In this document: one piece after another, positions 1 to 64,000 of the stretch
Layout of the letters: each line of letters opens with the position of its first letter
Position numbering within the stretch: the stretch's first letter is position 1
Source: a virus
DNA: 64,000 nt
IMG/VR virus record: IMGVR_UViG_3300027741_002766
Span: 44,738-108,737 of that record
Strand: one strand, 5' to 3'
The notes under the pieces: model-generated
Databases searched by the model: none
Told to the model about the DNA's origin: nothing
The model's input: only the letters and a program-made list of their open reading frames with translations
Position numbers and translations under genes: made by a program

Positions 1-375
1 ACCTACCACAATCCAGGCCGAGCCTGTCCACACATTCAACTGTTGATTTGTTGTGTCATACCATAAATCTCCGATGGTATTATTACTTGGTGCAGAAGCG
101 GCAGAGGTTGCGCCTCCAAGAGTTTTGAATCCAGTACCATTGTACACTTGCATGGTGCCGGCAGTCTTGTTCCACCAAAGTTGACCAGTTAACGGTGCGC
201 CAGGAGCAGTGGTATTGGCACCATTTTCTAATAGGCGAATAAAGTTATCGCCTAAGAATTGTCCATAACCTGCCCAGTTTTTTCCCACCAGGGTCATGCT
301 GGAACTAGTATTAACGGTACCATCTGCTACTACAGCATAGATTGCGCCATCAGTTAGTGTGATTGTATATGACAT
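1..375 (-). CDS. Partial tail-fibre-like structural protein (N-terminal part)
   Basis: The frame opens at ATG 375 and stays open for 125 codons to the window edge, so the C-terminus is missing. It begins MSYTITLTDG and holds two short tryptophan-rich modules, GQLWWNKTAGTMQVYNGT (about residues 64-81) and IGDLWYDTTNQQLNVWTG (about 100-117). Modules of the form LWYDT...L.VWTG are frequent in fibre and other receptor-side structural proteins of T4-like phages. The upstream leader has a GGAG ribosome-binding site (in CGGAGTAACACATG) and a TAAATA element 24 nt before the start. The gene lies downstream of the 205-aa gene in the same direction. That it is a virion fibre or adhesin component is inferred from composition and context; the exact role is unknown. 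Confidence 0.75.
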   Translation of the reverse strand, partial: MSYTITLTDGAIYAVVADGTVNTSSSMTLVGKNWAGYGQFLGDNFIRLLENGANTTAPGAPLTGQLWWNKTAGTMQVYNGTGFKTLGGATSAASAPSNNTIGDLWYDTTNQQLNVWTGSAWIVVG

Positions 376-399
376 GTGTTACTCCGAATGTTCTATTTG

Positions 400-405
400 T
401 ATTTA
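400..405 (-). promoter_or_regulatory. Late-type promoter element TAAATA (context ATAAATAC)
   Basis: On the minus strand ATAAATAC lies 24 nt before the ATG at 375 and overlaps the stop codon of the 205-aa gene. It matches the core of the T4 late promoter TATAAATA. The leader between it and the start contains a GGAG ribosome-binding site. Confidence 0.55.
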
Positions 406-1020
406 TGCTGTAGTCAGGTTGGTAAGGGTCTGTATACGCACAGTATAGTCAATTTGTATTTGACGGTTCAAACTCTTCTGTACCGGGTGAAAAATCACGT
501 GGGTCAGCAGTCGTAGATTACTTGCGCTGGTAGTAAAGGCTTTTAGGCCCAGTTCGTCAAACACATATTCGCCATTAAAATTGGTCGAATTGTCAAAGGC
601 TTGTTGTCCTGGCGGTTCGCCGTAGTCCAGCAAGCAACTGACCAAGATATCAGTATAGGGCTTGCCCGATGTGTGTAGCACTTCCATGTAGTTGTTGGCA
701 GGATCTGAGTCGGCTACTGAGTTATCATCAACTACTTTGGCGTAGGTTTCGTTGTAGAGATCTGCGTTTTGTCCGGTTGTGTTTGGGGGTAAGTAGGTGA
801 TAATCCCAGTGGGATCCACACTAGATCCGCCGTTGCCAAATGCCATTTCGTATATCCAGCCGCCGCCCTGGGCACTGGTTCTGTTGCTGAGTGTTTCAGC
901 CAGGCTGATACTCATGTTTTCATAATGGATAGCATTCTTTTTGTCCACAAAGACTTCGCCCGAATTGGGATCAAATATTTTGACAAATCCTTCAATTTTT
1001 ACCAATCCAGAAGAAATCAT
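403..1020 (-). CDS. Putative virion structural protein, 205 aa
   Basis: A 205-aa soluble-looking protein with no signal peptide or membrane segment. It starts MISSGLVKIEGFVKIFDPNS and is rich in short beta-prone segments. Its ATG overlaps the stop of the 48-aa gene upstream (ATGA), so the two are probably translationally coupled. The N-terminal GFVKIFDP segment is nearly repeated in the C-terminal half of that small neighbour. It sits at the end of the minus-strand baseplate block, just after the 4175-aa structural protein, which suggests a late virion or baseplate-periphery component. I do not recognise the family with certainty. Confidence 0.75.
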   Translation of the reverse strand: MISSGLVKIEGFVKIFDPNSGEVFVDKKNAIHYENMSISLAETLSNRTSAQGGGWIYEMAFGNGGSSVDPTGIITYLPPNTTGQNADLYNETYAKVVDDNSVADSDPANNYMEVLHTSGKPYTDILVSCLLDYGEPPGQQAFDNSTNFNGEYVFDELGLKAFTTSASNLRLLTHVIFHPVQKSLNRQIQIDYTVRIQTLTNLTTA

Positions 1021-1163
1021 GCTCGTGTCTCCACAAAAGTTTCCTGGGTTTTTGGATCAAAAATCTTTACAAAACCCACAACCGAAACTGATCCAGTTTC
1101 ATTGGGTCGTTTGGGCTGTGCCGCGGAATTGGTTTGTTGTGTAACAGGTTGACTATTTTGCAT
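1017..1163 (-). CDS. Small 48-aa protein sharing a GFVKIFDP motif with its neighbour
   Basis: A 48-codon frame starts at ATG 1163 (MQNSQPVTQQ) and ends in TGA overlapping the start of the 205-aa gene as ATGA. Residues 26-48 include VVGFVKIFDPKTQETFVE, which resembles IEGFVKIFDPNSGEVFVD near the N-terminus of the downstream protein. The likeness at protein level argues the frame is real and not chance. It is preceded by GTAAATAAGTCATATG, a TAAATA element 6 nt from the start with no Shine-Dalgarno sequence between. The first 25 residues are Q/N/P-rich and look disordered. It could be a docking peptide or the remnant of a duplicated N-terminus. Confidence 0.6.
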   Translation of the reverse strand: MQNSQPVTQQTNSAAQPKRPNETGSVSVVGFVKIFDPKTQETFVETRA

Positions 1164-1169
1164 ATGACT

Positions 1170-1175
1170 TATTTA
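1170..1175 (-). promoter_or_regulatory. TAAATA element 6 nt before the 48-aa gene
   Basis: Minus-strand GTAAATAA lies 6 nt before ATG 1163, in the short gap after the 4175-aa gene. If used as a late promoter, transcription would start at about the start codon. Confidence 0.4.
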
Positions 1176-1184
1176 CCTTGTGAT

Positions 1185-4100
1185 TTAGCCTCTAAAAAAC
1201 TCGGCCGCTGGTGTGGTAGAGTCTTGCAAAGGTGTGCCAGTTGTGGGATAGACTCCAGCACCGTACCAGCCCAGTCCTTGACGAACTTGTATCGACACTT
1301 GATAGCCCTGAGCAGGTGCTGTGTCAAATTCCACAGTTACCGGATTGTCAACGGTCACAGTGTAACCACTGGTTTGTAACAGTCCGCCCACATATACCAA
1401 CACACATTTCTGGGCAAAACTCAGTCCTGGTGAACTAAGATCAACATCTGCTGTGAACACTGTGGTTGCACCATCTGCCAAGGTGTTAGATCCCACGTAG
1501 TGATCTTGGTACAACACCGGTGCTAGATTGTCGCGATTTAGATTGTAAACCACAGCATCAGTTACGTGTGCGGCTGCGGCCGTTCCGGCAGTACCTCTCA
1601 GGAGACTGCTCACAGTATTGGCGATCAAATCTCGTTCACGATACATGATGCGCTCACCGTTTACAGTCAACACACCCCATATATTGTTGGCCAAGTCTGG
1701 TTCAGCAAGAGCACCAGCATTGTCCACATACGCTACGTCATCATCAATTGCAAGATCTTGAGTTAGTATGGTAGTAGTGGCTGTGGTCATTCTGTAAGAG
1801 GCCTGTACTCCACGCATGTCTTGGAAGATACGTAATTCAATACCAGGATTGGGCTCGTTCTCAAGGATAACAATCACAGCACCGTTGGCAGGCGCAGTAT
1901 TAAAAGTGACTGATGATCCAGCAAAAGTATAAGTGCTTGCGGCAACCACAATATTATTAATCGCCACCTCTACATCAGTAGCACCTGCAGGAACAGCATA
2001 TGGTCCAGTGGTAGCGCCATTACCGGTATAATAAGTTATTTCACGTGAGTATACCCGCAAGTCCAAGGTGTCAAATATTGCACCCGGTACTAGTTCTTCT
2101 GGTGCATGACTTTCATAAGGGCCCACAAACTCTCCGCCCACAACATTGATGTCGGTGGCTCGGGTTCCTAGGTAAGGATCCAAGAAAGAACTTTCATATG
2201 TGGCATCCAGGATGCCTAGATCGTATGTGGGCTGGCCATCAGGACCATAAGAAATATTATCAAACGGGCTGACATCAAAGTTACCTACGTCAAATCCAGT
2301 GTTTTGTGCAAAAGAGGGAGCAGCCACTTGTACTCCAGGATAGTCAACTCCGTCAATCAATAGTGGCAGGTCCAACCCTGGTTCGTTAGGACCTGGTACA
2401 TAGAAGCCCATGGTGCGATCAACGCCACTCAATGAACTGGCTGCCACTGTGGTCCAGTTGGCAGGATCAAATGTGGATGACGTCACAGTTGTGTTGGCTG
2501 ACCAGACACGATTTACGTAACGTACCTGTTTACCAGTTGTGTAAGTAACATTAGGCTCCCAAGGCACAATAGTAGTTGCGTATTGATAGCGATCATACTT
2601 GATGGTGGTGTTGATACTACGCACCAATTTGTTGCCCATCACAGCCACAATCTGCCCACCTGTGCCATTGCCACCTGTGATTGTGACTGTGGCAGTGGTA
2701 GTATATCCCGATCCTGGATCGGTAATGATCACTTGATTGATATGTCCTGCACTATTCACTGTGGCCGTCATCTGGGCCGGAGTGGTACAAACACCCGAGA
2801 CTGTGAGTTGTGGTGCCACAGTATATCCTGAGCCACCGTCCACAATGATCACATCTTGTATGCTGAGAGCATAGTTTTCGAACCAAAAACTATAAGGTTG
2901 TGTTTGCCACAGTGTGCTTGAAGGTGCAACATCACTATAGATACTGGCGTGTCCGGTACCTTGTGCAGTGCTTAGATCGTAGGGAGTCAAAATAGGACTC
3001 ATGTACTGATTGGGCACTTGTGAGTTGTTGTAGAACGCTGGCAAATCAAAGTCGGCCATACTACCTTGATACGCATCAAAACCATTGTAGATCAAATTAA
3101 AAGCCCGGATACTCACATGATAAGGTTTGACTTCTTTGATATAATTCAACACAAAGTCTTGATTGTCCTGTTGATAGGTTTGATATGGCAGCAGTTGTCT
3201 AACCTTGTGATCAACATCAATCAAACTGGTCATGTTCAACCATCCGGGTGCTTCAAATTCGCTGAGTACAAAATTAAACATCAAGATCAAGGCACGATTG
3301 CGTTCAATCAATAGTTCATCAATCAACAGTTGTTCATTGATGGCCTGTATGATTTTGCGTGTTTCGGTCACAGGTTCCTGGTCAAAGTGCTGTGCATCAA
3401 AAACTTCAACATCAAATCCAAAACGTCCCAGTGCGTAATCCCACAGTTCAGTCCGGAACTGTATGGTACCATCTTGTAGACCCACGCGATCCCATCCAAC
3501 ATCTGTTCTTAGATAGATTTCAAATTTACCCTGGCTGTTGGCAGTGACCTTGACACTACTGCCCACAGGCGCCTGAGCCACACTCAGCGTGGCAAGATCA
3601 GCATAGTTGGCCACCTGGGCAATGATCTTGGTACTGGAATTGTATCCTGGGCGATACCAGGTCACATATTGCCAGTAATTTCTAGTGTCATAGTTTTGCA
3701 CACGAGTCAAGAACAAGGTATCAAAAGTTTTGGCGGCTGTCACAGCATAAATGGTCCACAAACCATTTTGAGTACTGTCGCTGGCCACTAGGTATAGATA
3801 GCCCACTGGCACCTGGGCTAGGTCTTGATAACTCAATTGTTCAATATTGGCCACACGTTTGTTCCAGGCACCCAACCCGGCTGCTGGCTCAGGATCACTG
3901 CTGTTCAACAGTGCAAAGTTGCGAATTTCCGATATGGGATACTGCAACAACACAGCATTCACATACTCTAGATAGTTTTGTAAAGCCAAGAATCTATCAG
4001 CAAACATGCTCTGGCGCGGACGGAATTGCACACCGTAGCGCAGGGCTGGACTCAGTGTAGGGTCAGGCACTAGATTGCCCTGTGGATCTGCGCCGCAAAA

Positions 4101-7100
4101 ACTGTCTTGAAATTTCTGATAGAGATTGGCGGGCAGGAAGGCTTCGGCACGGTCTTGTGGTAGAAGATCATACTGCACATGCACATTGTCGTCTGTGAGT
4201 TGTCTATCAAATTCAATACTGAGCACTGTGTCTTGGGCACTGATCAAGTCAGTGGCATTGTAGATGGCAGTGGCACTGGCGCTGACAAAGGCCACATAAG
4301 GAATACCGCTGGCACGGGGGTCAGCGATATATCTGGCTATGCCAGTGGGACTAAGAGTTTTTCCTGCTGTGCTATTGATTGTGGTAATATTTTTTACCCA
4401 GAAATAATATGTAGTTCCAAAAACTCCTGTTGTGGTGAGACCAGTGGTCACGCTGTAATTGGTAGTGGTTCTAGGTGTGCCAGGACCTGTGTAGTTGCCT
4501 GGTGGCACAGAACTTGCAGTCCACTGATAAACATCCACACTACTACCTGGGAATATTTGACCCCATCTGCGAGCCGCGTATACAATGTCATCTTGATTGG
4601 GATCAATGAATCTCACGGAATTGGTATCCCACCAGATTTGTCCTACCTGTCCGACAGCCCAGATTCGTCCATTGTTGTTTTTGGCACCCACGTTGTAGGC
4701 TGCAGGATCCACAGCACCAGTGTAGTCAATATTTTGTTGCGCGGCACCTAGAATTTTGCCTTGTAATGGGTCAAAGAAATCAAAGAATGCAGTCTTGGCT
4801 CCAGTGATGCGATCATATGAGAACACTCCGTTGATCAAGGCCACATCTACCACTGGTTGTTGAACATGTGTGACTCGCCAGGCAGGAGAAAGATCTGGAT
4901 TGTTGAAAATGGACACTTGACCTGCATTTGAGTTGCCAGTAGGACTGCCTGCCAACAGTATACCATTGGTATAGTCAACTGATGCGCCATATTGATACAA
5001 CTGCTGAATAGATTGATCGTATACCTGTTGACCAAATGCAAATTTGCCAGGATTGCTGACTGAACTGTTGGTGCTGGCAAAATAATCATATGTGTATACA
5101 GCGCCACTTTGTACCAATGGCCCACTGAACGTTGTGGTTTTGCTGTCAAAGTATGTGTTGCCACCGTCAAACGTGTTGGGGCGATACAGGTTGCCACGTG
5201 GGGCACCCACAGTAAGAGTCAACGCACTGGTATCTATTTTCACAGCACTGCCAAAGGCAGCATAGGCCGCTGGATAGGGACTCTCAATGGTTTGAGTGTA
5301 AACAAAAGTTTCAAATCCCATGCTGGAGAAAATGTTTCCAACTAGGCCAGGTAGCACAGTCAATTTATTACCTGCTACCGCGGCATCCAAGTTCTTGACA
5401 CTTATTGTAAGCAGACCAAATGTCTGTGTTCCTGCGACCCCAGCATAGGCCATCACATTGGGCACTGTGCTAGAATTGATATTGTAGGCCAACTGTGCGG
5501 CCCAACTACTGGGTTGCCAATATGTGGTATCGCCCAGCGATGTGCCTGTTGGTACTGCTCTGACGGCCACATATAGACTTGAACTGTTGATAACTATGGT
5601 TCCGACTGTGTAGGCCGAACCAACTAACCAGGCAGCAGGTGCGGTCAAAGCCACTTCCTGGTTGTTGATTCTGATAGTATCGCCTGGAGTCAATGTGGCA
5701 TTGATAGTTGATGTTGTGATACCATACACACGACTTTGATTTACTTGACGTTCTACCAAGCCTGCGCCCGGTAACACGCTGCCATCCTGAGGTGCTCCCA
5801 CATACAGGCTACAGTTGTAACGACAGAGGTCCACTGCCTGTCCGTAGTTGGCGCTGGAAGTAGGAGCATCGGATCCAATCTGTTGAATCTGATTGAATGT
5901 GTTGACTTCGACTACCAGGATGTCTCCTACCGCAGCCGGAGTGGTCAAGGTGATCTGATTGCTTCCAGTCACTGTGTATTGGCCATCAGGGTTTCCCGCA
6001 GTGTTGATCAGGAATTGATTGTTCAATGAAACTGATGTAGGAGCAACCAATGAAGCATCCGTTTGATATACAGTTTGTGTGGCACTGGTCACAATAAATT
6101 GTTGCACTGATCTATCATAGACGTAAACCGATCCTGCATAAGTTACACCATTGTAAGTGTTGTTGGAGCAACCAATCATGACTTGTCTGCCGTCGGTGCC
6201 GCAACTGACTGACTGACCAAATCTTGCATCGGCTGCAAGTCCGCCTGGTGCAAGTGATGTGACATAGTTATAATAACTTTGAGTTGTTACACCGATTGTG
6301 CCAGTTGGAGCCGCTGTGAATGTTATATCTCTAGTGGAATTGCTGAATGTATAATCAATTGTGGGTCTTTGAACAATTCCGTTTACTGTTACATTGAAAC
6401 TGTAAATGTTTAGAGCAGAGTACAAATATTCATTCAACGAAAACACCTGAGTGATGCCATTGCCTGTGAATGTTTGAGCCACACGACGACCAATCTTCAG
6501 TTGAAGATCTTTGACCGGAGTTGAATTCAAAACCACACTGTCTGCAGTCACAGTGTAGTCAGTTGAATAAGTCAACAGTTGATTGTTTAGCACCACAAAT
6601 AGTTGTTGATATGCTCCAGAATCAATCACTATGTTGTCGCTGTAGTTGTAGGAATAGGAAACTCCGTCAGTGATATAAGTTTCCAGTTGAGTTTCAACTG
6701 GCACCAATCCGTAAGCAAACACTTGATTGATTCCTGGTGCACCAATGTACATCCAGTTTTCATCTGCGCTGATAGCAATGCTGGTACCAAATTCACTGGC
6801 TGAATTTATATAACTGGCATTGGGCACTGTCAACAGATTTGAAATAGCAAAACTTGGGCTGTTAGGGAATCTGTAGATCACAGCCACATAGCCAGAGTTA
6901 GCACTTGAGTCGGCACCAAGGCTGGCTGGGGCACCCACTGCGCCCCAGGTTTGATTGCCCACACTGACTGCGGTGCCAAGGCCATACACTCCTACTGCAT
7001 TGGATTGTAACAAACTGTTTTGTGTGAACGGATTGGTTGATGTTCTCACATAGGTATAAAGTGCACCAGCACCAGAATTGTAGCCTGGGCTACCTACAAA

Positions 7101-10100
7101 TGCAAACACATTGTCTCGGGCCTGTGCGACACCAGCGCCAAATTTATTGCTGGCCACTGACGGAACCACGGTGAGTTGTCCACTGGTATGGAATACCTCT
7201 TGTTTTTGCACAACCTCCCACAAACCTGCACCGTTGTTGTCGATCCAGGCACGATCTCCTGGTATCAAGTCATTGGCATACGGCAAGGTAATAATGTCAC
7301 TGCCCTGAGCCACTCGCTGACTTTGTAGAGTAAATGCTGTTCCTGTTCCTGTAGCAACGATTTGATCTTGTTGCAAGAATGAGAATGACACAGTGACTTG
7401 ATTGATACCAGGCACATTCAGCACAGTGTATACACCATCTGCACCTGATCCAAAGTACTTGAGCAACAGTATGTTGTCTGCAACCAAGCCGTGTGCTCGA
7501 TTAAATCGGATTACCGACGTACCATTCAAGTTGCTGTTGATTTGCGTGACTTGCGCAGGTATCTGGGCAGTTCTGTAAATTCCCCAATCATAGTCATTGA
7601 TCTTGGCCACCCATATTATGGTACCCACATTCACGTTGTTGAGTTCGGCAGCCAAACTAGCAGTGTTGTTAATGTTGAACACAGTGATGTCAACATCGTC
7701 TACATTGACATATCCTGCTGACGGCAATGCTGTGTCAGTTTTCTTGACCAAGGTTGTGGTCAAAATATCGGGTGTGGTTATTCGATAACTTTCAGCCCAG
7801 AGATTATCAACATAAACGGTTTGTTGTGCAAGACTTGGTTCGTCAGGTATGGTCACTTGAATCAAACTGGGATTTGAAGTTAGCAATGCTTCGTTCAATC
7901 TCAATTCATAAAAACTCTTGTTGGCATTGGCCCCGTACGTGCCGCGTTGTATGGCCCAGTTTTCGTAGATATTGTATTCAGATACTCCGCGACCAAGATC
8001 AGCAAAAGTAAAAATTTCTGCGGCACGAACAGTGCCCTTGGTGCCAAGAAATTGCCTATAGAGATTTACTTGACTGGTGCTGTCAAGATTCAGTGCCACC
8101 ATGTACTCTCTGGGCTTGAACCCAATCAAGTTGTAGGCAAACAGATCTTGGTTGATTTCAAGATTGGCCTGATACACATCATAACTGTTGGCCAACTGAT
8201 CACTCTTGTTGGACAAATTGGGCAATAGGCCTTGTTGTATCTTGGTATAGTCACTGCGTGTCCAGTAGTTGAAGTTGAATTCTGGGCTGGGTTGCACAAT
8301 ATCAACTGCACTGTAGTAGAAGTTTTTGTACAACACAATCTCGCCGCGAGCATACTTGCGCAAGGGATCCCACTCTTTCACATTGTTTTGATTGAGTATA
8401 AATCCAGGAGCGTTCAATTGACCGTTCCAATTTTGTGAGGTTGAACCTATCAGTCGCACTCGATTTTGTCTAGCACCTGTAGCAGGATAATAGATCAAAT
8501 CCGCAAAGATACTTTGATTGTCCAACACTACCATGTTTTCGTATGACGTAAACTTGATGTGAAAATAGTTTATAGTATCGGCTGTTAAACTTTTCAATGT
8601 AAATGTATTGTCCAGTCTTTCCACCACAAGATCTCTTGTGGCAAAAGGAGTACGTTCTGCATTGAGTACCATGTTTTCTGTGGTCTGTAGTGCAATACTG
8701 TCCACAATGGCTCCTGGGCGCTCTACTATGACCTGTGTGGCTCCAGGATTCAAATTGATAATACTGCCTTCGGCCCAGCCTTGACCGCTCCAGTACAAGA
8801 ATTCGCTGACCATCTGATTCCAGTCCAGCATGTAACCGTTTTCCAGTTGGGTAAACAACATGCCTTGCTGTTGCAATAATGCACCATAACTCAACAAGAA
8901 ATCGGCTACCAAGGTTCTGTTGGTAAACACATAGCCATAAGGAACTTGTACCACCCGGTTGGTGTAGGTCACAGGCACACGCACTTCATATCCACCGGCA
9001 TTAATAGTGCTTAACACTCCATTGACACGACTGACCAAGATATTAAAGTAAGGTTGTGTGGTGCTGTACCCATACACTGCCCAGCCATTGGCAGTTGATT
9101 GTACAATTATACTGCTGTAGGTCAACTGATCAAATGGCACATTCTTGTAGAACAACAAGTTGTAACTTTCGTCGGGCAACAACAAACTCGAATTTAGACT
9201 GTTGGGACTGGATTTTTCAGTGTAGATCTGCAGGAGATTTTTGCCCGAAAATGCTGCCATTCGGTAGCACAGTCGCACATCAAGATTTTTAAGATCTGCT
9301 GTGAGAGTGTCAGTTGAGTTGATTCCGCTGATTCGATTGTAGTCCACAATCCAGTCAATGTAACTGGCCTTGCTGACTCCATTGCCATACACTTCAATGC
9401 CATTGGCATCCAGTCTATAACGACCATTATAAAGATATTGTCCCAGTTCTGGATCATAGCGATACAAATCACGATCAGCAAACAAACTAAAGAATTCAGC
9501 AGGACGTGTGAGTGCCAACAAGCGCATGATAGCAAAGGGGTATGCACTACTGGTTCGCCAGGCATTTTCGACAGGAGCATCATCGCCTACTGCCCAATTT
9601 CTTTGGAAATTGTTGCTGTTGAAATTGCCCACCATGACTTCAATTGGAGCCAGTAACAGGCCTTCACTTGAGGAAGGAATCACTTGTGTCAGTTGAGGTC
9701 TAGCATACTGAGGCAACACATAAGGTGCAATCGGATCTCGAACTAGACCAGCAGCCAAGTCGTCCCACAGCACCAAGTTGCCTGAGGTGTAGGGAGCAGG
9801 ACCATACTCGGCTTCCCACCATGAGGGCATTACTGTAAATCCCAACATCTCCCAAGGTCTTGTGTTGGGACTTGTGGTATCATAAAAGTAGTTGTAGATA
9901 CCGCGCCAGGCGCCCACAGCCAATGGTTCATTGTTGTTGAGTTTGTTACCGGCTGTGCTGTAGTTCCAGGTAAATGCATTGGCAGCCCGGTAATCTTGAG
10001 ATTTGTAATCCAATTTGTTCCAGCCCACCCAGGTCAAGAAGTCTTGACTTTCTATTTGGGTGATTTCTCCCAGTGTATAATCTGTTGTACGGAACTGTCC

Positions 10101-13100
10101 TGGCACAACTTCTGTTGCTGTGAGCGGCACAGGGTTGCCATCCAGTTTCAAGTTGTTGTAGATTCTGGTTTCAAATTCCAACAACAACTGATCTCGATAG
10201 TCATCAAACGCCACAGTGATAGAACCATCGTGTCCTCGAATCACTCGTCTAGGCTCAATGTAGGTTGTGTCCAAATATATCTCTGGAACAAATGCTGGAT
10301 ACAGTCCCAATTTGGTGGGTGTGTTGGGTATGAATGTACCGTAGGTTTCGGAGTATTCTTGTATGACCACTTGATCGCCCACTACCAGTGGTAGCAACAC
10401 AGTGAGTGTGGGTGCATCTGTTGAAACTACATATTCAATACCTCTTGTGAGCAAACGCCCATTCAAGTATACCAGCAGTCCAAGATAGTTGGCTGAGGTG
10501 TAGTTGTAGACCTGCGTGGTGTCAAATCTCTGCGTGGTAATTGCAGTGACCACTGTGGTTGATTCAGTGTAGGTATTACTGGCCGGTATCATGTCCGACC
10601 AATAGAAAGGATTGGAACTGGTACGACCCGCAATGAGATCAGTAATGATTGTGGTCAATATTTCAGACACCGTCATGTTCATATAGTCGCCAGTGACAGC
10701 GGCATTCAGCAACTGTGCTTTGTATTTTTCGTATTCTCTTGAATTGTATTCCAGACTGGCAAATATATTATAATCCGCGCTACGCAGAAAGTAACCAGCC
10801 ATGGTCATTGGTGCGCTTTGTTGTAAAATGTTCAAGCCAAATGGCACAATATTGCCAAGGTCACGCGAGTTGTTGGCACCATTGATTTTTCCCGTTAGAC
10901 CCACAAGATTTTGTCCTATCGAATCATAATGACTTCTAATAGTGCCCAAGGTAAGATTGTTGGCATTTTGATTCAACGGATTATTTTCAAGATTCACAGG
11001 CACTTGATAAAACGCCACTGCACTCACTTGGTTGCTCAAGACCAAGACCTCAATCACTTGCCCTGGTACAATCACTGTGTTGGCAGGAAATGTGATGGTT
11101 GTGGTATTATCGCTGGTTACATAGGTATATGAGCCCGGGTCTTGGAACGTGCTGTCGACATAGACTTTGACTGTTGGAATGGTAGTCACCGGCAAGGCAG
11201 CCACATCCAACAACAATGGTGTGTTGGCCGCATAAGTGAAACTAAACTGTTGATAGATTTTGCTCTTGACTGCGGCAGTTTGCCAACCAATTTCTCGTTG
11301 GTAAACTGTACGGTCAGCATATTGTCTTACAAAACCTGTACTGACATTTTTTGTATAACTTACATTGTCCTTGACATAAAGAAATGTATCTGCATAAAGA
11401 TTGTTGTCAAACACAATATCGCCAATGTTATTGATACTTAGGTATTGCAGAGGAAAGCCCAATACTGTGTCATTTGCGCCCGGACCAACTGCATAACTAA
11501 ACAATTTGGATCCTGCAAATGTACTACTAGGGTATGCCACAGGGTTGCTTAGACTATAACCATTGCTGTCATAGACGTCAAATAAAGGTGCTTGATTCAC
11601 TCCTGTTTTTTGTTGTGCTTGAACCCACTGTGATCCATCGTAATAAAAACTTATGCCTTGCAATGTGTTGCCGCTGAGACTGACCACTGTTTGATCAACC
11701 AAGACATCAGCATCGCTTGCTGGTACTAGATCAATAACTGGAGTATCACCTTCCACCAAGGTAACAAAATTGACCACATAGATTTTATCTCTTACATTGG
11801 GATCTGTGTCTTTGGCAAAAATAACTCGGGTGCCATTTATGAAATTGTAACCATCCACCCCATATCCCACAGTTCCATTGACAGTGCTAAAGGCATCGGT
11901 TGTGACAAAATCAAGTATGTCCACAGGTTGTTTGCCCTGTGTACCCATTTGATACAGTCGTGTGCCACCGCGGAATTCCAAGATAGGACGCCGTGCTCTG
12001 AAAGCATTGTCCAGTACAGGGGTGGTATTGTTGTATGTGGCCGAGGCTGTGATCACATCCACATGGAACCAACGGTTACTGCGTGTCCAGGCATTGAGGT
12101 CTGGACTATCTAATGCTATGGTTAGATAATCTGGCACCAGGGGTTGATTTAGTTCAGCATCAAAGTTGGTTGAATCAAAGGATGTTGAATCAAACGGTAT
12201 TGTTGCGCTTTTGGTATATGTCTCCGGAGTGACATAATTGGTCACTGGCAGCAGTTGAATAGCAGTACCAACTCCAGCCACGTAGTAGTCACCATTGGCA
12301 TAACTGGCCGGCACCACAGGTGCAAGAAACTGCACCTTGAGATTGTTGGTAAACACCACGCCATTGGGACTGGTATAATTTTTCTTGCCCAGGATATCAG
12401 TTGCCACATTAATCACCGTGCTACTGACCTGATCAATCAGTCGGATTTGACCAAAAATATCTGGATTTGTTCCATCCTGATACCACAGTACATCTTTGGC
12501 TGCTGTGAGTAATGGAATCTCTGCAAAATAGCCGTCAGCATCACGATACCACGATGTGCTGGCCCATTGTGTACCAAACAGCACAGTGAATTTGTTTAGG
12601 TTAGGACAAGGTCTTTGAACACTAAGTTGTAGAATTGGCTGGCCATTGTTGTCATATTGATAAGTGATCAGCCACACGCTGTAACGTGTGTCAGGATCTG
12701 TGATTGGCACAGTCTGATCAAACACTAAACTATCAAAACTGCCTGGAAGACCATTGTTGGCAGATGCCTGCTCTAAAGGATCAAATTGCGAAGTTATCAA
12801 CCAACCACCATCCTGTGCATCGGCGATTTGATTGGTGAATACCACTGTGCGATTGTTGAGACTTGTGATGCCATCAATGCCACCGTACTCGGCCAAGAAG
12901 TCCGACAGATACACATTGTTGATTTGGTCAAATTGTAGATTGGTCAACAAATCTACTGTGCCGATGCTGTTGAGATCGTAATAGAACTGCTGAGCATTTT
13001 TAAATGGCACATCAAAAGAAACAGTACCAAGGTCTTCACCATTGTTGGTCACTCCCAGCACATCTCTACTGGAGATGTTGGGAGCATAAGGAAGTCGACC

Positions 13101-13712
13101 ATTCACGCCCGGATCTGACTGTATCCAGAAATTATTGCCTGTTTGACTCACGTCGAATGTGTAATTGCCGCCACGCACCAGAGTGATCACAGGATTGTCA
13201 CCGGGTATGGTACTGAATTTATAGGCTGTGCTGGTTCGAGTGACTGTGAAGTTCTCGGTCAAGGGAATGGCCGTGGCATAAACATTCACAGCATTTGGTC
13301 CGCCAGGCAACCAGTAGTATTGACTGTAGTTTACAAATTTGTCAAAATTAACAAACGGATCCCAGGTATAGTATTCACTGGTATAAAGCCTATCACTGTT
13401 GTTGACAACCGCGCCTTGCACTGCCAAGGCATCTGTGATACCAGGATAGGTAATGGCATCTTTTATTTCGTTGGTATCTGGCTTGAGACTGATGACACCT
13501 GGCTCCAACTGATAGTTGGCTCGAGTGGCTGTGGGCTCCAGCACATAGTAGTCATTGGGATTGACGCCGGGTCCGACTCTGCGACCCACATAGCCCTGTG
13601 TTTTCTTGAATGCAGGTTCCTGAACCAATTGATCCAGTGTGGCATTCAAAAATTGCTTGTTGGGAGTGGTCTGAAATATATCAGGTAAAAAATCAACAGT
13701 GCGGATGGCCAT
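1185..13712 (-). CDS. Giant virion structural protein, 4175 aa
   Basis: The largest gene in the window. It begins MAIRTVDFLPDIFQTTPNKQ directly at the end of gp6, with stop and start overlapping as TAATG. The protein is a string of beta-rich modules. Around residue 1160 is the segment RRVIRGHDGSITVAFDDYRD, of a kind I associate with very large structural proteins of aquatic T4-like phages. Between about residues 2200 and 2935 there are repeated F/YG..V-type starts followed by V/IGAP or GSP endings (for example FVGSPGYNSGAGALYTY and FGSAVKIDTSALTLTVGAP), resembling FG-GAP/integrin-type beta-propeller blades. Several modules of about 70-90 residues have the pattern V.VNG.....DYTF..S..I.F...P. 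Near the C-terminal quarter are glycine-rich GSGYT motifs. Position after gp6 and size suggest a baseplate-peripheral or fibre-like virion protein. No enzymatic motif was recognised. Confidence 0.85.
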   Translation of the reverse strand: MAIRTVDFLPDIFQTTPNKQFLNATLDQLVQEPAFKKTQGYVGRRVGPGVNPNDYYVLEPTATRANYQLEPGVISLKPDTNEIKDAITYPGITDALAVQGAVVNNSDRLYTSEYYTWDPFVNFDKFVNYSQYYWLPGGPNAVNVYATAIPLTENFTVTRTSTAYKFSTIPGDNPVITLVRGGNYTFDVSQTGNNFWIQSDPGVNGRLPYAPNISSRDVLGVTNNGEDLGTVSFDVPFKNAQQFYYDLNSIGTVDLLTNLQFDQINNVYLSDFLAEYGGIDGITSLNNRTVVFTNQIADAQDGGWLITSQFDPLEQASANNGLPGSFDSLVFDQTVPITDPDTRYSVWLITYQYDNNGQPILQLSVQRPCPNLNKFTVLFGTQWASTSWYRDADGYFAEIPLLTAAKDVLWYQDGTNPDIFGQIRLIDQVSSTVINVATDILGKKNYTSPNGVVFTNNLKVQFLAPVVPASYANGDYYVAGVGTAIQLLPVTNYVTPETYTKSATIPFDSTSFDSTNFDAELNQPLVPDYLTIALDSPDLNAWTRSNRWFHVDVITASATYNNTTPVLDNAFRARRPILEFRGGTRLYQMGTQGKQPVDILDFVTTDAFSTVNGTVGYGVDGYNFINGTRVIFAKDTDPNVRDKIYVVNFVTLVEGDTPVIDLVPASDADVLVDQTVVSLSGNTLQGISFYYDGSQWVQAQQKTGVNQAPLFDVYDSNGYSLSNPVAYPSSTFAGSKLFSYAVGPGANDTVLGFPLQYLSINNIGDIVFDNNLYADTFLYVKDNVSYTKNVSTGFVRQYADRTVYQREIGWQTAAVKSKIYQQFSFTYAANTPLLLDVAALPVTTIPTVKVYVDSTFQDPGSYTYVTSDNTTTITFPANTVIVPGQVIEVLVLSNQVSAVAFYQVPVNLENNPLNQNANNLTLGTIRSHYDSIGQNLVGLTGKINGANNSRDLGNIVPFGLNILQQSAPMTMAGYFLRSADYNIFASLEYNSREYEKYKAQLLNAAVTGDYMNMTVSEILTTIITDLIAGRTSSNPFYWSDMIPASNTYTESTTVVTAITTQRFDTTQVYNYTSANYLGLLVYLNGRLLTRGIEYVVSTDAPTLTVLLPLVVGDQVVIQEYSETYGTFIPNTPTKLGLYPAFVPEIYLDTTYIEPRRVIRGHDGSITVAFDDYRDQLLLEFETRIYNNLKLDGNPVPLTATEVVPGQFRTTDYTLGEITQIESQDFLTWVGWNKLDYKSQDYRAANAFTWNYSTAGNKLNNNEPLAVGAWRGIYNYFYDTTSPNTRPWEMLGFTVMPSWWEAEYGPAPYTSGNLVLWDDLAAGLVRDPIAPYVLPQYARPQLTQVIPSSSEGLLLAPIEVMVGNFNSNNFQRNWAVGDDAPVENAWRTSSAYPFAIMRLLALTRPAEFFSLFADRDLYRYDPELGQYLYNGRYRLDANGIEVYGNGVSKASYIDWIVDYNRISGINSTDTLTADLKNLDVRLCYRMAAFSGKNLLQIYTEKSSPNSLNSSLLLPDESYNLLFYKNVPFDQLTYSSIIVQSTANGWAVYGYSTTQPYFNILVSRVNGVLSTINAGGYEVRVPVTYTNRVVQVPYGYVFTNRTLVADFLLSYGALLQQQGMLFTQLENGYMLDWNQMVSEFLYWSGQGWAEGSIINLNPGATQVIVERPGAIVDSIALQTTENMVLNAERTPFATRDLVVERLDNTFTLKSLTADTINYFHIKFTSYENMVVLDNQSIFADLIYYPATGARQNRVRLIGSTSQNWNGQLNAPGFILNQNNVKEWDPLRKYARGEIVLYKNFYYSAVDIVQPSPEFNFNYWTRSDYTKIQQGLLPNLSNKSDQLANSYDVYQANLEINQDLFAYNLIGFKPREYMVALNLDSTSQVNLYRQFLGTKGTVRAAEIFTFADLGRGVSEYNIYENWAIQRGTYGANANKSFYELRLNEALLTSNPSLIQVTIPDEPSLAQQTVYVDNLWAESYRITTPDILTTTLVKKTDTALPSAGYVNVDDVDITVFNINNTASLAAELNNVNVGTIIWVAKINDYDWGIYRTAQIPAQVTQINSNLNGTSVIRFNRAHGLVADNILLLKYFGSGADGVYTVLNVPGINQVTVSFSFLQQDQIVATGTGTAFTLQSQRVAQGSDIITLPYANDLIPGDRAWIDNNGAGLWEVVQKQEVFHTSGQLTVVPSVASNKFGAGVAQARDNVFAFVGSPGYNSGAGALYTYVRTSTNPFTQNSLLQSNAVGVYGLGTAVSVGNQTWGAVGAPASLGADSSANSGYVAVIYRFPNSPSFAISNLLTVPNASYINSASEFGTSIAISADENWMYIGAPGINQVFAYGLVPVETQLETYITDGVSYSYNYSDNIVIDSGAYQQLFVVLNNQLLTYSTDYTVTADSVVLNSTPVKDLQLKIGRRVAQTFTGNGITQVFSLNEYLYSALNIYSFNVTVNGIVQRPTIDYTFSNSTRDITFTAAPTGTIGVTTQSYYNYVTSLAPGGLAADARFGQSVSCGTDGRQVMIGCSNNTYNGVTYAGSVYVYDRSVQQFIVTSATQTVYQTDASLVAPTSVSLNNQFLINTAGNPDGQYTVTGSNQITLTTPAAVGDILVVEVNTFNQIQQIGSDAPTSSANYGQAVDLCRYNCSLYVGAPQDGSVLPGAGLVERQVNQSRVYGITTSTINATLTPGDTIRINNQEVALTAPAAWLVGSAYTVGTIVINSSSLYVAVRAVPTGTSLGDTTYWQPSSWAAQLAYNINSSTVPNVMAYAGVAGTQTFGLLTISVKNLDAAVAGNKLTVLPGLVGNIFSSMGFETFVYTQTIESPYPAAYAAFGSAVKIDTSALTLTVGAPRGNLYRPNTFDGGNTYFDSKTTTFSGPLVQSGAVYTYDYFASTNSSVSNPGKFAFGQQVYDQSIQQLYQYGASVDYTNGILLAGSPTGNSNAGQVSIFNNPDLSPAWRVTHVQQPVVDVALINGVFSYDRITGAKTAFFDFFDPLQGKILGAAQQNIDYTGAVDPAAYNVGAKNNNGRIWAVGQVGQIWWDTNSVRFIDPNQDDIVYAARRWGQIFPGSSVDVYQWTASSVPPGNYTGPGTPRTTTNYSVTTGLTTTGVFGTTYYFWVKNITTINSTAGKTLSPTGIARYIADPRASGIPYVAFVSASATAIYNATDLISAQDTVLSIEFDRQLTDDNVHVQYDLLPQDRAEAFLPANLYQKFQDSFCGADPQGNLVPDPTLSPALRYGVQFRPRQSMFADRFLALQNYLEYVNAVLLQYPISEIRNFALLNSSDPEPAAGLGAWNKRVANIEQLSYQDLAQVPVGYLYLVASDSTQNGLWTIYAVTAAKTFDTLFLTRVQNYDTRNYWQYVTWYRPGYNSSTKIIAQVANYADLATLSVAQAPVGSSVKVTANSQGKFEIYLRTDVGWDRVGLQDGTIQFRTELWDYALGRFGFDVEVFDAQHFDQEPVTETRKIIQAINEQLLIDELLIERNRALILMFNFVLSEFEAPGWLNMTSLIDVDHKVRQLLPYQTYQQDNQDFVLNYIKEVKPYHVSIRAFNLIYNGFDAYQGSMADFDLPAFYNNSQVPNQYMSPILTPYDLSTAQGTGHASIYSDVAPSSTLWQTQPYSFWFENYALSIQDVIIVDGGSGYTVAPQLTVSGVCTTPAQMTATVNSAGHINQVIITDPGSGYTTTATVTITGGNGTGGQIVAVMGNKLVRSINTTIKYDRYQYATTIVPWEPNVTYTTGKQVRYVNRVWSANTTVTSSTFDPANWTTVAASSLSGVDRTMGFYVPGPNEPGLDLPLLIDGVDYPGVQVAAPSFAQNTGFDVGNFDVSPFDNISYGPDGQPTYDLGILDATYESSFLDPYLGTRATDINVVGGEFVGPYESHAPEELVPGAIFDTLDLRVYSREITYYTGNGATTGPYAVPAGATDVEVAINNIVVAASTYTFAGSSVTFNTAPANGAVIVILENEPNPGIELRIFQDMRGVQASYRMTTATTTILTQDLAIDDDVAYVDNAGALAEPDLANNIWGVLTVNGERIMYRERDLIANTVSSLLRGTAGTAAAAHVTDAVVYNLNRDNLAPVLYQDHYVGSNTLADGATTVFTADVDLSSPGLSFAQKCVLVYVGGLLQTSGYTVTVDNPVTVEFDTAPAQGYQVSIQVRQGLGWYGAGVYPTTGTPLQDSTTPAAEFFRG

Positions 13713-16700
13713 TAAATTACTCCACTGCCGGGTGCAGTTCTAATATTGGTACTGGTCAGGGCAGTGATTACTTCAATGTTGCTGACCAAGGCGCCGTTGA
13801 CAAATATTTCACTGGGGCCACTACGTATTTCGTACAAGTCACCAAAACTCTTCAGCGGGTCCAATGGCACTAGTACCACTGAACTGACCACGCCACCCAT
13901 GTTGGCATGAATGTAGGCAGCCAGTTCTGAAAAATAGAATGTCTGTCCAAAATCCCATTTGTCAATGCTGAAATAACTGTTGAGGTTGGCCAGCACAAGA
14001 TTCTTGATTTCACTTTCACTGGCAGTGCTGTCAGCGGCACGGATAACTTTGATGGTGGCCTGCAACTCTTTGGCTGCTTTGGGTCCAAACAATGGCTTGA
14101 ATACCACGCTGTTCACAATCACATTGTCGCTGATCATTTTGTAATCATTGAGTCCTTGATAGGCTGTACTCAGTTGATCTATTGTGGGCACAGCAGGTTT
14201 GGGCACTGTGCCGGTGGTATCTCGCAGCCAATTCTGATAGGCAGTATAGTAGGCCTGATTGACCACATACAAGTCGATGATGTTGGTGGTGCCTGGATCA
14301 ATTCTGCTGGTCAGCGAGGCATTGTGTCTGTATTGATAGTAAAGACTTTGTCGACCAACACGAGCCTGCCATTGATCTGACACTTCTACAAGACTGCGCA
14401 CACCAGTTACACTGATGGCCAACAGGTAGAAGGCTCCCAGTTGACCGGCCAAGGGTCCAATGGCAATGGTCTGATTGTAAGCGTAGAATACCTGTCCCGG
14501 AACGTACTGTGTCAAGACCACTTCAATGGCATCTTTGGTAGCATAGTCTGAATTAACGCGACCTGGTTCTACCAAGAGATAACGCTGGAGGTTGTCAAAG
14601 TCCACTGTCTTTTCAAAGAATACCAATTTGGTAGTGGGGTTCACAGCAGGCGCTACTATTTCATTAAAGAAGTCTGGATCAATTGGGGCACCATTACCGG
14701 GGGAATATTCATAACTGACAAATACTTCAAAGTCATCCACAAAACCATCACTGGCCACTGGTTGTCCAACAATGCTCATGCGGATGTCGCCAGGCAGTGG
14801 AATATGTGTGTCAGGTCTTGAATTGGTCTTTAATACATTCACAAAATCACTGATCACTGAGCCTGTGCGACTATCGTAGATGCGTTGTCCTGTTTCAAAG
14901 AAAAATCTTGTTTGCAGTACTGAGCCAAACAGGTAAAACAGCGCACGGCTGGTCACTGTGTAACTGCTGCCGTTGGTCACAAATTGAATCAGCCATGAAG
15001 CATCTTGATTGGTGCCTGTGGTACTGCCTGCGTACTGTTGACTCCAGGCAGCATTGGTGGCCAAGTTAGTGCTGGTGATCACATACCACGTGTAAGGTGT
15101 GCCTGTGATTGTGCCTGTGCTGTCATAGCCAAGACCAAAGTTTCGATACAATAAAATTTGATCAGTTATACTGGTCACCGTGGTGCTGGGCAAGTCTGTC
15201 ACAAACAGGGGAATAACCGACACAGGAATAGCACCAGTAGGAACAAAATTGTTCAGTATGACAGGACCAGCGCCTGTGGTAAAATTGCCTTGGCCTTGGT
15301 TGGTGCCATCCAACACAATGGCTGTGGGGCTGGCCCAGATAATCAATCGGTCGTTGTCCTGAGTGGGCGATCCCAACTTCAATTCATTGTTGCTGTTAAA
15401 ATAGTAGCCCTGTGGTGGCACAAATTGTACCAGTGAACCCACCTGTATGAACTTGCTCACAGTACTGCTGTAGGTTCCAATGGCAGCAGGGTAACCCAAC
15501 GAATTTACAAAGTAACCAGTGGTCTCGTTGGACAATGTTGTGCTTTGATGCCAGGTAAAACCCAGTGGCACAAGATCAGGTCTTGGAAAGTTGTCATAGT
15601 AAAATTGATCTAGACCTGTGGAAATCAACAGAGGTTGAATTTGATTGGTGATCACGGTGGCCACATCATTGCGTGTGAGCCAGGTGAAGTTGAATGTGGG
15701 CAGTTGATTTTCTTCCCACAAGGCACCATCACTGCCAAAGGTGTTGGTTGAAGAGTATTTGCCGGTATTGTCAACTAGATCAAGATATCTTGACGTGCCA
15801 ATGGATGCACGATTCAAGGCCTTGCTCTTGATAATCGAATTGTACAGTGTGAATGGGAAGTTGTTGTAGTCTTCGCCATTGACCATGCGGTTCTGTGTGT
15901 AGTACCTAGCAGGCGCACGTTGCTTGATTTCGTCCAAGGTCTCACGAGGTTGTGCGTTGCTCACCGGCTGTGTAATACCGCAGGTGAATGTGATTGTTTC
16001 TATGTTTCCAGTGCGGCTCACATAACTGATAGGTATGATCACACTCTGCATTTCTTCTGGATTGATAATGTAGGCCAGTCCGTTTGAAGCGCGAACATAA
16101 CAACGGAAGGTGCCCACCGGAATAGTGCTGAACACACCGTCGCCAAATGTCAGTGTGATTTGATCATTGGTTCTACTGACCACTGAAAACAATTTGCGTT
16201 GATCTGGAGCCAGTTGCTCGGTGGCAGCCGCGTACACACTCTGCACGTACTGCCATTCATATTGTACATTGCCCACTGTGTCTAGTTGAAACAGCCAACG
16301 GTCTTCGTTGTTGACACCTTCAATGTTGATGGGCACTGTCTGGTTGGCCACACGCTCACCAAGATTGAAATCTTGATTTTGTAGTACACCTTGCTTGAAA
16401 TAAAAGAAATAGCCGGTGTTGGCGCTGGCAAATCCCAATTGATCGTTGCGGAACAACACATTGAATATACCGTTGGGCAAGGGACTGGGTTCGTACACAT
16501 AGTCTCGTCCCACCGATGTTGAATTTACTGCTTCAAATGGCATGTTGACGCCGTCTACTGTGGCAGTGTAAGGAATCACTGGCAGGTATCCTGGCACCAA
16601 GTTGATGCTGTATTCGCTTGTGTCAACTCCCACTATGGTCTGTTTGGCCCCTGGACGACCAACTCGTTGTGTATTGACCAATGCCGCATTGATAATAGCA

Positions 16701-17170
16701 GTGAATTGTTCTACCCAGTTGAAATTGGTAGGATCATTCCAGTTGATTGTGACATTGGCCAAATTGACGCCATTGAAATCTGTGACATTTTCGGTGGTTT
16801 GTACGCTGAATACTTTGAGATAACCTTGTGAGGCCTGATTGCGTTTGGGAGTGTAACTGACCAGTTCAGCCAGTTTGACCACGCTGTCTCTGCGCTCGGC
16901 TGTGCCTAGATAATTTTCTCTAGTGTTTAGATCATTGCGGAAACTCATGGCCTGACCCATGAACGCAATCACATCCAGCATGGCAATAAATTCTGAACTT
17001 TCAATGTAGTCATTGAAACTTTCAGGATAGTATTGGCGTATGTAGTCTACAAAACTCTTGCGCAAGGCTTCAAAGTTGTAACTTTGAAAGTCTGCCTCTC
17101 TATAGGTTTCGTAGATGCGTTTCCAATCCTCAACGCCAAATACAACTGTTTGTCTAGTGGTTCTTGCCAT
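13712..17170 (-). CDS. 6: Baseplate wedge subunit gp6-like, 1152 aa
   Basis: T4 gp6 forms the ring that joins the baseplate wedges around the hub. The N-terminal region here carries the conserved gp6-type segment FNDYIESSEFIAMLDVIAFM followed by SFRNDLNTRENYLGTAERRD (about residues 52-95), which is diagnostic for the family in T4-like phages. At 1152 aa it is far longer than T4 gp6 (about 660 aa), as in many aquatic relatives; the extra length lies in beta-rich central and C-terminal parts. It is followed by the giant structural gene with a TAATG overlap and preceded by gp25, the usual baseplate-wedge neighbourhood. A TAAATA late element lies 16 nt before the start. Virion location in the baseplate wedge follows from the family. 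Confidence 0.88.
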   Translation of the reverse strand: MARTTRQTVVFGVEDWKRIYETYREADFQSYNFEALRKSFVDYIRQYYPESFNDYIESSEFIAMLDVIAFMGQAMSFRNDLNTRENYLGTAERRDSVVKLAELVSYTPKRNQASQGYLKVFSVQTTENVTDFNGVNLANVTINWNDPTNFNWVEQFTAIINAALVNTQRVGRPGAKQTIVGVDTSEYSINLVPGYLPVIPYTATVDGVNMPFEAVNSTSVGRDYVYEPSPLPNGIFNVLFRNDQLGFASANTGYFFYFKQGVLQNQDFNLGERVANQTVPINIEGVNNEDRWLFQLDTVGNVQYEWQYVQSVYAAATEQLAPDQRKLFSVVSRTNDQITLTFGDGVFSTIPVGTFRCYVRASNGLAYIINPEEMQSVIIPISYVSRTGNIETITFTCGITQPVSNAQPRETLDEIKQRAPARYYTQNRMVNGEDYNNFPFTLYNSIIKSKALNRASIGTSRYLDLVDNTGKYSSTNTFGSDGALWEENQLPTFNFTWLTRNDVATVITNQIQPLLISTGLDQFYYDNFPRPDLVPLGFTWHQSTTLSNETTGYFVNSLGYPAAIGTYSSTVSKFIQVGSLVQFVPPQGYYFNSNNELKLGSPTQDNDRLIIWASPTAIVLDGTNQGQGNFTTGAGPVILNNFVPTGAIPVSVIPLFVTDLPSTTVTSITDQILLYRNFGLGYDSTGTITGTPYTWYVITSTNLATNAAWSQQYAGSTTGTNQDASWLIQFVTNGSSYTVTSRALFYLFGSVLQTRFFFETGQRIYDSRTGSVISDFVNVLKTNSRPDTHIPLPGDIRMSIVGQPVASDGFVDDFEVFVSYEYSPGNGAPIDPDFFNEIVAPAVNPTTKLVFFEKTVDFDNLQRYLLVEPGRVNSDYATKDAIEVVLTQYVPGQVFYAYNQTIAIGPLAGQLGAFYLLAISVTGVRSLVEVSDQWQARVGRQSLYYQYRHNASLTSRIDPGTTNIIDLYVVNQAYYTAYQNWLRDTTGTVPKPAVPTIDQLSTAYQGLNDYKMISDNVIVNSVVFKPLFGPKAAKELQATIKVIRAADSTASESEIKNLVLANLNSYFSIDKWDFGQTFYFSELAAYIHANMGGVVSSVVLVPLDPLKSFGDLYEIRSGPSEIFVNGALVSNIEVITALTSTNIRTAPGSGVI

Positions 17171-17186
17171 AATAGTCCGTTTCTTT

Positions 17187-17192
17187 TATTTA
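17187..17192 (-). promoter_or_regulatory. Late-type promoter element TAAATA before gp6
   Basis: Minus-strand CAATAAATAAAAG lies 16 nt before the gp6 start codon, in the 43-nt gap after gp25. It matches the TAAATA core of T4 late promoters. Confidence 0.5.
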
Positions 17193-17213
17193 TTGCAAAA
17201 ATAAACGGCGTAG

Positions 17214-17588
17214 TTATACGTAACTGGCACGTCGGGTTTCTTGATTTAAAAATATACTCAGCAATTCTGTAGTCTGGCTTGGTACCAACTGTACCTGCAA
17301 TTCTATCAACACACCGTTTTGTTGTGGATAGTAGTTGACATCACTGAGATATACTCTTGGATCGCCACCAGCAATTCTTTGTATTTCGGCCAGAATAGCA
17401 GTTTCTGTGGTGTTGTCTTGATTTTCAAAGATTGCATCTGCCAAGGTAGATCCATACGCAGGACGGCCGGGCAAGGTTCCTTGACGAATGTTGAAAGCAT
17501 TCAAGAGGTCACGCTTGATCAACTCACCGTCAGTGAGTGTGAATTTTTTGTATTGATTAATTGTGCTATAGCCTACAAATGTGGTCAT
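17214..17588 (-). CDS. 25: Baseplate wedge subunit gp25-like, 124 aa
   Basis: Its length is close to T4 gp25 (132 aa), a small wedge protein of the gp25/GpW-like lysozyme-fold family (structural, not enzymatic) that anchors the sheath initiation ring. The segment DLLNAFNIRQGTLPGRPAYG (about residues 28-47) followed by STLADAIFEN matches the conserved gp25 pattern in which an N-IR-G start is followed by a G-T/S-L helix. The C-terminal half (LIELQVQLVPSQTTELLSIF) fits the strand-helix end of the family. It lies immediately upstream of gp6, the T4 baseplate pairing. The start has TAAATA only 5 nt upstream (TAAATACCTTTATG) and no Shine-Dalgarno sequence. Confidence 0.88.
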   Translation of the reverse strand: MTTFVGYSTINQYKKFTLTDGELIKRDLLNAFNIRQGTLPGRPAYGSTLADAIFENQDNTTETAILAEIQRIAGGDPRVYLSDVNYYPQQNGVLIELQVQLVPSQTTELLSIFLNQETRRASYV

Positions 17589-17593
17589 AAAGG

Positions 17594-17599
17594 TATTTA
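17594..17599 (-). promoter_or_regulatory. TAAATA element 5 nt before gp25
   Basis: Minus-strand ATAAATACCTTTATG places the late-promoter core 5 nt from the gp25 start codon. By T4 late-promoter geometry, transcription would start at or next to the ATG. Confidence 0.55.
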
Positions 17600-17608
17600 T
17601 GTGTGCAG

Positions 17609-19165
17609 TTACCAGAAACTAGCAATGTACTCAATTGCTTCTGCGGCATACTCTTGTGCGCCAGCAATAATTTCCTCTGCACCAGTTGTCAAAGCGGATA
17701 CATCAAAATTGGACAGTGCTGATGAGTCCAGTCCCAAGGCGTCAAGTCCTGTTTCCAGTAATTCTTTTCCATAGGTCTGCAGTTCTGCCAATACTTCTTT
17801 TGATCCGGGTATGTCTTTCAACAACTCTCCAACTCCTGGCAGACTTTTTGCTTGATCCAGCAATTGTGCGGCTCCTTTTACTTCTGTCAAAAGGCCCTGC
17901 CCTGATTGTAACAAACTGATTATGGGATTGGCTCCGGGCACTTGACTCAGTGCCGCCACACCGGCTGCGGTCGAAGCCAATCTAGTGAGCAGGATTGATG
18001 CCGACTGATTTACTGTGCTCAGTTGCGTGGCCTGTGCTCGTATGTCAATACCCAGTACAGGGTTGGCAAATATATTGCGAGGTATCTTATCAGTACCTAT
18101 GATGCTGTTGAAAGCAGTGTCTACCACTGAGCGATTGACTGTGTGAGAATAGCCCTTGGGGGATTGAACTCCTGTCTGTAAAGGATTTCCGCCTCCACTG
18201 ACTGATTGGTTTACTGAGCCAAAATTTTGACCAAATATTGAATTAATAGTCGATGTGGTCAATTGACCAATATCGCTGCCGCCTAGTGTGTTGTTCAACC
18301 AACCCAGGGTAGGTCCTAGACCAAAGTTGGCAGCATTGTTCACAAGAGGCCCAACAGTTGATGCAGTGTCGGCCAATGCTGGCAGTCCCAATCTGTAACG
18401 AATAATAGGGTCAGTGGGATCGGCGTTGCCCAACGATTGCAGTTGTTCTGCTGTGAGTCCGGCATATGGATCTGCCAAACTGCTTGTGGTATCATTAACC
18501 ACTCCCAACTCTGACAAGTTGCTGTAACTGCTGGCCAAACAACTTTGTTGGGCCACGCTCTGTAATGTGGGGTTGGTCAGCACAGCGTCCAAACTGTCAG
18601 CACCACCTAGACCAGTCCACACTGTGGGACTGCTGAGAGTACTGACCAGGTTGGCAGGATCTTGGTTGACCAACTCTGCTGTGCCAGGTTTGATTAAACC
18701 AGCCTGTTGCAGTTGATCGGCTGAAAGCCCAAATGTACCAAGACCTTTTTCGTTAGTGACTTCAGCGGCTGTTTGATTTGTGGCCGCAGCCGTGGAAGAC
18801 ATAAGCCCTTGAACCTGTGTGGTTGTGAGTGGGCCCACAGGGCTGCCAGCCAACACTGTGGTATTGACAAATGTAGATATCGAGGTTGGGTTAGGTGCTG
18901 GGAGATTGGGTATCTTGGTCAAGATTCCAGCAATAGTTGCTAGGTTGCCAGTGCTCACAGCCGATGTGACCTGACTCAAGGCCGTCACAAGGCCTCCTTT
19001 GGCCTGTACTAGGCTGTTCAATACATCACCGGCTCGCAGTCCTGATAGGCTGCCGGTAGCATACTGTTGATTGAATATGGCCTGTGCTTGGTCGTAGGTA
19101 GATCCTGCTGGTCCAGTCATTTCTACTGTTTGACCTGTAGGGGTGACAAATTTAAATACGTTCAT
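17609..19165 (-). CDS. Putative baseplate/tail structural protein, 518 aa, with one DPYAGLT module
   Basis: I choose ATG 19165 (MNVFKFVTPTGQTVEMTG) because it overlaps the stop of the gp5-like gene as ATGA; an in-frame ATG at 19183 would add six residues. Residues about 15-50 contain GSTYDQAQAIFNQQYATGSL followed by GLRAGDVL, a small helical motif. The middle and C-terminal parts are Ala/Leu/Thr-rich and low in complexity. At about residues 230-262 is DPYAGLTAEQLQSLGNADPT followed by DPIIRYRLGLPAL, a module also found twice in the 754-aa protein encoded at 24100-26364. The last 120 residues are helical (LDQAKSLPGVGELLKDIPGS). It lies between gp5-like and gp25 genes, so a baseplate or tail component is likely. 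The family is not recognised. Confidence 0.75.
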   Translation of the reverse strand: MNVFKFVTPTGQTVEMTGPAGSTYDQAQAIFNQQYATGSLSGLRAGDVLNSLVQAKGGLVTALSQVTSAVSTGNLATIAGILTKIPNLPAPNPTSISTFVNTTVLAGSPVGPLTTTQVQGLMSSTAAATNQTAAEVTNEKGLGTFGLSADQLQQAGLIKPGTAELVNQDPANLVSTLSSPTVWTGLGGADSLDAVLTNPTLQSVAQQSCLASSYSNLSELGVVNDTTSSLADPYAGLTAEQLQSLGNADPTDPIIRYRLGLPALADTASTVGPLVNNAANFGLGPTLGWLNNTLGGSDIGQLTTSTINSIFGQNFGSVNQSVSGGGNPLQTGVQSPKGYSHTVNRSVVDTAFNSIIGTDKIPRNIFANPVLGIDIRAQATQLSTVNQSASILLTRLASTAAGVAALSQVPGANPIISLLQSGQGLLTEVKGAAQLLDQAKSLPGVGELLKDIPGSKEVLAELQTYGKELLETGLDALGLDSSALSNFDVSALTTGAEEIIAGAQEYAAEAIEYIASFW

Positions 19166-20667
19166 TTGACTTGTAGATTCCATCCTGCTGGCACAGGTAC
19201 AGCCGTGGGCGGTGGTGTGGGTTGGCCATTCACAAAATCCACCACCACACTCACACCTTGGTTGTGATATTTATAGGGTTCATGTGTGGGTGCTCGTGTG
19301 ACAATACTTTCTAGTGCACCGGCCTTGACCTGCCAACCCTTGCTGTTGTTGAACACAGTGTCGTCCAAGGTGCGTTTGGGATACAGTTTGGGTGGTGTCA
19401 CTGTCTTGGCTGATCCGCCATTGAGATCAATTCTGCCTGCTTTGAGACTCAGTTTTGTTCCACCTTTCCACGAACTTGTTTCGCCCTGTAGGCTCAAACT
19501 TCCGTCACTGCGAATACCAATCTTGGCTGTGCTGTACAAGGTCATGCCTGTTTCGGCTGCTAGATTCATGGTAGTCACTGCACCAATGTTGGTGGCTGCA
19601 CCACTCTTCATGCTGATGTTGCCACCAGCATACATGTTGATGTCTTTGTCAGCATGCAGATTGATAGTGCCTTCTGTACGCACGTTCACACTGTTGGTAC
19701 TATACACATCCACTGTGCCTTCCACTCCCAGTTCAATCCAGGTTTGCCCATTGGCATGTGCTATATAGATAAAATCGCCCGAATCGTTCATCATAACCTG
19801 ATGGCCCTTGGCCGATCTCATGCGGAACAAGGCATTGTTGCCGTCAAGGTCTCCATCATCCATCACAAGAGTGTGCCCGCCATAGCGACCAATTATCTTG
19901 ACATCTTGTGGATTTACTGTGGTAGTGCTCAATTGCTTTCTTATGGCAGCAGGATCCTGCCCGCCAGCATACACAGGCTTGCCTGGTGTTGATATACCAT
20001 ACACTGTGCTGGGGCTTTCTCTTTGTGCAGTGGAACCAATGGGTCCGCGTTCGGTGTCGTTGCTGAGCCCTTGTTGAAAGTATATGGCCGCCTGTACCGA
20101 GTGTACTGGCTTGGGTTGATCAAAGAATCTAGGATTCTGTTCAGTTTGCTTATTTTCTGTGTTGATCTCAGTGACTGGCAGTTGCGCCGAATTGGCAAAG
20201 TACGCGGCCTGTGCCTTGTTGTCTGTTACGTATTGACCTTTGACGGATGCTCCTATGGCTGGCAACATGTGATTGAGACCTGGTTCAGGTATACAACCCA
20301 CATAGTATCCCAAGTTAGGGTCGCCATTCACAAAGAAACACAGTACTCGAGTACCAATATCCGGAGGCGTAAACCACATGCCATAACTTTGCTGATTTCC
20401 AGGATAGGTGCCTGCACCTGTGCTGGTACTGTCCTTGGGTGTGAGTCCATAGAATGGCGGCAGGTAGTTGACTGTTCGCCAGGTGCTGGGATTGTCTTCG
20501 CCGCCTTGGTTGAACTGTTCAATAAAAACTTTGAGTTGGCCGCCACGAGCATCGTCCACATTGTTCTTGACCGTGCCCACAAATGGGCCTACGTCAGCAA
20601 TTTGTCCCCCGCGGTCAAATTTGAAATTTTCTGATCTGCCTGAACTTCGTTCTAGATTTTCTGCCAT
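19162..20667 (-). CDS. 5: Baseplate hub gp5-like protein without lysozyme domain, 501 aa
   Basis: T4 gp5 forms the trimeric membrane-piercing hub: an OB-fold, a lysozyme domain and a C-terminal triple beta-helix. Here the OB-type region (about residues 25-145) includes FVGTVKNNVDDARGGQLKVF, YGMWFTPPDIGTRVLCFFVN and LGYYVGCIPEPGLNHMLPAI. A beta-helical region of repeated valine/glycine strands follows (about 260-440; for example GTVDVYSTNSVNVRTEGTIN and LHADKDINMYAGGNISMKSG). No lysozyme segment lies between them, so the protein is a spike/hub scaffold only. A tail-lysozyme domain is instead present in the 743-aa protein at 35107-37344. An AAGGAA ribosome-binding site precedes the start. Its stop overlaps the next gene's ATG. 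Confidence 0.85.
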   Translation of the reverse strand: MAENLERSSGRSENFKFDRGGQIADVGPFVGTVKNNVDDARGGQLKVFIEQFNQGGEDNPSTWRTVNYLPPFYGLTPKDSTSTGAGTYPGNQQSYGMWFTPPDIGTRVLCFFVNGDPNLGYYVGCIPEPGLNHMLPAIGASVKGQYVTDNKAQAAYFANSAQLPVTEINTENKQTEQNPRFFDQPKPVHSVQAAIYFQQGLSNDTERGPIGSTAQRESPSTVYGISTPGKPVYAGGQDPAAIRKQLSTTTVNPQDVKIIGRYGGHTLVMDDGDLDGNNALFRMRSAKGHQVMMNDSGDFIYIAHANGQTWIELGVEGTVDVYSTNSVNVRTEGTINLHADKDINMYAGGNISMKSGAATNIGAVTTMNLAAETGMTLYSTAKIGIRSDGSLSLQGETSSWKGGTKLSLKAGRIDLNGGSAKTVTPPKLYPKRTLDDTVFNNSKGWQVKAGALESIVTRAPTHEPYKYHNQGVSVVVDFVNGQPTPPPTAVPVPAGWNLQVK

Positions 20668-20676
20668 TGCTGTTCC

Positions 20677-22305
20677 TTATCCTGGTCCGCCATCTTTGGC
20701 TATGGTTTGTGGTGCTGTGGGTGTACCCGATTTTGAGGTGCTGTTTGCAATATTTGTCAGGTATGCACGACCTCCTAGGGCCTGTATGTCTCGTTCACTA
20801 CCATTGGCCAATACGGCCTGTGCTTCAGCCACGCCTATTCTACCTGACGCCACTTCGTTGTTGGCTGGGCCAACAGTTTGTGTGGTGAGTGCAGTAATGC
20901 CATCTCGACGGGTGTTTTCCCATGCATTCTTACCTGTATTAGAACCACTGCCAGGATCAAATGGCGGAAGTCTTGATTGATTGTCTGTTGGTGTTTTTAC
21001 AGGACGACCAGCATCTATGGCCGCAGTATCGCTATTGTATTGTGCCCACTGGCCTTCAATTTCCTGGGTAAATTTTCCACCCCGGAACATGTGTGTGATC
21101 TTGGTGGCCACATAGGTGGTGGCTTCTCTTGATAGACCGGCGATGCCTTTGGATCTGTCGGCAAAATAATTTTGGGTGCCTGGATCTAGTAGTCCTGTTT
21201 GCAAGTCATAGTCTGTGGGTCGATTCCAGGCCACGCTGAAATATGCACCGCTGGCTTGAGTGTTTATGGTACCATCTGGAAAAAAGGCCGAAGTTGTAAA
21301 CGACTGCTCCACAGTGTCCATAAGTGGACTGGGCATCCAGGCAGGATCACCTACCACGGTGAGTTTGACTGATGCAAGATCTGAACTGTAGAGAAAATCT
21401 GCGGCATTGGCTCCTGACTCGTACACTCGCTGTTCTGCGCCTTGACTGCTTTGCCCACTCACTGCAAAGGTTTGAATTTTCCATTGCTCTCTGGTGTTTA
21501 CTTTTCTTGCGTTATCTTGTTGTGTAGGAACATCTGCGGTTTTGGCCTGTGTCCATTGATGATTAAAACTTTGTTCAAATTGTAAAACCTGAGTATTCTG
21601 CCCTGTAAACCAATAGTTGTAATTTTTATGTACTCCTCTGAATTTTCCTGCCGGAAAAAACACACTCAGCATGGGAGTTTCATAAGGTACAACAACAAAA
21701 GTCATGCGATAGGCATGATCCTGGCGTTTGCGATCGTATCCCAAGGCCTGAACTTGTACAACAATATTGTACCAGGCAAATTGTTGTGCAGGTTTTCCGT
21801 TTGATTCCCACTGTTGCGTTTGAGTATTCCAGACCACATTGGCCTGACCAATGATATAGTTACTGCTACGGATCACTTGATCAATAAACTGCACAATTTG
21901 TTGTCCGGCTCTGGCTGCACGAGTTCTAACTGTGGGATCAATGCTTTGTTTGTTTGGTAACAACTGTTGCGCGGCTGTGAGGTTGCTGGAGCCTCCGGCC
22001 AGGGTTTTGTCAAAGTCTCCTGCGGGTACCATGCCGGCAGTGGCAATGATGTCATCCACAAATTTTATTTCATAAATGTCGGCAATTTCTATTAGAGGAT
22101 TGGGTTTGCCGTTGGCATCTCTGTTGTTGAGCAATCTCAACTGTTCAGCATTCAATGCTGTTATCAGGCCTGTGCCTATTGTGTTGACTGATGGCTTGGG
22201 AGCATTGTTGGCCTTGGTAGGCGCTTTTGTAGTAGTAGGCGGCCCTTGGGGCTTCATGCCTTCTCTGTACTGGGCTATCAATCGCGCTCTGTTGTCGTCG
22301 GCCAT
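20677..22305 (-). CDS. Putative baseplate-hub-region structural protein, 542 aa
   Basis: A 542-aa protein with a Pro/Thr/Lys-rich N-terminal tail (about residues 15-40) and a folded beta-rich core from about 45 to 430. Distinctive segments are LIEIADIYEIKFVDDIIATA, GKFRGVHKNYNYWFTGQNTQ and GGKFTQEIEGQWAQYN. The GKFTQEIEG type of ending is common in phage hub and tail-tube-adjacent proteins. The gene sits 9 nt upstream of gp5-like and overlaps the upstream gene by a TAATG stop-start, so all are probably co-translated. No enzymatic motif or membrane segment is visible. The context (gp5, gp53) suggests a gp27-like hub partner, but I cannot establish that from sequence alone. Confidence 0.75.
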   Translation of the reverse strand: MADDNRARLIAQYREGMKPQGPPTTTKAPTKANNAPKPSVNTIGTGLITALNAEQLRLLNNRDANGKPNPLIEIADIYEIKFVDDIIATAGMVPAGDFDKTLAGGSSNLTAAQQLLPNKQSIDPTVRTRAARAGQQIVQFIDQVIRSSNYIIGQANVVWNTQTQQWESNGKPAQQFAWYNIVVQVQALGYDRKRQDHAYRMTFVVVPYETPMLSVFFPAGKFRGVHKNYNYWFTGQNTQVLQFEQSFNHQWTQAKTADVPTQQDNARKVNTREQWKIQTFAVSGQSSQGAEQRVYESGANAADFLYSSDLASVKLTVVGDPAWMPSPLMDTVEQSFTTSAFFPDGTINTQASGAYFSVAWNRPTDYDLQTGLLDPGTQNYFADRSKGIAGLSREATTYVATKITHMFRGGKFTQEIEGQWAQYNSDTAAIDAGRPVKTPTDNQSRLPPFDPGSGSNTGKNAWENTRRDGITALTTQTVGPANNEVASGRIGVAEAQAVLANGSERDIQALGGRAYLTNIANSTSKSGTPTAPQTIAKDGGPG

Positions 22306-23798
22306 TATAGTCCTCCTCCGCCAAAGGCCATGCCACTATCATTTACTGTGTTGGGGTCTGTTCCGGCGGCAATAGCAGCCTGCTCGCGCATGGACAAATC
22401 GCCCACCTTGACCGGAGGAGCCGATTTGATTGGCGTGTCATTTCTAGTTTTGTCACCTGCTGCCTGTGATGCGGTTTGTTGTTGTATTTGTCCTACTAGG
22501 ATATCACGCACAGTGGCTCCTGAAAACTGATAGTCAGCAGGTATACTGCCGCGATTGGTTGATTGTCCTGTGTTAGTACTAGGATGCGAACCTGTGATTC
22601 TGTACTCAACCAGTTTGGATCCCACTGAGTATTTCAAATCAGTCATGGCAAAAAATATGTATTTTTCCACAGCGGCTCTGCTGTCTGTAGCACCAATGTT
22701 TCTAGCAATGGGTTGAATCAATTGACCTTTTTCATCGTATCCGTAAAAACGCACAATCATACAGAACAAGCCTGATGCGTAGTTGGCTTGATCAGCAGGA
22801 GGTATAAATCCTTTGCTTTTGTAAAGATCATTCATGGCTGCATACAAATTCGAAGGTAGACTGATGCCATTGGGTTCGCTGATGGTAAATTCCAAAGTTG
22901 TGTATTCTGCTGGGCCGCCAGAATCAAGTTTTGCACTATAGGCTGTGTTGACAGAAAAATTGTCAATATAGTAATCCAAATTGAAATACGGACTGCGGCC
23001 AGCAGTTCCTGCTAGTGGTCCCGACTCGCCTGGGTTGTACACACCAGTTGTCAAGGGTGCGCCTCCTGATTGCGCCAGTAGATAATAGCCGTTGAGATCT
23101 TTTTTGATACTGGTTTGAATTTGATTGTAGGCTTCAGGATCCATGAGATACCAACTGAGTGAGTAGGTATAACTAGGGTACTGGTCTAGAATGTTATCTT
23201 GTGACAGAATTGCATTGGTTGGTCCTGCGTATAGTTGATCTAGTCTGTTTCTCAATGCATTTGTGCCCATGGGACCGCCACCTGATCCGCGTTGATCATC
23301 TCCGGGCGCCGCGCCGCCAGGACCGCCAGCAGGTGCTGTTATACCAATCACATTGGTTGTAAAAGGATTGGTCTGAGGCACTGCCTGCGTCTGTGAAATC
23401 GTTCTAACAGCGGCATCGGTGCCTACAGTAGGTGTATTTTCTGTGGTGGGTGTTGGATTGGCATTGGTACCTGAGCCCGAGCCTTCGGGCACAATTCTGC
23501 CAGCAGGGGTGAGTACTTCAACAGCCGCAGGTGGTCGCGTGGAGTTGGCGTTGTTGTCTCTGGCCTGGTTGGCATTGCCTACTACTGCGCCAGCACTGGC
23601 CGGGGCAAGCACAGATTTTAATTCTGCTTCCAGTGCCAGGATCTGTCCCGGAATGTTTGCAACCTCGTCTCTGTATCTGGCCAAGATGGCCTGGTTACTT
23701 TGTAAATTTGGATTGAGATCTTTTAGGCCATTGCGAGCAATTCGCAATCTATCTCTTAACCGAGCAATTTCGTCGGTGATTTCTTGTGCTGTGGCCAT
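22305..23798 (-). CDS. Putative baseplate structural protein with N-terminal coiled coil, 497 aa
   Basis: Residues 1-70 are a charged heptad-like helix (EITDEIARLRDRLRIARNGL and IPGQILALEAELKSVL), predicted coiled coil. Residues about 75-180 are a Pro/Gly/Asn/Thr-rich linker. The remainder is a folded beta-rich domain with segments YPSYTYSLSWYLMDPEAYNQ and FFAMTDLKYSVGSKLVEYRI. It is flanked by the 542-aa structural gene, with a TAATG overlap, and by gp53. The architecture suggests a multimeric baseplate component whose N-terminal helix docks on a partner. The specific T4 equivalent is unclear. Confidence 0.72.
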   Translation of the reverse strand: MATAQEITDEIARLRDRLRIARNGLKDLNPNLQSNQAILARYRDEVANIPGQILALEAELKSVLAPASAGAVVGNANQARDNNANSTRPPAAVEVLTPAGRIVPEGSGSGTNANPTPTTENTPTVGTDAAVRTISQTQAVPQTNPFTTNVIGITAPAGGPGGAAPGDDQRGSGGGPMGTNALRNRLDQLYAGPTNAILSQDNILDQYPSYTYSLSWYLMDPEAYNQIQTSIKKDLNGYYLLAQSGGAPLTTGVYNPGESGPLAGTAGRSPYFNLDYYIDNFSVNTAYSAKLDSGGPAEYTTLEFTISEPNGISLPSNLYAAMNDLYKSKGFIPPADQANYASGLFCMIVRFYGYDEKGQLIQPIARNIGATDSRAAVEKYIFFAMTDLKYSVGSKLVEYRITGSHPSTNTGQSTNRGSIPADYQFSGATVRDILVGQIQQQTASQAAGDKTRNDTPIKSAPPVKVGDLSMREQAAIAAGTDPNTVNDSGMAFGGGGL

Positions 23799-23800
23799 AT

Positions 23801-24100
23801 TTAAAATCCTAGTACATTACGTAGCGTAGAGATCTTGGGCAAGTAAATTTGTACGCCTGCACGGAAATCCAAAGGCGGTTTGGTCAAGGTATTGGGATTG
23901 CGTTGGTAAAACACCCACCACAATGTGGGTGTGTCATAGAGATCATAGGCCAGGAGATCAGGTCTGTACTGATAGGTTTGATTTATTATCAAAATTCTAT
24001 CGTCACCTTGCTTGGGTATGCTACGGTTCTGCCAAGTATCCAAAAAGAACTGGCTGTAGCCTGTGTTGTAGTAGGCAGTGGTTGAATCGTAATCGGCCAT
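23801..24100 (-). CDS. 53: Baseplate wedge subunit gp53-like, 99 aa
   Basis: gp53 is a small wedge protein with a LysM-like fold that links wedges to the central hub. Here the conserved signature YRPDLLAYDLYDTPTLWWVF (about residues 45-64), followed by YQRNPNTLTKPPLDFRAGVQ and IYLP, matches the short forms of gp53 seen in aquatic T4-like phages; T4 gp53 is longer (196 aa). The final IYLPK is the usual LysM-type closing strand. It overlaps the upstream 754-aa gene by a TAATG stop-start. It is embedded in the baseplate block, as expected. Confidence 0.82.
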   Translation of the reverse strand: MADYDSTTAYYNTGYSQFFLDTWQNRSIPKQGDDRILIINQTYQYRPDLLAYDLYDTPTLWWVFYQRNPNTLTKPPLDFRAGVQIYLPKISTLRNVLGF

Positions 24101-26364
24101 TACCAGAATCCTCCTTTGAGTAGATCGCCACGAGCATACTGCTGTAGGCTGAATACCCGGCTGACCTGCTGACGACTTTGCACAGGCAGTAGTGAAATGA
24201 CCATTTGCATGCGAGTGGGCACGTAAGTAGGTTGATTTTGTCCCAGAGTAGGCGGTGGTGGTCTGCAGGTCTCGGCGCCCTTGCTGATGCCTTGACTGTT
24301 GAACAGATTCTGCAGTCGACCCACAGCGCCCGATATGGGATCAGTGGCAGTGGTCTGTCGGTCTCTACGTGTGAGCATGTTGGATCCATTGATGTTGGTT
24401 GATCTGGTGCGAATATAGTCCACGTCGGCTGGCAAACTGTAATTGAAACTGGAGACCAAACATGGGTGTGCCGCAAATTGGTACTCGCCTAGTCCGGTAA
24501 GGTATACCAAAGGAGGTGGTGCTCCACGTTGAGCATCTTGACCGTAGAACATCTTGGTAACCGAACGGAAAAAATGTATCACTGCCAGCAGGTAGTTGGC
24601 CTCTGCGGTGTCTTGCGCAGTAAACACCGCAGTCATATTTACTGCATCTGTATAACTGCTCTTGTAAAAGTATCCCTTGTAGTTGCTGTGTGTGAGTGCA
24701 TATGAATCATAGTCAGCCTTGTAACTGGTTTCAATTTGCGGCATGTAAGGAAATATCACTCCACTGGTCAAGGCCAAAGGATTCAAAATTCCATTGCCTG
24801 GATCGTTGTAAAGATAGTTGGCTCCTGGGGCCAGGCTCAGGCGCACACGCCAGTCGCCGTTGTTGACTGCTCGCTTTTGTGCGGCATACACTGCCTGTTG
24901 TTGTGCCAGTGCGCGGCCCACTTGAGTTTGAATTGCTGATGCTTCTGCGGCTGTGACATTGGCAGTGGTTGCGCCAACCACAGTTGTTACCACATTGGCC
25001 AGGCTGGCTGTGTTAGCATCAACTGCTGTGGCCGATTTGGTTAAAAAATTCCCAAGATCGGCCTGCTGGGTTGTCAATGGCGAATCCGGCAGTTGTGGGA
25101 TACCCAGTCTTGCACGAATATAAGGGTCTGTGGGATCTGCATTGCCCAATGCTTGTCTCTGCTCAGGTGTTAGTCCTGCATAAGGATCAGATACTGGAGC
25201 CGGAGAATTTGATTCCCCAGTAGAGGCTCTATAACCGGCTGAGTTGGTGTCAATGGTAGCCTCGTTAAACTTGATTGTTTCTTGTGTGGTAGCAATATAG
25301 GCTTGATTTTCAGTGATGCTTTGATTCTGATCAAAAATGTTCTGTGCCTGTGCGGCATTTGCGGCTTCAAGTTCTGCACGTCTGGCAGCAGTTAAAGATT
25401 CAGAATTGGCCAATTCGGCATTGTTCTGTGCGATAATGCTTTCGCTGTCTGAAATTTTTTGTTGTGCTGACTGAATGGTCTGCGTGGCAGTGGCTATTCC
25501 TTCCTGACCTTTTGCAATTTCTGTACCAGCCTGATCGATGTTTGTTAGATAAGGATTTGGATTTTCTGAGTATGCGTTGAGTCTTGCCGCATCAATCACT
25601 GCCTGCTGATTGGCTGCGGCGATTGCGGCGCCAGCACCTGTATCAACCGCGGTTGCAGATTTGTTCACAGCATTGGTTTCTGTCAGTGCCTGCGGCGAGT
25701 TGGGATCCACAAGGCTGTTGATAAATCCTGGTGTGATATTTCTTGTGAGTTGCGCGGTTTGTGCGGCATCAAGAATAGTTAAACCAAATTCATCTTTGGT
25801 AGAGGCTGGATTAGATGTCAATGCCGATAAAGATTTTTGAACAGTGGCTGATTGAGCATAAGGACTAGCCGCTGGTGTTCGAGAGGTCAATGCTGACAAG
25901 GATCTTTGTACAGTGCCGACCGCTGATGTTGCTACATCCTTGACAGAATTGAAAAAGTTGCTGGCACTGGGCAGGCTGTTGAGTTCTGAACCTGGCAACT
26001 GGGGAATACCCAGTCTGGCACGGATATAGGGATCAGTGGGATCTGCCGTTCCTAAGGCTTTTAATTGCTCAGGAGTCAGTCCGTTATACGGGTCTAATGA
26101 TACTGTGGTCGACGTTCCTGCCGCGCCTTCACCTGTTGGTGCACCGTAGTCACCGTAGTCTGTGGTGTTTGACACTGTGTTAGGATCGTTGGTAGTTTGA
26201 TTAGGCCTAGTAGCATCGTTAAAGGCGGCATCACCTGCTAGACTTTGATTTTGTTCCCCAGTGTTGTCCAAGATTTCTTGGCCATACTCGTCACCATACT
26301 TGGTCACAGATGCGGGTACGTCACTGGGAAAATCTAGCGGTATTCCTTCAAAGTCATCAGACAT
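24100..26364 (-). CDS. Putative baseplate/hub structural protein, 754 aa, with two DPYxGLT modules and a coiled coil
   Basis: First gene of the leftward late block. Residues 1-80 are Asp/Thr/Asn-rich and probably disordered. Two copies of a module of about 33 residues follow: LDPYNGLTPEQLKALGTADP then TDPYIRARLGIPQLP (about 90-125), and SDPYAGLTPEQRQALGNADP then the same ending (about 392-427). Between them, about 280-375, is a long Ala/Gln/Glu-rich coiled coil. The C-terminal domain (about 460-754) has LLAVIHFFRSVTKMFYGQDA, APPPLVYLTGLGEYQFAAHP and FNYSLPADVDYIRTRS, a globular domain of the kind found in baseplate or tail-tube-junction proteins. RBS AAGGAAT lies 8 nt before ATG, with TAAATA 19 nt before it. 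The exact role is unknown. Confidence 0.75.
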   Translation of the reverse strand: MSDDFEGIPLDFPSDVPASVTKYGDEYGQEILDNTGEQNQSLAGDAAFNDATRPNQTTNDPNTVSNTTDYGDYGAPTGEGAAGTSTTVSLDPYNGLTPEQLKALGTADPTDPYIRARLGIPQLPGSELNSLPSASNFFNSVKDVATSAVGTVQRSLSALTSRTPAASPYAQSATVQKSLSALTSNPASTKDEFGLTILDAAQTAQLTRNITPGFINSLVDPNSPQALTETNAVNKSATAVDTGAGAAIAAANQQAVIDAARLNAYSENPNPYLTNIDQAGTEIAKGQEGIATATQTIQSAQQKISDSESIIAQNNAELANSESLTAARRAELEAANAAQAQNIFDQNQSITENQAYIATTQETIKFNEATIDTNSAGYRASTGESNSPAPVSDPYAGLTPEQRQALGNADPTDPYIRARLGIPQLPDSPLTTQQADLGNFLTKSATAVDANTASLANVVTTVVGATTANVTAAEASAIQTQVGRALAQQQAVYAAQKRAVNNGDWRVRLSLAPGANYLYNDPGNGILNPLALTSGVIFPYMPQIETSYKADYDSYALTHSNYKGYFYKSSYTDAVNMTAVFTAQDTAEANYLLAVIHFFRSVTKMFYGQDAQRGAPPPLVYLTGLGEYQFAAHPCLVSSFNYSLPADVDYIRTRSTNINGSNMLTRRDRQTTATDPISGAVGRLQNLFNSQGISKGAETCRPPPPTLGQNQPTYVPTRMQMVISLLPVQSRQQVSRVFSLQQYARGDLLKGGFW

Positions 26365-26383
26365 GTTTTATTCCTTGAACATG

Positions 26384-26389
26384 TATTTA
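26384..26389 (-). promoter_or_regulatory. Late-type promoter for the leftward baseplate block
   Basis: Minus-strand TTAAATAC lies 19 nt before the ATG at 26364, leaving a short leader that contains the ribosome-binding site AAGGAAT. It is the first such element upstream of the whole 26-kb minus-strand structural block and probably drives it after gp55 appears. Confidence 0.6.
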
Positions 26390-26421
26390 ACCAAAAAATT
26401 AACTGGTCCGTTTATAAAAGG

Positions 26422-26449
26422 TTGACAACTAGTACAAATGTGTTACACT
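26422..26449 (+). promoter_or_regulatory. Sigma70-like promoter for gp55 and the recombination genes
   Basis: TTGACA at 26422-26427 is followed after 16 nt by TACACT at 26444-26449, a good match to a host housekeeping promoter. It points rightward, toward gp55. An upstream in-frame ATG at 26438 lies inside this promoter, which argues against that start for gp55. Confidence 0.6.
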
Positions 26450-26479
26450 AAGTACATATCTGAAAGGAATCCCCAGTCA

Positions 26480-27373
26480 ATGACTGCAACTATCCGTGCC
26501 ACACCCAAAACCAACTATCTCAACAATAGAGATATCCTCAAAGAAATACATCTCAGCAAAAATTCTTATTGTGCCTTCCGAGATCCTGTGATCGATCATC
26601 AGTTTGACATAATCTTGCCCTCCGTCAGCAAGATCAATCAAAAGACCATAGCAGAAGCACGCCGCAATCGTGCTGACCGTCTCAAACGTGAAGGCACTAT
26701 AGTAGATCCTAAAAAAATCCCCAACACAGACGTTGTGTTCCGTATCACCTGCTGGGAACATATACCAATGGCGCCCAAAAAGATCACCAAGGCCGAAGCC
26801 AAAAAGCGCAAGTTAGAAGACATCCTGGAACTGGATGATGTCGCAGAAGATCCTCTAGCAGACCTTGTAGAGGAGCCAATCTTGGATCCTACCCACATGC
26901 GAGTGAACTTTCCTCCGTTCTGGCACTATCGAATTGACGAAAATAAAGTGCCTTTTGTGGTGGGTAAAAGCCATTGGCGGGGTACACTAGATGCGGGCGA
27001 GTTCTGTAAAGATCATGGCAAAATGACCCGAACTTTGGCCAACATGTTTATGAAGTTGTGCGAAAGATATGCTACAAGGAGTAACTGGCGTGGATACACA
27101 TACAACGAAGAAATGCGGGGACAAGCCCTGCTACAACTGTCTCAAATCGGACTCCAGTTCGATGAATCAAAATCGCAGAACCCTTTTGCGTATTATACTG
27201 CCGCTATCACTAATAGTTTCACTCGTATCCTAAACATTGAGAAAAAGAATCAAAACATACGTGATGACATCCTGGAAATGAACGGACTCAATCCGTCATG
27301 GACACGCCAGAACTCGGGCAAACACAGCATGGCTGCCATGTCCGGACCGGTTGTTTCTAGTCTTGATGAGTAG
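26480..27373 (+). CDS. 55: Late-transcription sigma factor gp55-like
   Basis: gp55 is the divergent phage sigma factor that lets host RNA polymerase recognise late TATAAATA promoters. I place the start at ATG 26480 (MTATIRATPKTNYLNN), preceded by AAAGGAAT, not at the upstream ATG in the promoter. Residues about 200-262 contain the sigma region-2-like part: WRGYTYNEEMRGQALLQLSQ and NPFAYYTAAITNSFTRILNI, the polymerase-binding and promoter-core-binding pattern conserved in gp55 homologues. At 297 aa it is longer than T4 gp55 (185 aa), with an extra N-terminal charged region (KITKAEAKKRKLEDILELDD). The presence of TAAATA elements throughout the window supports the assignment. Confidence 0.85.
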   Translation: MTATIRATPKTNYLNNRDILKEIHLSKNSYCAFRDPVIDHQFDIILPSVSKINQKTIAEARRNRADRLKREGTIVDPKKIPNTDVVFRITCWEHIPMAPKKITKAEAKKRKLEDILELDDVAEDPLADLVEEPILDPTHMRVNFPPFWHYRIDENKVPFVVGKSHWRGTLDAGEFCKDHGKMTRTLANMFMKLCERYATRSNWRGYTYNEEMRGQALLQLSQIGLQFDESKSQNPFAYYTAAITNSFTRILNIEKKNQNIRDDILEMNGLNPSWTRQNSGKHSMAAMSGPVVSSLDE

Positions 27374-27385
27374 TATAATAGGTTG

Positions 27386-28402
27386 ATGACTAACCTATTT
27401 CGCAAAGCCGCGGTCTTTACAGACATTCACTTTGGCCTAAAAAGCAACAGTGTTCAACACAACGAGGATTGCCTAAACTTTGTCAAGTGGGCCGTTGCTA
27501 AAGCCAAATCAGAAGGTTGTGAGACCTGTTTGTTTCTCGGCGACTGGCACAACAACCGTGCCAGCCTGAACATTGTTACCCTAAACTACAGCCTGCGGGC
27601 ACTGGAGCATATGAATGACAACTTCGAGCATGTTTTTTTCATTCCTGGTAATCATGACTTGTATTATCGCGACAAACGTGATATACAAAGCGTGGAATGG
27701 GCCCGTCATCTTCCGAATGTTACTATATGTAACGATTGGTTTAGTAGCGGCGATGTCGTTATTGCACCTTGGCTTTGCGGAGATGATCACAAACGCATTC
27801 CTAAACTAAAAGGTCGGTACATGTTTGGGCACTTTGAATTGCCTGGTTACTTGATGAACGCCATGGTAGAGATGCCGGATCACGGCGAAGTACGCAGAGA
27901 AGACTTTGGAAACTTTGAACATGTGTTCACTGGACACTTTCACAAACGACAGACCAAAAAGAACATTACCTATATTGGCAATTGTTTCCCGCACAACTAC
28001 GCCGATGCCGGAGACGATGAACGTGGCCTGACCATTATTGAGTGGGGGCAGGAGCCAGTGTATCATGCCTGGCCCGATCAACCCAGATATCGTGTGTTAG
28101 GCTTGGCCAATATCATCGACAACGCACCCAACTTACTTGCTCGAGACATGCATGTGCGTGTGCAGTTGGACATTGAGATATCATATGAAGAGGCCAACTT
28201 CATCAAAGAAACTTACATCCGGGATTATGGCTTGCGAGAGATGGCCTTGATACCCAACAAAAATAGTTCGGTGGACACTGACATGGCGCCCGGCGAAGTC
28301 AAATTTGAATCGGTGGATCAAATTGTTACTGATCAGATTACCAACATTGAATCAGAATTTTACGACAATAAATTGTTGTTAAAGATATACCAGACTCTAT
28401 GA
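27386..28402 (+). CDS. 47: Recombination endonuclease subunit gp47 (Mre11/SbcD-like)
   Basis: gp47 is the nuclease subunit of the phage Mre11-Rad50 complex that resects DNA ends for recombination-dependent replication. The calcineurin-type phosphoesterase motifs are in order: FTDIHFG (Asp13, His15), FLGDWHN (about residue 50), PGNHD (about 88) and TGHFHKR (about 185), which bind the two catalytic metals. I use ATG 27386; a TTG lies one codon upstream. Length (338 aa) matches T4 gp47 (339 aa). Its TGA overlaps the ATG of the next gene, the first of three unknown genes that separate it from gp46. Confidence 0.93.
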   Translation: MTNLFRKAAVFTDIHFGLKSNSVQHNEDCLNFVKWAVAKAKSEGCETCLFLGDWHNNRASLNIVTLNYSLRALEHMNDNFEHVFFIPGNHDLYYRDKRDIQSVEWARHLPNVTICNDWFSSGDVVIAPWLCGDDHKRIPKLKGRYMFGHFELPGYLMNAMVEMPDHGEVRREDFGNFEHVFTGHFHKRQTKKNITYIGNCFPHNYADAGDDERGLTIIEWGQEPVYHAWPDQPRYRVLGLANIIDNAPNLLARDMHVRVQLDIEISYEEANFIKETYIRDYGLREMALIPNKNSSVDTDMAPGEVKFESVDQIVTDQITNIESEFYDNKLLLKIYQTL

Positions 28403-28863
28403 CATGGAGACACACACAATTAGGTCAGTCATTGTGTGATCAAGACCAACTGATTTTACAACTGTTTGAACATCACACGGTAAAGTATGTGGGTCAAGAC
28501 TGGGAATTTGCCAAGTGCTTGAATCAAGACATTCAGTCTGATAATTTGATTCTAATACTAAATCAACCAATCTGGTGTTCGGAATTGATCTCCTTATGCA
28601 AAACTCACTTGTCTGAGTCTATCAAAACTTTCTACATCGGGATCAATAGATACTGTATCAAAGGAAACGACACTACCAAAGATTTCGAAATATCTCAACA
28701 CCAAGGCCAAGACATAGTTGACTTTGTTGGCGATCAACTTCATGAGCATGGATATTCTGTCACAAAGTCAGGCTCATTTGATCAAGACCTTGGCAGATAT
28801 TTCAACTTTGTGCAACCATTGACATGGCTATATGGATACAAAACAAAAAACACAGATAACTGA
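28399..28863 (+). CDS. Hypothetical protein A between gp47 and gp46, 154 aa
   Basis: No family recognised. It starts MTWRHTQLGQSLCDQDQLIL with an ATGA overlap to the gp47 stop and ends 32 nt inside the next gene. It looks globular with alternating beta and alpha segments (SDNLILILNQPIWCSELISL; SIKTFYIGINRYCIKG) and an aromatic C-terminus (YFNFVQPLTWLYGYK). It has no signal peptide or membrane span. Cys residues at several positions are not arranged as an obvious metal site. The tight coupling means it is made together with gp47. Confidence 0.7.
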   Translation: MTWRHTQLGQSLCDQDQLILQLFEHHTVKYVGQDWEFAKCLNQDIQSDNLILILNQPIWCSELISLCKTHLSESIKTFYIGINRYCIKGNDTTKDFEISQHQGQDIVDFVGDQLHEHGYSVTKSGSFDQDLGRYFNFVQPLTWLYGYKTKNTDN

Positions 28864-29407
28864 TCAAAATCGAGATAGTTTTTTCCGTCATGTGTACCAT
28901 CATCAGACTGACGCCAAAGATCAGTTGGTAGACCTTGATGGTTTAGAAGAATCCACAGTTATTTGCGTTGACTGCTGTGGATGGTATTATAAAACTTTGT
29001 TCCCACATAAATCCATCCAGAGTCTGGAAACAATAAAAACCGTAAAAAATTTCAATCTAGATCGTGCCTATTTTGATCGACTGATCGACAACCAGTCTGA
29101 TGATCGACTTGGCTGGCCATCTATATCTGCCGAGCAGTGTGCTGTGATATTTGACAGATCTCCTTTGCTCAAATATCAAACATTAGATCAGATATCTAGT
29201 GTGTTGAACACAGTGGCACACAAGTATACTCCTGCTACGATATTGTTAGAACAAGCATTGAAATTTATTGACGACACAAGATTGGTTGACCGATTTTACC
29301 ATGTATCGGCCCTCAAGATCAACGGATATGTTGTAACCAAGTTCGTGTATGATCTTGATGCAGATCGTCTCGGTATTTCTTTCCGCAAAAAAGTTCAACT
29401 GCCATGA
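28832..29407 (+). CDS. Hypothetical protein B between gp47 and gp46, 191 aa
   Basis: No family recognised with confidence. It overlaps the previous gene by 32 nt and ends with an ATGA overlap to the next. The region STVICVDCCGWYYKTLFPHK (about residues 40-60) resembles a beta-strand and turn opening a Rossmann-like domain. The C-terminal half has helix-rich segments (TILLEQALKFIDDTRLVDRF) and ends in paired strands (INGYVVTKFVYDLDAD). A Rossmann or methyltransferase-like fold is only a guess; no canonical GxGxG loop is visible. Confidence 0.7.
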   Translation: MDTKQKTQITDQNRDSFFRHVYHHQTDAKDQLVDLDGLEESTVICVDCCGWYYKTLFPHKSIQSLETIKTVKNFNLDRAYFDRLIDNQSDDRLGWPSISAEQCAVIFDRSPLLKYQTLDQISSVLNTVAHKYTPATILLEQALKFIDDTRLVDRFYHVSALKINGYVVTKFVYDLDADRLGISFRKKVQLP

Positions 29408-30285
29408 CAGATACAATTGCCATTGATTTTGTAGCAGGGACTCATGGTCATTTTCTTGAGACCACCCTGAATCGATTTTTTCGCATCACCCCTGACATGA
29501 CTGAATCTTTTACTGCAACAGGAACCAGTCATCTCAAAACCAATGAGTACCAACAAAACAAATTGTTTTGGGCCAGGCATTGGTTTGAACTTGAGCCTGT
29601 GCATCTAGCAAATTTACAAAAGATCATATCTATTAGATTCACGCAGGACGACTTGCTACTGGTATCTACAGCAAGTTTGTTACGGACTGCGGACTTCAAT
29701 ATCAACAATGATGATCTCGAAATTGACACAGTCAACAAGTTGAGCAACAATTTTTATCAGACAACTTTGGAACAGATTTATGCGGCATATCCGTTTTTGG
29801 ATCGAGCACAAGTATCCATACCCAGACATGTGCTGAGAGAATTTTATAAATTTGGTTTTAGAAATCCCCACATCAACGGCTATTGGTTGAAACAACAAGC
29901 CATGACATATCCCACACACTGCGACATTTGTTTTTTTGATTTTTCTGCTTTTTACGACCTAGACCAGTTGGTTCAAAATATCAAGAAAGTGGAAAAATTT
30001 ATAGACAAAAAATTTGATTTTTCCCAAGAGTTCTATCAACAGCATGAAAAATTTTTGAGTTTCATAACCTACCACCAGCACAAACAACAGTGCGACCATG
30101 TGATAGAATGTGTCAAACACGGCATGGATATCTCTATTCCAAGGCTCACATTGTTTCAAGAGAGTTACATCAATGGCTGTTTGGAAAATATCTACCACAA
30201 AGAAATGCCGTTTGATCAGGATAGGTACTTTACTTCTACTAAAGATATGCTATACTATATTACTAACCTTGCTCCAAATTTATGA
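29404..30285 (+). CDS. Hypothetical protein C between gp47 and gp46, 293 aa (possible sulfotransferase-like fold)
   Basis: It starts MTDTIAIDFVAGTHGHFLET. This strand-Gly-Thr-His-Gly-His-Phe-Leu-Glu opening is like the N-terminal nucleotide-binding turn of phage proteins loosely described as sulfotransferase-like, but the match is weak and no PAPS 3'-phosphate motif was identified. The remainder is helical and aromatic-rich (HVLREFYKFGFRNPHINGYW; FDFSAFYDLDQLVQNIKKVE). Both ends are ATGA overlaps: its start with gene B and its stop with gp46. It is therefore locked into the gp47-A-B-C-gp46 translation chain. Base composition is visibly AT-richer than the structural genes. Confidence 0.7.
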   Translation: MTDTIAIDFVAGTHGHFLETTLNRFFRITPDMTESFTATGTSHLKTNEYQQNKLFWARHWFELEPVHLANLQKIISIRFTQDDLLLVSTASLLRTADFNINNDDLEIDTVNKLSNNFYQTTLEQIYAAYPFLDRAQVSIPRHVLREFYKFGFRNPHINGYWLKQQAMTYPTHCDICFFDFSAFYDLDQLVQNIKKVEKFIDKKFDFSQEFYQQHEKFLSFITYHQHKQQCDHVIECVKHGMDISIPRLTLFQESYINGCLENIYHKEMPFDQDRYFTSTKDMLYYITNLAPNL

Positions 30286-32045
30286 TCCAAATTAAAAATT
30301 TAACTGTTCGAAACTTCATGAGTGTGGGTGCGGCCACGCAAGGCATTGACTTTGACCGTAGTGACCTTACACTTGTGCTGGGCGAGAACTTGGACCTGGG
30401 CGGTGATGGCTCACGCAACGGCACAGGCAAGACCACAATCATCAATGCACTAAGTTATGCCTTGTATGGTCAAGCACTTTCAAACATTCGCAAGGACAAT
30501 CTAGTAAACAAGACCAATGGCAAGAACATGTTGGTCAGTTTGGACTTTAGTGTCAACAGCCAAGAGTACAGAATTGAGCGTGGACGAAAGCCAAATGTAT
30601 TGCGTTTCTACGTCAACAACGAACACAAGGCAGCCGAAGACGAAGCACAAGGTGACTCAAGAGAAACACAGGATGCCATAGAACGTGTGATGAACATGAG
30701 TCATGACATGTTCAAACATGTGCTGGCGCTGAACACTTATACTGAACCGTTTCTAAGTTTAAAAGCCAATGATCAAAGAACTATCATTGAACAGTTGTTG
30801 GGTATTACACTATTGAGTGAACGTGCTGATGCAATCAAAGAACTTAACAGACAGACCAAAGATGCTATACAGGTAGAAGAGTTTCGCATTCGTGCTGTGC
30901 AAGAGGCCAACAAGCGCATCGAAGAACAGATTGAAAGTCTGCGTAAGCGTCAACGTCTTTGGATTACCAAACGTGATGAAGATGTGGGCAAACTAGGACA
31001 GGCTATTCAAGATCTCGAACATATAGACATTGATGCCGAAGTACAGGCACATAGAGATCTAGAAGCATTCCATGTCAAGAAGAAAGCCATAGACGATGCC
31101 ACGCGATACATTCGTCAGATTGATGCAGATGATGCCAAACTTACCAAACTGTTAGACAAACTCAAACGAGAAATTGAAGCACTGGATGCTCACAAGTGTC
31201 ACAGTTGCGGGCAAGACCTACATGATGACAAACAAGATGAGTTGAAGCAGGCCAAACAAGCCTTGGTACAAGAAACTGCATTACAACTCCTGGCCAACGA
31301 TACTCAACGAATTGAGCATACTGATACCTTGGAAAAACTAGGTGAACTAGGCTCTGCTCCTACTGTGTTTTATGATACATTAGAACAGGCGTTGAATCAT
31401 CGCAATACTGTAGAAACCTTACGCAAGGATTTGACCACAAGGCAAGCAGATGTGGATCCCTACGAAGAACAAATCACAGACATGCAAGGACAAGCATTAC
31501 AAACAGTATCATATGATACCTTGAACGAACTCACTAGAGTGCAGGATCATCAAGACTTCCTACTCAAACTGCTGACGTCAAAAGATTCGTTCGTACGCAA
31601 AAAGATTATTGATCAGAATTTGAGTTATTTGAACGCAAGACTCACACACTATCTGGATCGTATTGGATTGCCACACACAGTGAAGTTCCAGAACGATCTC
31701 ACAGTGAGCATCGAAGAACTGGGCCGTGAACTGGACTTTGACAACCTGAGCCGTGGCGAACGCAATCGATTGATACTATCAATGTCATGGGCGTTCCGAG
31801 ATGTTTGGGAAAGTTTATACTCACCAATCAACTTGTTGTTTATTGATGAACTGATCGACAACGGTCTAGACACACAAGGTGTAGAGAATGCTTTGGCTCT
31901 GCTGAAGAAAATGAGTAGAGAGCGTCACAAATCAATTTGGTTAGTATCACATCGTGATGAACTGGCTGGGCGTGTGGAGAACATACTCAAAGTCATAAAA
32001 GAAAACGGATTTACCAGTTACAACACTGACGTAGATCTTGCATAA
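30282..32045 (+). CDS. 46: Recombination endonuclease ATPase gp46 (Rad50/SbcC-like)
   Basis: gp46 is the ATPase partner of gp47. All SMC/Rad50 elements are present in order: Walker A GDGSRNGTGKTT (residues 41-52); long coiled-coil arms (about 175-300 and 320-450); zinc hook CHSCGQ (about 306-311) at the apex; ABC signature LSRGERNRL (about 489); Walker B NLLFIDELIDNGLD (about 516-529); and the H-loop WLVSHRDEL (about 553). Length (587 aa) is close to T4 gp46 (560 aa). It is translationally coupled to the unknown gene C instead of directly to gp47. Confidence 0.94.
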   Translation: MIQIKNLTVRNFMSVGAATQGIDFDRSDLTLVLGENLDLGGDGSRNGTGKTTIINALSYALYGQALSNIRKDNLVNKTNGKNMLVSLDFSVNSQEYRIERGRKPNVLRFYVNNEHKAAEDEAQGDSRETQDAIERVMNMSHDMFKHVLALNTYTEPFLSLKANDQRTIIEQLLGITLLSERADAIKELNRQTKDAIQVEEFRIRAVQEANKRIEEQIESLRKRQRLWITKRDEDVGKLGQAIQDLEHIDIDAEVQAHRDLEAFHVKKKAIDDATRYIRQIDADDAKLTKLLDKLKREIEALDAHKCHSCGQDLHDDKQDELKQAKQALVQETALQLLANDTQRIEHTDTLEKLGELGSAPTVFYDTLEQALNHRNTVETLRKDLTTRQADVDPYEEQITDMQGQALQTVSYDTLNELTRVQDHQDFLLKLLTSKDSFVRKKIIDQNLSYLNARLTHYLDRIGLPHTVKFQNDLTVSIEELGRELDFDNLSRGERNRLILSMSWAFRDVWESLYSPINLLFIDELIDNGLDTQGVENALALLKKMSRERHKSIWLVSHRDELAGRVENILKVIKENGFTSYNTDVDLA

Positions 32046-32122
32046 TTTCATATTGTAGGCATATTTTTAGATCAATCAATCAAGAGGCATAACTATATCG
32101 CAAGGACAAATCTTACACTTTT

Positions 32123-32551
32123 ATGACATGGCAATATCAAAACACTCCTGTAGAGACGTTGCCCGAAGACTGTGTAGGGTTTGTTTACTTGATCACAAAT
32201 AATCTTTCTGGACGCAAGTACATAGGCAAAAAATTAGCAAAATTCGCAAAAACCACATACAAAACTGTAAAACAAAAAAACGGCACAAAAAAGCGGAAGA
32301 AGATACGCTCTAAAATCGATTCAGATTGGAGAGAGTACTATGGGTCAAGCCCAGAATTGACCGCAGACGTAATCACACTAGGCACCGAAAACTTTACCAG
32401 AGAAATACTTTACTATTGCAAAAGCAAGTCTGAATGCTCGTACATTGAGGCCCGTGAACAATTTGCAAGGCGAGTATTGGAATCACAAGATTATTACAAT
32501 GGCCACATCCAGGTGCGGGTGCATGGCTCACACATAATAAACAAAATTTAA
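32123..32551 (+). CDS. GIY-YIG nuclease, SegE-like, 142 aa
   Basis: A small stand-alone GIY-YIG domain. The GIY strand is GFVYLITNNLSG (residues 19-30), the YIG strand RKYIGKK (31-37), and the usual arginine and glutamate positions are in DSDWREYYGSS (Arg70) and YIEAREQFAR (Glu109). A basic loop KQKNGTKKRKKIRSK sits between them. The fold catalyses DNA strand cleavage in homing endonucleases and repair nucleases. There is no extra DNA-binding module, so this is more like the SegE-type proteins fixed in T4-like phages than a mobile element. It follows gp46 by 77 nt and ends the rightward early unit. Confidence 0.8.
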   Translation: MTWQYQNTPVETLPEDCVGFVYLITNNLSGRKYIGKKLAKFAKTTYKTVKQKNGTKKRKKIRSKIDSDWREYYGSSPELTADVITLGTENFTREILYYCKSKSECSYIEAREQFARRVLESQDYYNGHIQVRVHGSHIINKI

Positions 32552-32968
32552 CAGGCAGCGATCACGACTCTGTGCTGAGTGTTTGGGCTCAGCCCCATTG
32601 AAGAACGGTGAGATACCCGGTCTGGACTTGGGCGTCAAAGGCAAATTGCTAACTTAAGGCAACAAATGGTTTGGGCTCCGTTGAAAAAGATACGACCCAT
32701 GCTTATAGGACTTGGATCTATATCGGGTTACTAGGGTTCCGTTGATATGTGAAGCGTGAGTAGGGGGTACCGGTCAACCGCCTCCGTGTGTGCAAACACA
32801 ATCTCATTAGTATAGATGACTGCTGTCACTCGGATGATGCGCTCTCATTTTCACCGTGCATACGGTGAATTATGACCACGTAATCTGGATGATACTTAAT
32901 CAGTAACAGTGTTTATGAAACAATCCATTGATGAACGAAGTGAATCAATAGACTTGCGTAGCAAGTCT
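32552..32968. other. 417-nt gene-free region with repeated motifs and hairpins
   Basis: No convincing protein-coding frame is seen between the GIY-YIG nuclease and the nucleosidase, which converge here. The stretch contains two related segments, TTTGGGCTCAGCCCCATTGA (from about 32580) and TTTGGGCTCCGTTGAA (from about 32669), and a third partial GGGTTCCGTTGAT. A hairpin CACCGT-GCAT-ACGGTG lies near 32860, the repeated CGGATGAT/TGGATGAT occurs near 32840 and 32888, and two hairpins sit at the right end. It could hold a structured RNA, a replication or recombination site, or a transcription boundary. No tRNA cloverleaf was found. Confidence 0.5.
32950..32968. repeat. Perfect 8-bp hairpin with GTA loop
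   Basis: AGACTTGC-GTA-GCAAGTCT forms a perfect stem directly beside the nucleosidase stop codon. It is preceded by a second stem, ATTGAT...ATCAAT, around 32925-32948. There is no T-run after it on either strand, so it is not a standard intrinsic terminator, but it may end or protect transcripts from the convergent genes. Confidence 0.45.
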
Positions 32969-33508
32969 CTAAAGTAACTGTAACTGTTTCAACTTTGAGA
33001 TATAGTATGGTTGTCCTTGAGCAACTGATTGACGCCAATCATCATGTGCATCTTGATTGGCTTGATCGCTGATGTATTTCCAACACTCAAATTCAACTCC
33101 ATACTTTGCACAGGCTTTGGCAATGGCATAGGCTTCCATATCTACTATGTCTGCTGGTATTTCTAGTTGGGGATTCATCACAAAGTTATCACCGGTACTG
33201 CAAGTCAGTCCAATTGTGTTGCCAATATGTACGTTGGTTTCAAAAGGCGTTTGTCCAGGCACACATCCCAAGGCTTCGCAGATCATGTCACGTTGTACAA
33301 ACTGGGTACACTGATAGAATCCTGGTGCAACAGTGATGCCTCCGGCTGTGCCAAAGTTGATGATGCGTCGGGGACGATACTTGGCTATGACTTCGGCGGT
33401 GACCATGGCAGCATTGACCTTGCCCACACCTGTGTAAAACAAGTTCATCATGTGGCCAAGATCCGGTGCCTCTTCAGGCAAGGCTATTAGAATAACAGTG
33501 TCATACAT
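32969..33508 (-). CDS. MTA/SAH nucleosidase-like (PNP/UDP phosphorylase family), 179 aa
   Basis: The family cleaves the N-glycosidic bond of 5'-methylthioadenosine or S-adenosylhomocysteine, releasing adenine. Visible motifs are the general-acid loop ALPEEAP with Glu12 at the same position as in E. coli MTA/SAH nucleosidase; GVGKVNAA (27-34); NFGTAGG (51-57); VDMEAYAIA (122-130), whose Met-Glu contacts the ribose; and ISDQAN with Asp148, the purine-binding acid. At 179 aa it is shorter than typical enzymes (about 230 aa), having lost loops but no key residue I can check. It overlaps the adenine phosphoribosyltransferase gene by 8 nt in the same operon, which fits adenine release. Other purine nucleosidases of the family are possible. 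Confidence 0.82.
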   Translation of the reverse strand: MYDTVILIALPEEAPDLGHMMNLFYTGVGKVNAAMVTAEVIAKYRPRRIINFGTAGGITVAPGFYQCTQFVQRDMICEALGCVPGQTPFETNVHIGNTIGLTCSTGDNFVMNPQLEIPADIVDMEAYAIAKACAKYGVEFECWKYISDQANQDAHDDWRQSVAQGQPYYISKLKQLQLL

Positions 33509-34022
33509 AATCTTCTAGTGAGAACAATTGAATCGAGTTTTGCTTTAGCACAGACTCACCTGGCAAGAACTTAAGATTTACAATCACTGCGGCTGACACT
33601 TGTTCAATGCCAAAATCACAGGTTAGCAGTTCGCTCACAGCCTGTATGGTACCGCCAGTGGCCAGGAGATCATCCACCACAAGAGGTTGAGTACCCACAG
33701 GCGCTGATATTTTGATTTCCACTGTGTCTGTACTGTACTCTGTAGCATAGTTTTTTGCATATACTGGTCTTGGCAGTTTGTTGGGTTTACGTGCTAGGAT
33801 CAAGGGCAGATTGGTTTGATATGCCACAGCAGCCGCAAAAGGGAATCCTCTGCTTTCCATGGCCACTAGACTGGTTGCTTTGGTTGTTTGCGCACACTGG
33901 GCTAACCATTCAACACAATGCGCAAAGGCTGCAGGAGTTTCCAGTACAGGAGTTATGTCAAGAAAATCGACTCCTGTTCTGGGCCAGTCAGGAATGGTTG
34001 GAATAATTAGTTTGAGATTCAT
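33501..34022 (-). CDS. apt: Adenine phosphoribosyltransferase-like, 173 aa
   Basis: This enzyme joins adenine and PRPP to make AMP. The N-terminal IPDWPRTGVDFLDITPVLET (residues 10-29) matches the Apt signature; AMESRGFPFAAAVA (54-67) and ARKPNKLP (77-84) form the adenine-binding side; and LVVDDLLATGGTIQA (114-128) is the complete PRPP-binding loop with both acidic residues. The length is normal for Apt. The gene lies 6 nt after the gp51-like gene and overlaps the nucleosidase downstream, so it is probably expressed with the late tail genes. Together the pair forms a two-step adenine salvage path. Specificity for adenine is inferred from the full-length similarity and the neighbour. Confidence 0.87.
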   Translation of the reverse strand: MNLKLIIPTIPDWPRTGVDFLDITPVLETPAAFAHCVEWLAQCAQTTKATSLVAMESRGFPFAAAVAYQTNLPLILARKPNKLPRPVYAKNYATEYSTDTVEIKISAPVGTQPLVVDDLLATGGTIQAVSELLTCDFGIEQVSAAVIVNLKFLPGESVLKQNSIQLFSLEDYV

Positions 34023-34028
34023 AATGGT

Positions 34029-34205
34029 TTAAAAGAATGGTAATCCAGATTTCTTGGTTGTCTCTAGATTCTCTTTGATTAGATCGCCCACTATTGTGCG
34101 ATCACTGTGACTCATGGCCATGGCCTGATCAAAAGTTAATCCGCCTCTCATGTACCAACTGAGTTTGACTGCCTCGTTTCTGATCTGATGACATTCTTTG
34201 TCCAT
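34029..34205 (-). CDS. Small baseplate hub assembly protein, gp51-like, 58 aa
   Basis: I place the start at ATG 34205 (MDKECHQIRNEAVKLSWYMR). The frame is open further upstream, to 34319, but that part lies inside the gp26 coding sequence in another frame and looks like shadow sequence. The core LSWYMRGGLTFDQAMAMSHS and the ending ENLETTKKSGLPFF are strongly patterned and resemble the small gp51-type proteins that follow gp26 in aquatic T4-like phages. T4 gp51 is a catalytic factor in hub assembly and not a virion component. No membrane segment is seen. The assignment rests on context and the conserved ending. Confidence 0.65.
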   Translation of the reverse strand: MDKECHQIRNEAVKLSWYMRGGLTFDQAMAMSHSDRTIVGDLIKENLETTKKSGLPFF

Positions 34206-34243
34206 GGTCTCGATCAGTTGGTTGATCTGCTCAGGGCTAGAGA

Positions 34244-35083
34244 TCAGGAGGCGTTCTCGAAAAAACTTGCAAGATCCAGAGTAAACTGTTGCAGGTATTG
34301 GTGGTGGCATTCGGGGCATGCAAGATCCAATGGTTTTACTTCACTTGATTGTTTGAGGGCAATCACATGATCTCGCAACTGATTGAATATTTGACTAGGG
34401 CAGTTGTTGAGGTATTCCATGATAAAATTCTGTTCCGTGACCATGGCATCGGTGCTCTTGATGGCACTGATACTTTGTGCGATAGTGCTCACAGTGAGGT
34501 CGTTGACAATCTTCATGCTCTTTTTCAACTGTTCCATTTTGACAGATTCTTCCACTGAATCGTCATCGAGCAATCGCAATGCCTGTTGTTGCTCAAATTG
34601 AATTTGATTGTTTTGGTTGATTTCGTGATAACTCATAGGACGGAAGTAAAAGTCCAAATTGCCAATGGTCAAACTTTGATCATAGTTGCCGGGCTTGATT
34701 CGATCATTGATCATGCGAAGATCTACCTTGATTTCTTCTTTATGATTGCAACTGGGACAAGTGCTGTCCATGTCCATGCCATGACCAAAACTAGCAATTC
34801 TAATGGCTACAAGAACAGCATCAATGTCTGTACTGGGCATGGCCCAGGCATTACGAATGCCTGGGATACAACTCTGTATCACTGACACAATGGCGGTTCC
34901 GTTAAACAAAGCGTCGGGTGTTCGATAGGTTATTTCGTCTACCGCTGTCATGGGCAACACAGCCAGTTCCTGGTTGGGAGGCATGTTCAAAGCACCTGTA
35001 GGGTAGAATTTGCCGCCTGATGGCAAACGTATATAGATTGCAGGCTGTCTAAAAAATTGGCTGAGTGGGTTTGATTGTTGCAT
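34244..35083 (-). CDS. 26: Baseplate hub subunit gp26-like, 279 aa
   Basis: This is a T4 baseplate-type protein of the gp26 family (hub assembly). The N-terminus has IYIRLPSGGKFYPTGALNMP (residues 16-35) and AVDEITYRTPDALFNGTAIV (47-66), typical of the family. Two CxxC pairs, CPSCNH (about 109) and CPECHH (about 259), could form one zinc site. Length is slightly above T4 gp26 (208 aa). It is the first gene of a leftward unit (gp26, gp51-like, apt, nucleosidase) and is divergent from the tape-measure-like gene with only 23 bp between starts. GGAG lies 7 nt before ATG. Confidence 0.85.
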   Translation of the reverse strand: MQQSNPLSQFFRQPAIYIRLPSGGKFYPTGALNMPPNQELAVLPMTAVDEITYRTPDALFNGTAIVSVIQSCIPGIRNAWAMPSTDIDAVLVAIRIASFGHGMDMDSTCPSCNHKEEIKVDLRMINDRIKPGNYDQSLTIGNLDFYFRPMSYHEINQNNQIQFEQQQALRLLDDDSVEESVKMEQLKKSMKIVNDLTVSTIAQSISAIKSTDAMVTEQNFIMEYLNNCPSQIFNQLRDHVIALKQSSEVKPLDLACPECHHQYLQQFTLDLASFFENAS

Positions 35084-35095
35084 ATTTTGCTCCGG

Positions 35096-35101
35096 TAAAT
35101 A
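35096..35101 (+). promoter_or_regulatory. TAAATA element 5 nt before the tape-measure-like gene
   Basis: GGTAAATATAATTATG: the late core is 5 nt from the start codon, in a 23-bp divergent gap shared with gp26. There is no ribosome-binding site between the element and the ATG. Confidence 0.5.
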
Positions 35102-35106
35102 TAATT

Positions 35107-37344
35107 ATGGCTACATCACTAACCCCTGAAGAAATCCAAGCCGCATTTGATGCGTACAATGACGAACTGCTGAGAACTGGCAAAGTCACTGCTGAAACAG
35201 CCGAGGCATTTGCGGATGCCAAAGCAGGAGTCAAAAACTACACCTATCAACTGAATCTCAGTCTCAAGCAACTGGGCAATTCCATGCTGGACCTGGGGGA
35301 AGCATTCAAAGATGGTAAACAAGGCGCTTCAGTCTACAACAACAGCATCAAGGCTGGTGCTGATGCAATAGATTCATTTGCTAGTAAATTTGGTATACTG
35401 GGTCGAATCATTGGTGGCCTGATCACAGCCGGTGCCAAGTATGCTGTAGCGGTCAACGAGCAGAGCGACAAACTGTTTGAGAGTTATCAACAACTCAGCA
35501 GAACAGGTGCCGCTGGTGCTTCGGGCATGAAGGGTGTGTTCCAAAGCATGCAGGACTTTGGCTACAACATTGAACAACTGGGTGACTTTGGCAATCTAAT
35601 CAAACAAAATGCAGAGTCCTTGGCTCAGTTTGGTGGCACTGTGGCACAAGGTACTCAGACGTTTGGAGCCGTGGCCAAAGGAATTCAACGTAGCGGATTG
35701 CAAACAGAATTCATGCGCATGGGCATGAAAGTGGATGATATCAATCAAGGCATGGCCGGCTATCTACGTATTACAACTCTTACCGGAACAGCACAACGTA
35801 AATCCAACTCCGAATTAACACAAGGTGCGGCCGAATACATTAGAAACTTAGACACACTGACCAAACTCACAGGCGAAAACGCTGCCACTATTCAGCAAGA
35901 GCGTGAGGCCAGAATGAACGAACAGCGATTTATTGCTGTTCAAACTGAACTAGAAGACAAGGCCATGCAGGCTAGAATGCACGGTGATGAAGCACAGGCC
36001 AAGGCATTTGAAAAACAAATGGACAACAATCAAAGATTGTTGGATATGGCTCCTAAAGAATTGAGATCAGGCTTGATTGGCGCCATGACAGGATTTGTGG
36101 GCTCTAGCAAAGAAGCCGAAGCCTTGTATAGAACCATGCCCCAACTGTTTCAAAAGGTAGCCAGTCAGAGTTTTGAAGCAGGAAAAACGCTAGACATTGG
36201 AGCAAAAGAAGCCTCAGGAGCAATCAGAGGATTTAGAGTACTGGGTAAAGTAGGTGGATTTGACGATACTTTTTCTAGTATGGCTGGATTGAATAAACTC
36301 AAAGTAAAATCACTCAAAGAATCCTATGCTGATCAAGAAAGAATAGCCAACGAACAACAACGAGATCAAGTGGAAAACTTAGACGAGGCTACAGAAGCAC
36401 AAGTGGGCATGCGTCAGGAACAGATGGAAGTTACTCGTGCCATGCAGACCATGATCAACAAGGGCATTGTGCCTGTGACCAAGAGCATGGAAAAACTCAG
36501 TGGTGCTGTGGAAAGTGTGGCCAGCAATACTCCAGGTTCAGGAGCAGAAACAGGCACAGCAGGCAAAGGCCGCGGCGCCGAAGCATCAGGCAGTTGGTGG
36601 TCTAGCATATTTGGTGGTAGCAAAGCAGCCGGAGCACCTGCAGGCAAAACAGCCAATGCTCAAAAGGCCATGGCCTATTTTATTTCGCAAGGCTACACTC
36701 CTGAACAGGCAGCCGGTCTAGTTGGTAATTTGCAGGTAGAGTCAGGTGCTAATCTCAACACCATGGCTGTGGGCGACTCAGGCAAGGCCAAGGGTATTGC
36801 GCAATGGCATCCAGATCGTCAGGCCAACTTTGCCAGATTCTCTGGAAAATCTCTAGAAAAAAGCACACTAGAAGAACAACTAGCATTTATTGCTCACGAA
36901 CTAAAAACCTCCGAGGGTGCGGCTGGTAGCAAACTCAAGGGAGCCAAATCGGCCAGAGAAGCCGCAGCCATCGTTGACAAAATGTATGAACGTAGTTCAG
37001 GAGAGGCAAGAAATCAACGCATGGCCAATGCTGATGCATTACTGGGTGGTATGGGTGCTGTGTCAGGAACTACGGCCACTGGTGCAACTGCACCCAGTGG
37101 ATCATTTGGATCTTTGTATGGTGTACCGCTTGGTGGGCCTAATGATCGATACAAGGCCACAGTAACAGGAGTTGGACCCGATGGCACCAAAACAGGATCA
37201 GCGTCTGCTCAATCTGCGGCAGCGGCGCCTCAAAATGCAAATGATCTGTTGGCTACGCTCATAACCAAAACAGATGAAACGAATGCGCTGATGAAAACCA
37301 ACAACGCCCAAAATCAAAAGTTACTGCAAGTAGCACGTAACTAA
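35107..37344 (+). CDS. Tape-measure-like tail protein with C-terminal tail-lysozyme domain, 745 aa
   Basis: Start ATG 35107 (MATSLTPEEIQAAFDAYNDE) is preferred over an upstream TTG in the gp26 leader. Residues about 60-500 are long amphipathic helices with a hydrophobic patch (GILGRIIGGLITAGAKYAVA, about 100-120) and stretches such as NDELLRTGKVTAETAEAFAD, the style of tail tape measures, which set tail length and pass through the tube. After a Gly/Ala linker, residues about 514-650 contain AMAYFISQGYTPEQAAGLVG, NLQVESGANLNTMAVGD and KGIAQWHPDRQANFARFSG, which match the phage tail-lysozyme domain (Phage_lysozyme2) that cuts peptidoglycan during DNA entry. It may replace both T4 gp29 and the lysozyme part of gp5. 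It is transcribed towards gp20. Confidence 0.78.
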   Translation: MATSLTPEEIQAAFDAYNDELLRTGKVTAETAEAFADAKAGVKNYTYQLNLSLKQLGNSMLDLGEAFKDGKQGASVYNNSIKAGADAIDSFASKFGILGRIIGGLITAGAKYAVAVNEQSDKLFESYQQLSRTGAAGASGMKGVFQSMQDFGYNIEQLGDFGNLIKQNAESLAQFGGTVAQGTQTFGAVAKGIQRSGLQTEFMRMGMKVDDINQGMAGYLRITTLTGTAQRKSNSELTQGAAEYIRNLDTLTKLTGENAATIQQEREARMNEQRFIAVQTELEDKAMQARMHGDEAQAKAFEKQMDNNQRLLDMAPKELRSGLIGAMTGFVGSSKEAEALYRTMPQLFQKVASQSFEAGKTLDIGAKEASGAIRGFRVLGKVGGFDDTFSSMAGLNKLKVKSLKESYADQERIANEQQRDQVENLDEATEAQVGMRQEQMEVTRAMQTMINKGIVPVTKSMEKLSGAVESVASNTPGSGAETGTAGKGRGAEASGSWWSSIFGGSKAAGAPAGKTANAQKAMAYFISQGYTPEQAAGLVGNLQVESGANLNTMAVGDSGKAKGIAQWHPDRQANFARFSGKSLEKSTLEEQLAFIAHELKTSEGAAGSKLKGAKSAREAAAIVDKMYERSSGEARNQRMANADALLGGMGAVSGTTATGATAPSGSFGSLYGVPLGGPNDRYKATVTGVGPDGTKTGSASAQSAAAAPQNANDLLATLITKTDETNALMKTNNAQNQKLLQVARN

Positions 37345-37347
37345 CGA

Positions 37348-37353
37348 TAAATA
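37348..37353 (+). promoter_or_regulatory. TAAATA element 7 nt before gp20
   Basis: GATAAATAATACACTATG: the late core lies in the 16-nt gap between the tape-measure-like stop and the gp20 ATG. No Shine-Dalgarno sequence is present in that gap. Confidence 0.55.
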
Positions 37354-37360
37354 ATACACT

Positions 37361-39139
37361 ATGGCTGGATGGCGAAAATATTTTAAAGTGGCTGACCTCT
37401 CAGGTCAGATGAGCCCTATTTCGGGTGGTAGAGATGCGGGCTTGCCCGGATATCCACGAAACGATGGTCGTGGATCAAATCTAGCACAGACTGATTTTGC
37501 ATTCCGTAACTATGCCAGCCGACTGCCAGAAGTGTATTCTGGGCACCCTAATCGAATTGAACGCTACAATCAATATGAAAACATGGACGCTGACTCAGAA
37601 GTCAATGCATGTTTAGATATTATCGCCGAGTTCTCCACACAACTCAATGACGACAACAACACTCCATTTGAGATACAGTATTCAGATGAACCCACTGACC
37701 ACGAAATTGAGATCATCCGCAAGCAGATGCAACAGTGGACCAAACTCAACAAACTAGATCAGCGCATCTTCAAACTGTTCCGTAACACCATCAAGTACGG
37801 TGATCAAATCTTTGTGCGTGATCCAGAAACATTTGAAATGTACTGGGTAGACATGTCAAAAGTCAGCCGAGTAATTGTAAACGAATCGGAAGGCAAGCGT
37901 CCTGAGCAGTACATCATTAGAGATATCAATCCCAACTTTCAAAACTTGACAGTGGCAGCCAAGACCACCACAGATTTCATGGTTAATCCGCCCACAGGTG
38001 GTGGTTATCAGCAGGGTTCGGGCTATACCATGCCCAACACTGCCATGACAGGAACCAGTAGATTTAGCCGTGCTGTGAACGAGACCTGTATTGATGCCAA
38101 ACACGTGGTGCATCTTTCCATGAATGAAGGCTTAGACACGTTTTGGCCCTTTGGCAAGTCAATCCTGGAAAACATTTTCAAAGTATTCAAGCAGAAAGAA
38201 CTGCTGGAAGATGCGTTACTAATCTATCGTGTGCAACGTGCTCCTGAGCGCAGAGTGTTCAAGATTGACGTGGGCAACATGCCATCACACCTGGCCATGC
38301 AATTTGTGGAACGTGTGAAAAATGAAATGCACCAACGCAGAATACCCACATACGGTGGCGGTGGTGGCAACATCATGGATTCAAGTTACAATCCATTGAG
38401 TATCAACGAAGACTTCTTTTTCCCCACAGGTGCTGATGGACGTGGCTCTAGTGTAGATGTATTACCGGGCGGTCAAAATCTAGGCGAAATCGACGATTTA
38501 AAGTACTTCAACAACAAAATGGCTCGTGGTTTACGTGTGCCGTCAAGTTACTTGCCCACTGCGCCTGACGACTCCGAGCGCACCATGCAGGACGGCAAAG
38601 TGGGTACGGCCTTGATTCAAGAGTATAGATTCAACCAGTATTGCGAGCGACTGCAAGCACTTATCATGCAGAAACTTGATGATGAATTTAAGATGTTCCT
38701 GCGCTGGAGAGGCTTCAACATTGATGCTGGCCTGTTCCAACTCAAGTTCAACCCACCACAAAACTTTGCCAGTTATCGTCAGGCTGAGATGGACACAGCA
38801 CGTATCAGCAGTTTTACCAGTCTGGAGCAGTTGCCTTACATGAGCAAACGTTTTATGCTAGAGCGTTTCTTGGGTCTCAGCAAGGACGAAATTGAAAGAA
38901 ACGAAACAATGTGGCGTGAAGAACGTGACCGACCTGAACTGCAAACCACACAAGGGCAGGACCTACGCTCAATTGGTATTACTCCAGCAGGTATGGAAAC
39001 TGATATTGCCACAGGTGAAGAAATGGCCAATCTACAGGCACCTGCCGCAGAAGGTGGCTTGCCAGCCGCACCTGCAGGCGGTGTAGGTGGTACTATACCG
39101 GGCGTTCAAGCACCGGCGGCCGCACCGGCGGGATTATAA
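37361..39139 (+). CDS. 20: Portal vertex protein gp20, 592 aa
   Basis: gp20 forms the dodecameric portal at one capsid vertex through which DNA is packaged and ejected. The sequence is clearly of the T4-like gp20 family: NRIERYNQYENMDADSEVNA (about residues 67-86), LFRNTIKYGDQIFVRDPETF (about 144-163), LLIYRVQRAPERRVFKIDVG and ARGLRVPSSYLPTAPDDSER are its usual landmarks. Length is similar to T4 gp20 (524 aa), plus an Ala/Pro/Gly-rich C-terminal tail of about 45 residues. Its TAA stop lies inside TATAAATA, directly before an HNH endonuclease gene inserted between gp20 and the rest of the head cluster. Confidence 0.94.
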   Translation: MAGWRKYFKVADLSGQMSPISGGRDAGLPGYPRNDGRGSNLAQTDFAFRNYASRLPEVYSGHPNRIERYNQYENMDADSEVNACLDIIAEFSTQLNDDNNTPFEIQYSDEPTDHEIEIIRKQMQQWTKLNKLDQRIFKLFRNTIKYGDQIFVRDPETFEMYWVDMSKVSRVIVNESEGKRPEQYIIRDINPNFQNLTVAAKTTTDFMVNPPTGGGYQQGSGYTMPNTAMTGTSRFSRAVNETCIDAKHVVHLSMNEGLDTFWPFGKSILENIFKVFKQKELLEDALLIYRVQRAPERRVFKIDVGNMPSHLAMQFVERVKNEMHQRRIPTYGGGGGNIMDSSYNPLSINEDFFFPTGADGRGSSVDVLPGGQNLGEIDDLKYFNNKMARGLRVPSSYLPTAPDDSERTMQDGKVGTALIQEYRFNQYCERLQALIMQKLDDEFKMFLRWRGFNIDAGLFQLKFNPPQNFASYRQAEMDTARISSFTSLEQLPYMSKRFMLERFLGLSKDEIERNETMWREERDRPELQTTQGQDLRSIGITPAGMETDIATGEEMANLQAPAAEGGLPAAPAGGVGGTIPGVQAPAAAPAGL

Positions 39140-39142
39140 ATA
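39135..39142 (+). promoter_or_regulatory. Perfect late promoter core TATAAATA over the gp20 stop codon
   Basis: TATAAATA matches the T4 late consensus exactly. It overlaps the gp20 stop and ends 4 nt before the HNH endonuclease ATG (39147). Confidence 0.6.
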
Positions 39143-39146
39143 CAGC

Positions 39147-39806
39147 ATGAACAATTATCGTAAGATATACAAAAATCATTATGGTAAAATTCCAACTGAT
39201 GAAACCGGAAGATCTTACGAAATTCATCACATTGACGGTAATCATACCAACAACAATATTAGTAATCTTAAATTAGTTACAATTCAAGAACATTACAATA
39301 TTCATTATTCTCAGCAAGATTGGGGAGCCTGTCAAGCAATAGCAATTCGCATGGAAATTGATCATGCTACTATTTCTGACATGGCAAGAAAATCCAGTTT
39401 GGCTAGAGTTGCTAAAGGGACTCATCCATTTTCTGGACCAGCACAGAATCTTAAAAAAGTAGCGAATGGAACGCACCCATCAAAAATTAGGATGGAAAAC
39501 AGAACACATAATTTTTTGGGTGAGAATCACCCAATGAAAGTGGCTTCGGCAAACGGAACCCATCATTTTAGTAGTAAAAAACTTGAAGAGTTAAAACAAA
39601 CCAATCCTGACAAATTTGCAAAAATTTGTAAACAACGATCAGATACTGCGTTTCAACGAATAGCAAATGGAACCCATGCTGGTGTTAAAATATTTTCTAC
39701 CTACCACACTTGTCCACATTGTGGCAAACAGGGAAAAGGTGCTATTATGTATAGATTTCATTATGATAATTGTAAAACAATAAAGAAACTAAATATTGAA
39801 TTATGA
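39147..39806 (+). CDS. HNH homing endonuclease with C-terminal zinc finger, 219 aa
   Basis: I use ATG 39147 (MNNYRKIYKNHYGKIPTDET), after the gp20 stop. The HNH nuclease core is YEIHHIDGNHTNNNISNLKL (residues 24-43) followed by VTIQEHYNIHY. The middle part has repeated GTHPF/GTHPS/ENHPM/GTHHF units like NUMOD-type DNA-binding modules (about 90-155). The C-terminus has CPHCGKQGKGAIMYRFHYDN followed by C, a CxxC...H...C zinc finger like that of the GIY-YIG endonuclease at 44088. The gene is visibly AT-rich compared with its neighbours and sits free-standing between gp20 and the small head gene, as expected of a mobile element. Its stop overlaps the next start (ATGA). Confidence 0.87.
   Translation: MNNYRKIYKNHYGKIPTDETGRSYEIHHIDGNHTNNNISNLKLVTIQEHYNIHYSQQDWGACQAIAIRMEIDHATISDMARKSSLARVAKGTHPFSGPAQNLKKVANGTHPSKIRMENRTHNFLGENHPMKVASANGTHHFSSKKLEELKQTNPDKFAKICKQRSDTAFQRIANGTHAGVKIFSTYHTCPHCGKQGKGAIMYRFHYDNCKTIKKLNIEL
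39790..39795 (+). promoter_or_regulatory. TAAATA element 7 nt before the 72-aa head-cluster gene
   Basis: CTAAATATTGAATTATG lies inside the last codons of the HNH gene and places the late core 7 nt before ATG 39803, so the downstream gene keeps its own element despite the insertion. Confidence 0.45.
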
Positions 39807-40021
39807 TCCTGAATGAAATTTACGACCGAGCGCCAGCAGGCTATCAAGATGTTGCAGCCGACAACACACAGCCCCACCTGGGTCAATTGCGTAAAACCAA
39901 ACTCACTCTCAAGCAGTTGAACAAACTGCGCAGAATGCAGGATACTCGTACCTATGAGTATGCGGAAAAACTCAAACTAATCCGCAAACAGTATGCACCG
40001 CCAGCACAGCCTGCCCTGTAA
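39803..40021 (+). CDS. Small basic protein in the head cluster, 72 aa
   Basis: It starts MILNEIYDRAPAGYQDVAAD. The C-terminal half is basic and helical (TKLTLKQLNKLRRMQDTRTY, then EYAEKLKLIRKQY), ending in a Pro/Ala tail. It sits between the gp20/HNH pair and the prohead core gene, where T4 has gp67/gp68. It may be a minor head or core protein, but I do not recognise the family. It couples to the HNH gene by ATGA. After it comes a 121-nt leader with a late promoter for the next gene. Confidence 0.68.
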   Translation: MILNEIYDRAPAGYQDVAADNTQPHLGQLRKTKLTLKQLNKLRRMQDTRTYEYAEKLKLIRKQYAPPAQPAL

Positions 40022-40080
40022 AAAAACTGTCATTTCTGACAAAAAACCCACCATAAACCGCTAAGTTTTTGCCTTCTAAG

Positions 40081-40086
40081 TAAATA
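40081..40086 (+). promoter_or_regulatory. Late-type promoter TAAATA for the prohead gene cluster
   Basis: GTAAATATAGG lies 56 nt before the prohead core gene. A longer leader separates it from the ATG, with a TCTGCC-ATGAG-GGCAGA hairpin at 40097-40113 and AGGAG 5 nt before the start. It probably drives the core protein, gp21, gp22 and gp23. Confidence 0.55.
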
Positions 40087-40096
40087 TAGGTATAGA

Positions 40097-40113
40097 TCTG
40101 CCATGAGGGCAGA
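40097..40113 (+). other. Leader hairpin upstream of the prohead core gene
   Basis: TCTGCC-ATGAG-GGCAGA is a perfect 6-bp stem in the 5' leader between the late element and the ribosome-binding site. It could stabilise the mRNA or modulate expression. A second stem, TGTCA-TTTC-TGACA, flanked by A-runs, lies at about 40029-40042. Confidence 0.35.
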
Positions 40114-40142
40114 ACTACCCAACATACCCTTTAGGAGCCATA

Positions 40143-40967
40143 ATGAGCAAAAACCGTTTTGAACAATTGATCGAATACGTGATCAATGATGAAGAAGCCA
40201 AAGCAAAAGAACTTTTCCACCAAATCGTTGTGGAAAAGAGCCGCGCTATCTATGAAGACCTCATGGATGAAGACGAGTCCAAAGACGATCTCGAAGAAGA
40301 CAATGCCATGGGCGAAGAGCCCACTGAAGTTGACACAGACATGAGCGAAAGCCTTGGTGGCAGCCAAGCCCAAGACATGATCGACGATGTGGAAATGGAA
40401 GAGCAAGGCATGAGCGAAGGCGAAGACGACGTTGAGTTTGACGACAAGGCTGAAAAAGCCGGCCATGAAATGACTCACGACATTGAAGATATGCATGATG
40501 ACGGCGAACTTGAAAATCGCGTGGTTGACCTGGAAGACAAATTAGACGAACTCATGGCCGAATTTGAAGCCATGATGGACGGTGGTGATGCTAAAGACAT
40601 GGGCGACACACCCGACATGACTGACATCGAAGTCCAAAACGACGAGTTTGAAACTGAAGGCATGATGCCAATGGAAGAAGCCATTAACCTCAAGCAAGTA
40701 CACCCCAAAGTTACCACACAGGAAGCACCTGGTACCAACTCTAAGTCTACTATCGCTGCCAATTCAGGCGCACGTGGCGCAATGGCACAACCAGTCAAAA
40801 TGACTGGTGATACAGCACAAGGTCGTCCTGCTCCAACTGCCAAGGACTTGATTGGCAAAGTAGGTAACTCACCTGCTCAAGGCACACAAAGTCCCAAGGC
40901 AGCACCCAAGGCAGTGACCACACAAGCCGCAGGTGTAAACACACGCACACCGTTTCCCAAGGGCTAA
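40143..40967 (+). CDS. Prohead core protein, gp67/gp68-like, 274 aa
   Basis: A very acidic protein. A short helical N-terminus FEQLIEYVINDEEAKAKELF (residues 6-25) followed by HQIVVEKSRAIYEDLMDED has the form of T4 gp67 (internal prohead core protein), whose N-terminal helix is followed by a Glu/Asp-rich tail. Here the Asp/Glu/Met-rich middle runs to about residue 180 and the C-terminus is Thr/Ala/Pro-rich. It lies directly before gp21, the T4 order of core genes. Such proteins are cut by gp21 and lost or retained as internal peptides during head maturation. AGGAG precedes the ATG. Confidence 0.75.
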   Translation: MSKNRFEQLIEYVINDEEAKAKELFHQIVVEKSRAIYEDLMDEDESKDDLEEDNAMGEEPTEVDTDMSESLGGSQAQDMIDDVEMEEQGMSEGEDDVEFDDKAEKAGHEMTHDIEDMHDDGELENRVVDLEDKLDELMAEFEAMMDGGDAKDMGDTPDMTDIEVQNDEFETEGMMPMEEAINLKQVHPKVTTQEAPGTNSKSTIAANSGARGAMAQPVKMTGDTAQGRPAPTAKDLIGKVGNSPAQGTQSPKAAPKAVTTQAAGVNTRTPFPKG

Positions 40968-40973
40968 TCTGTC

Positions 40974-41621
40974 ATGAGATACCTACAAGAGCATTTGAAC
41001 TTTAATCAGGCCAAGATTCGCGTCTTGGTCGAAGATGCTCCTGACGGCAAAGGCCCTTTCAATGGCAAGAACTTGTACATGGAAGGCATCTGTATCGAAG
41101 GCGGAGTAAAAAACGCCAACGAACGGGTGTATCCTGTGCATGAAATTGCCAAGGCCGTGGACACTATCAACAAACAAGTGGTAGAAGGCTACAGCGTGAT
41201 GGGCGAAGTAGATCACCCAGAAGATCTCAAAATCAACTTGGATCGCGTGAGTCATACCATTGACAAAATGTGGATGGATGGCCCTTGCGGTTATGGCAAG
41301 TTGAGAATTATTCCAACGCCAATGGGACAACTGGTCAAGACCATGTTGGACTCAGGTGTCAAACTAGGAGTTTCGAGCCGTGGTTCCGGTAACGTGAACG
41401 ACGGCAACGGACATGTCAGTGACTTTGAAATTGTCACTGTCGATGTTGTTGCTCAACCCAGCGCCCCACATGCTTATCCCAAGGCCATCTATGAAGGACT
41501 TCTCAACATGAAGTACGGACATAGAGTCATGGAAGTGGCGAGAGATGCCGGCAAGGACAGCAAGGTACAGAGATATTTGCAGAACGAGGTAACTCGTTTG
41601 ATCAAAGATCTCAAAATATAA
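40974..41621 (+). CDS. 21: Prohead maturation protease gp21, 215 aa
   Basis: gp21 is the serine protease (herpesvirus-assemblin-like fold) that cleaves scaffold and capsid proteins after prohead assembly. The conserved GEVDHPEDL gives His81 and LGVSSRGSGNVND gives Ser134/Ser135; the spacing is as in T4 gp21 (212 aa). The N-terminal region (IRVLVEDAPDGKGPFNGKNL) and INLDRVSHTIDKMWMDG also fit. The start at 40974 is 6 nt after the core gene; it has no strong Shine-Dalgarno sequence and may be translated by reinitiation. Confidence 0.93.
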   Translation: MRYLQEHLNFNQAKIRVLVEDAPDGKGPFNGKNLYMEGICIEGGVKNANERVYPVHEIAKAVDTINKQVVEGYSVMGEVDHPEDLKINLDRVSHTIDKMWMDGPCGYGKLRIIPTPMGQLVKTMLDSGVKLGVSSRGSGNVNDGNGHVSDFEIVTVDVVAQPSAPHAYPKAIYEGLLNMKYGHRVMEVARDAGKDSKVQRYLQNEVTRLIKDLKI

Positions 41622-41632
41622 GGAGTAAAAGC

Positions 41633-42733
41633 ATGCTAGATGCTATTAAACCATTGCTTGATAGTGAACTGATCAACGAGGAAACTCGCAGTGCTATTAG
41701 TGAGGCTTGGGAAGCCAAGTTAACTGAAGCACGTGAACAAGTTCGCGCAGAACTCCGCGAGGAATTTGCGCAACGCTATGAGCATGACAAATCAGTAATG
41801 GTGGAAGCCTTAGACAAAATGGTAACAGAAGGTCTTGCCGCAGAAGTTCAAGCCGTGGCTGCTGAAAAGCAGGCGCTGGCCGAAGACCGCGTTAAGTTCC
41901 AAGTCAAGATCAAAGAAGATGCAACTAAATTCAACAGTTTCATGGTCACAAAATTGGCAGAAGAAATTAGCGAACTGCGCAGAGATCGCAAGATGCACAC
42001 AGAAGGACTGGGTAAACTGGAAAACTTTGTGGTACATGCATTGGCCCGTGAAATTCAAGAATTTGCAACAGACAAACGTGACGTGGTGGAAACCAAGGTT
42101 CGTTTGGTGCGTGAAGCACGTGGTCAACTGGAAGGTCTCAAAGCACGTTTCGTCAAGGAAAGTGCCGAGAAGATGAGCCAGGCTGTTAGCCGTCACCTCA
42201 AGGCAGAACTCACACAATTACATGAAGACATCCAAATTGCTCGCGAGAACAATTTTGGTCGTCGTATCTTTGAAGCATACGCAGCCGAATTTGGTGCTAC
42301 TCATCTCAATGAGAAAGCCGAAGTTCGTAAACTGCACGATATGATTGCCAACAAAGATCATCAATTGAGTGAAGCCATCCGACTCACACAGAGAGCAAAA
42401 ACTCTGGTTGAGTCCAAAGAACGTGAAATACGTATTATCAAGGAATCCAATGTGCGTCAAAACACTCTGGACGATTTGCTTGCACCTCTCAACGAAGAGA
42501 AGCGTGAGACAATGCGTAATTTACTCGAAAGCGTACAAACAGCCCGTCTGAATGCCGCATTTGAAAAGTATCTACCAGCCGTACTGGCCGAAGGCCGTTC
42601 AACAAGTAGCCGCAAAGTGATTGTTGAAAATGTGTCGGAAGTAACTGGTGATAAAACTGCCCGAAGCCACGTAGAAGATAATGTTGAAGACAACAGCAAC
42701 GTTATTGCTATCAAGCGCCTGGCAGGCCTCTAA
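41633..42733 (+). CDS. 22: Prohead scaffold protein gp22, 366 aa
   Basis: gp22 is the main scaffold on which gp23 assembles; it is degraded by gp21 during maturation. The protein is almost entirely helical and charged, with long coiled coils (VEALDKMVTEGLAAEVQAVA; LREEFAQRYEHDKSV), as expected for a scaffold. Length is close to T4 gp22 (269 aa) but extended. AAGGAG lies before the ATG, and it sits between gp21 and gp23 as in T4. Assignment is by position and coiled-coil character. Confidence 0.88.
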   Translation: MLDAIKPLLDSELINEETRSAISEAWEAKLTEAREQVRAELREEFAQRYEHDKSVMVEALDKMVTEGLAAEVQAVAAEKQALAEDRVKFQVKIKEDATKFNSFMVTKLAEEISELRRDRKMHTEGLGKLENFVVHALAREIQEFATDKRDVVETKVRLVREARGQLEGLKARFVKESAEKMSQAVSRHLKAELTQLHEDIQIARENNFGRRIFEAYAAEFGATHLNEKAEVRKLHDMIANKDHQLSEAIRLTQRAKTLVESKEREIRIIKESNVRQNTLDDLLAPLNEEKRETMRNLLESVQTARLNAAFEKYLPAVLAEGRSTSSRKVIVENVSEVTGDKTARSHVEDNVEDNSNVIAIKRLAGL

Positions 42734-42754
42734 ACAAAGAAAAAGGAGACAGAA

Positions 42755-43966
42755 ATGTCAGAACAATTATTAGAAAGCCGCTGGGGCGAAACCAAAGAAG
42801 CATTGCTTGAAGGTTTGAACGGTTCCAAGCGCAACAGCATGAGTGTTATCCTCGAAAACACTCGCAAGTACTTGAAGGAAAACGCAAGTGGTGGTTCAAC
42901 AGGCTCTGGTAACATTGCCACATTGAACCGCGTGATTTTGCCAGTGATCCGTCGTGTGATGCCAACAGTTATTGCTAACGAGTTGGTGGGCGTTCAGCCA
43001 ATGACAGGCCCAGTTGGTCAAATCCACACATTACGTGTGCGTTATGCCAACTCAATGACTGACAACAGTCCAGCGCAGACCAGCACTGCGGCCGGTCAAG
43101 AAGCATTGAGCCCATTCTTGATTGCTCAAGCATATTCTTCAGCATCTAGCGTTACTGCTGGTGTTGTTGACCCAACACAGAACATCTACTCTGGTGCTAA
43201 CACATCAGTTCTAGAAGGTTCTGGTGGTCGTCAAATTTCCGTGCAAATCTTGAAGCAGGCTGTTGAAGCCAAGACTCGCAAGTTGCAAGCACGTTGGACT
43301 TTTGAAGCCGCTCAAGACGCACAAGCAATGCATGGTATCGACGTAGAAGCCGAAATCATGGCCGCTTTGGCTCAAGAGATCACTGCTGAAATCGACCAAG
43401 AGATTCTTTTGAGTCTCCGTAGTTTGGCTTCAACTGAGTACACATACAACCAAGCAACTGTTTCAGGTACTGCTACATTCGTTGGTGACGAGCATGCCGC
43501 ATTGGCAGTTTTGATCAACCGTGTTGCTAACTTGATCGCCCAACGCACACGTCGTGGCGCAGGTAACTACGCTGTTGTGTCTTCAGCAAGTTTGACAGTG
43601 TTGCAATCTGCAACTACTTCTGCTTTTGCACGTACTACAGAAGGTACATTCGAAGCACCTACAAACACCAAGTTTGTTGGTACATTGAACGGCGCAATGC
43701 GTGTGTTCGTTGACTCTTATGCAAGTGACACAACTCCTGTGTTGGTTGGTTACAAGGGTTCTTCAGAAGCAGACGCTCCAGCATTCTACTGCCCATACAT
43801 TCCTTTGATGTCAAGTGGTGTTGTGTTGGATCCCACAACCTTTGAACCAGTTGTGTCATTCATGACACGCTACGGGTTTATCGAACTCACTAACACCGCA
43901 TCGTCTTTTGGCAATGCTGGCGATTATGTGGGAGAGATAGCCGTTTCGAATCTGAGTTTCTCCTAA
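42755..43966 (+). CDS. 23: Major capsid protein gp23, 403 aa
   Basis: gp23 forms the hexamers of the T4-like capsid. The N-terminus is MSEQLLESRWGETKEALLEG, and the HK97-type core has ATLNRVILPVIRRVMPTVIA, NELVGVQPMTGPVGQIHTLR and FVGTLNGAMRVFVDSYASDT. A gp21-type cleavage site (L/I)xE is visible as LKE at residues 40-42, followed by a Gly/Ser/Thr-rich segment; cutting there would remove a 42-residue propeptide. An alternative ILE lies at 32-34. At 403 aa it is shorter than T4 gp23 (521 aa). AAGGAG lies 8 nt before ATG, and a strong intrinsic terminator follows the gene. Confidence 0.94.
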   Translation: MSEQLLESRWGETKEALLEGLNGSKRNSMSVILENTRKYLKENASGGSTGSGNIATLNRVILPVIRRVMPTVIANELVGVQPMTGPVGQIHTLRVRYANSMTDNSPAQTSTAAGQEALSPFLIAQAYSSASSVTAGVVDPTQNIYSGANTSVLEGSGGRQISVQILKQAVEAKTRKLQARWTFEAAQDAQAMHGIDVEAEIMAALAQEITAEIDQEILLSLRSLASTEYTYNQATVSGTATFVGDEHAALAVLINRVANLIAQRTRRGAGNYAVVSSASLTVLQSATTSAFARTTEGTFEAPTNTKFVGTLNGAMRVFVDSYASDTTPVLVGYKGSSEADAPAFYCPYIPLMSSGVVLDPTTFEPVVSFMTRYGFIELTNTASSFGNAGDYVGEIAVSNLSFS

Positions 43967-43993
43967 GATTTACTCAGTTCGCAAATGCAACTC

Positions 43994-44020
43994 AAAAAAA
44001 GCACCTTCGGGTGCTTTTTT
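43994..44020 (+). terminator. Intrinsic terminator after gp23 (UUCG tetraloop)
   Basis: A-run, then GCACC-TTCG-GGTGC and TTTTTT. A GC stem with a C(UUCG)G loop and a T-run ends the head operon. Confidence 0.9.
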
Positions 44021-44076
44021 GTTGACTTTTCTTTCTAAAAATGTTATTGTTACAAGGCGAAATTGCGGTGAGAAAC

Positions 44077-44082
44077 TAAATA
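44077..44082 (+). promoter_or_regulatory. TAAATA element 5 nt before the GIY-YIG homing endonuclease
   Basis: ACTAAATAACAATATG: the late core is 5 nt before ATG 44088, between the gp23 terminator and the endonuclease gene. There is no Shine-Dalgarno sequence. Confidence 0.5.
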
Positions 44083-44087
44083 ACAAT

Positions 44088-44843
44088 ATGAAACCATACA
44101 CCTATCTAATAAAACATCGTCCTACAAGCAAAGTCTATTATGGATATCGTTCTGCTAACCAAGTAAATCCGTGTGATGATCTTTGGAAACATTATTTTAC
44201 CAGTAGTCATGGTGTACAACAGTTGATTGATGAAACCGGCGCAGATAGTTTTGATGTGGAAATACGCAGAATATTTGAAACCAAAGAACAGGCAAGCAAC
44301 TGGGAAACCCGAGTATTACGTCGCTGCCGAGTATTAGAAGACGAGCGTTGGCTTAATCAAAACATTGCCGGTTATATTGTGCCCACCAAAGAAAGCCGAA
44401 AAAAGATCAGTGACTACCACAAAGGAAAACCTAAGAGTGATCAACACAAACAAAATCTAAGTAAATCACAAAAAGGTAAATCAAAAAATTATGTACAAAC
44501 AGAAGAACACAAAAGAAAAAATTCTTTAGCAAACAGTGGGAAAAATAATCCGATGTACGGTACTTGTACACCTGAACGTGCGGCAAATATAAGTGCCGCT
44601 AAAAAAGGTAAACCTGCCGCAAACAAAGGTGTTCCGATGAGTGAAGAGCAAAAAGCAAAGATTCGTGCTACTAAAGCCATTAGTCCAACTAAGATGAGTG
44701 CGGAGTCAATCGCTCGCCGGATAGCCAAACAAACTGGCCAAAAACGACAAAAACTACACTGCCCACATTGTGAACGAGACATAGCAGTCGGGTGGTATAA
44801 TCGGCACGGTGATCAATGCCGCGCCCGACTAAATACCTTGTGA
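44088..44843 (+). CDS. GIY-YIG homing endonuclease with NUMOD3-like repeats and zinc finger, 251 aa
   Basis: ATG 44088 (MKPYTYLIKHRPTSKVYYGY) is used because the upstream frame runs into the gp23 terminator. The N-terminal GIY-YIG-type core is PYTYLIKHRPTSKVYYGYRS (residues 3-22) with a later Arg/Glu-rich helix (WETRVLRRCRVLEDERW). Residues about 105-205 contain several KGKP/SGKNNPMYG/KGKPAANKG units of the NUMOD3 DNA-binding type. The C-terminus has CPHCERDIAVGWYNRHGDQC, a CxxC...H...C finger related to that of the HNH gene at 39147. It lies between two UUCG terminators, downstream of gp23, a favourite place for homing genes. Confidence 0.85.
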   Translation: MKPYTYLIKHRPTSKVYYGYRSANQVNPCDDLWKHYFTSSHGVQQLIDETGADSFDVEIRRIFETKEQASNWETRVLRRCRVLEDERWLNQNIAGYIVPTKESRKKISDYHKGKPKSDQHKQNLSKSQKGKSKNYVQTEEHKRKNSLANSGKNNPMYGTCTPERAANISAAKKGKPAANKGVPMSEEQKAKIRATKAISPTKMSAESIARRIAKQTGQKRQKLHCPHCERDIAVGWYNRHGDQCRARLNTL

Positions 44844-44875
44844 CAAAAATTCTCAATGAGATGGGAAGGAAAAAC

Positions 44876-44900
44876 AAAAAGGCTCTTCGGAGCCTTTTTT
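44876..44900 (+). terminator. Intrinsic terminator after the homing endonuclease (UUCG tetraloop)
   Basis: AAAAA-GGCTC-TTCG-GAGCC-TTTTTT, the same design as the terminator after gp23. Confidence 0.9.
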
Positions 44901-44906
44901 CATGGC

Positions 44907-44912
44907 TAAATA
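44907..44912 (+). promoter_or_regulatory. TAAATA element 4 nt before the 339-aa glycosyltransferase-like gene
   Basis: GCTAAATAGACCATG starts right after the second terminator. The core is 4 nt from ATG 44917. Confidence 0.5.
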
Positions 44913-44916
44913 GACC

Positions 44917-45936
44917 ATGCTAGAAAATTACTGGAGTACCAATTTTGTTTACGATCACAGCCATAGAAATCATTTTGATTATGTAGATCAAAGCACATTG
45001 TCCAAACATTTGTGCTTTGTGTCCGACACCATGTTAAAAATCCATCAAATGGATGTGGCACATGATGCTGAACTTATTCATCTGTGTCAGACAGAAACCA
45101 ATCGCATGCCGGTGTTGTGTTTGGACAGCAACCCCTACGATGTTGAATCCTATCTCAGTGAATTAGAGAAGCACGTAGACCCTCAAACTTTCTTTGTGTT
45201 TAATCCAGATATTAGACAGGAGCAAAGCACACGCTCAAATCTTGCACCCTGGCCGTCTTGGTTGATCAATCAACATTTACAAAAAAATATGCAAGTAGGA
45301 CAAGTAAAAACTCATAGAATAAGTTTTTTGTCTGGCATACCTAGGTACCATAGAATATATTTGTTTAGACAAATCCGACCCTGGATACAGCACAATGATG
45401 TTGTGGTTGTTAACTGTTTCAGTCGGGAACAATTTTTAAACACAGTGCCTAGAGGAATAAGAGTTGATGCTGATAGTTGGCTGAATGATTTGCCCTGGAG
45501 CAACAAGTTGGAATATATTGACACTGATCAGACATGTACCAATGCCAATCTACCCTCATTGAATCAGCATCCTGCTTACACAGCATGTGTTAATATCACG
45601 GGTGAAACCTTGGGCTACGGAACACAAGTTTTGCCTAGTGAAAAAACTTGGAAAGCCTATAGATCAGGTTGTTTGGTCGTGAACTATGGAATACAAGATA
45701 TGCCACTGGCACTGAAAAATCTTGGCATCGAAATTTGGAAAGAATATGATACCTCTCAACCAGCCGAAGTCAAATGTGATAAAATTGTAGAATTATTCCA
45801 GCGTGATGATATTGAACAGTTATACGCAAAACATCGCACTATGATTGAACACAATCAAAATTTAATTAACAGCAAGAGTTTTGTAAAAAAATTAGCACAA
45901 CCTGCTATAAACAAACTACAAAAACATTTACGTTAG
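44917..45936 (+). CDS. Putative glycosyltransferase-like protein, 339 aa
   Basis: The N-terminal two thirds are unrecognised. The C-terminal part contains TLGYGTQVLPSEKTWKAYRS followed by GCLVVNYG (about residues 230-258), like the donor-binding EKTxK....G..PV/I.YG motif of GT10/exostosin-type glycosyltransferases seen in many phages and viruses. Such enzymes could modify virion, DNA or host glycans; the substrate cannot be told. It starts 4 nt after a TAAATA element following a terminator and converges with the TPR gene, stops overlapping by 4 nt. Confidence 0.6.
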   Translation: MLENYWSTNFVYDHSHRNHFDYVDQSTLSKHLCFVSDTMLKIHQMDVAHDAELIHLCQTETNRMPVLCLDSNPYDVESYLSELEKHVDPQTFFVFNPDIRQEQSTRSNLAPWPSWLINQHLQKNMQVGQVKTHRISFLSGIPRYHRIYLFRQIRPWIQHNDVVVVNCFSREQFLNTVPRGIRVDADSWLNDLPWSNKLEYIDTDQTCTNANLPSLNQHPAYTACVNITGETLGYGTQVLPSEKTWKAYRSGCLVVNYGIQDMPLALKNLGIEIWKEYDTSQPAEVKCDKIVELFQRDDIEQLYAKHRTMIEHNQNLINSKSFVKKLAQPAINKLQKHLR

Positions 45937-47090
45937 ATCTTGAACCAGCCCAAGAACTTTTCCATCCGGGCCAGGGGGGCTGACCAATCACCGTAGGTTT
46001 CTTGACGGAACAATCGGGCAGTGGTATACCAAGGAGAATCATCACGATTCTGCATCCAGCGCCAGCAAGCACCATACGCATTGAGTGGAATCCATAGAGG
46101 CCGACCTATAGCACCTGCTAGGTGTGCGGCTGCGGTGTCTACCGATATTACCAGATCCATGTGATGCATCAGGGCGGCTGTGTCAGCAAAATCATTAATG
46201 GTACCTGGATAGCATTCGGCACCTGCGGCCCGGATAACAGCAGTATCTTCGTCACTGGCATCCACCTGTAGGCTTACCCATTGATGTTCGGGAAATTTAC
46301 GAACCAACTCAGCCATGGTCTCTACCGGCATGCTTTTGTGTTGATTGATCCAGGAGTCTCTGCGCCCAGACCAGGTAATACCAATTCTCATGCGATTCTT
46401 GGGAATACCCAGGCGTTGAGCCCAGGCCCGCGCACGTTCCGCATCTACCTGTACATACTGCAGATAGTGCTGAACATTTTCCAGTCGCATGTTTAGGATT
46501 CGAGGCAGACTCATCATGGCCACCCAGTAGTCAAAAGGACCAATTTGATCTTCTGTGTTGCAGGTAATGCCCACAATGGCGTCGGGGGTATTGATCAACA
46601 AAGGCTTGATACCTGGACTCACATGCAGGCGAATCTTGGCACCCATATCTTGCAAGTTACCACAAAATCGCAAAAACTGAATTTGATCACCAAGACCTTG
46701 TTCGCCAATGACCAGAATAGTTTTGCCACGCAGGTCCTCGCCAGACCATTCGGGAGCAGGCAGGTTGGGTTTGGTACCCGACAAGTGCTCATAGCGCCAG
46801 CGACTTTCGTACTGCCGCCAGCCCTGTTCATAATTGCCCAGCATCAAATTGGCCACGGCCAGATTGAACTCAGCAGTGACACTGGCAGGATCCAGTGCTC
46901 GTGCAGCCTCCAGGAAAGGCACAGCACGACGGGTGTGTCCCATCTCTCTCAATACATTGCCATAGTTGTTGAAGGCAGCGGAACTTTCAGGGTCCTGCAC
47001 AAATGCCTGTGCATAAAATGCAATGGCCTGATCGGGTTGGTGTTTTTCTCTGGCCAGGTTACCGCTGGCAATCAAGTCGTTTGTGTTCAT
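45933..47090 (-). CDS. TPR-glycosyltransferase (GT9-like) fusion, 385 aa
   Basis: ATG 47090 (MNTNDLIASGNLAREKHQPD) is preferred because GTAAATATCTTC lies just before it; an upstream in-frame start would add 11 residues. Residues about 5-100 are TPR-type helical repeats (AIAFYAQAFVQDPESSAAFN; AVPFLEAARALDPASVTAEF). Residues about 115-385 are a GT9/heptosyltransferase-like domain with TILVIGEQGLGDQIQFLRF and VDTAAAHLAGAIGRPLWIPL, the GT-B donor site. This TPR-GT9 combination is common in bacteria and suggests acquisition from a host. Target and sugar are unknown. It is transcribed against the 339-aa gene. Confidence 0.8.
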   Translation of the reverse strand: MNTNDLIASGNLAREKHQPDQAIAFYAQAFVQDPESSAAFNNYGNVLREMGHTRRAVPFLEAARALDPASVTAEFNLAVANLMLGNYEQGWRQYESRWRYEHLSGTKPNLPAPEWSGEDLRGKTILVIGEQGLGDQIQFLRFCGNLQDMGAKIRLHVSPGIKPLLINTPDAIVGITCNTEDQIGPFDYWVAMMSLPRILNMRLENVQHYLQYVQVDAERARAWAQRLGIPKNRMRIGITWSGRRDSWINQHKSMPVETMAELVRKFPEHQWVSLQVDASDEDTAVIRAAGAECYPGTINDFADTAALMHHMDLVISVDTAAAHLAGAIGRPLWIPLNAYGACWRWMQNRDDSPWYTTARLFRQETYGDWSAPLARMEKFLGWFKI

Positions 47091-47095
47091 GAAGA

Positions 47096-47101
47096 TATTT
47101 A
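47096..47101 (-). promoter_or_regulatory. TAAATA element 5 nt before the TPR-glycosyltransferase
   Basis: Minus-strand GTAAATATCTTCATG puts the late core 5 nt before ATG 47090, without a Shine-Dalgarno sequence. Confidence 0.5.
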
Positions 47102-47140
47102 CTAACACCGGCACACTGGGCAAAATAAACTAGATTTACA

Positions 47141-47146
47141 TAAATA
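47141..47146 (+). promoter_or_regulatory. Late-type promoter TAAATA for the fibre gene cluster
   Basis: ATAAATAC lies 90 nt before the 274-aa structural gene, at the start of a long structured leader. Confidence 0.55.
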
Positions 47147-47152
47147 CTTGTC

Positions 47153-47236
47153 AACGCAATTCTGCGTTTTATGCGGCGATTAACCCCACCGCGTAGCGGC
47201 TAGAACCCGCATTGGGCTTCTACTAGGAGAAATCAA
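47153..47236 (+). other. Structured 5' leader of the 274-aa structural gene
   Basis: It contains AACGCA-ATTC-TGCGTT (47153-47168, followed by a short T-run), CCGC-GTA-GCGG (47189-47199) and AGGAG 8 nt before ATG 47237. The first stem with T-run could act as a weak attenuator. The CCGC-GTA-GCGG stem resembles the GTA-loop hairpin at 32950. Confidence 0.4.
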
Positions 47237-48061
47237 ATGGGAAGATCACTTAAAATACAAAAAACAAACATTGGATCTGGATCCACTGTAACAGGCAATC
47301 CACCTGTAACCGCCTACAATCAAAACGTGCTTACAGATGCAGGCTTCACATCCTTTGGCAACTTGATTGATCCTGATGCTGGCAGCGGTACAGGACTCAC
47401 TAACAGTCAGTTCCTGGGTGTGGTAGGCGGTGTACCTGCCACCAGTAATCCCAGTGCTACTTTTCCAGAAGTGTTGACTCAAGCCAATATCTTGCTGGCT
47501 GATGGCACAAATACTGCTTACGGTAACAGTCAAATTCTACGACAAAAAGGCGCACACAAGTTTATGGTTGCTAACTTAGATAGCATAACCAGTGATGGTA
47601 GTTTTATTGTAGGTCAAGCATACCAAATTGCCTCATTGGGTAATACTGCCTGGACCAGTTATGGTGCTCCTACTACCGTGGCAGTGGGTGACGTTTTCAC
47701 CGCAACTTCGGTAGGCGGCGCAGGCACAGGAACTGCTTATCCAGTGGGCACTTGTGTGTTGCAAAACTCAGCCACACCAACTGCTGGTTTTATGAGTGTG
47801 GGCTACACGTTCAATGGTGGTAGCACTACCTATGCTAGTTATATCACTAACAAGTGGGTGCGTGACTGGAACGGCATGACATATGGCAACTATAACAATG
47901 GCAATGATGGTGAAAATATCTATTCCAACGAAAACTACTATGTGACCAACTTCTTTAGCAATGTGGGCACAGTGACATTGAGTGGTGCAGACGTGATCAA
48001 CAGCGCACCAGGCAACAACGGTTCTGTGTATATTGCACAGATCGACAACGTTACAAGTTAA
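47237..48061 (+). CDS. Virion structural protein, fibre/decoration type, 274 aa
   Basis: It begins MGRSLKIQKTNIGSGSTVTG and is Gly/Thr/Asn/Ser-rich with short strands. Residues about 125-175 hold YQIASLGNTAWTSYGAPTTV followed by AVGDVFTATSVGGAGTGTAY, a module common in phage fibre and decoration proteins. No enzymatic motif is present. It lies at the head of the fibre region and ends with its own intrinsic terminator, so it can be expressed independently, possibly at high level given the AGGAG site. The exact virion location is unknown. Confidence 0.78.
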   Translation: MGRSLKIQKTNIGSGSTVTGNPPVTAYNQNVLTDAGFTSFGNLIDPDAGSGTGLTNSQFLGVVGGVPATSNPSATFPEVLTQANILLADGTNTAYGNSQILRQKGAHKFMVANLDSITSDGSFIVGQAYQIASLGNTAWTSYGAPTTVAVGDVFTATSVGGAGTGTAYPVGTCVLQNSATPTAGFMSVGYTFNGGSTTYASYITNKWVRDWNGMTYGNYNNGNDGENIYSNENYYVTNFFSNVGTVTLSGADVINSAPGNNGSVYIAQIDNVTS

Positions 48062-48076
48062 TTTGTAGATTAATTC

Positions 48077-48115
48077 AATCCTCCAGGTGGCCCTGCGCCA
48101 CGGGAGGATTTTTTT
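48077..48115 (+). terminator. Intrinsic terminator after the 274-aa structural gene
   Basis: An outer stem AATCCTCC/GGAGGATT with an inner GTGGC-CCTGC-GCCAC stem is followed by a T-run. Confidence 0.88.
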
Positions 48116-48145
48116 ATGGTCAGTTTGAGGTTTGCTAAGTTTCGG

Positions 48146-48151
48146 TAAATA
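48146..48151 (+). promoter_or_regulatory. Late-type promoter TAAATA before the 997-aa fibre gene
   Basis: GGTAAATACACC lies 20 nt before ATG 48172, just after the terminator. No clear Shine-Dalgarno sequence is in the leader. Confidence 0.5.
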
Positions 48152-48171
48152 CACCCAGAGACTCTATTTTT

Positions 48172-51165
48172 ATGACACAGTATATCATTGACACCGGCAC
48201 TGTACCCAATGATGGGCAAGGTGATCCGTTACGAACTGCGTTTACCTATACCAACGACAACTTTACTCAGATTTTTCTAGCCGGGCCTGTAGGTAGCAAT
48301 GTTCGAATTGGTAATAATACCATTACTACCACAGTTCTCAACAGTAACTTAGTGTTGAGCCCATCGGGCATTGGACGCATACAACTCAACAACACGCTGT
48401 TTCCCAGGGTAAACAATGTTTATGATATTGGAACTCCCAGTTTGCGTTTTAACAGCATTTACCTGGGCGATGGCGGAATTGACGTCACAGGTGGTATCAC
48501 AACTGCTGGCAACATCACTGCCGACTATTTCATTGGCAATGGCAGTCAACTGACTGGTATTGTGGCCAGTACTGGCAGTGAAGTTGTCAATGGCAACAGC
48601 ACAATCAGCATACCCTCATCAGGCTCCAATATCTATGTCACAGTGAATGGTACTGGTAATGTGACAACATTTGCCAACTCTGGCGTGTATGTGGCAGGCG
48701 AAGTCAGTGCCACAGGTAACATCTCAGGCAACTATATTTTAGGTAACGGTGCATTACTAACCGGTATCAATATTGGCTACAGCAACGCCAACGTGGCAGC
48801 CTTCTTGCCCACATACACCGGCAATTTGGTCAGTTTAACTGGTCCTGTGGTGACCACAGCCAATGTTGTGGCAGGAAACTTACTGACCAGCGGCGCTATT
48901 TCTGCCACTGGCAACATCACTGGTGGCAACATCAACACCGGTAGACTCAACGCAGGCTATATCACCACAGGCACAACCATAAGTGCATTAGGAAATATCA
49001 CTACCAATTCCTACTTTATCGGTGATGGTAGCCTGCTGACAGGACTCAATCTCAATTACAGCAATGCCAATGTGGCTGCCTTTTTGCCCACATACACCGG
49101 CAACTTGGTTAGCCTAACCGGTCCTGTAATAACCACTGCCAACATCACGGGTGGCAATCTATTGACTTCGGGCTTGATTTCGGCCGCTGGATTGATCACT
49201 GGTGGCAATGTACGCACAGGAAATATCACTGCTGGTAATGTAGTAACTCCAGGATCTGTCAGCGCCACAGGCAATGTGATCACCACTGGATATTTTGTCG
49301 GTGACGGTAGTCAACTGACAAACTTGCCAGTTGGAAATTATAGCAATGCCAATGTGGCTGCCTTTTTGCCCACATACACAGGTAACTTGTCAAGTTTAAC
49401 AGGCCCAGTCACAACCACTGCCAACATCACAGGTGGCAACATACTCACTGGTGGCCTGATATCCGCCGCTGGATTTATCACAGGCGGCAACGTCAACACT
49501 AACAGACTCAATGCTGCCAACATCACTTCCAGTGGTTCAATATCGGCTGTGGGCAATGTCACCGGCAACAACTTGATTGGTGCAACAGTCACAGTCACAA
49601 CTGTTTCGGCTCTGGGCAACATCACAGGCAGTAACATTCAGATCAGTGGTCAGATATCTGCGGCAGGTAATATTCGTGGTGGCAATCTTTCTGCGCCTGG
49701 CGGCACAGTTGATGCTTACATTGTTAGTGCCACTGGTCAAATACAAGGCAACAGTTTTGTAACCACAGGCATTATAACTGCCACAGGCAATATCACAGGC
49801 GGCAATGTTACCACTGGCAACCTACAAGCAGCCAATGTCAACGCTGATGCCAACATATCAGCCGCTGGCAATGTAACGGCCAAGAATTTCCTGGGCAATG
49901 TAATTTCAGTTGGCCTGATCAGTACCACCGGCAATGTTGCAGGCAATTATTTTATTGGTAATGGCGCATTACTGACGGGCATCACAGTCAATGCAGGCAC
50001 AAGTATCACCAACGGCAACAGCAATGTTGTGGTCAGTGCCAATGCCAATGTTGACATTGGTGTGAGAGGTGTAGGCAATGTTGCAACATTTGCCAACACA
50101 GGTGCATACATCACTGGTGAAGCCAGTGTAACTGGCAATGTTACCGGCAACTATTTCATTGGTAATGGCAGTCAGTTGACAGGCGTGGTGGCCACTGCAA
50201 TTGGCACTCTGGGCAATCTCAGTGTGACTGGCAATATTGCCACTGGTGGCATACTTTCAGACAACTATTACTATGCCAATGGTCAGCCAGTGCCTGCTGG
50301 CATAACCTACACTGCCAACACAGCCCCGCCACCATTCCCTAACATAGCAGATCAATGGTGGGACACAGACAATGATGTGCTGTATGAATTTATTTCGGAT
50401 GGTGTCAGTACCTACTGGGTAGACACTACCAGTCCAGCCTTTGCCAGTGGTATCATTGCTAACGTGGCCATTACAGGCAGTTTGTTGCCCATAGCCAATG
50501 TGACCTATGACGTAGGCAGTCCGGGCAGTTACTTCAACAGAGGCTTTTTCCAAACAGTCACAGTGGGCGGCAACACCAGTGTTGCTGGCAATGTCATAGC
50601 CGGAAAAGTGGTCAGTGATCTAGTGGTAGCCAGTGTGCTGGCCAATGCGTCAGCCATCAACCTACAGACCAATGGCACCAATGCACTTAGTATTGACAGC
50701 AGTCAAAACATCACCACTGCTCGTAGATTGCCTGCTGCCAGCATGCCTGCAGGTGCTGTGGTACAAACGGTGATGAGTTCCGCCGTGGGTGGTAGCATAA
50801 CCAACAGTACCAGTTACGTGGATATCTCATCAGCCTCGGTCACTATCACTCCCAGCAACAGCACCAGCAAGATTGTGGTCATAGCCACAGGCACCAGTGC
50901 ATTCAGTGCTGTGTCTGGTACCAATATCAATGCTGACACTCAGTTGATTCGTAGTCCCACTACCAGTCTACAGACTCAAAACATTGGCGGCTTGTTTGGA
51001 GCCTTTGGCGGAGTCGGGCTGTCAGGCACAGTGGCCTACAGTTACACAGACAGTCCAGCCACTACCAGTCCAATAACTTACAAACTGCAACAGCGAGTAT
51101 CTAATTCGGCCAGTACCTTGACCAGTTCAAACATCTGGTTGATAGCCATGGAGATCACAGCATGA
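48172..51165 (+). CDS. Fibre-type structural protein with short repeats, 997 aa
   Basis: The N-terminus MTQYIIDTGTVPNDGQGDPL followed by RTAFTYTNDNFTQIF resembles fibre-attachment ends in aquatic T4-like phages. The body consists of Gly/Asn/Thr/Ala-rich strand repeats of the ISATGNITGGN type, with a larger unit containing SNANVAAFLPTYTGNLVSLT repeated three times (about residues 200-430). Residues about 697-760 carry a module ending in LYEFISDGVSTYWVDTTSPA, also present in the next fibre proteins. The C-terminal 200 residues are a distinct beta domain (TSSNIWLIAMEITA at the end). Repeats of this type form beta-helical or beta-prism shafts. Its stop overlaps the next gene as ATGA. Confidence 0.85.
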   Translation: MTQYIIDTGTVPNDGQGDPLRTAFTYTNDNFTQIFLAGPVGSNVRIGNNTITTTVLNSNLVLSPSGIGRIQLNNTLFPRVNNVYDIGTPSLRFNSIYLGDGGIDVTGGITTAGNITADYFIGNGSQLTGIVASTGSEVVNGNSTISIPSSGSNIYVTVNGTGNVTTFANSGVYVAGEVSATGNISGNYILGNGALLTGINIGYSNANVAAFLPTYTGNLVSLTGPVVTTANVVAGNLLTSGAISATGNITGGNINTGRLNAGYITTGTTISALGNITTNSYFIGDGSLLTGLNLNYSNANVAAFLPTYTGNLVSLTGPVITTANITGGNLLTSGLISAAGLITGGNVRTGNITAGNVVTPGSVSATGNVITTGYFVGDGSQLTNLPVGNYSNANVAAFLPTYTGNLSSLTGPVTTTANITGGNILTGGLISAAGFITGGNVNTNRLNAANITSSGSISAVGNVTGNNLIGATVTVTTVSALGNITGSNIQISGQISAAGNIRGGNLSAPGGTVDAYIVSATGQIQGNSFVTTGIITATGNITGGNVTTGNLQAANVNADANISAAGNVTAKNFLGNVISVGLISTTGNVAGNYFIGNGALLTGITVNAGTSITNGNSNVVVSANANVDIGVRGVGNVATFANTGAYITGEASVTGNVTGNYFIGNGSQLTGVVATAIGTLGNLSVTGNIATGGILSDNYYYANGQPVPAGITYTANTAPPPFPNIADQWWDTDNDVLYEFISDGVSTYWVDTTSPAFASGIIANVAITGSLLPIANVTYDVGSPGSYFNRGFFQTVTVGGNTSVAGNVIAGKVVSDLVVASVLANASAINLQTNGTNALSIDSSQNITTARRLPAASMPAGAVVQTVMSSAVGGSITNSTSYVDISSASVTITPSNSTSKIVVIATGTSAFSAVSGTNINADTQLIRSPTTSLQTQNIGGLFGAFGGVGLSGTVAYSYTDSPATTSPITYKLQQRVSNSASTLTSSNIWLIAMEITA

Positions 51166-51884
51166 TCACAATGATTCAAGCCATACAAAGCCTAGTACCC
51201 GGCGCAGAAGTCAGTGTGGGCATATACAATCAAGAAATAACCTGGGTCAACCCCACAGTGGCTCCGGTGACCTTTGATCAGATACAGGAAGAACAACGGC
51301 GTCTGCAGGCAGAACATGATCGTGCTGAATATCAAAGAAATCGTGCTAGAGAATATCCTAGCATTGAAGAACAACTGGACGCCTTGTATCATGCTGGTGT
51401 TTTTCCGACCTACATGGCTGATCAAATACGTGCAGTCAAAGAAAAATATCTACCGCCTACAATGACTCGAGAAGAATGGCTAAAACGCCAGGCTCGTATA
51501 GTTGTAAAACCAGTTGCGCCTCCCAAAACACCTGAACCAGTGGGCACAACCACTCCTAGCATGACAGCAGAACAGTGGTTGGCTGCACAATTACAAAATT
51601 CACCAGAACCAGAGCCACAGCCAGCAACACCTGCAGCCACTATGACAGCAGAACAGTGGTTGGCACAACAGACTTCAAACCGATCCATGACCAGAGAAGA
51701 ATGGCTGGCTGCACAGGTTCAAAATGCACCAGTACCACAGCCTGCACCACCTGCACCGGTGTTCGATCCAGTGGTGACCCCGTCTACAGCACCCGCTATG
51801 ACGGCAGAACAGTGGTTGGCACAGCAGGCAGCGGCCCGGCCCATGACCAGAGAAGAATGGCTGGCTACACAGCAGAATTTATAA
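51162..51884 (+). CDS. MTxExWLA-repeat protein coupled to the fibre gene, 240 aa
   Basis: Residues 1-110 have a beta start (SVGIYNQEITWVNPTVAPVT), a helical stretch and PSIEEQLDALYHAGVFPTYM followed by ADQIRAVKEKYLP, a segment seen in small phage proteins encoded beside fibre genes, often in fibre assembly. From about residue 100 onward there are six copies of a ten-residue unit: MTREEWLKRQ, MTAEQWLAAQ, MTAEQWLAQQ, MTREEWLAAQ, MTAEQWLAQQ and MTREEWLATQ, separated by Pro/Ala/Thr linkers. The unit looks like an amphipathic helix. A role as a fibre chaperone or connector is inferred from the ATGA coupling to the 997-aa fibre gene. Confidence 0.75.
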   Translation: MITMIQAIQSLVPGAEVSVGIYNQEITWVNPTVAPVTFDQIQEEQRRLQAEHDRAEYQRNRAREYPSIEEQLDALYHAGVFPTYMADQIRAVKEKYLPPTMTREEWLKRQARIVVKPVAPPKTPEPVGTTTPSMTAEQWLAAQLQNSPEPEPQPATPAATMTAEQWLAQQTSNRSMTREEWLAAQVQNAPVPQPAPPAPVFDPVVTPSTAPAMTAEQWLAQQAAARPMTREEWLATQQNL

Positions 51885-51891
51885 AAAAAAA

Positions 51892-51897
51892 TAAATA
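51892..51897 (+). promoter_or_regulatory. Late-type promoter TAAATA before the 1889-aa fibre gene
   Basis: AATAAATACTTTTG lies 64 nt before ATG 51962. The leader ends in TTAGGAGTTCCAATG with a good ribosome-binding site. Confidence 0.55.
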
Positions 51898-51961
51898 CTT
51901 TTGACAAAGATTGGATGATCCAGTCTAGTATAAGTAGAAAAGACCAAACTTAGGAGTTCCA

Positions 51962-54900
51962 ATGTCATTTCCAGTATCACCAACCAATGGACAGATCACA
52001 GTAGTTAACCAGGTATCATACCAGTATTCTAGTGCAACCAATTCATGGACTAGAATTTTATCTACTGCCAACGTTATCACAGCCAACACAATTGCTGTAA
52101 ACGGAGCACTCACAGTAGGCACCACAATCTCGGCTACTGGCAACATTGTTACTCAAGCGTACTTTATTGGTGATGGTAGTAAAATTAGCAACATCAGCGC
52201 CAATGCTGTTTCAGTAAGCAACATTACTAACGGTACCAGTAACGTCAGTATCAACACTTCGGGTGGTAATGCTACAGTTGGTATTGGTGGCACATCAAAT
52301 GTGGCAGTGTTTGCCACAACTGGCACATACATTACAGGTCTGTTGAGTGTAAGTGGCAATATTACTGGTGGTAATATTCTAACAGGTGGTTTGATCAGCA
52401 CCACAGGAACAATTAATTCAGCAACCACAATCACTGGTGGCAACTTGGCCACTGCTGGCTATGCCAGTGCTACAGGTAACGTAACCGGTGGCAATATCGT
52501 AACAGGCGGTTTGATCACTGCCACTGCCAACATTTCTGGTGGTAACTTGCTCACAGTGGGCTTGATAAGTGCCACATCAACTATCACAAGCGCAGCCAAC
52601 ATCACAGGTGGCAACATCCTAACTGCTGGCCAAGTGTCAGCCACTGCCAACGTAACTGGTGGCAATTTGCTCACAGCAGGTCTTGCCAGTGTAACTGGTA
52701 ACGTAACTGGTGGCAACTTGACCACAGGCGGTCAGATCACAGCAACCGGTAACATCTCTAGTGCAGCCAATGTGGCTGGCGGCAATATTCTTACTGCTGG
52801 TTTGGTAAGTGCTGGTGCAAACATCACTGGTGCTAATGTCTTAACAGGCGGACAAGTATCAGCCACTGCCAATGTCACTGGCGGCAACATTTTGACAGGT
52901 GGATTGATAAGTGCCACATCAACAATTACATCAGCAGCCAACATCACTGGTCAAAACTTGATTACAGGTGGCTTGGTAACAGCAACCGGTAATGTCACAG
53001 GCGGTAACGTATTAACAGGTGGTTTGATTTCTGCAACTGCTACAATCACTGGTGGCAACTTGGCCACTGCAGGTTATGCTTCAGCAACTGGCAACGTCAC
53101 AGGCGGCAACGTCAACACAGGTGGTTTGATCACCGCAACTGGCAACATCGCTGGTGGCAACGTCAACACAAGTGGCATAGTATCAGCCTCGGGCAACATA
53201 TTTGGCAACAATATCTTTGCCACAACAACAGTCAGCACAGCCGGCAACGTGATTGCTGGCAACGTAAACACCAGTAACATTCGTCCCACAAGTGGCGCAC
53301 TAACAATCAGTACAGGCACAGGTAATTTAAACTTAAATCCTGCTGGTAACATTGTATTAAGTGCCAACACCTGGATCAACAACCTAGCAACTCCAGTTCA
53401 AGATGGTGATGCGGCTTCCAAGTACTATGTTGATACTATTGCTTCAACTGGCATTCAGTATCACCAGGCAGTTTATGCAGCCACCACAACAACCCTGGCC
53501 GCAACCACAGGTGGTACAATCACTTATGCTCAACCCAATGGCGTGGCCAATGGCGTTGGCGCAACACTGACAACTACCACATCGTTCAACTTGATCGACA
53601 CTGCCAACGTTCAAACAGTAGGTACACGCATCTTGGTCAAAGACCAAGCCAATGCGGTGCAGAACGGTGTTTATGTTTGGTCAAACGCCACTGCACTTAC
53701 TCGATCCGCAGACACTGACGAATACGGTGCCAACAGTACAGAACAGTTCAGTATCAACGACTACTTCTTTACCACAAACGGTAACGTCAACGCTGGCACT
53801 GCGTTCATTGTGAGCGCACCGCCCGGGGTGATCACATTTGGTACCTCAAACATTGCATTCAGTACCTTCAGTACAAGTCAAGTTTACTCGGCCAACACTG
53901 CGGCTGGTTTGAGCCTGACAGGCACGGTATTCTCGGCCAAGGTTGACAACAACACCACAGCCTTTGACGGCACTGGTAACATTATTGTCAAGGCTTCTGC
54001 TAATTTGACCACACCCAATATTGGTGCGGCAACTGGTACAAGTTTAAACACAACTGGCAACGTTGACGCAGGTAACTTGCGCACAGGCGGTTTGGTAAGT
54101 GCAACTGCCAACGTAACTGGTGGTAACTTGACCACAGGTGGTTTGATCACTGCAACTGGCAACTTAACTGCTGGCAACATTCAAACAGCCGGACAGATTT
54201 CTGCAACTGGCAACATTGTGGCAGCCGCAGGCTCGTTCTTTGTGGGTAATGGTTCAGCACTGACAGGTGTTACTGCTACTTCAGCAGGCTTCCCAATCAC
54301 AGCAGGTACTTCAAACATTGCGGCTGCTGTCAACGGCAACATTGGTATCACTGTAGCCGGTGCAAGTAATGTGGGATTGTTTACACTTTCGGGCTTGCTT
54401 GTAACTGGTTTGATCAGTGCCAACGGAAACGTTACTGGTGGAAACATTACTACAGGTGGATTAGTGTCAGCAACTGGCACAGTAACTGGTTCAACGCTAA
54501 TTGGCACTGTTGTAACAGCAACTGGCAACGTGTACGGTGGCAATGTATCAACAGGTGGTTTGGTCACAGCAACTGGTAACGTGACTGGTGGCAACTTGAC
54601 CACAGGTGGATTGATCACGGCAACTGCCAATATTTCTGGTGGTAACTTGTTGACAGGTGGATTGATAAGTGCCACTTCAACAATCACATCAGCAGCCAAC
54701 ATAACTGGTCAGAACTTGCTCACAGCAGGTTTAGTAAGTGCCGGTTCAAATATTCAAGGCGCCAACATCTTGACAGGTGGCCTAGTGTCAGCAACTGCCA
54801 ACGTCACAGGTGGCAATTTGATCACTGGCGGATTGGTGTCGGCAACAGGTAACATCACATCAGTTGCCAACGTTGCCGGTGGTAACTTGCTGACAGGTGG

Positions 54901-57631
54901 CTTGGTATCAGCCACTGCCAACGTCACAGGTGGCAATTTGACCACAGGTGGAGTGATCACAGCAACAGGCACAATCACAGGTGGCAACATTGTCACAGGT
55001 GGCATAGTATCAGCAACTGGCAATATTACCTCAGTTGCCAACGTTGCCGGTGGTAACTTGCTGACAGGTGGCTTGGTATCAGCCACTGCCAACGTCACAG
55101 GTGGCAATTTGATCACTGGCGGATTGATTTCAGCAACTGCCACAATCACAGGTGGCAACTTGGCCACAGGTGGCACAGCAAGTGCTGGTGGTAACATTAC
55201 AGGTGCCAACATCCTAACAGGTGGTTTGGTATCAGCGACCAGCACAGTACAAGGTTCAACATTGATTGGTTCAGTTGTTACAGCAACTGGTACCATCACT
55301 GGTGGCAATTTGGTCACTGGTGGTCAAGTGTCAGCAACAGGTAACATCACATCAGTGGCCAACATCGCAGGTGGCAACTTGCTTACAGGTGGATTGATAT
55401 CTGCAACTGCCAATATCACTGGTGGCAATGTCTTAACTGCTGGACTGGTAAGTGCAACTGGCAACGTAACTGGTAATTACATTTTGGGCAATGGTGCGTT
55501 CTTGAGTGGCGTGATCACAAGTGTGGCCAACATCAACAACGGCACATCAAACGTAAGTATCTACGCAGCCAATGCCAACGTGGCAGTCAGTGTAGGCGGT
55601 ACGTCAAACGTGGCAGTGTTTGCTACCACAGGTGAATACATCAACGGTTTGTTGAGTGTGAGTGGTAATGTAACAGGTGGTAACGTATTGACAGGTGGTT
55701 TAGTAAGTGCTACTGCCAACGTGACTGGTGGTAATTTGACCACAGGTGGTTTAGTAAGTGCTACAGGTACTGTACAAGGTTCGACCCTGATCGGCGCAGT
55801 GATCACAGCAACCGGTAACGTATATGGTGGCAACTTATCAACAGGCGGCCTGATCACAGCAACGGCCAATATCACTGGTGGTAACTTGCTGACAGGTGGC
55901 CTGATATCGGCCACATCGACAATCACTTCTGGTGCTAATATCACTGGTGCCAACATTTTGACAGGTGGTTTAGTATCAGCAACTGGTACTGTCCAAGGTT
56001 CAACATTAATTGGTTCAGTTGTGACAGCAACTGGTAATGTGTATGGTGGTAATGTATCAACTGCTGGTCTGGTAACAGCAACTGGCAACGTGACAGGTGG
56101 CAACATATTGACAGGTGGATTGATATCCGCAACGTCAACCATCACTAGTGCAGCCAATATCACTGGTGGCAACATCTTAACAGGTGGCCTAATATCAGCA
56201 ACTGCCACAATCACAGGTGGCAACTTGGCCACAGGTGGCACAGCAAGTGCAGGCGGCAACATTACAGGTGCCAACATCTTGACAGGTGGTTTGATGTCAA
56301 GTACGGGCAACGCTATCCATGGCAATATCTCAACTGCTGGATTGATTACTGCTACTGGCAATATCAACGGTGGAAATATTACCACAGTTGGTTTGATCAG
56401 TACCTCGGGCAATGTTGCTACTGGTAATTTGTTGACCAACAACTTCTACTATGCCAACGGTGCTCCAATCACACTAGGCGTGAACTACACAGCAAATACC
56501 ACACCTCCAAGTGGCCCAGCCAATGGATGGCAGTGGTACAATACTTCAACTGATGTGTTGTATGAATACCTCAGCGACGGTACAAGCCAATACTGGGTTG
56601 ACATAACAAGTCCTGCATTTGCCGGCGGCGTTGTGGCAAACGTGGCGATCTCGGGCAGTATGTTGCTCAATGCCAATGCCACATATGACCTGGGCAGTAG
56701 TTCACAACAAGTTCGCAACGTATACGCTGTAAATTACTATGGTAACGGTGCTACACTAAGCGGTATTATCACAAGTGTAAGCAACATCAACAACGGTACA
56801 TCAAACGTGACTGTTGTGAGTTCCGGTGGTAATATTGCAGCCTCAGTTGGTGGAACATCAAATGTGATGGTGATCAGTTCAGGTGCTGTGGCAATCACAG
56901 GTGACTTGAGTGTATCTGGCAACGCAAGTTTGACTGGTAACATTGTTGGCGATGCTATCTACAATGGTACAACTAGCCTACAAATTCAAACATCCGGTGG
57001 TAATGCCAACCTCACTATTGGTGGAACATCAAACGTAGTTGTTTGGGCCACAACAGGCGAATATGTAACTGGATTAATCAGTGCAAGCGGTAACATTACT
57101 GGTGGCAATTTGACCACAGCAGGCGTACTCACAGTCAATTCTGGAGCAGCCGCAACAGCCATTGTGAACGGTGCAGGTAATGCAGTTGGTAACATTGGTA
57201 GTTCTAGTAAGTATTTTAACCAATTGTTTGCTCAGGCAACCACAGCACTGTATGCTGACTTGGCAGAAAATTATGTGAGCGATGCTGACTATGCACCAGG
57301 CACAGTTTTGGATTTTGGTGGTACTCAAGAAGTCACCATAAGTACTGTAGATTCCAGCAAGCGGGTTGCTGGTGTGGTTTCAACTAATCCGGCTCATTTG
57401 ATGAACGCAGGAGTTGTTGGTGAACATGTGGTCACAGTTGCCCTGATTGGTCGTGTACCAGTCAAGGTAACAGGTACAGTACGCAAGGGTGATTTGATGG
57501 TCAGTGCTGGAGACGGCACAGCCAGAGCAGTTACAATTGCAAGTCCAAAAGTAGGTACTATAATTGGTAAATCACTAGAAGACTTCGACGGCGACAAAGG
57601 CACAATTGAAATCGTGATTGGCAAGCATTAA
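51962..57631 (+). CDS. Long repeat fibre protein, 1889 aa (first of three paralogues)
   Basis: The N-terminus MSFPVSPTNGQITVVNQVSY is shared with the two following genes. Most of the chain is a 17-residue unit of the type TGGNIVTGGLITATANI, alternating with 23-residue forms containing STITSA. Residues about 500-690 are a different, non-repeat domain (TRILVKDQANAVQNGVYVWS), a module widespread in phage fibres. About 1495-1555 contains the module with YEYLSDGTSQYWVDITSPA. The last 150 residues contain ALYADLAENYVSDADYAPGT, VAGVVSTNPAHLMNAG and a closing IEIVIGKH; this C-terminal domain recurs in the two downstream genes. The protein is presumably a trimeric fibre shaft with a C-terminal assembly or tip domain. 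Exact DNA repeats occur within it. Confidence 0.86.
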   Translation: MSFPVSPTNGQITVVNQVSYQYSSATNSWTRILSTANVITANTIAVNGALTVGTTISATGNIVTQAYFIGDGSKISNISANAVSVSNITNGTSNVSINTSGGNATVGIGGTSNVAVFATTGTYITGLLSVSGNITGGNILTGGLISTTGTINSATTITGGNLATAGYASATGNVTGGNIVTGGLITATANISGGNLLTVGLISATSTITSAANITGGNILTAGQVSATANVTGGNLLTAGLASVTGNVTGGNLTTGGQITATGNISSAANVAGGNILTAGLVSAGANITGANVLTGGQVSATANVTGGNILTGGLISATSTITSAANITGQNLITGGLVTATGNVTGGNVLTGGLISATATITGGNLATAGYASATGNVTGGNVNTGGLITATGNIAGGNVNTSGIVSASGNIFGNNIFATTTVSTAGNVIAGNVNTSNIRPTSGALTISTGTGNLNLNPAGNIVLSANTWINNLATPVQDGDAASKYYVDTIASTGIQYHQAVYAATTTTLAATTGGTITYAQPNGVANGVGATLTTTTSFNLIDTANVQTVGTRILVKDQANAVQNGVYVWSNATALTRSADTDEYGANSTEQFSINDYFFTTNGNVNAGTAFIVSAPPGVITFGTSNIAFSTFSTSQVYSANTAAGLSLTGTVFSAKVDNNTTAFDGTGNIIVKASANLTTPNIGAATGTSLNTTGNVDAGNLRTGGLVSATANVTGGNLTTGGLITATGNLTAGNIQTAGQISATGNIVAAAGSFFVGNGSALTGVTATSAGFPITAGTSNIAAAVNGNIGITVAGASNVGLFTLSGLLVTGLISANGNVTGGNITTGGLVSATGTVTGSTLIGTVVTATGNVYGGNVSTGGLVTATGNVTGGNLTTGGLITATANISGGNLLTGGLISATSTITSAANITGQNLLTAGLVSAGSNIQGANILTGGLVSATANVTGGNLITGGLVSATGNITSVANVAGGNLLTGGLVSATANVTGGNLTTGGVITATGTITGGNIVTGGIVSATGNITSVANVAGGNLLTGGLVSATANVTGGNLITGGLISATATITGGNLATGGTASAGGNITGANILTGGLVSATSTVQGSTLIGSVVTATGTITGGNLVTGGQVSATGNITSVANIAGGNLLTGGLISATANITGGNVLTAGLVSATGNVTGNYILGNGAFLSGVITSVANINNGTSNVSIYAANANVAVSVGGTSNVAVFATTGEYINGLLSVSGNVTGGNVLTGGLVSATANVTGGNLTTGGLVSATGTVQGSTLIGAVITATGNVYGGNLSTGGLITATANITGGNLLTGGLISATSTITSGANITGANILTGGLVSATGTVQGSTLIGSVVTATGNVYGGNVSTAGLVTATGNVTGGNILTGGLISATSTITSAANITGGNILTGGLISATATITGGNLATGGTASAGGNITGANILTGGLMSSTGNAIHGNISTAGLITATGNINGGNITTVGLISTSGNVATGNLLTNNFYYANGAPITLGVNYTANTTPPSGPANGWQWYNTSTDVLYEYLSDGTSQYWVDITSPAFAGGVVANVAISGSMLLNANATYDLGSSSQQVRNVYAVNYYGNGATLSGIITSVSNINNGTSNVTVVSSGGNIAASVGGTSNVMVISSGAVAITGDLSVSGNASLTGNIVGDAIYNGTTSLQIQTSGGNANLTIGGTSNVVVWATTGEYVTGLISASGNITGGNLTTAGVLTVNSGAAATAIVNGAGNAVGNIGSSSKYFNQLFAQATTALYADLAENYVSDADYAPGTVLDFGGTQEVTISTVDSSKRVAGVVSTNPAHLMNAGVVGEHVVTVALIGRVPVKVTGTVRKGDLMVSAGDGTARAVTIASPKVGTIIGKSLEDFDGDKGTIEIVIGKH
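54860..55112 (+). repeat. Exact 82-bp direct repeat inside the 1889-aa fibre gene
   Basis: Positions 54860-54941 and 55031-55112 are identical over 82 bp, both starting TCAGTTGCCAACGTTGCCGG, 171 bp apart and in the same reading frame. Another exact repeat of 56 bp lies at 55130-55185 and 56195-56250. Recombination between these copies would remove or add whole repeat units without breaking the frame. Confidence 0.85.
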
Positions 57632-57642
57632 AAGGATAGCGA

Positions 57643-60600
57643 ATGGCCTTTCCAACGTCGCCGACGAACGGGCAAACGGTAGTTGTTAACAACGTTTCGT
57701 ATCAGTATTCGAACGTTAGCAACTCCTGGACCCGCATCCTCTCAACGGCCAACATCATCACGGCCAACACCATCGCAGTCAACGGCGCACTCAGCGCCGC
57801 TGGCAACATTTCAACAGGCAACTACTTTATTGGTAACGGTTCGTTACTGACAGGTATCGCCACTGGAACACCAACTTTAATCGCTAATGGTACATCCAAC
57901 GTCTCTGTTGCAAGTTCGGGTGGCAACATCAGAGTCAATGTAGGCGGCACATCTAACGTAATTGTTTATGCCACCACGGGCGAATATGTAACAGGTGTTA
58001 TAAGTGCCAGTGGTAATATTACTTCGGCAGGCAATGTCACTGGCGGTAACATTTTAACCGCCGGATTGGTCAGTGTCACTGGCACACTCAGTGTGAGTGG
58101 AGTAACCACGCTGGCCAATCTCAGCGCCGGCAACATTTCATCAGGTGGCATAAACTCTGGCGGAGCAATAAGTGCCACTGGCAACATCACCGGTGGCAAT
58201 TTATCAGGTACCAATATTGCAGGCACACTGACCACAGCCTCACAAACCAATATCACCAGCGTTGGAACACTGGGCTCATTGGCCGTTACCGCTAACGTAA
58301 CCGGTGGTAACTTACTAACAGGTGGACTTATTAGTGCTACATCAACTGTCACTGGATCAACTTTAATTGGTTCAGTTGTCACAGCAAGTGGTAACGTAAC
58401 CGGTGGCAACATATTAACAGGTGGATTAGTATCTGCCGCGGCCAATGTAACGGCCAATAACGGCATGTTTACCAATATTGTGAACGTGGCCAGTTTCACC
58501 GGAGGCCTTGTTTCTGTTACAGGCAATGTCACTGCCAACAATGGCATGTTCACCAACATTGTAAACGTGGCAAGCCATACAGGTGCTGTAGTATCAGTAA
58601 GTGGCAACGTAACTGGTGGTAACTTGTTGACTGCAGGCCTGATCAGTGCTACAAGTACAATCACCAGTGCGGCCAATATCACAGGTGGTAACATCTTAAC
58701 TGCTGGATTGATCAGTGCCGCAAGTACCATAACTGGTACAAGTCATCTGGGTTCAGTTGTTTCAGTCACAGCCAATATCACAGGTGGTAACATCCTAACA
58801 GGTGGGCAAGTTTCGGCAGTGGGTGCTGTCACAGGCGGATCCTTATCAATTGGTACCGGCAACACAGGCGATGCTATTATCTATGGTAACCTAACAGTTT
58901 ACGGCAATACCACAACCATCAATTCAAACACAATTACCACCAATGATCTCAACATCACTGTTGGTAACAATCAAAACACAGGTGCCGCACTGAACAATGC
59001 TGGTATAGACGTTGGTAACAACAACTTGGCCACCTGGAGATACAACAACGCTACCACAAGTTGGCAAAGTAATATTGCTGTCACACCCGCGGCCAATGCC
59101 ACATTGGCTCTTGGTGGCACCAGCAACTATTGGGGTACAGCCTATCTCAATGCCACACAGATTGCAACCACAGCCAGTGCTGTGGGCAACGTAACCGGTG
59201 GTAATTTACTAACTGGTGGATTGATATCAGCCACATCAACTATTACGTCAGCGGCAAATATCACAGGTGGTAATGTCTTAACTGGCGGTTTGATAAGTGC
59301 CGCAGGTAACATCAGTGGTAACAATATCTTTGGCGGATTTCTTTCGGCTGTGGCCAACGTGATTGGCGGTAACATAACAACAGGTGGCCTGATCACTGCA
59401 ACAGGCAACGTAACTGGCGGTAACATCCTGACAGGTGGATTGATTAGTGCTACTGCCAACGTGATCGCCAACAACGGAATATTCATCAACATAGTAAACA
59501 CTGCTAGTTTCACTGGTGGAATTGTATCGGTTACTGGCAACGTCACAGCCAATAACGGCATGTTCACCACGATTGTGAACGTGGCCAGTCATACAGGTGC
59601 TGTGGTAAGTGTTAGTGGCAACGTCACTGGTGGTAACATCTTAACTGGTGGCCTGATAAGTGCCGCTGGGAATATTGCTGGTAATGTGTTTATTGGTAAT
59701 GGTTCACAACTGACTGGTATTACTGGAACATATGGCAATGCCAATGTTGTGGCCAACTTGGCTGCTTTGGGATCAAATCCAGTATCAACCACAGGTAACA
59801 TAACTGGTGGTAACTTGTTGTTTGGATCTGGCGTTGCAAGTGGTACAGGCAACGTAACTGGTGGCAATATCTTGACAGGTGGATTAGTCAGTGCCGCTGG
59901 CACCATAACTGGCACAAGTTATTTGGGTTCAGTTGTGTCAGTCACTGCCAACATCACAGGCGGTAACATTTTAAATAATGGATTGATATCAGCCAGTGGT
60001 AACGTGACCAGCGGTAATATGCTGACAGCAGGGTTGATCTCTGCAACTGGTAATATTACTGGTGGTAACCTGTCAGGCACAAGTATTGCAGGTACATTGA
60101 CCACAGCCGCACAAACCAACATCACTTCAGTTGGTACTTTGAGCAGCCTGGCAGTGACAGCCAACGTAACGGGTGGTAACTTACTAACTGGTGGATTGAT
60201 CTCGGCAACTGGTAACATTACTGGTGGCAATATAACAATTCCAGGATCGGCTAACATATCTACTTTTATAGGTAATGTTTTCTTTGGCTCTATTCCAGCA
60301 CAGCCAACATGGTATACTGTTGCCCCATTAAATCTCAACAACAGTTTGGCAGCGGCCACAAAAGTTCAGTTAAATTTAATTAACACAGGTGGCGGCGCTG
60401 GTGCTGGATCAGCAATTGATTTCTACACTTATCAAATTTCAGTTGCCGCAGCCAACGCAGAAGCCAGAATAGCCGGAATTGATGATGGTAACTATTCGGC
60501 CTATCTCAGTCTTCAAACAAAAACTCCTGGTAGCATTGGCACTAATGGATTAGTTGAACGAGTAAAAATTGATTCAACTGGTGCATCGGTAGTTGCTAAT

Positions 60601-62583
60601 ATCACAGGTGGTAACATCCTGACAGGCGGATTAATATCTGCAACTGGTACAGTCACTGGCACAAGTCATTTGGGTGCTGTGGTATCAGTAACGGCCAACG
60701 TAACCGGTGGCAATATCTTAACTGGTGGATTAATTTCAGCCACTGCTAACATTACCGGCAACTTCTTTATTGGTAACGGATCACAGTTAACTGGTATTGC
60801 TACCGGAACACCTACACAGATTGTCAGTGGTACATCAAACGTGAATGTTGTGAGTTCTGGCGGTAACGTTAGTGTAGGTATAGGTGGTACATCAAACATA
60901 GCAGTGTTTGCTACTACAGGTGAATATGTTACAGGTTTAATAAGTGCTAGTGGTAATATTACTGGTGGTAATTTATTAACAGGCGGATTGATTTCTGCAA
61001 CTGGTAACATCACTGGTGGTAACCTGTCAGGTACAAGTATCGCAGGTACATTGACCACTGCCTCACAAACCAACATCACAAGTGTTGGTACACTGGGAAG
61101 TTTAGCAGTCACAGCCAACGTAACTGGTGGTAATATCTTAACAGGTGGATTGATTTCCAGTACAGGCAATAGTACAGCAGGAAATTATCTAACTGGTGGT
61201 GTTGTTAGTGCCACTGGTAATATCGCTGGCAACTATTTTATTGGTAATGGTTCACAACTAACTGGTATTGCCACAGGAACACCTACCAAAATTGTCAATG
61301 GCACAAGTGAAGCCAACATTGGTGCATCAGGCGGTAATGCCAACATCACAATTGGTGGCACATCAAACGTTGTGGTTGTGGCAACTACAGGTGTTTTAGT
61401 CACAGGTATTGTAAGTGCAACTGGTAATATCACAGGCGGCAACGTGATATCTGGCGGTGTAAGAGTATACAAATGGACCACGCAGGCCAACACAGCACCG
61501 TCAGGCGCAGTACCAGGCGATGCTTGGTACGATTCCTATGCCGCTAAACTGTATTTGTACATAAACGATGGAACTGGTAACCAGTGGGTTGATCAAAGTC
61601 CTCCCACATCATTTGCCAATCTAACAGTGAGTGGAACGGTCAGTGCTGTTGGTAACATTACCGGCAACTACTTTATTGGTAATGGTTCTCAATTGACTGG
61701 TATAGCAGGTGGCGGCGGCGGAACAAGTATTTCTAGTGGCACATCAAATGTCAACGTAGTAAGTTCAGGCGGCAACGTCACAGTTGGTATTGGTGGAACT
61801 GCAAACGTGGCAGTGTTTGCCACCACCGGCGAATATGTAACTGGTTTAATTTCAGCAAGTGGTAACATCACTGGTGGCAACTTGTTGACAGGTGGCCTGA
61901 TATCTGCTACATCAACTATTACCTCGGCTGCTAACATCACTGGTGGCAACTTGTTGACAGGTGGTTTAATATCAGCCGCAGGTACTGTGACTGGTACAAG
62001 TCATTTGGGGGCTGTGGTATCAGTGACTGGCAACGTAACAGCCGCTAACGTGGTTATCACTGGTACTGCTGCCGCAGGTAGTGGAGTATTAATTGTTTCG
62101 GGCAACATTCAAACCAGTACAGCCAATGCCACTGCCAATATTGGCAACGCCAGCAACTATTTCAACAGACTGTTTGCTCAAGCAACCACAGCACTGTATG
62201 CCGACTTGGCAGAAATGTATACAGCAGACCAGGAATATGTTCCAGGCACAGTATTGGTATTTGGTGGCTCCCAAGAAGTTACTATGAGTACAGTGAGTCA
62301 TGATGTTCGTATTGCAGGAGTAGTATCTACCAATCCAGCACACATAATGAACTCAGGATTAAATGCCGATTGTACTGTGGCTGTGGCTCTGGTGGGAAGA
62401 GTTCCTTGTCAAGTTATAGGACCTATTGTCGCAGGTGATCGTGTGGTCGCCAGCAACCGCGCAGGTGTTGCCGAACGCTTGGACATGTCACAATACCAAC
62501 CAGGTGTGATTATTGGCAAGGCATTAGAGAGTTACTCCAGTACCGAACCTGGTGTAATTGAAGTTGTGGTAGGGAGACTATAA
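57643..62583 (+). CDS. Long repeat fibre protein, 1646 aa (second paralogue)
   Basis: It starts MAFPTSPTNGQTVVVNNVSY 11 nt after the previous gene, with AAAGGAT as ribosome-binding site. The body has the same TGGNxLTGGLISAT units, plus paired NNGMFTNIVNVASFTGG-type units not seen in the first paralogue. A non-repeat domain around residues 405-510 contains GNLTVYGNTTTINSNTITTN, the common fibre module. One around 880-985 (INTGGGAGAGSAIDFYTYQI; VERVKIDSTGASV) resembles the region upstream of fibre-chaperone domains. Residues about 1275-1325 have LYLYINDGTGNQWVDQSPP. The C-terminal 180 residues are nearly the same as in the 313-aa paralogue (RLFAQATTALYADLAEMYTA and GVIEVVVGRL). Stop and next start overlap as TAATG. 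Confidence 0.86.
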   Translation: MAFPTSPTNGQTVVVNNVSYQYSNVSNSWTRILSTANIITANTIAVNGALSAAGNISTGNYFIGNGSLLTGIATGTPTLIANGTSNVSVASSGGNIRVNVGGTSNVIVYATTGEYVTGVISASGNITSAGNVTGGNILTAGLVSVTGTLSVSGVTTLANLSAGNISSGGINSGGAISATGNITGGNLSGTNIAGTLTTASQTNITSVGTLGSLAVTANVTGGNLLTGGLISATSTVTGSTLIGSVVTASGNVTGGNILTGGLVSAAANVTANNGMFTNIVNVASFTGGLVSVTGNVTANNGMFTNIVNVASHTGAVVSVSGNVTGGNLLTAGLISATSTITSAANITGGNILTAGLISAASTITGTSHLGSVVSVTANITGGNILTGGQVSAVGAVTGGSLSIGTGNTGDAIIYGNLTVYGNTTTINSNTITTNDLNITVGNNQNTGAALNNAGIDVGNNNLATWRYNNATTSWQSNIAVTPAANATLALGGTSNYWGTAYLNATQIATTASAVGNVTGGNLLTGGLISATSTITSAANITGGNVLTGGLISAAGNISGNNIFGGFLSAVANVIGGNITTGGLITATGNVTGGNILTGGLISATANVIANNGIFINIVNTASFTGGIVSVTGNVTANNGMFTTIVNVASHTGAVVSVSGNVTGGNILTGGLISAAGNIAGNVFIGNGSQLTGITGTYGNANVVANLAALGSNPVSTTGNITGGNLLFGSGVASGTGNVTGGNILTGGLVSAAGTITGTSYLGSVVSVTANITGGNILNNGLISASGNVTSGNMLTAGLISATGNITGGNLSGTSIAGTLTTAAQTNITSVGTLSSLAVTANVTGGNLLTGGLISATGNITGGNITIPGSANISTFIGNVFFGSIPAQPTWYTVAPLNLNNSLAAATKVQLNLINTGGGAGAGSAIDFYTYQISVAAANAEARIAGIDDGNYSAYLSLQTKTPGSIGTNGLVERVKIDSTGASVVANITGGNILTGGLISATGTVTGTSHLGAVVSVTANVTGGNILTGGLISATANITGNFFIGNGSQLTGIATGTPTQIVSGTSNVNVVSSGGNVSVGIGGTSNIAVFATTGEYVTGLISASGNITGGNLLTGGLISATGNITGGNLSGTSIAGTLTTASQTNITSVGTLGSLAVTANVTGGNILTGGLISSTGNSTAGNYLTGGVVSATGNIAGNYFIGNGSQLTGIATGTPTKIVNGTSEANIGASGGNANITIGGTSNVVVVATTGVLVTGIVSATGNITGGNVISGGVRVYKWTTQANTAPSGAVPGDAWYDSYAAKLYLYINDGTGNQWVDQSPPTSFANLTVSGTVSAVGNITGNYFIGNGSQLTGIAGGGGGTSISSGTSNVNVVSSGGNVTVGIGGTANVAVFATTGEYVTGLISASGNITGGNLLTGGLISATSTITSAANITGGNLLTGGLISAAGTVTGTSHLGAVVSVTGNVTAANVVITGTAAAGSGVLIVSGNIQTSTANATANIGNASNYFNRLFAQATTALYADLAEMYTADQEYVPGTVLVFGGSQEVTMSTVSHDVRIAGVVSTNPAHIMNSGLNADCTVAVALVGRVPCQVIGPIVAGDRVVASNRAGVAERLDMSQYQPGVIIGKALESYSSTEPGVIEVVVGRL

Positions 62584-63524
62584 TGGCATTTCCAACGTCA
62601 CCAATCAATGGGCAACAGGCTACCATAAATGGTATAGTCTATACTTACAGCACAGCGTTGACTGCTTGGACGGTGAGTACATCACTGGGCAACTCGTTTG
62701 TAAGTATCAGCGTCTCTGGTAATGTCAATAGTGGAAATTTGTTAGCCACCGGCTTGGCCAGCGTCACAGGTAATATCACTGGCAATTACTTTATTGGTAA
62801 CGGCAGTCAATTGTCAGGTCTCAGTGCCAGTAAGATATTTAATGGCACAAGTGAAGCCAACATTGGCGCATCAGGTGGTAATGCCAATATCTCAATTGGT
62901 GGTACATCAAACGTATTTGTTGTGTCATCGACTGGTATTTTTACAACTGGTTTATCCAGCGTCAGCGGAAACATCACCACTGGTGGTAATTTAACCATTA
63001 CTGGTACAGCAGCCGCGGGTAGTGGGGTGTTGATTGTGTCAGGCAATATTCAAACCAGTACCGCCAACGCCACAGCCAACATTGGCAATGCCAGCAACTA
63101 CTTCAACAGACTGTTTGCTCAAGCGACCACAGCACTCTACGCTGACTTGGCTGAAGTTTACCGATCTGATGCACAGTATCCCCCAGGTACTGTGCTGGTA
63201 TTTGGTGGCTCACAAGAAGTCACAACAAGCACAGTCAGCCACGATACCAAAATCGCCGGCATAGTATCTACCAATCCTGCTCACGTGATGAATTCAGGAC
63301 TGCAATCTGAATTTACTGTGGAAGTTGGTTTGATTGGGCGTGTGCCATGTCAAGTGATTGGACCAATTGCCGCAGGTGATCAAGTGGTGTCAAGTAATCG
63401 GGCAGGTGTTGCTGAACGATTAGATCAGACAAAATATCGATCTGGAATGATTATTGGCAAAGCACTAGAGAGTTACTTAGGGACAGATGTTGGCACAATT
63501 GAAGTTGTGGTTGGCAGACTATAA
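62583..63524 (+). CDS. Short fibre-type protein, 313 aa (third paralogue)
   Basis: It has the same ends as the 1646-aa protein, with almost all of the repeat shaft missing. The N-terminus is MAFPTSPINGQQATINGIVY, followed by about 100 residues of repeat and ISIGGTSNVFVVSSTGIFTT. The C-terminal domain (about 138-313) contains GSGVLIVSGNIQTSTANATA, RLFAQATTALYADLAEVYRS and GTIEVVVGRL, matching the large paralogue almost residue for residue. It may be a capping or competing short fibre, or a reservoir for C-terminal exchange. It is coupled by TAATG to the gene before and converges with the Nudix gene (stops overlapping by 6 nt). Confidence 0.84.
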   Translation: MAFPTSPINGQQATINGIVYTYSTALTAWTVSTSLGNSFVSISVSGNVNSGNLLATGLASVTGNITGNYFIGNGSQLSGLSASKIFNGTSEANIGASGGNANISIGGTSNVFVVSSTGIFTTGLSSVSGNITTGGNLTITGTAAAGSGVLIVSGNIQTSTANATANIGNASNYFNRLFAQATTALYADLAEVYRSDAQYPPGTVLVFGGSQEVTTSTVSHDTKIAGIVSTNPAHVMNSGLQSEFTVEVGLIGRVPCQVIGPIAAGDQVVSSNRAGVAERLDQTKYRSGMIIGKALESYLGTDVGTIEVVVGRL

Positions 63525-63530
63525 AGTCTG
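63515..63530. other. Hairpin over the convergent stop codons
   Basis: CAGACT-ATAA-AGTCTG is a perfect 6-bp stem covering the stops of the fibre gene and the Nudix gene. It has no T-run, so a termination role is only possible. Confidence 0.3.
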
Positions 63531-63947
63531 TTCCACCTGCTGAATCTTTTGCTGAACAGCATCCAGGTTTACAGTGTTCCAAAGTCCAGGATGCAAGGGT
63601 CTTGGCCAACGCCCTGATTCAATCCAGGCATAGCCTGTGTGTTCGTGATTTAGTTCTGGTACAAACTCATAGTCCACTCGGCACCAAAAAGTATGATATT
63701 CGAATGCACCATCGGGCGATGTGAATTTCTCTATGGGTATCAGCCGTTCGTAGTCGGGCACACTGCCCAGTTCTTCCGCACACTCGCGTTCCACCGCCAC
63801 TAGTAAGTTTTCTCCAGCCTCTACTTTGCCCCCGGCCAAACCCCAGGTGTCCGGATACTTGACATCGTTTCGCAAGAGATAGAGATAGCGTCGAGTACGG
63901 CCGCAGTAGAACCATACACCCACGGCTTTTACAATACCAGACTCCAC
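63519..63947 (-). CDS. Nudix hydrolase, 142 aa
   Basis: Nudix enzymes hydrolyse nucleoside diphosphates linked to another group, such as oxidised NTPs, NAD, ADP-ribose or capped RNA. The full Nudix box GX5EX7REUXEEXGU is present as GKVEAGENLLVAVERECAEE followed by LGS, with the glutamates that bind the divalent metal. The N-terminal strand (VKAVGVWFYCGRTRRYLYLL) is typical of small MutT-type members. The likely start is GTG 63947, with GGGAGG 3 nt upstream; it lies inside the end of an upstream gene on the same strand. The substrate cannot be told. Confidence 0.87.
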   Translation of the reverse strand: MESGIVKAVGVWFYCGRTRRYLYLLRNDVKYPDTWGLAGGKVEAGENLLVAVERECAEELGSVPDYERLIPIEKFTSPDGAFEYHTFWCRVDYEFVPELNHEHTGYAWIESGRWPRPLHPGLWNTVNLDAVQQKIQQVEQTL

Positions 63948-64000
63948 GAGCCTCCCGGATACAGGCCATCGATACTCTTGACCCAGGCAGTACCATTCCA
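63929..64000 (-). CDS. C-terminal end of a minus-strand structural-type gene (partial)
   Basis: An open frame enters from the window edge and ends in TAA at 63929, giving WNGTAWVKSIDGLYPGGSWS followed by LVL. The tryptophan/glycine-rich ending resembles fibre or virion protein C-termini. The stop overlaps the first codons of the Nudix gene by 19 nt. Only 23 residues are visible, so the identity is open. Confidence 0.45.
   Translation of the reverse strand, partial: WNGTAWVKSIDGLYPGGSWSLVL

What the first reader, a model, noticed from the sequence alone, without database searches (positions are those of the whole stretch)
28399..30285. Three unknown genes locked between the two subunits of the gp46/gp47 nuclease
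Seen: the chain gp47 - A (154 aa) - B (191 aa) - C (293 aa) - gp46 is joined by ATGA overlaps at three of the four junctions and a 32-nt overlap at the other. Known: in T4-like phages gp46 and gp47 are usually close neighbours, with at most small genes between. Inference: translation coupling places A, B and C under the same dosage control as the recombination nuclease, so they may serve end processing, inhibit a host nuclease or defence, or be hitchhikers at a tolerated insertion point. None matches a family I can name; C has only a weak sulfotransferase-like opening.
Basis: partly seen in the sequence, partly recalled or inferred. Interest (0 to 1): 0.62.

Follow-up and report, generated by a model that had tools for sequence, protein, structure and literature searches.

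The report
Swappable gene cassette within nuclease operon
Three previously unnamed virus genes sit between the two halves of a DNA-repair nuclease; relatives show that this junction is a docking slot where viruses repeatedly swap different accessory genes, and this trio is one conserved version whose second and third genes look like unusual relatives of methyl- and sulfo-transferring enzymes.

Summary
The gene layout is confirmed to the base: gp47, A, B, C and gp46, with ATGA overlaps at three junctions and 32 nt at A/B. A, B and C are real proteins under purifying selection (omega about 0.06-0.21), conserved in that order in 33 viruses distinct by gp46 sequence. None was found in 50,697 cultured-phage genomes; A and C gave no relative in scans of 84,980 bacterial and archaeal genomes. 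They are not part of the nuclease. Among related viruses the gp47|gp46 junction is empty (1-nt ATGA overlap), filled by unrelated + strand genes (radical SAM, SGNH-like, ThiF, others), or filled by A-B-C; on the gp46 tree A-B-C needs at least 12-17 changes. Window and L023 share 93% of gp46 but only 45/26/37% of A/B/C. So this is a swappable, in-register cargo slot, and gp55|gp47 and gp46|SegE are slots too. B is confidently predicted as a class I methyltransferase fold with a degenerate SAM motif. C has a P-loop, weakly sulfotransferase-like fold without the PAPS-binding Lys/Arg, and is a remote cousin of the slot's commonest other single gene. A is unassigned. Most likely a mobile tailoring-enzyme cassette; substrate unknown.

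The parts
26438..27373 (+). gp55-like late sigma factor, left neighbour; gp55|gp47 is a second cargo slot in relatives
   Evidence: phrog_12791 E 1e-76; gap >150 nt in 19 of 58 loci
27383..28402 (+). gp47, SbcD-like nuclease subunit, left wall of the slot
   Evidence: phrog_100 E 1e-62, Pfam Metallophos E 3e-6
28399..28402 (+). left junction ATGA (stop of gp47 / start of A)
   Evidence: sequence; same 4-nt overlap at the left end of the cargo in 57 of 73 loaded loci
28399..28863 (+). gene A, 154 aa, new family; invariant R4 Q7 C13 Q15 D16, N83-R84-Y85, G89-N90, D130, N136-F137-x-Q139-P140-x-T142-W143-x-Y145
   Evidence: 49 loci, 30-sequence alignment A6; no family; omega 0.06-0.21
28832..29407 (+). 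gene B, 191 aa, predicted class I methyltransferase fold with degenerate SAM motif I (D47-C-C-G50-W-Y-Y53) and conserved acid E66; invariant D47, Y53, Y115, R150, R154
   Evidence: model pLDDT 89.7, pTM 0.87; 28 PDB matches E<=1e-3, best RmtF 4.8e-6; conservation
29404..30285 (+). gene C, 293 aa, P-loop, weakly sulfotransferase-like fold; N-terminal loop V-A-G-T-H-G-H-F-L-E; remote relative of the commonest other single-gene cargo of the slot
   Evidence: model pLDDT 93.4, pTM 0.89; fold searches; hhalign with the cluster-1 family prob 97, E 1e-10
30282..30285 (+). right junction ATGA (stop of C / start of gp46)
   Evidence: sequence; empty sites read ..TATGAT.. with a 1-nt overlap
30282..32045 (+). 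gp46, SbcC-like nuclease subunit, right wall of the slot
   Evidence: phrog_77 E 2e-99, Pfam AAA_23 E 2e-13
32123..32551 (+). SegE-like GIY-YIG endonuclease, conserved boundary downstream; gp46|SegE is a third cargo slot in relatives
   Evidence: Pfam SegE_GIY-YIG E 3e-33; present downstream in 36 of 37 loci, more than 300 nt from gp46 in 31

Best explanation
The gp47|gp46 junction is a translation-preserving docking slot for exchangeable accessory genes, and A-B-C is one ancient, cohesive three-gene allele of it. Shown: the same junction is empty, holds unrelated genes, or holds A-B-C in close relatives; cargo is co-directional and usually joined by ATGA to both walls, so an insertion or deletion leaves gp46 in the same operon. 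Inferred: alleles are exchanged by homologous recombination in the well-conserved gp47 and gp46 genes, possibly helped by the neighbouring SegE-like endonuclease; A-B-C is expressed with the replication/recombination genes but is not a nuclease subunit. Function, inferred: a small tailoring pathway in which B (methyltransferase fold) and C (P-loop, sulfotransferase-like fold) act, with A, on one substrate, most likely a host or virion surface molecule or a small metabolite, like the other enzyme cargo of the slot. I put the slot model at about 0.85 and the tailoring-enzyme role at about 0.4.
For: Slot: 26 distinct loci have no gene between gp47 and gp46 (24 of them with the 1-nt ATGA overlap) and 40 have other cargo. 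Cargo is 99.4% + strand by bases; 57 of 73 left junctions are ATGA and 34 of 73 right junctions are 4-nt overlaps. Cargo types: radical SAM (NF033640, E 1e-79), DUF6071 proteins with an SGNH-like start, ThiF, TctC plus AMP-binding, TauD. Repeated gain/loss: on the gp46 tree the A-B-C label needs 17 changes, 12 forced by supported branches. Allele replacement: window and L023 share 93% of gp46 but 45/26/37% of A/B/C. Cohesion: order gp47-A-B-C-gp46 in all complete loci, B and C identities correlated 0.8, omega 0.06-0.21. C-family genes alone fill the slot (L174-L176, L185) or the gp55|gp47 slot (L027, L032, L082). Folds: B, C. Lower G+C of A, B, C (0.375-0.39) than gp47 and gp46 (0.45, 0.43).
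Against: A was never found outside this slot, and no member of the trio in a cultured phage or, for A and C, a bacterial genome, which is odd for a freely mobile cassette; a marine clade of 11 distinct viruses keeps A-B-C throughout, and C identity tracks gp46 identity (Spearman 0.69), so part of the history is vertical. B lacks the glycine-rich SAM motif and C lacks the PAPS Lys/Arg, so enzymatic activity is not assured. The recombination route was not shown directly. The locus sample was selected by the tool's patterns and is not unbiased.
Confidence: 0.7

Rival explanations
1. A, B and C are accessory factors of the gp46/gp47 nuclease (end processing or regulation), kept in stoichiometry by translational coupling.
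For: A occurs only between gp47 and gp46; tight overlaps; remote C relatives in other phage lineages sit next to a DNA-polymerase family gene and near primase, DnaB-like helicase and a DNA helicase.
Against: 66 distinct related loci have gp46/gp47 without A-B-C, including viruses with gp46 94-95% identical; the same junction accepts unrelated metabolic genes; A identity does not follow gp46 identity (Spearman 0.19); the closest cultured relative has gp47 and gp46 directly joined.
Confidence: 0.1
2. A-B-C is a counter-defence or host-takeover cassette, swapped because hosts differ in defences.
For: Fast turnover among close relatives and deep allelic divergence fit an arms race; one radical SAM cargo protein has a weak similarity to viperin models.
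Against: No PADLOC match for A, B or C; strong purifying selection without sign of diversifying selection; the other cargo is mostly metabolic or tailoring enzymes; no host or target known.
Confidence: 0.2
3. B and C modify the phage's own DNA or its nucleotides (hypermodification), protecting it from nucleases, which is why they sit with replication genes.
For: Methyltransferase fold in B (closest solved folds are rRNA and tRNA methyltransferases), P-loop fold in C, placement in replication clusters in two kinds of phages.
Against: No match to known DNA-modification families in Pfam, NCBIfam or PHROGs; no SAM motif in B; cargo alternatives in the same slot are not DNA enzymes; close relatives do without.
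Confidence: 0.1
4. The trio is a decaying remnant or an annotation artefact.
For: Some relatives have truncated A, or lack B or C (L107; L156-L159).
Against: Open frames conserved in 33 distinct viruses, omega 0.06-0.21, high-confidence folds for B and C.
Confidence: 0.02

Closest known systems
Hyperplastic / hypervariable regions of T4-like phages (e.g. the g15-g18 region of cyanomyoviruses, PMC2984593; 'hot-spots' such as gp46-gp25 in cyanophages, PMC3037559; the host recognition cluster of pelagimyophages, PMC7029224)
   Same: Conserved core genes separated by exchangeable accessory genes, including radical SAM cassettes.
   Different: Here the exchange happens inside a two-gene enzyme operon, one to three genes at a time, in register with ATGA junctions at both ends; I found no report of a gp47|gp46 slot in the papers searched.
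gp47-gp46 junctions of cultured phages: Wroclawvirus Cassandra (empty, 1-nt overlap), T4 (444 nt between the genes), Prochlorococcus phage P-HM2 (one short gene here and one between gp55 and gp47)
   Same: Same gene order gp55-gp47-gp46, and additional genes tolerated in the same places.
   Different: None carries A, B or C.
Class I SAM-dependent methyltransferases (closest solved folds: 16S rRNA methylases RmtF and ArmA, tRNA Trm11)
   Same: B: strand/helix order and overall fold; acidic residue at the end of strand 2.
   Different: About 10% identity, TM-score 0.4-0.5, glycine-rich motif I replaced by D-C-C-G-W-x-Y; conserved R150/R154/Y115 unusual.
PAPS-dependent sulfotransferases (StaL, Teg12, SULT1C2) and uncharacterised uncultured-Caudovirales proteins such as A0A6J5P8Z8
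   Same: C: N-terminal strand-loop-helix and a central 'I-x-I-x-F-D-x-D-D-L-L' strand-helix like that of sulfotransferases; clear structural match to four uncharacterised phage proteins (E 2e-14 to 8e-7).
   Different: Only weak structural similarity to sulfotransferases (E 0.06-0.1, TM 0.30-0.36); cofactor-binding Lys and Arg absent.

Membership tests
gp46/gp47 (SbcCD-like) recombination nuclease of T4-like phages | both subunits matched by curated phage families | tested here: met
   phrog_100 E 1e-62 and phrog_77 E 2e-99
gp46/gp47 (SbcCD-like) recombination nuclease of T4-like phages | A, B, C are obligatory parts of the operon | tested here: not met
   26 distinct loci empty and 40 with other cargo
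Exchangeable region (hyperplastic region) of T4-like phages | conserved flanks with variable gene content among close relatives | tested here: met
Exchangeable region (hyperplastic region) of T4-like phages | recombination crossovers within the flanking genes | not tested
   inferred only from the identity drop between flanks and cargo
Class I SAM methyltransferase (gene B) | seven-strand alternating fold | tested here: met
   model pLDDT 89.7; 28 PDB matches E<=1e-3, all methyltransferases but one GRAS-domain protein
Class I SAM methyltransferase (gene B) | glycine-rich motif I (D/E-x-G-x-G-x-G) | tested here: not met
   D47 invariant, followed by C/S-C-G-W-x-Y53 in most members; only one conserved Gly, out of register
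Class I SAM methyltransferase (gene B) | acidic residue at the end of strand 2 | tested here: met
   E66 is E or D in 28 of 29
Class I SAM methyltransferase (gene B) | binds SAM and transfers methyl | not testable with these tools
   needs protein
PAPS sulfotransferase (gene C) | sulfotransferase fold | tested here: inconclusive
   sulfotransferases are 8 of the first 9 PDB hits but E 0.06-0.17 and TM 0.25-0.36
PAPS sulfotransferase (gene C) | Pfam Sulfotransfer match | tested here: not met
   none in 35 members at E 0.05; one member at E 0.06, below cut-off
PAPS sulfotransferase (gene C) | catalytic Lys in the 5'-phosphosulfate loop | tested here: not met
   no Lys at positions 10-19 in any of 35 members
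PAPS sulfotransferase (gene C) | Arg of the 3'-phosphate site after the central strand | tested here: not met
   position 79 is F in 28 of 35 and never R; R78 in only 9; the equivalence is by motif, not by structural superposition
DUF2172 (gene A) | Pfam match at cut-off across the family | tested here: not met
   1 of 30 members, E 0.0026, 18.5 bits against a cut-off of 27
Anti-phage defence or counter-defence genes (PADLOC) | match to a PADLOC model | tested here: not met
   none for A, B, C

The most novel reading that the evidence does not exclude
A-B-C is a dedicated three-protein enzyme system of a new kind (degenerate-SAM methyltransferase fold plus a non-PAPS, sulfotransferase-like P-loop protein plus an orphan protein) whose product modifies phage DNA or its ends, and which is therefore exchanged only as a unit inside the recombination-nuclease operon.
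Probability: 0.06. Interest if true: 0.8.

Novelty: new variant of a known kind. Interest (0 to 1): 0.42.

Why it matters
It shows that accessory genes of large tailed phages can be swapped inside a two-subunit core enzyme operon without disturbing it, by keeping stop/start (ATGA) junctions in register. That gives a defined place to look for exchangeable phage genes in uncultured viruses. It also defines three unnamed protein families, one with a methyltransferase fold and an unusual cofactor site, one belonging to a broad superfamily of phage P-loop proteins that recurs in these slots. It warns that tight translational coupling to a core gene is not evidence of shared function.

Tried and rejected
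Sequence searches for A, B, C in Pfam, PHROGs, NCBIfam, PADLOC and the PDB gave nothing usable; weak hits (DUF2172 for A, antiholin for C, designed Pizza proteins for B) do not hold across members and were dismissed. tblastn of A, B, C against cultured phages: nothing; scans of bacterial and archaeal genomes with C and A: nothing (B was not scanned there). Profile comparison of A with B and C: unrelated. Promoter and terminator scan over 26300-32200: promoter-like sites as many as in shuffles, no terminator-like site on the + strand. T4 late-promoter octamer TATAAATA: 2 in the window, as by chance, none here. A search of the window's own 109-kb record for the cluster-1 family found none, without a positive control.

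Full report
WHAT IS THERE. The five genes lie exactly as described: gp47 27383-28402, A 28399-28863, B 28832-29407, C 29404-30285, gp46 30282-32045 on the + strand, with 4-nt ATGA overlaps at gp47/A, B/C and C/gp46 and a 32-nt overlap at A/B. gp47 and gp46 are the SbcD-like and SbcC-like subunits. The window is bases 44738-108737 of a 108,737-base virus record. By gp46 its nearest cultured relatives are Pseudomonas jumbo phages of the genus Wroclawvirus (51% identity); T4 gp46 matches only about half the protein at about 30%.

A, B AND C ARE REAL AND CONSERVED. Scans of the viral collection found A in 49 places, B in 30 and C in 76; a second scan for A with a 30-sequence profile found almost only the same contigs, so the search is close to saturated. 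Of 48 places with sequence upstream, 46 have gp47 before A, in 40 of them ending exactly at the first base of A; 45 of 46 with enough sequence downstream have gp46 after. The two upstream exceptions are a contig with a TauD-family gene before A (L107/L242) and a weak 31% fragment match (L213). Ratios of amino-acid-changing to silent change are 0.06-0.21 where measurable. None of the three is in 50,697 cultured-phage records, and A and C gave no relative in scans of 84,980 bacterial and archaeal genomes (B was not scanned there).

THE JUNCTION IS A SLOT. Among loci fetched by gp46 alone, gp47 and gp46 are often directly joined with a 1-nt overlap reading ..TATGAT.. (24 of 26 empty loci), as in the cultured Wroclawvirus. 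In 40 other distinct loci the gap holds one to three unrelated genes: radical SAM proteins (NF033640 E 1e-79 for one), DUF6071 proteins with SGNH-like starts, a TctC receptor with an AMP-binding enzyme, and others. Over 99% of cargo bases are on the + strand; 57 of 73 left junctions are ATGA and 34 of 73 right junctions 4-nt overlaps. On a tree of 99 gp46 sequences A-B-C needs 17 changes, at least 12 forced by supported branches. The window and L023 share 93% of gp46 but 45, 26 and 37% of A, B and C, so even where both hold A-B-C the cassette alleles differ far more than the walls. Pieces are partly independent: C alone (L174-L176, L185), A-B without a recognised C (L107), shortened A with C (L156-L159), and A-B-C with an extra ThiF gene (L023). 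The same plasticity holds on both sides: gp55|gp47 is filled in 19 of 58 loci and gp46|SegE in 31 of 36. So the place is a slot within a generally plastic cluster, not a special lock on the nuclease.

WHAT THE PROTEINS LOOK LIKE. B is modelled with high confidence (pLDDT 89.7, pTM 0.87) and its 28 best solved matches are methyltransferases but for one GRAS-domain protein (RmtF E 4.8e-6). It lacks the glycine-rich SAM motif but keeps D47 and the acid after strand 2 (E/D in 28 of 29), and has invariant Y53, Y115, R150 and R154. C is modelled with very high confidence (pLDDT 93.4, pTM 0.89). Its clear structural relatives are four uncharacterised proteins of uncultured phages; its best solved matches are sulfotransferases, weakly (E 0.06-0.17), and the cofactor Lys and Arg of that family are absent in all 35 members, judged by motif position. 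Profile comparison joins C to the commonest other single-gene cargo of the slot, the 'YPSGGFGHF' family (probability 97, E 1e-10), whereas unrelated pairs give 0.1-0.2. C relatives also fill the gp55|gp47 slot (L027, L032, L082). So a broad superfamily of P-loop phage proteins recurs in these slots. A has no assignment and no model.

HOW IT MOST LIKELY WORKS. Shown: slot behaviour, cohesion, constraint, folds. Inferred: exchange by homologous recombination in the conserved gp47 and gp46 walls, with ATGA junctions letting ribosomes run on to gp46 whatever the cargo; the SegE-like GIY-YIG endonuclease that bounds the cluster in 36 of 37 loci may help. Inferred with less certainty: A-B-C is a small tailoring pathway acting on a surface molecule or metabolite, by analogy with the other enzyme cargo. 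A link with DNA processing is not excluded: in other phage lineages C relatives (30-39%) sit next to a DNA-polymerase family gene and near primase and helicase genes. But the nuclease plainly works without A-B-C in many close relatives.

LIMITS. Gene calls in the survey are mechanical. The tree is a quick one. The structural family of C rests on weak scores against solved structures.

VERDICT. A new variant of the known exchangeable regions of T4-like phages, carrying three new protein families.

Noticed in passing
window 32969-34022 (- strand): A phosphorylase-superfamily gene (PNP_UDP_1, E 4e-18) overlapping a phosphoribosyltransferase gene (Pribosyltran, E 3e-13); looks like a purine salvage pair that could recycle adenine from SAM by-products.
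   Followed up: partly
window 48172-63524 (+ strand): A run of very large proteins built of many short 'TGGNLLTGGLISATG'-like repeats with near-identical C-terminal ends; tail-fibre or adhesin-like, with high potential for recombination between copies.
   Followed up: no
window 39087-39806 and 44019-44843: Free-standing HNH_3 and GIY-YIG/NUMOD3 endonuclease genes inside the structural gene region (beside the genes at 37361-39139 and 42755-43966).
   Followed up: partly
window 45933-47123 (- strand): TPR plus glycosyltransferase family 9 protein on the strand opposite to its neighbours, in the structural region.
   Followed up: partly
L039:3530-5940 and L085:1828-4187: The same unusual cargo pair (TctC solute receptor and AMP-binding enzyme) in the gp47|gp46 slot of two viruses, but in opposite order.
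   Followed up: partly
L197, L203, L205, L208, L214, L219: Remote C relatives in other phage lineages, in most of them between a zinc-finger-like gene and a DNA-polymerase family gene, sometimes with SGNH-like or radical SAM-like neighbours.
   Followed up: partly
L031:3387-4979: A radical SAM cargo protein (twitch-domain family NF033640) with weak similarity to viperin models (E 4e-10 in PADLOC); probably general radical SAM similarity.
   Followed up: no
L194:5986-7766: C and its remote cousin of the 'YPSGGFGHF' family side by side between gp47 and gp46, suggesting stacking of related cargo.
   Followed up: no
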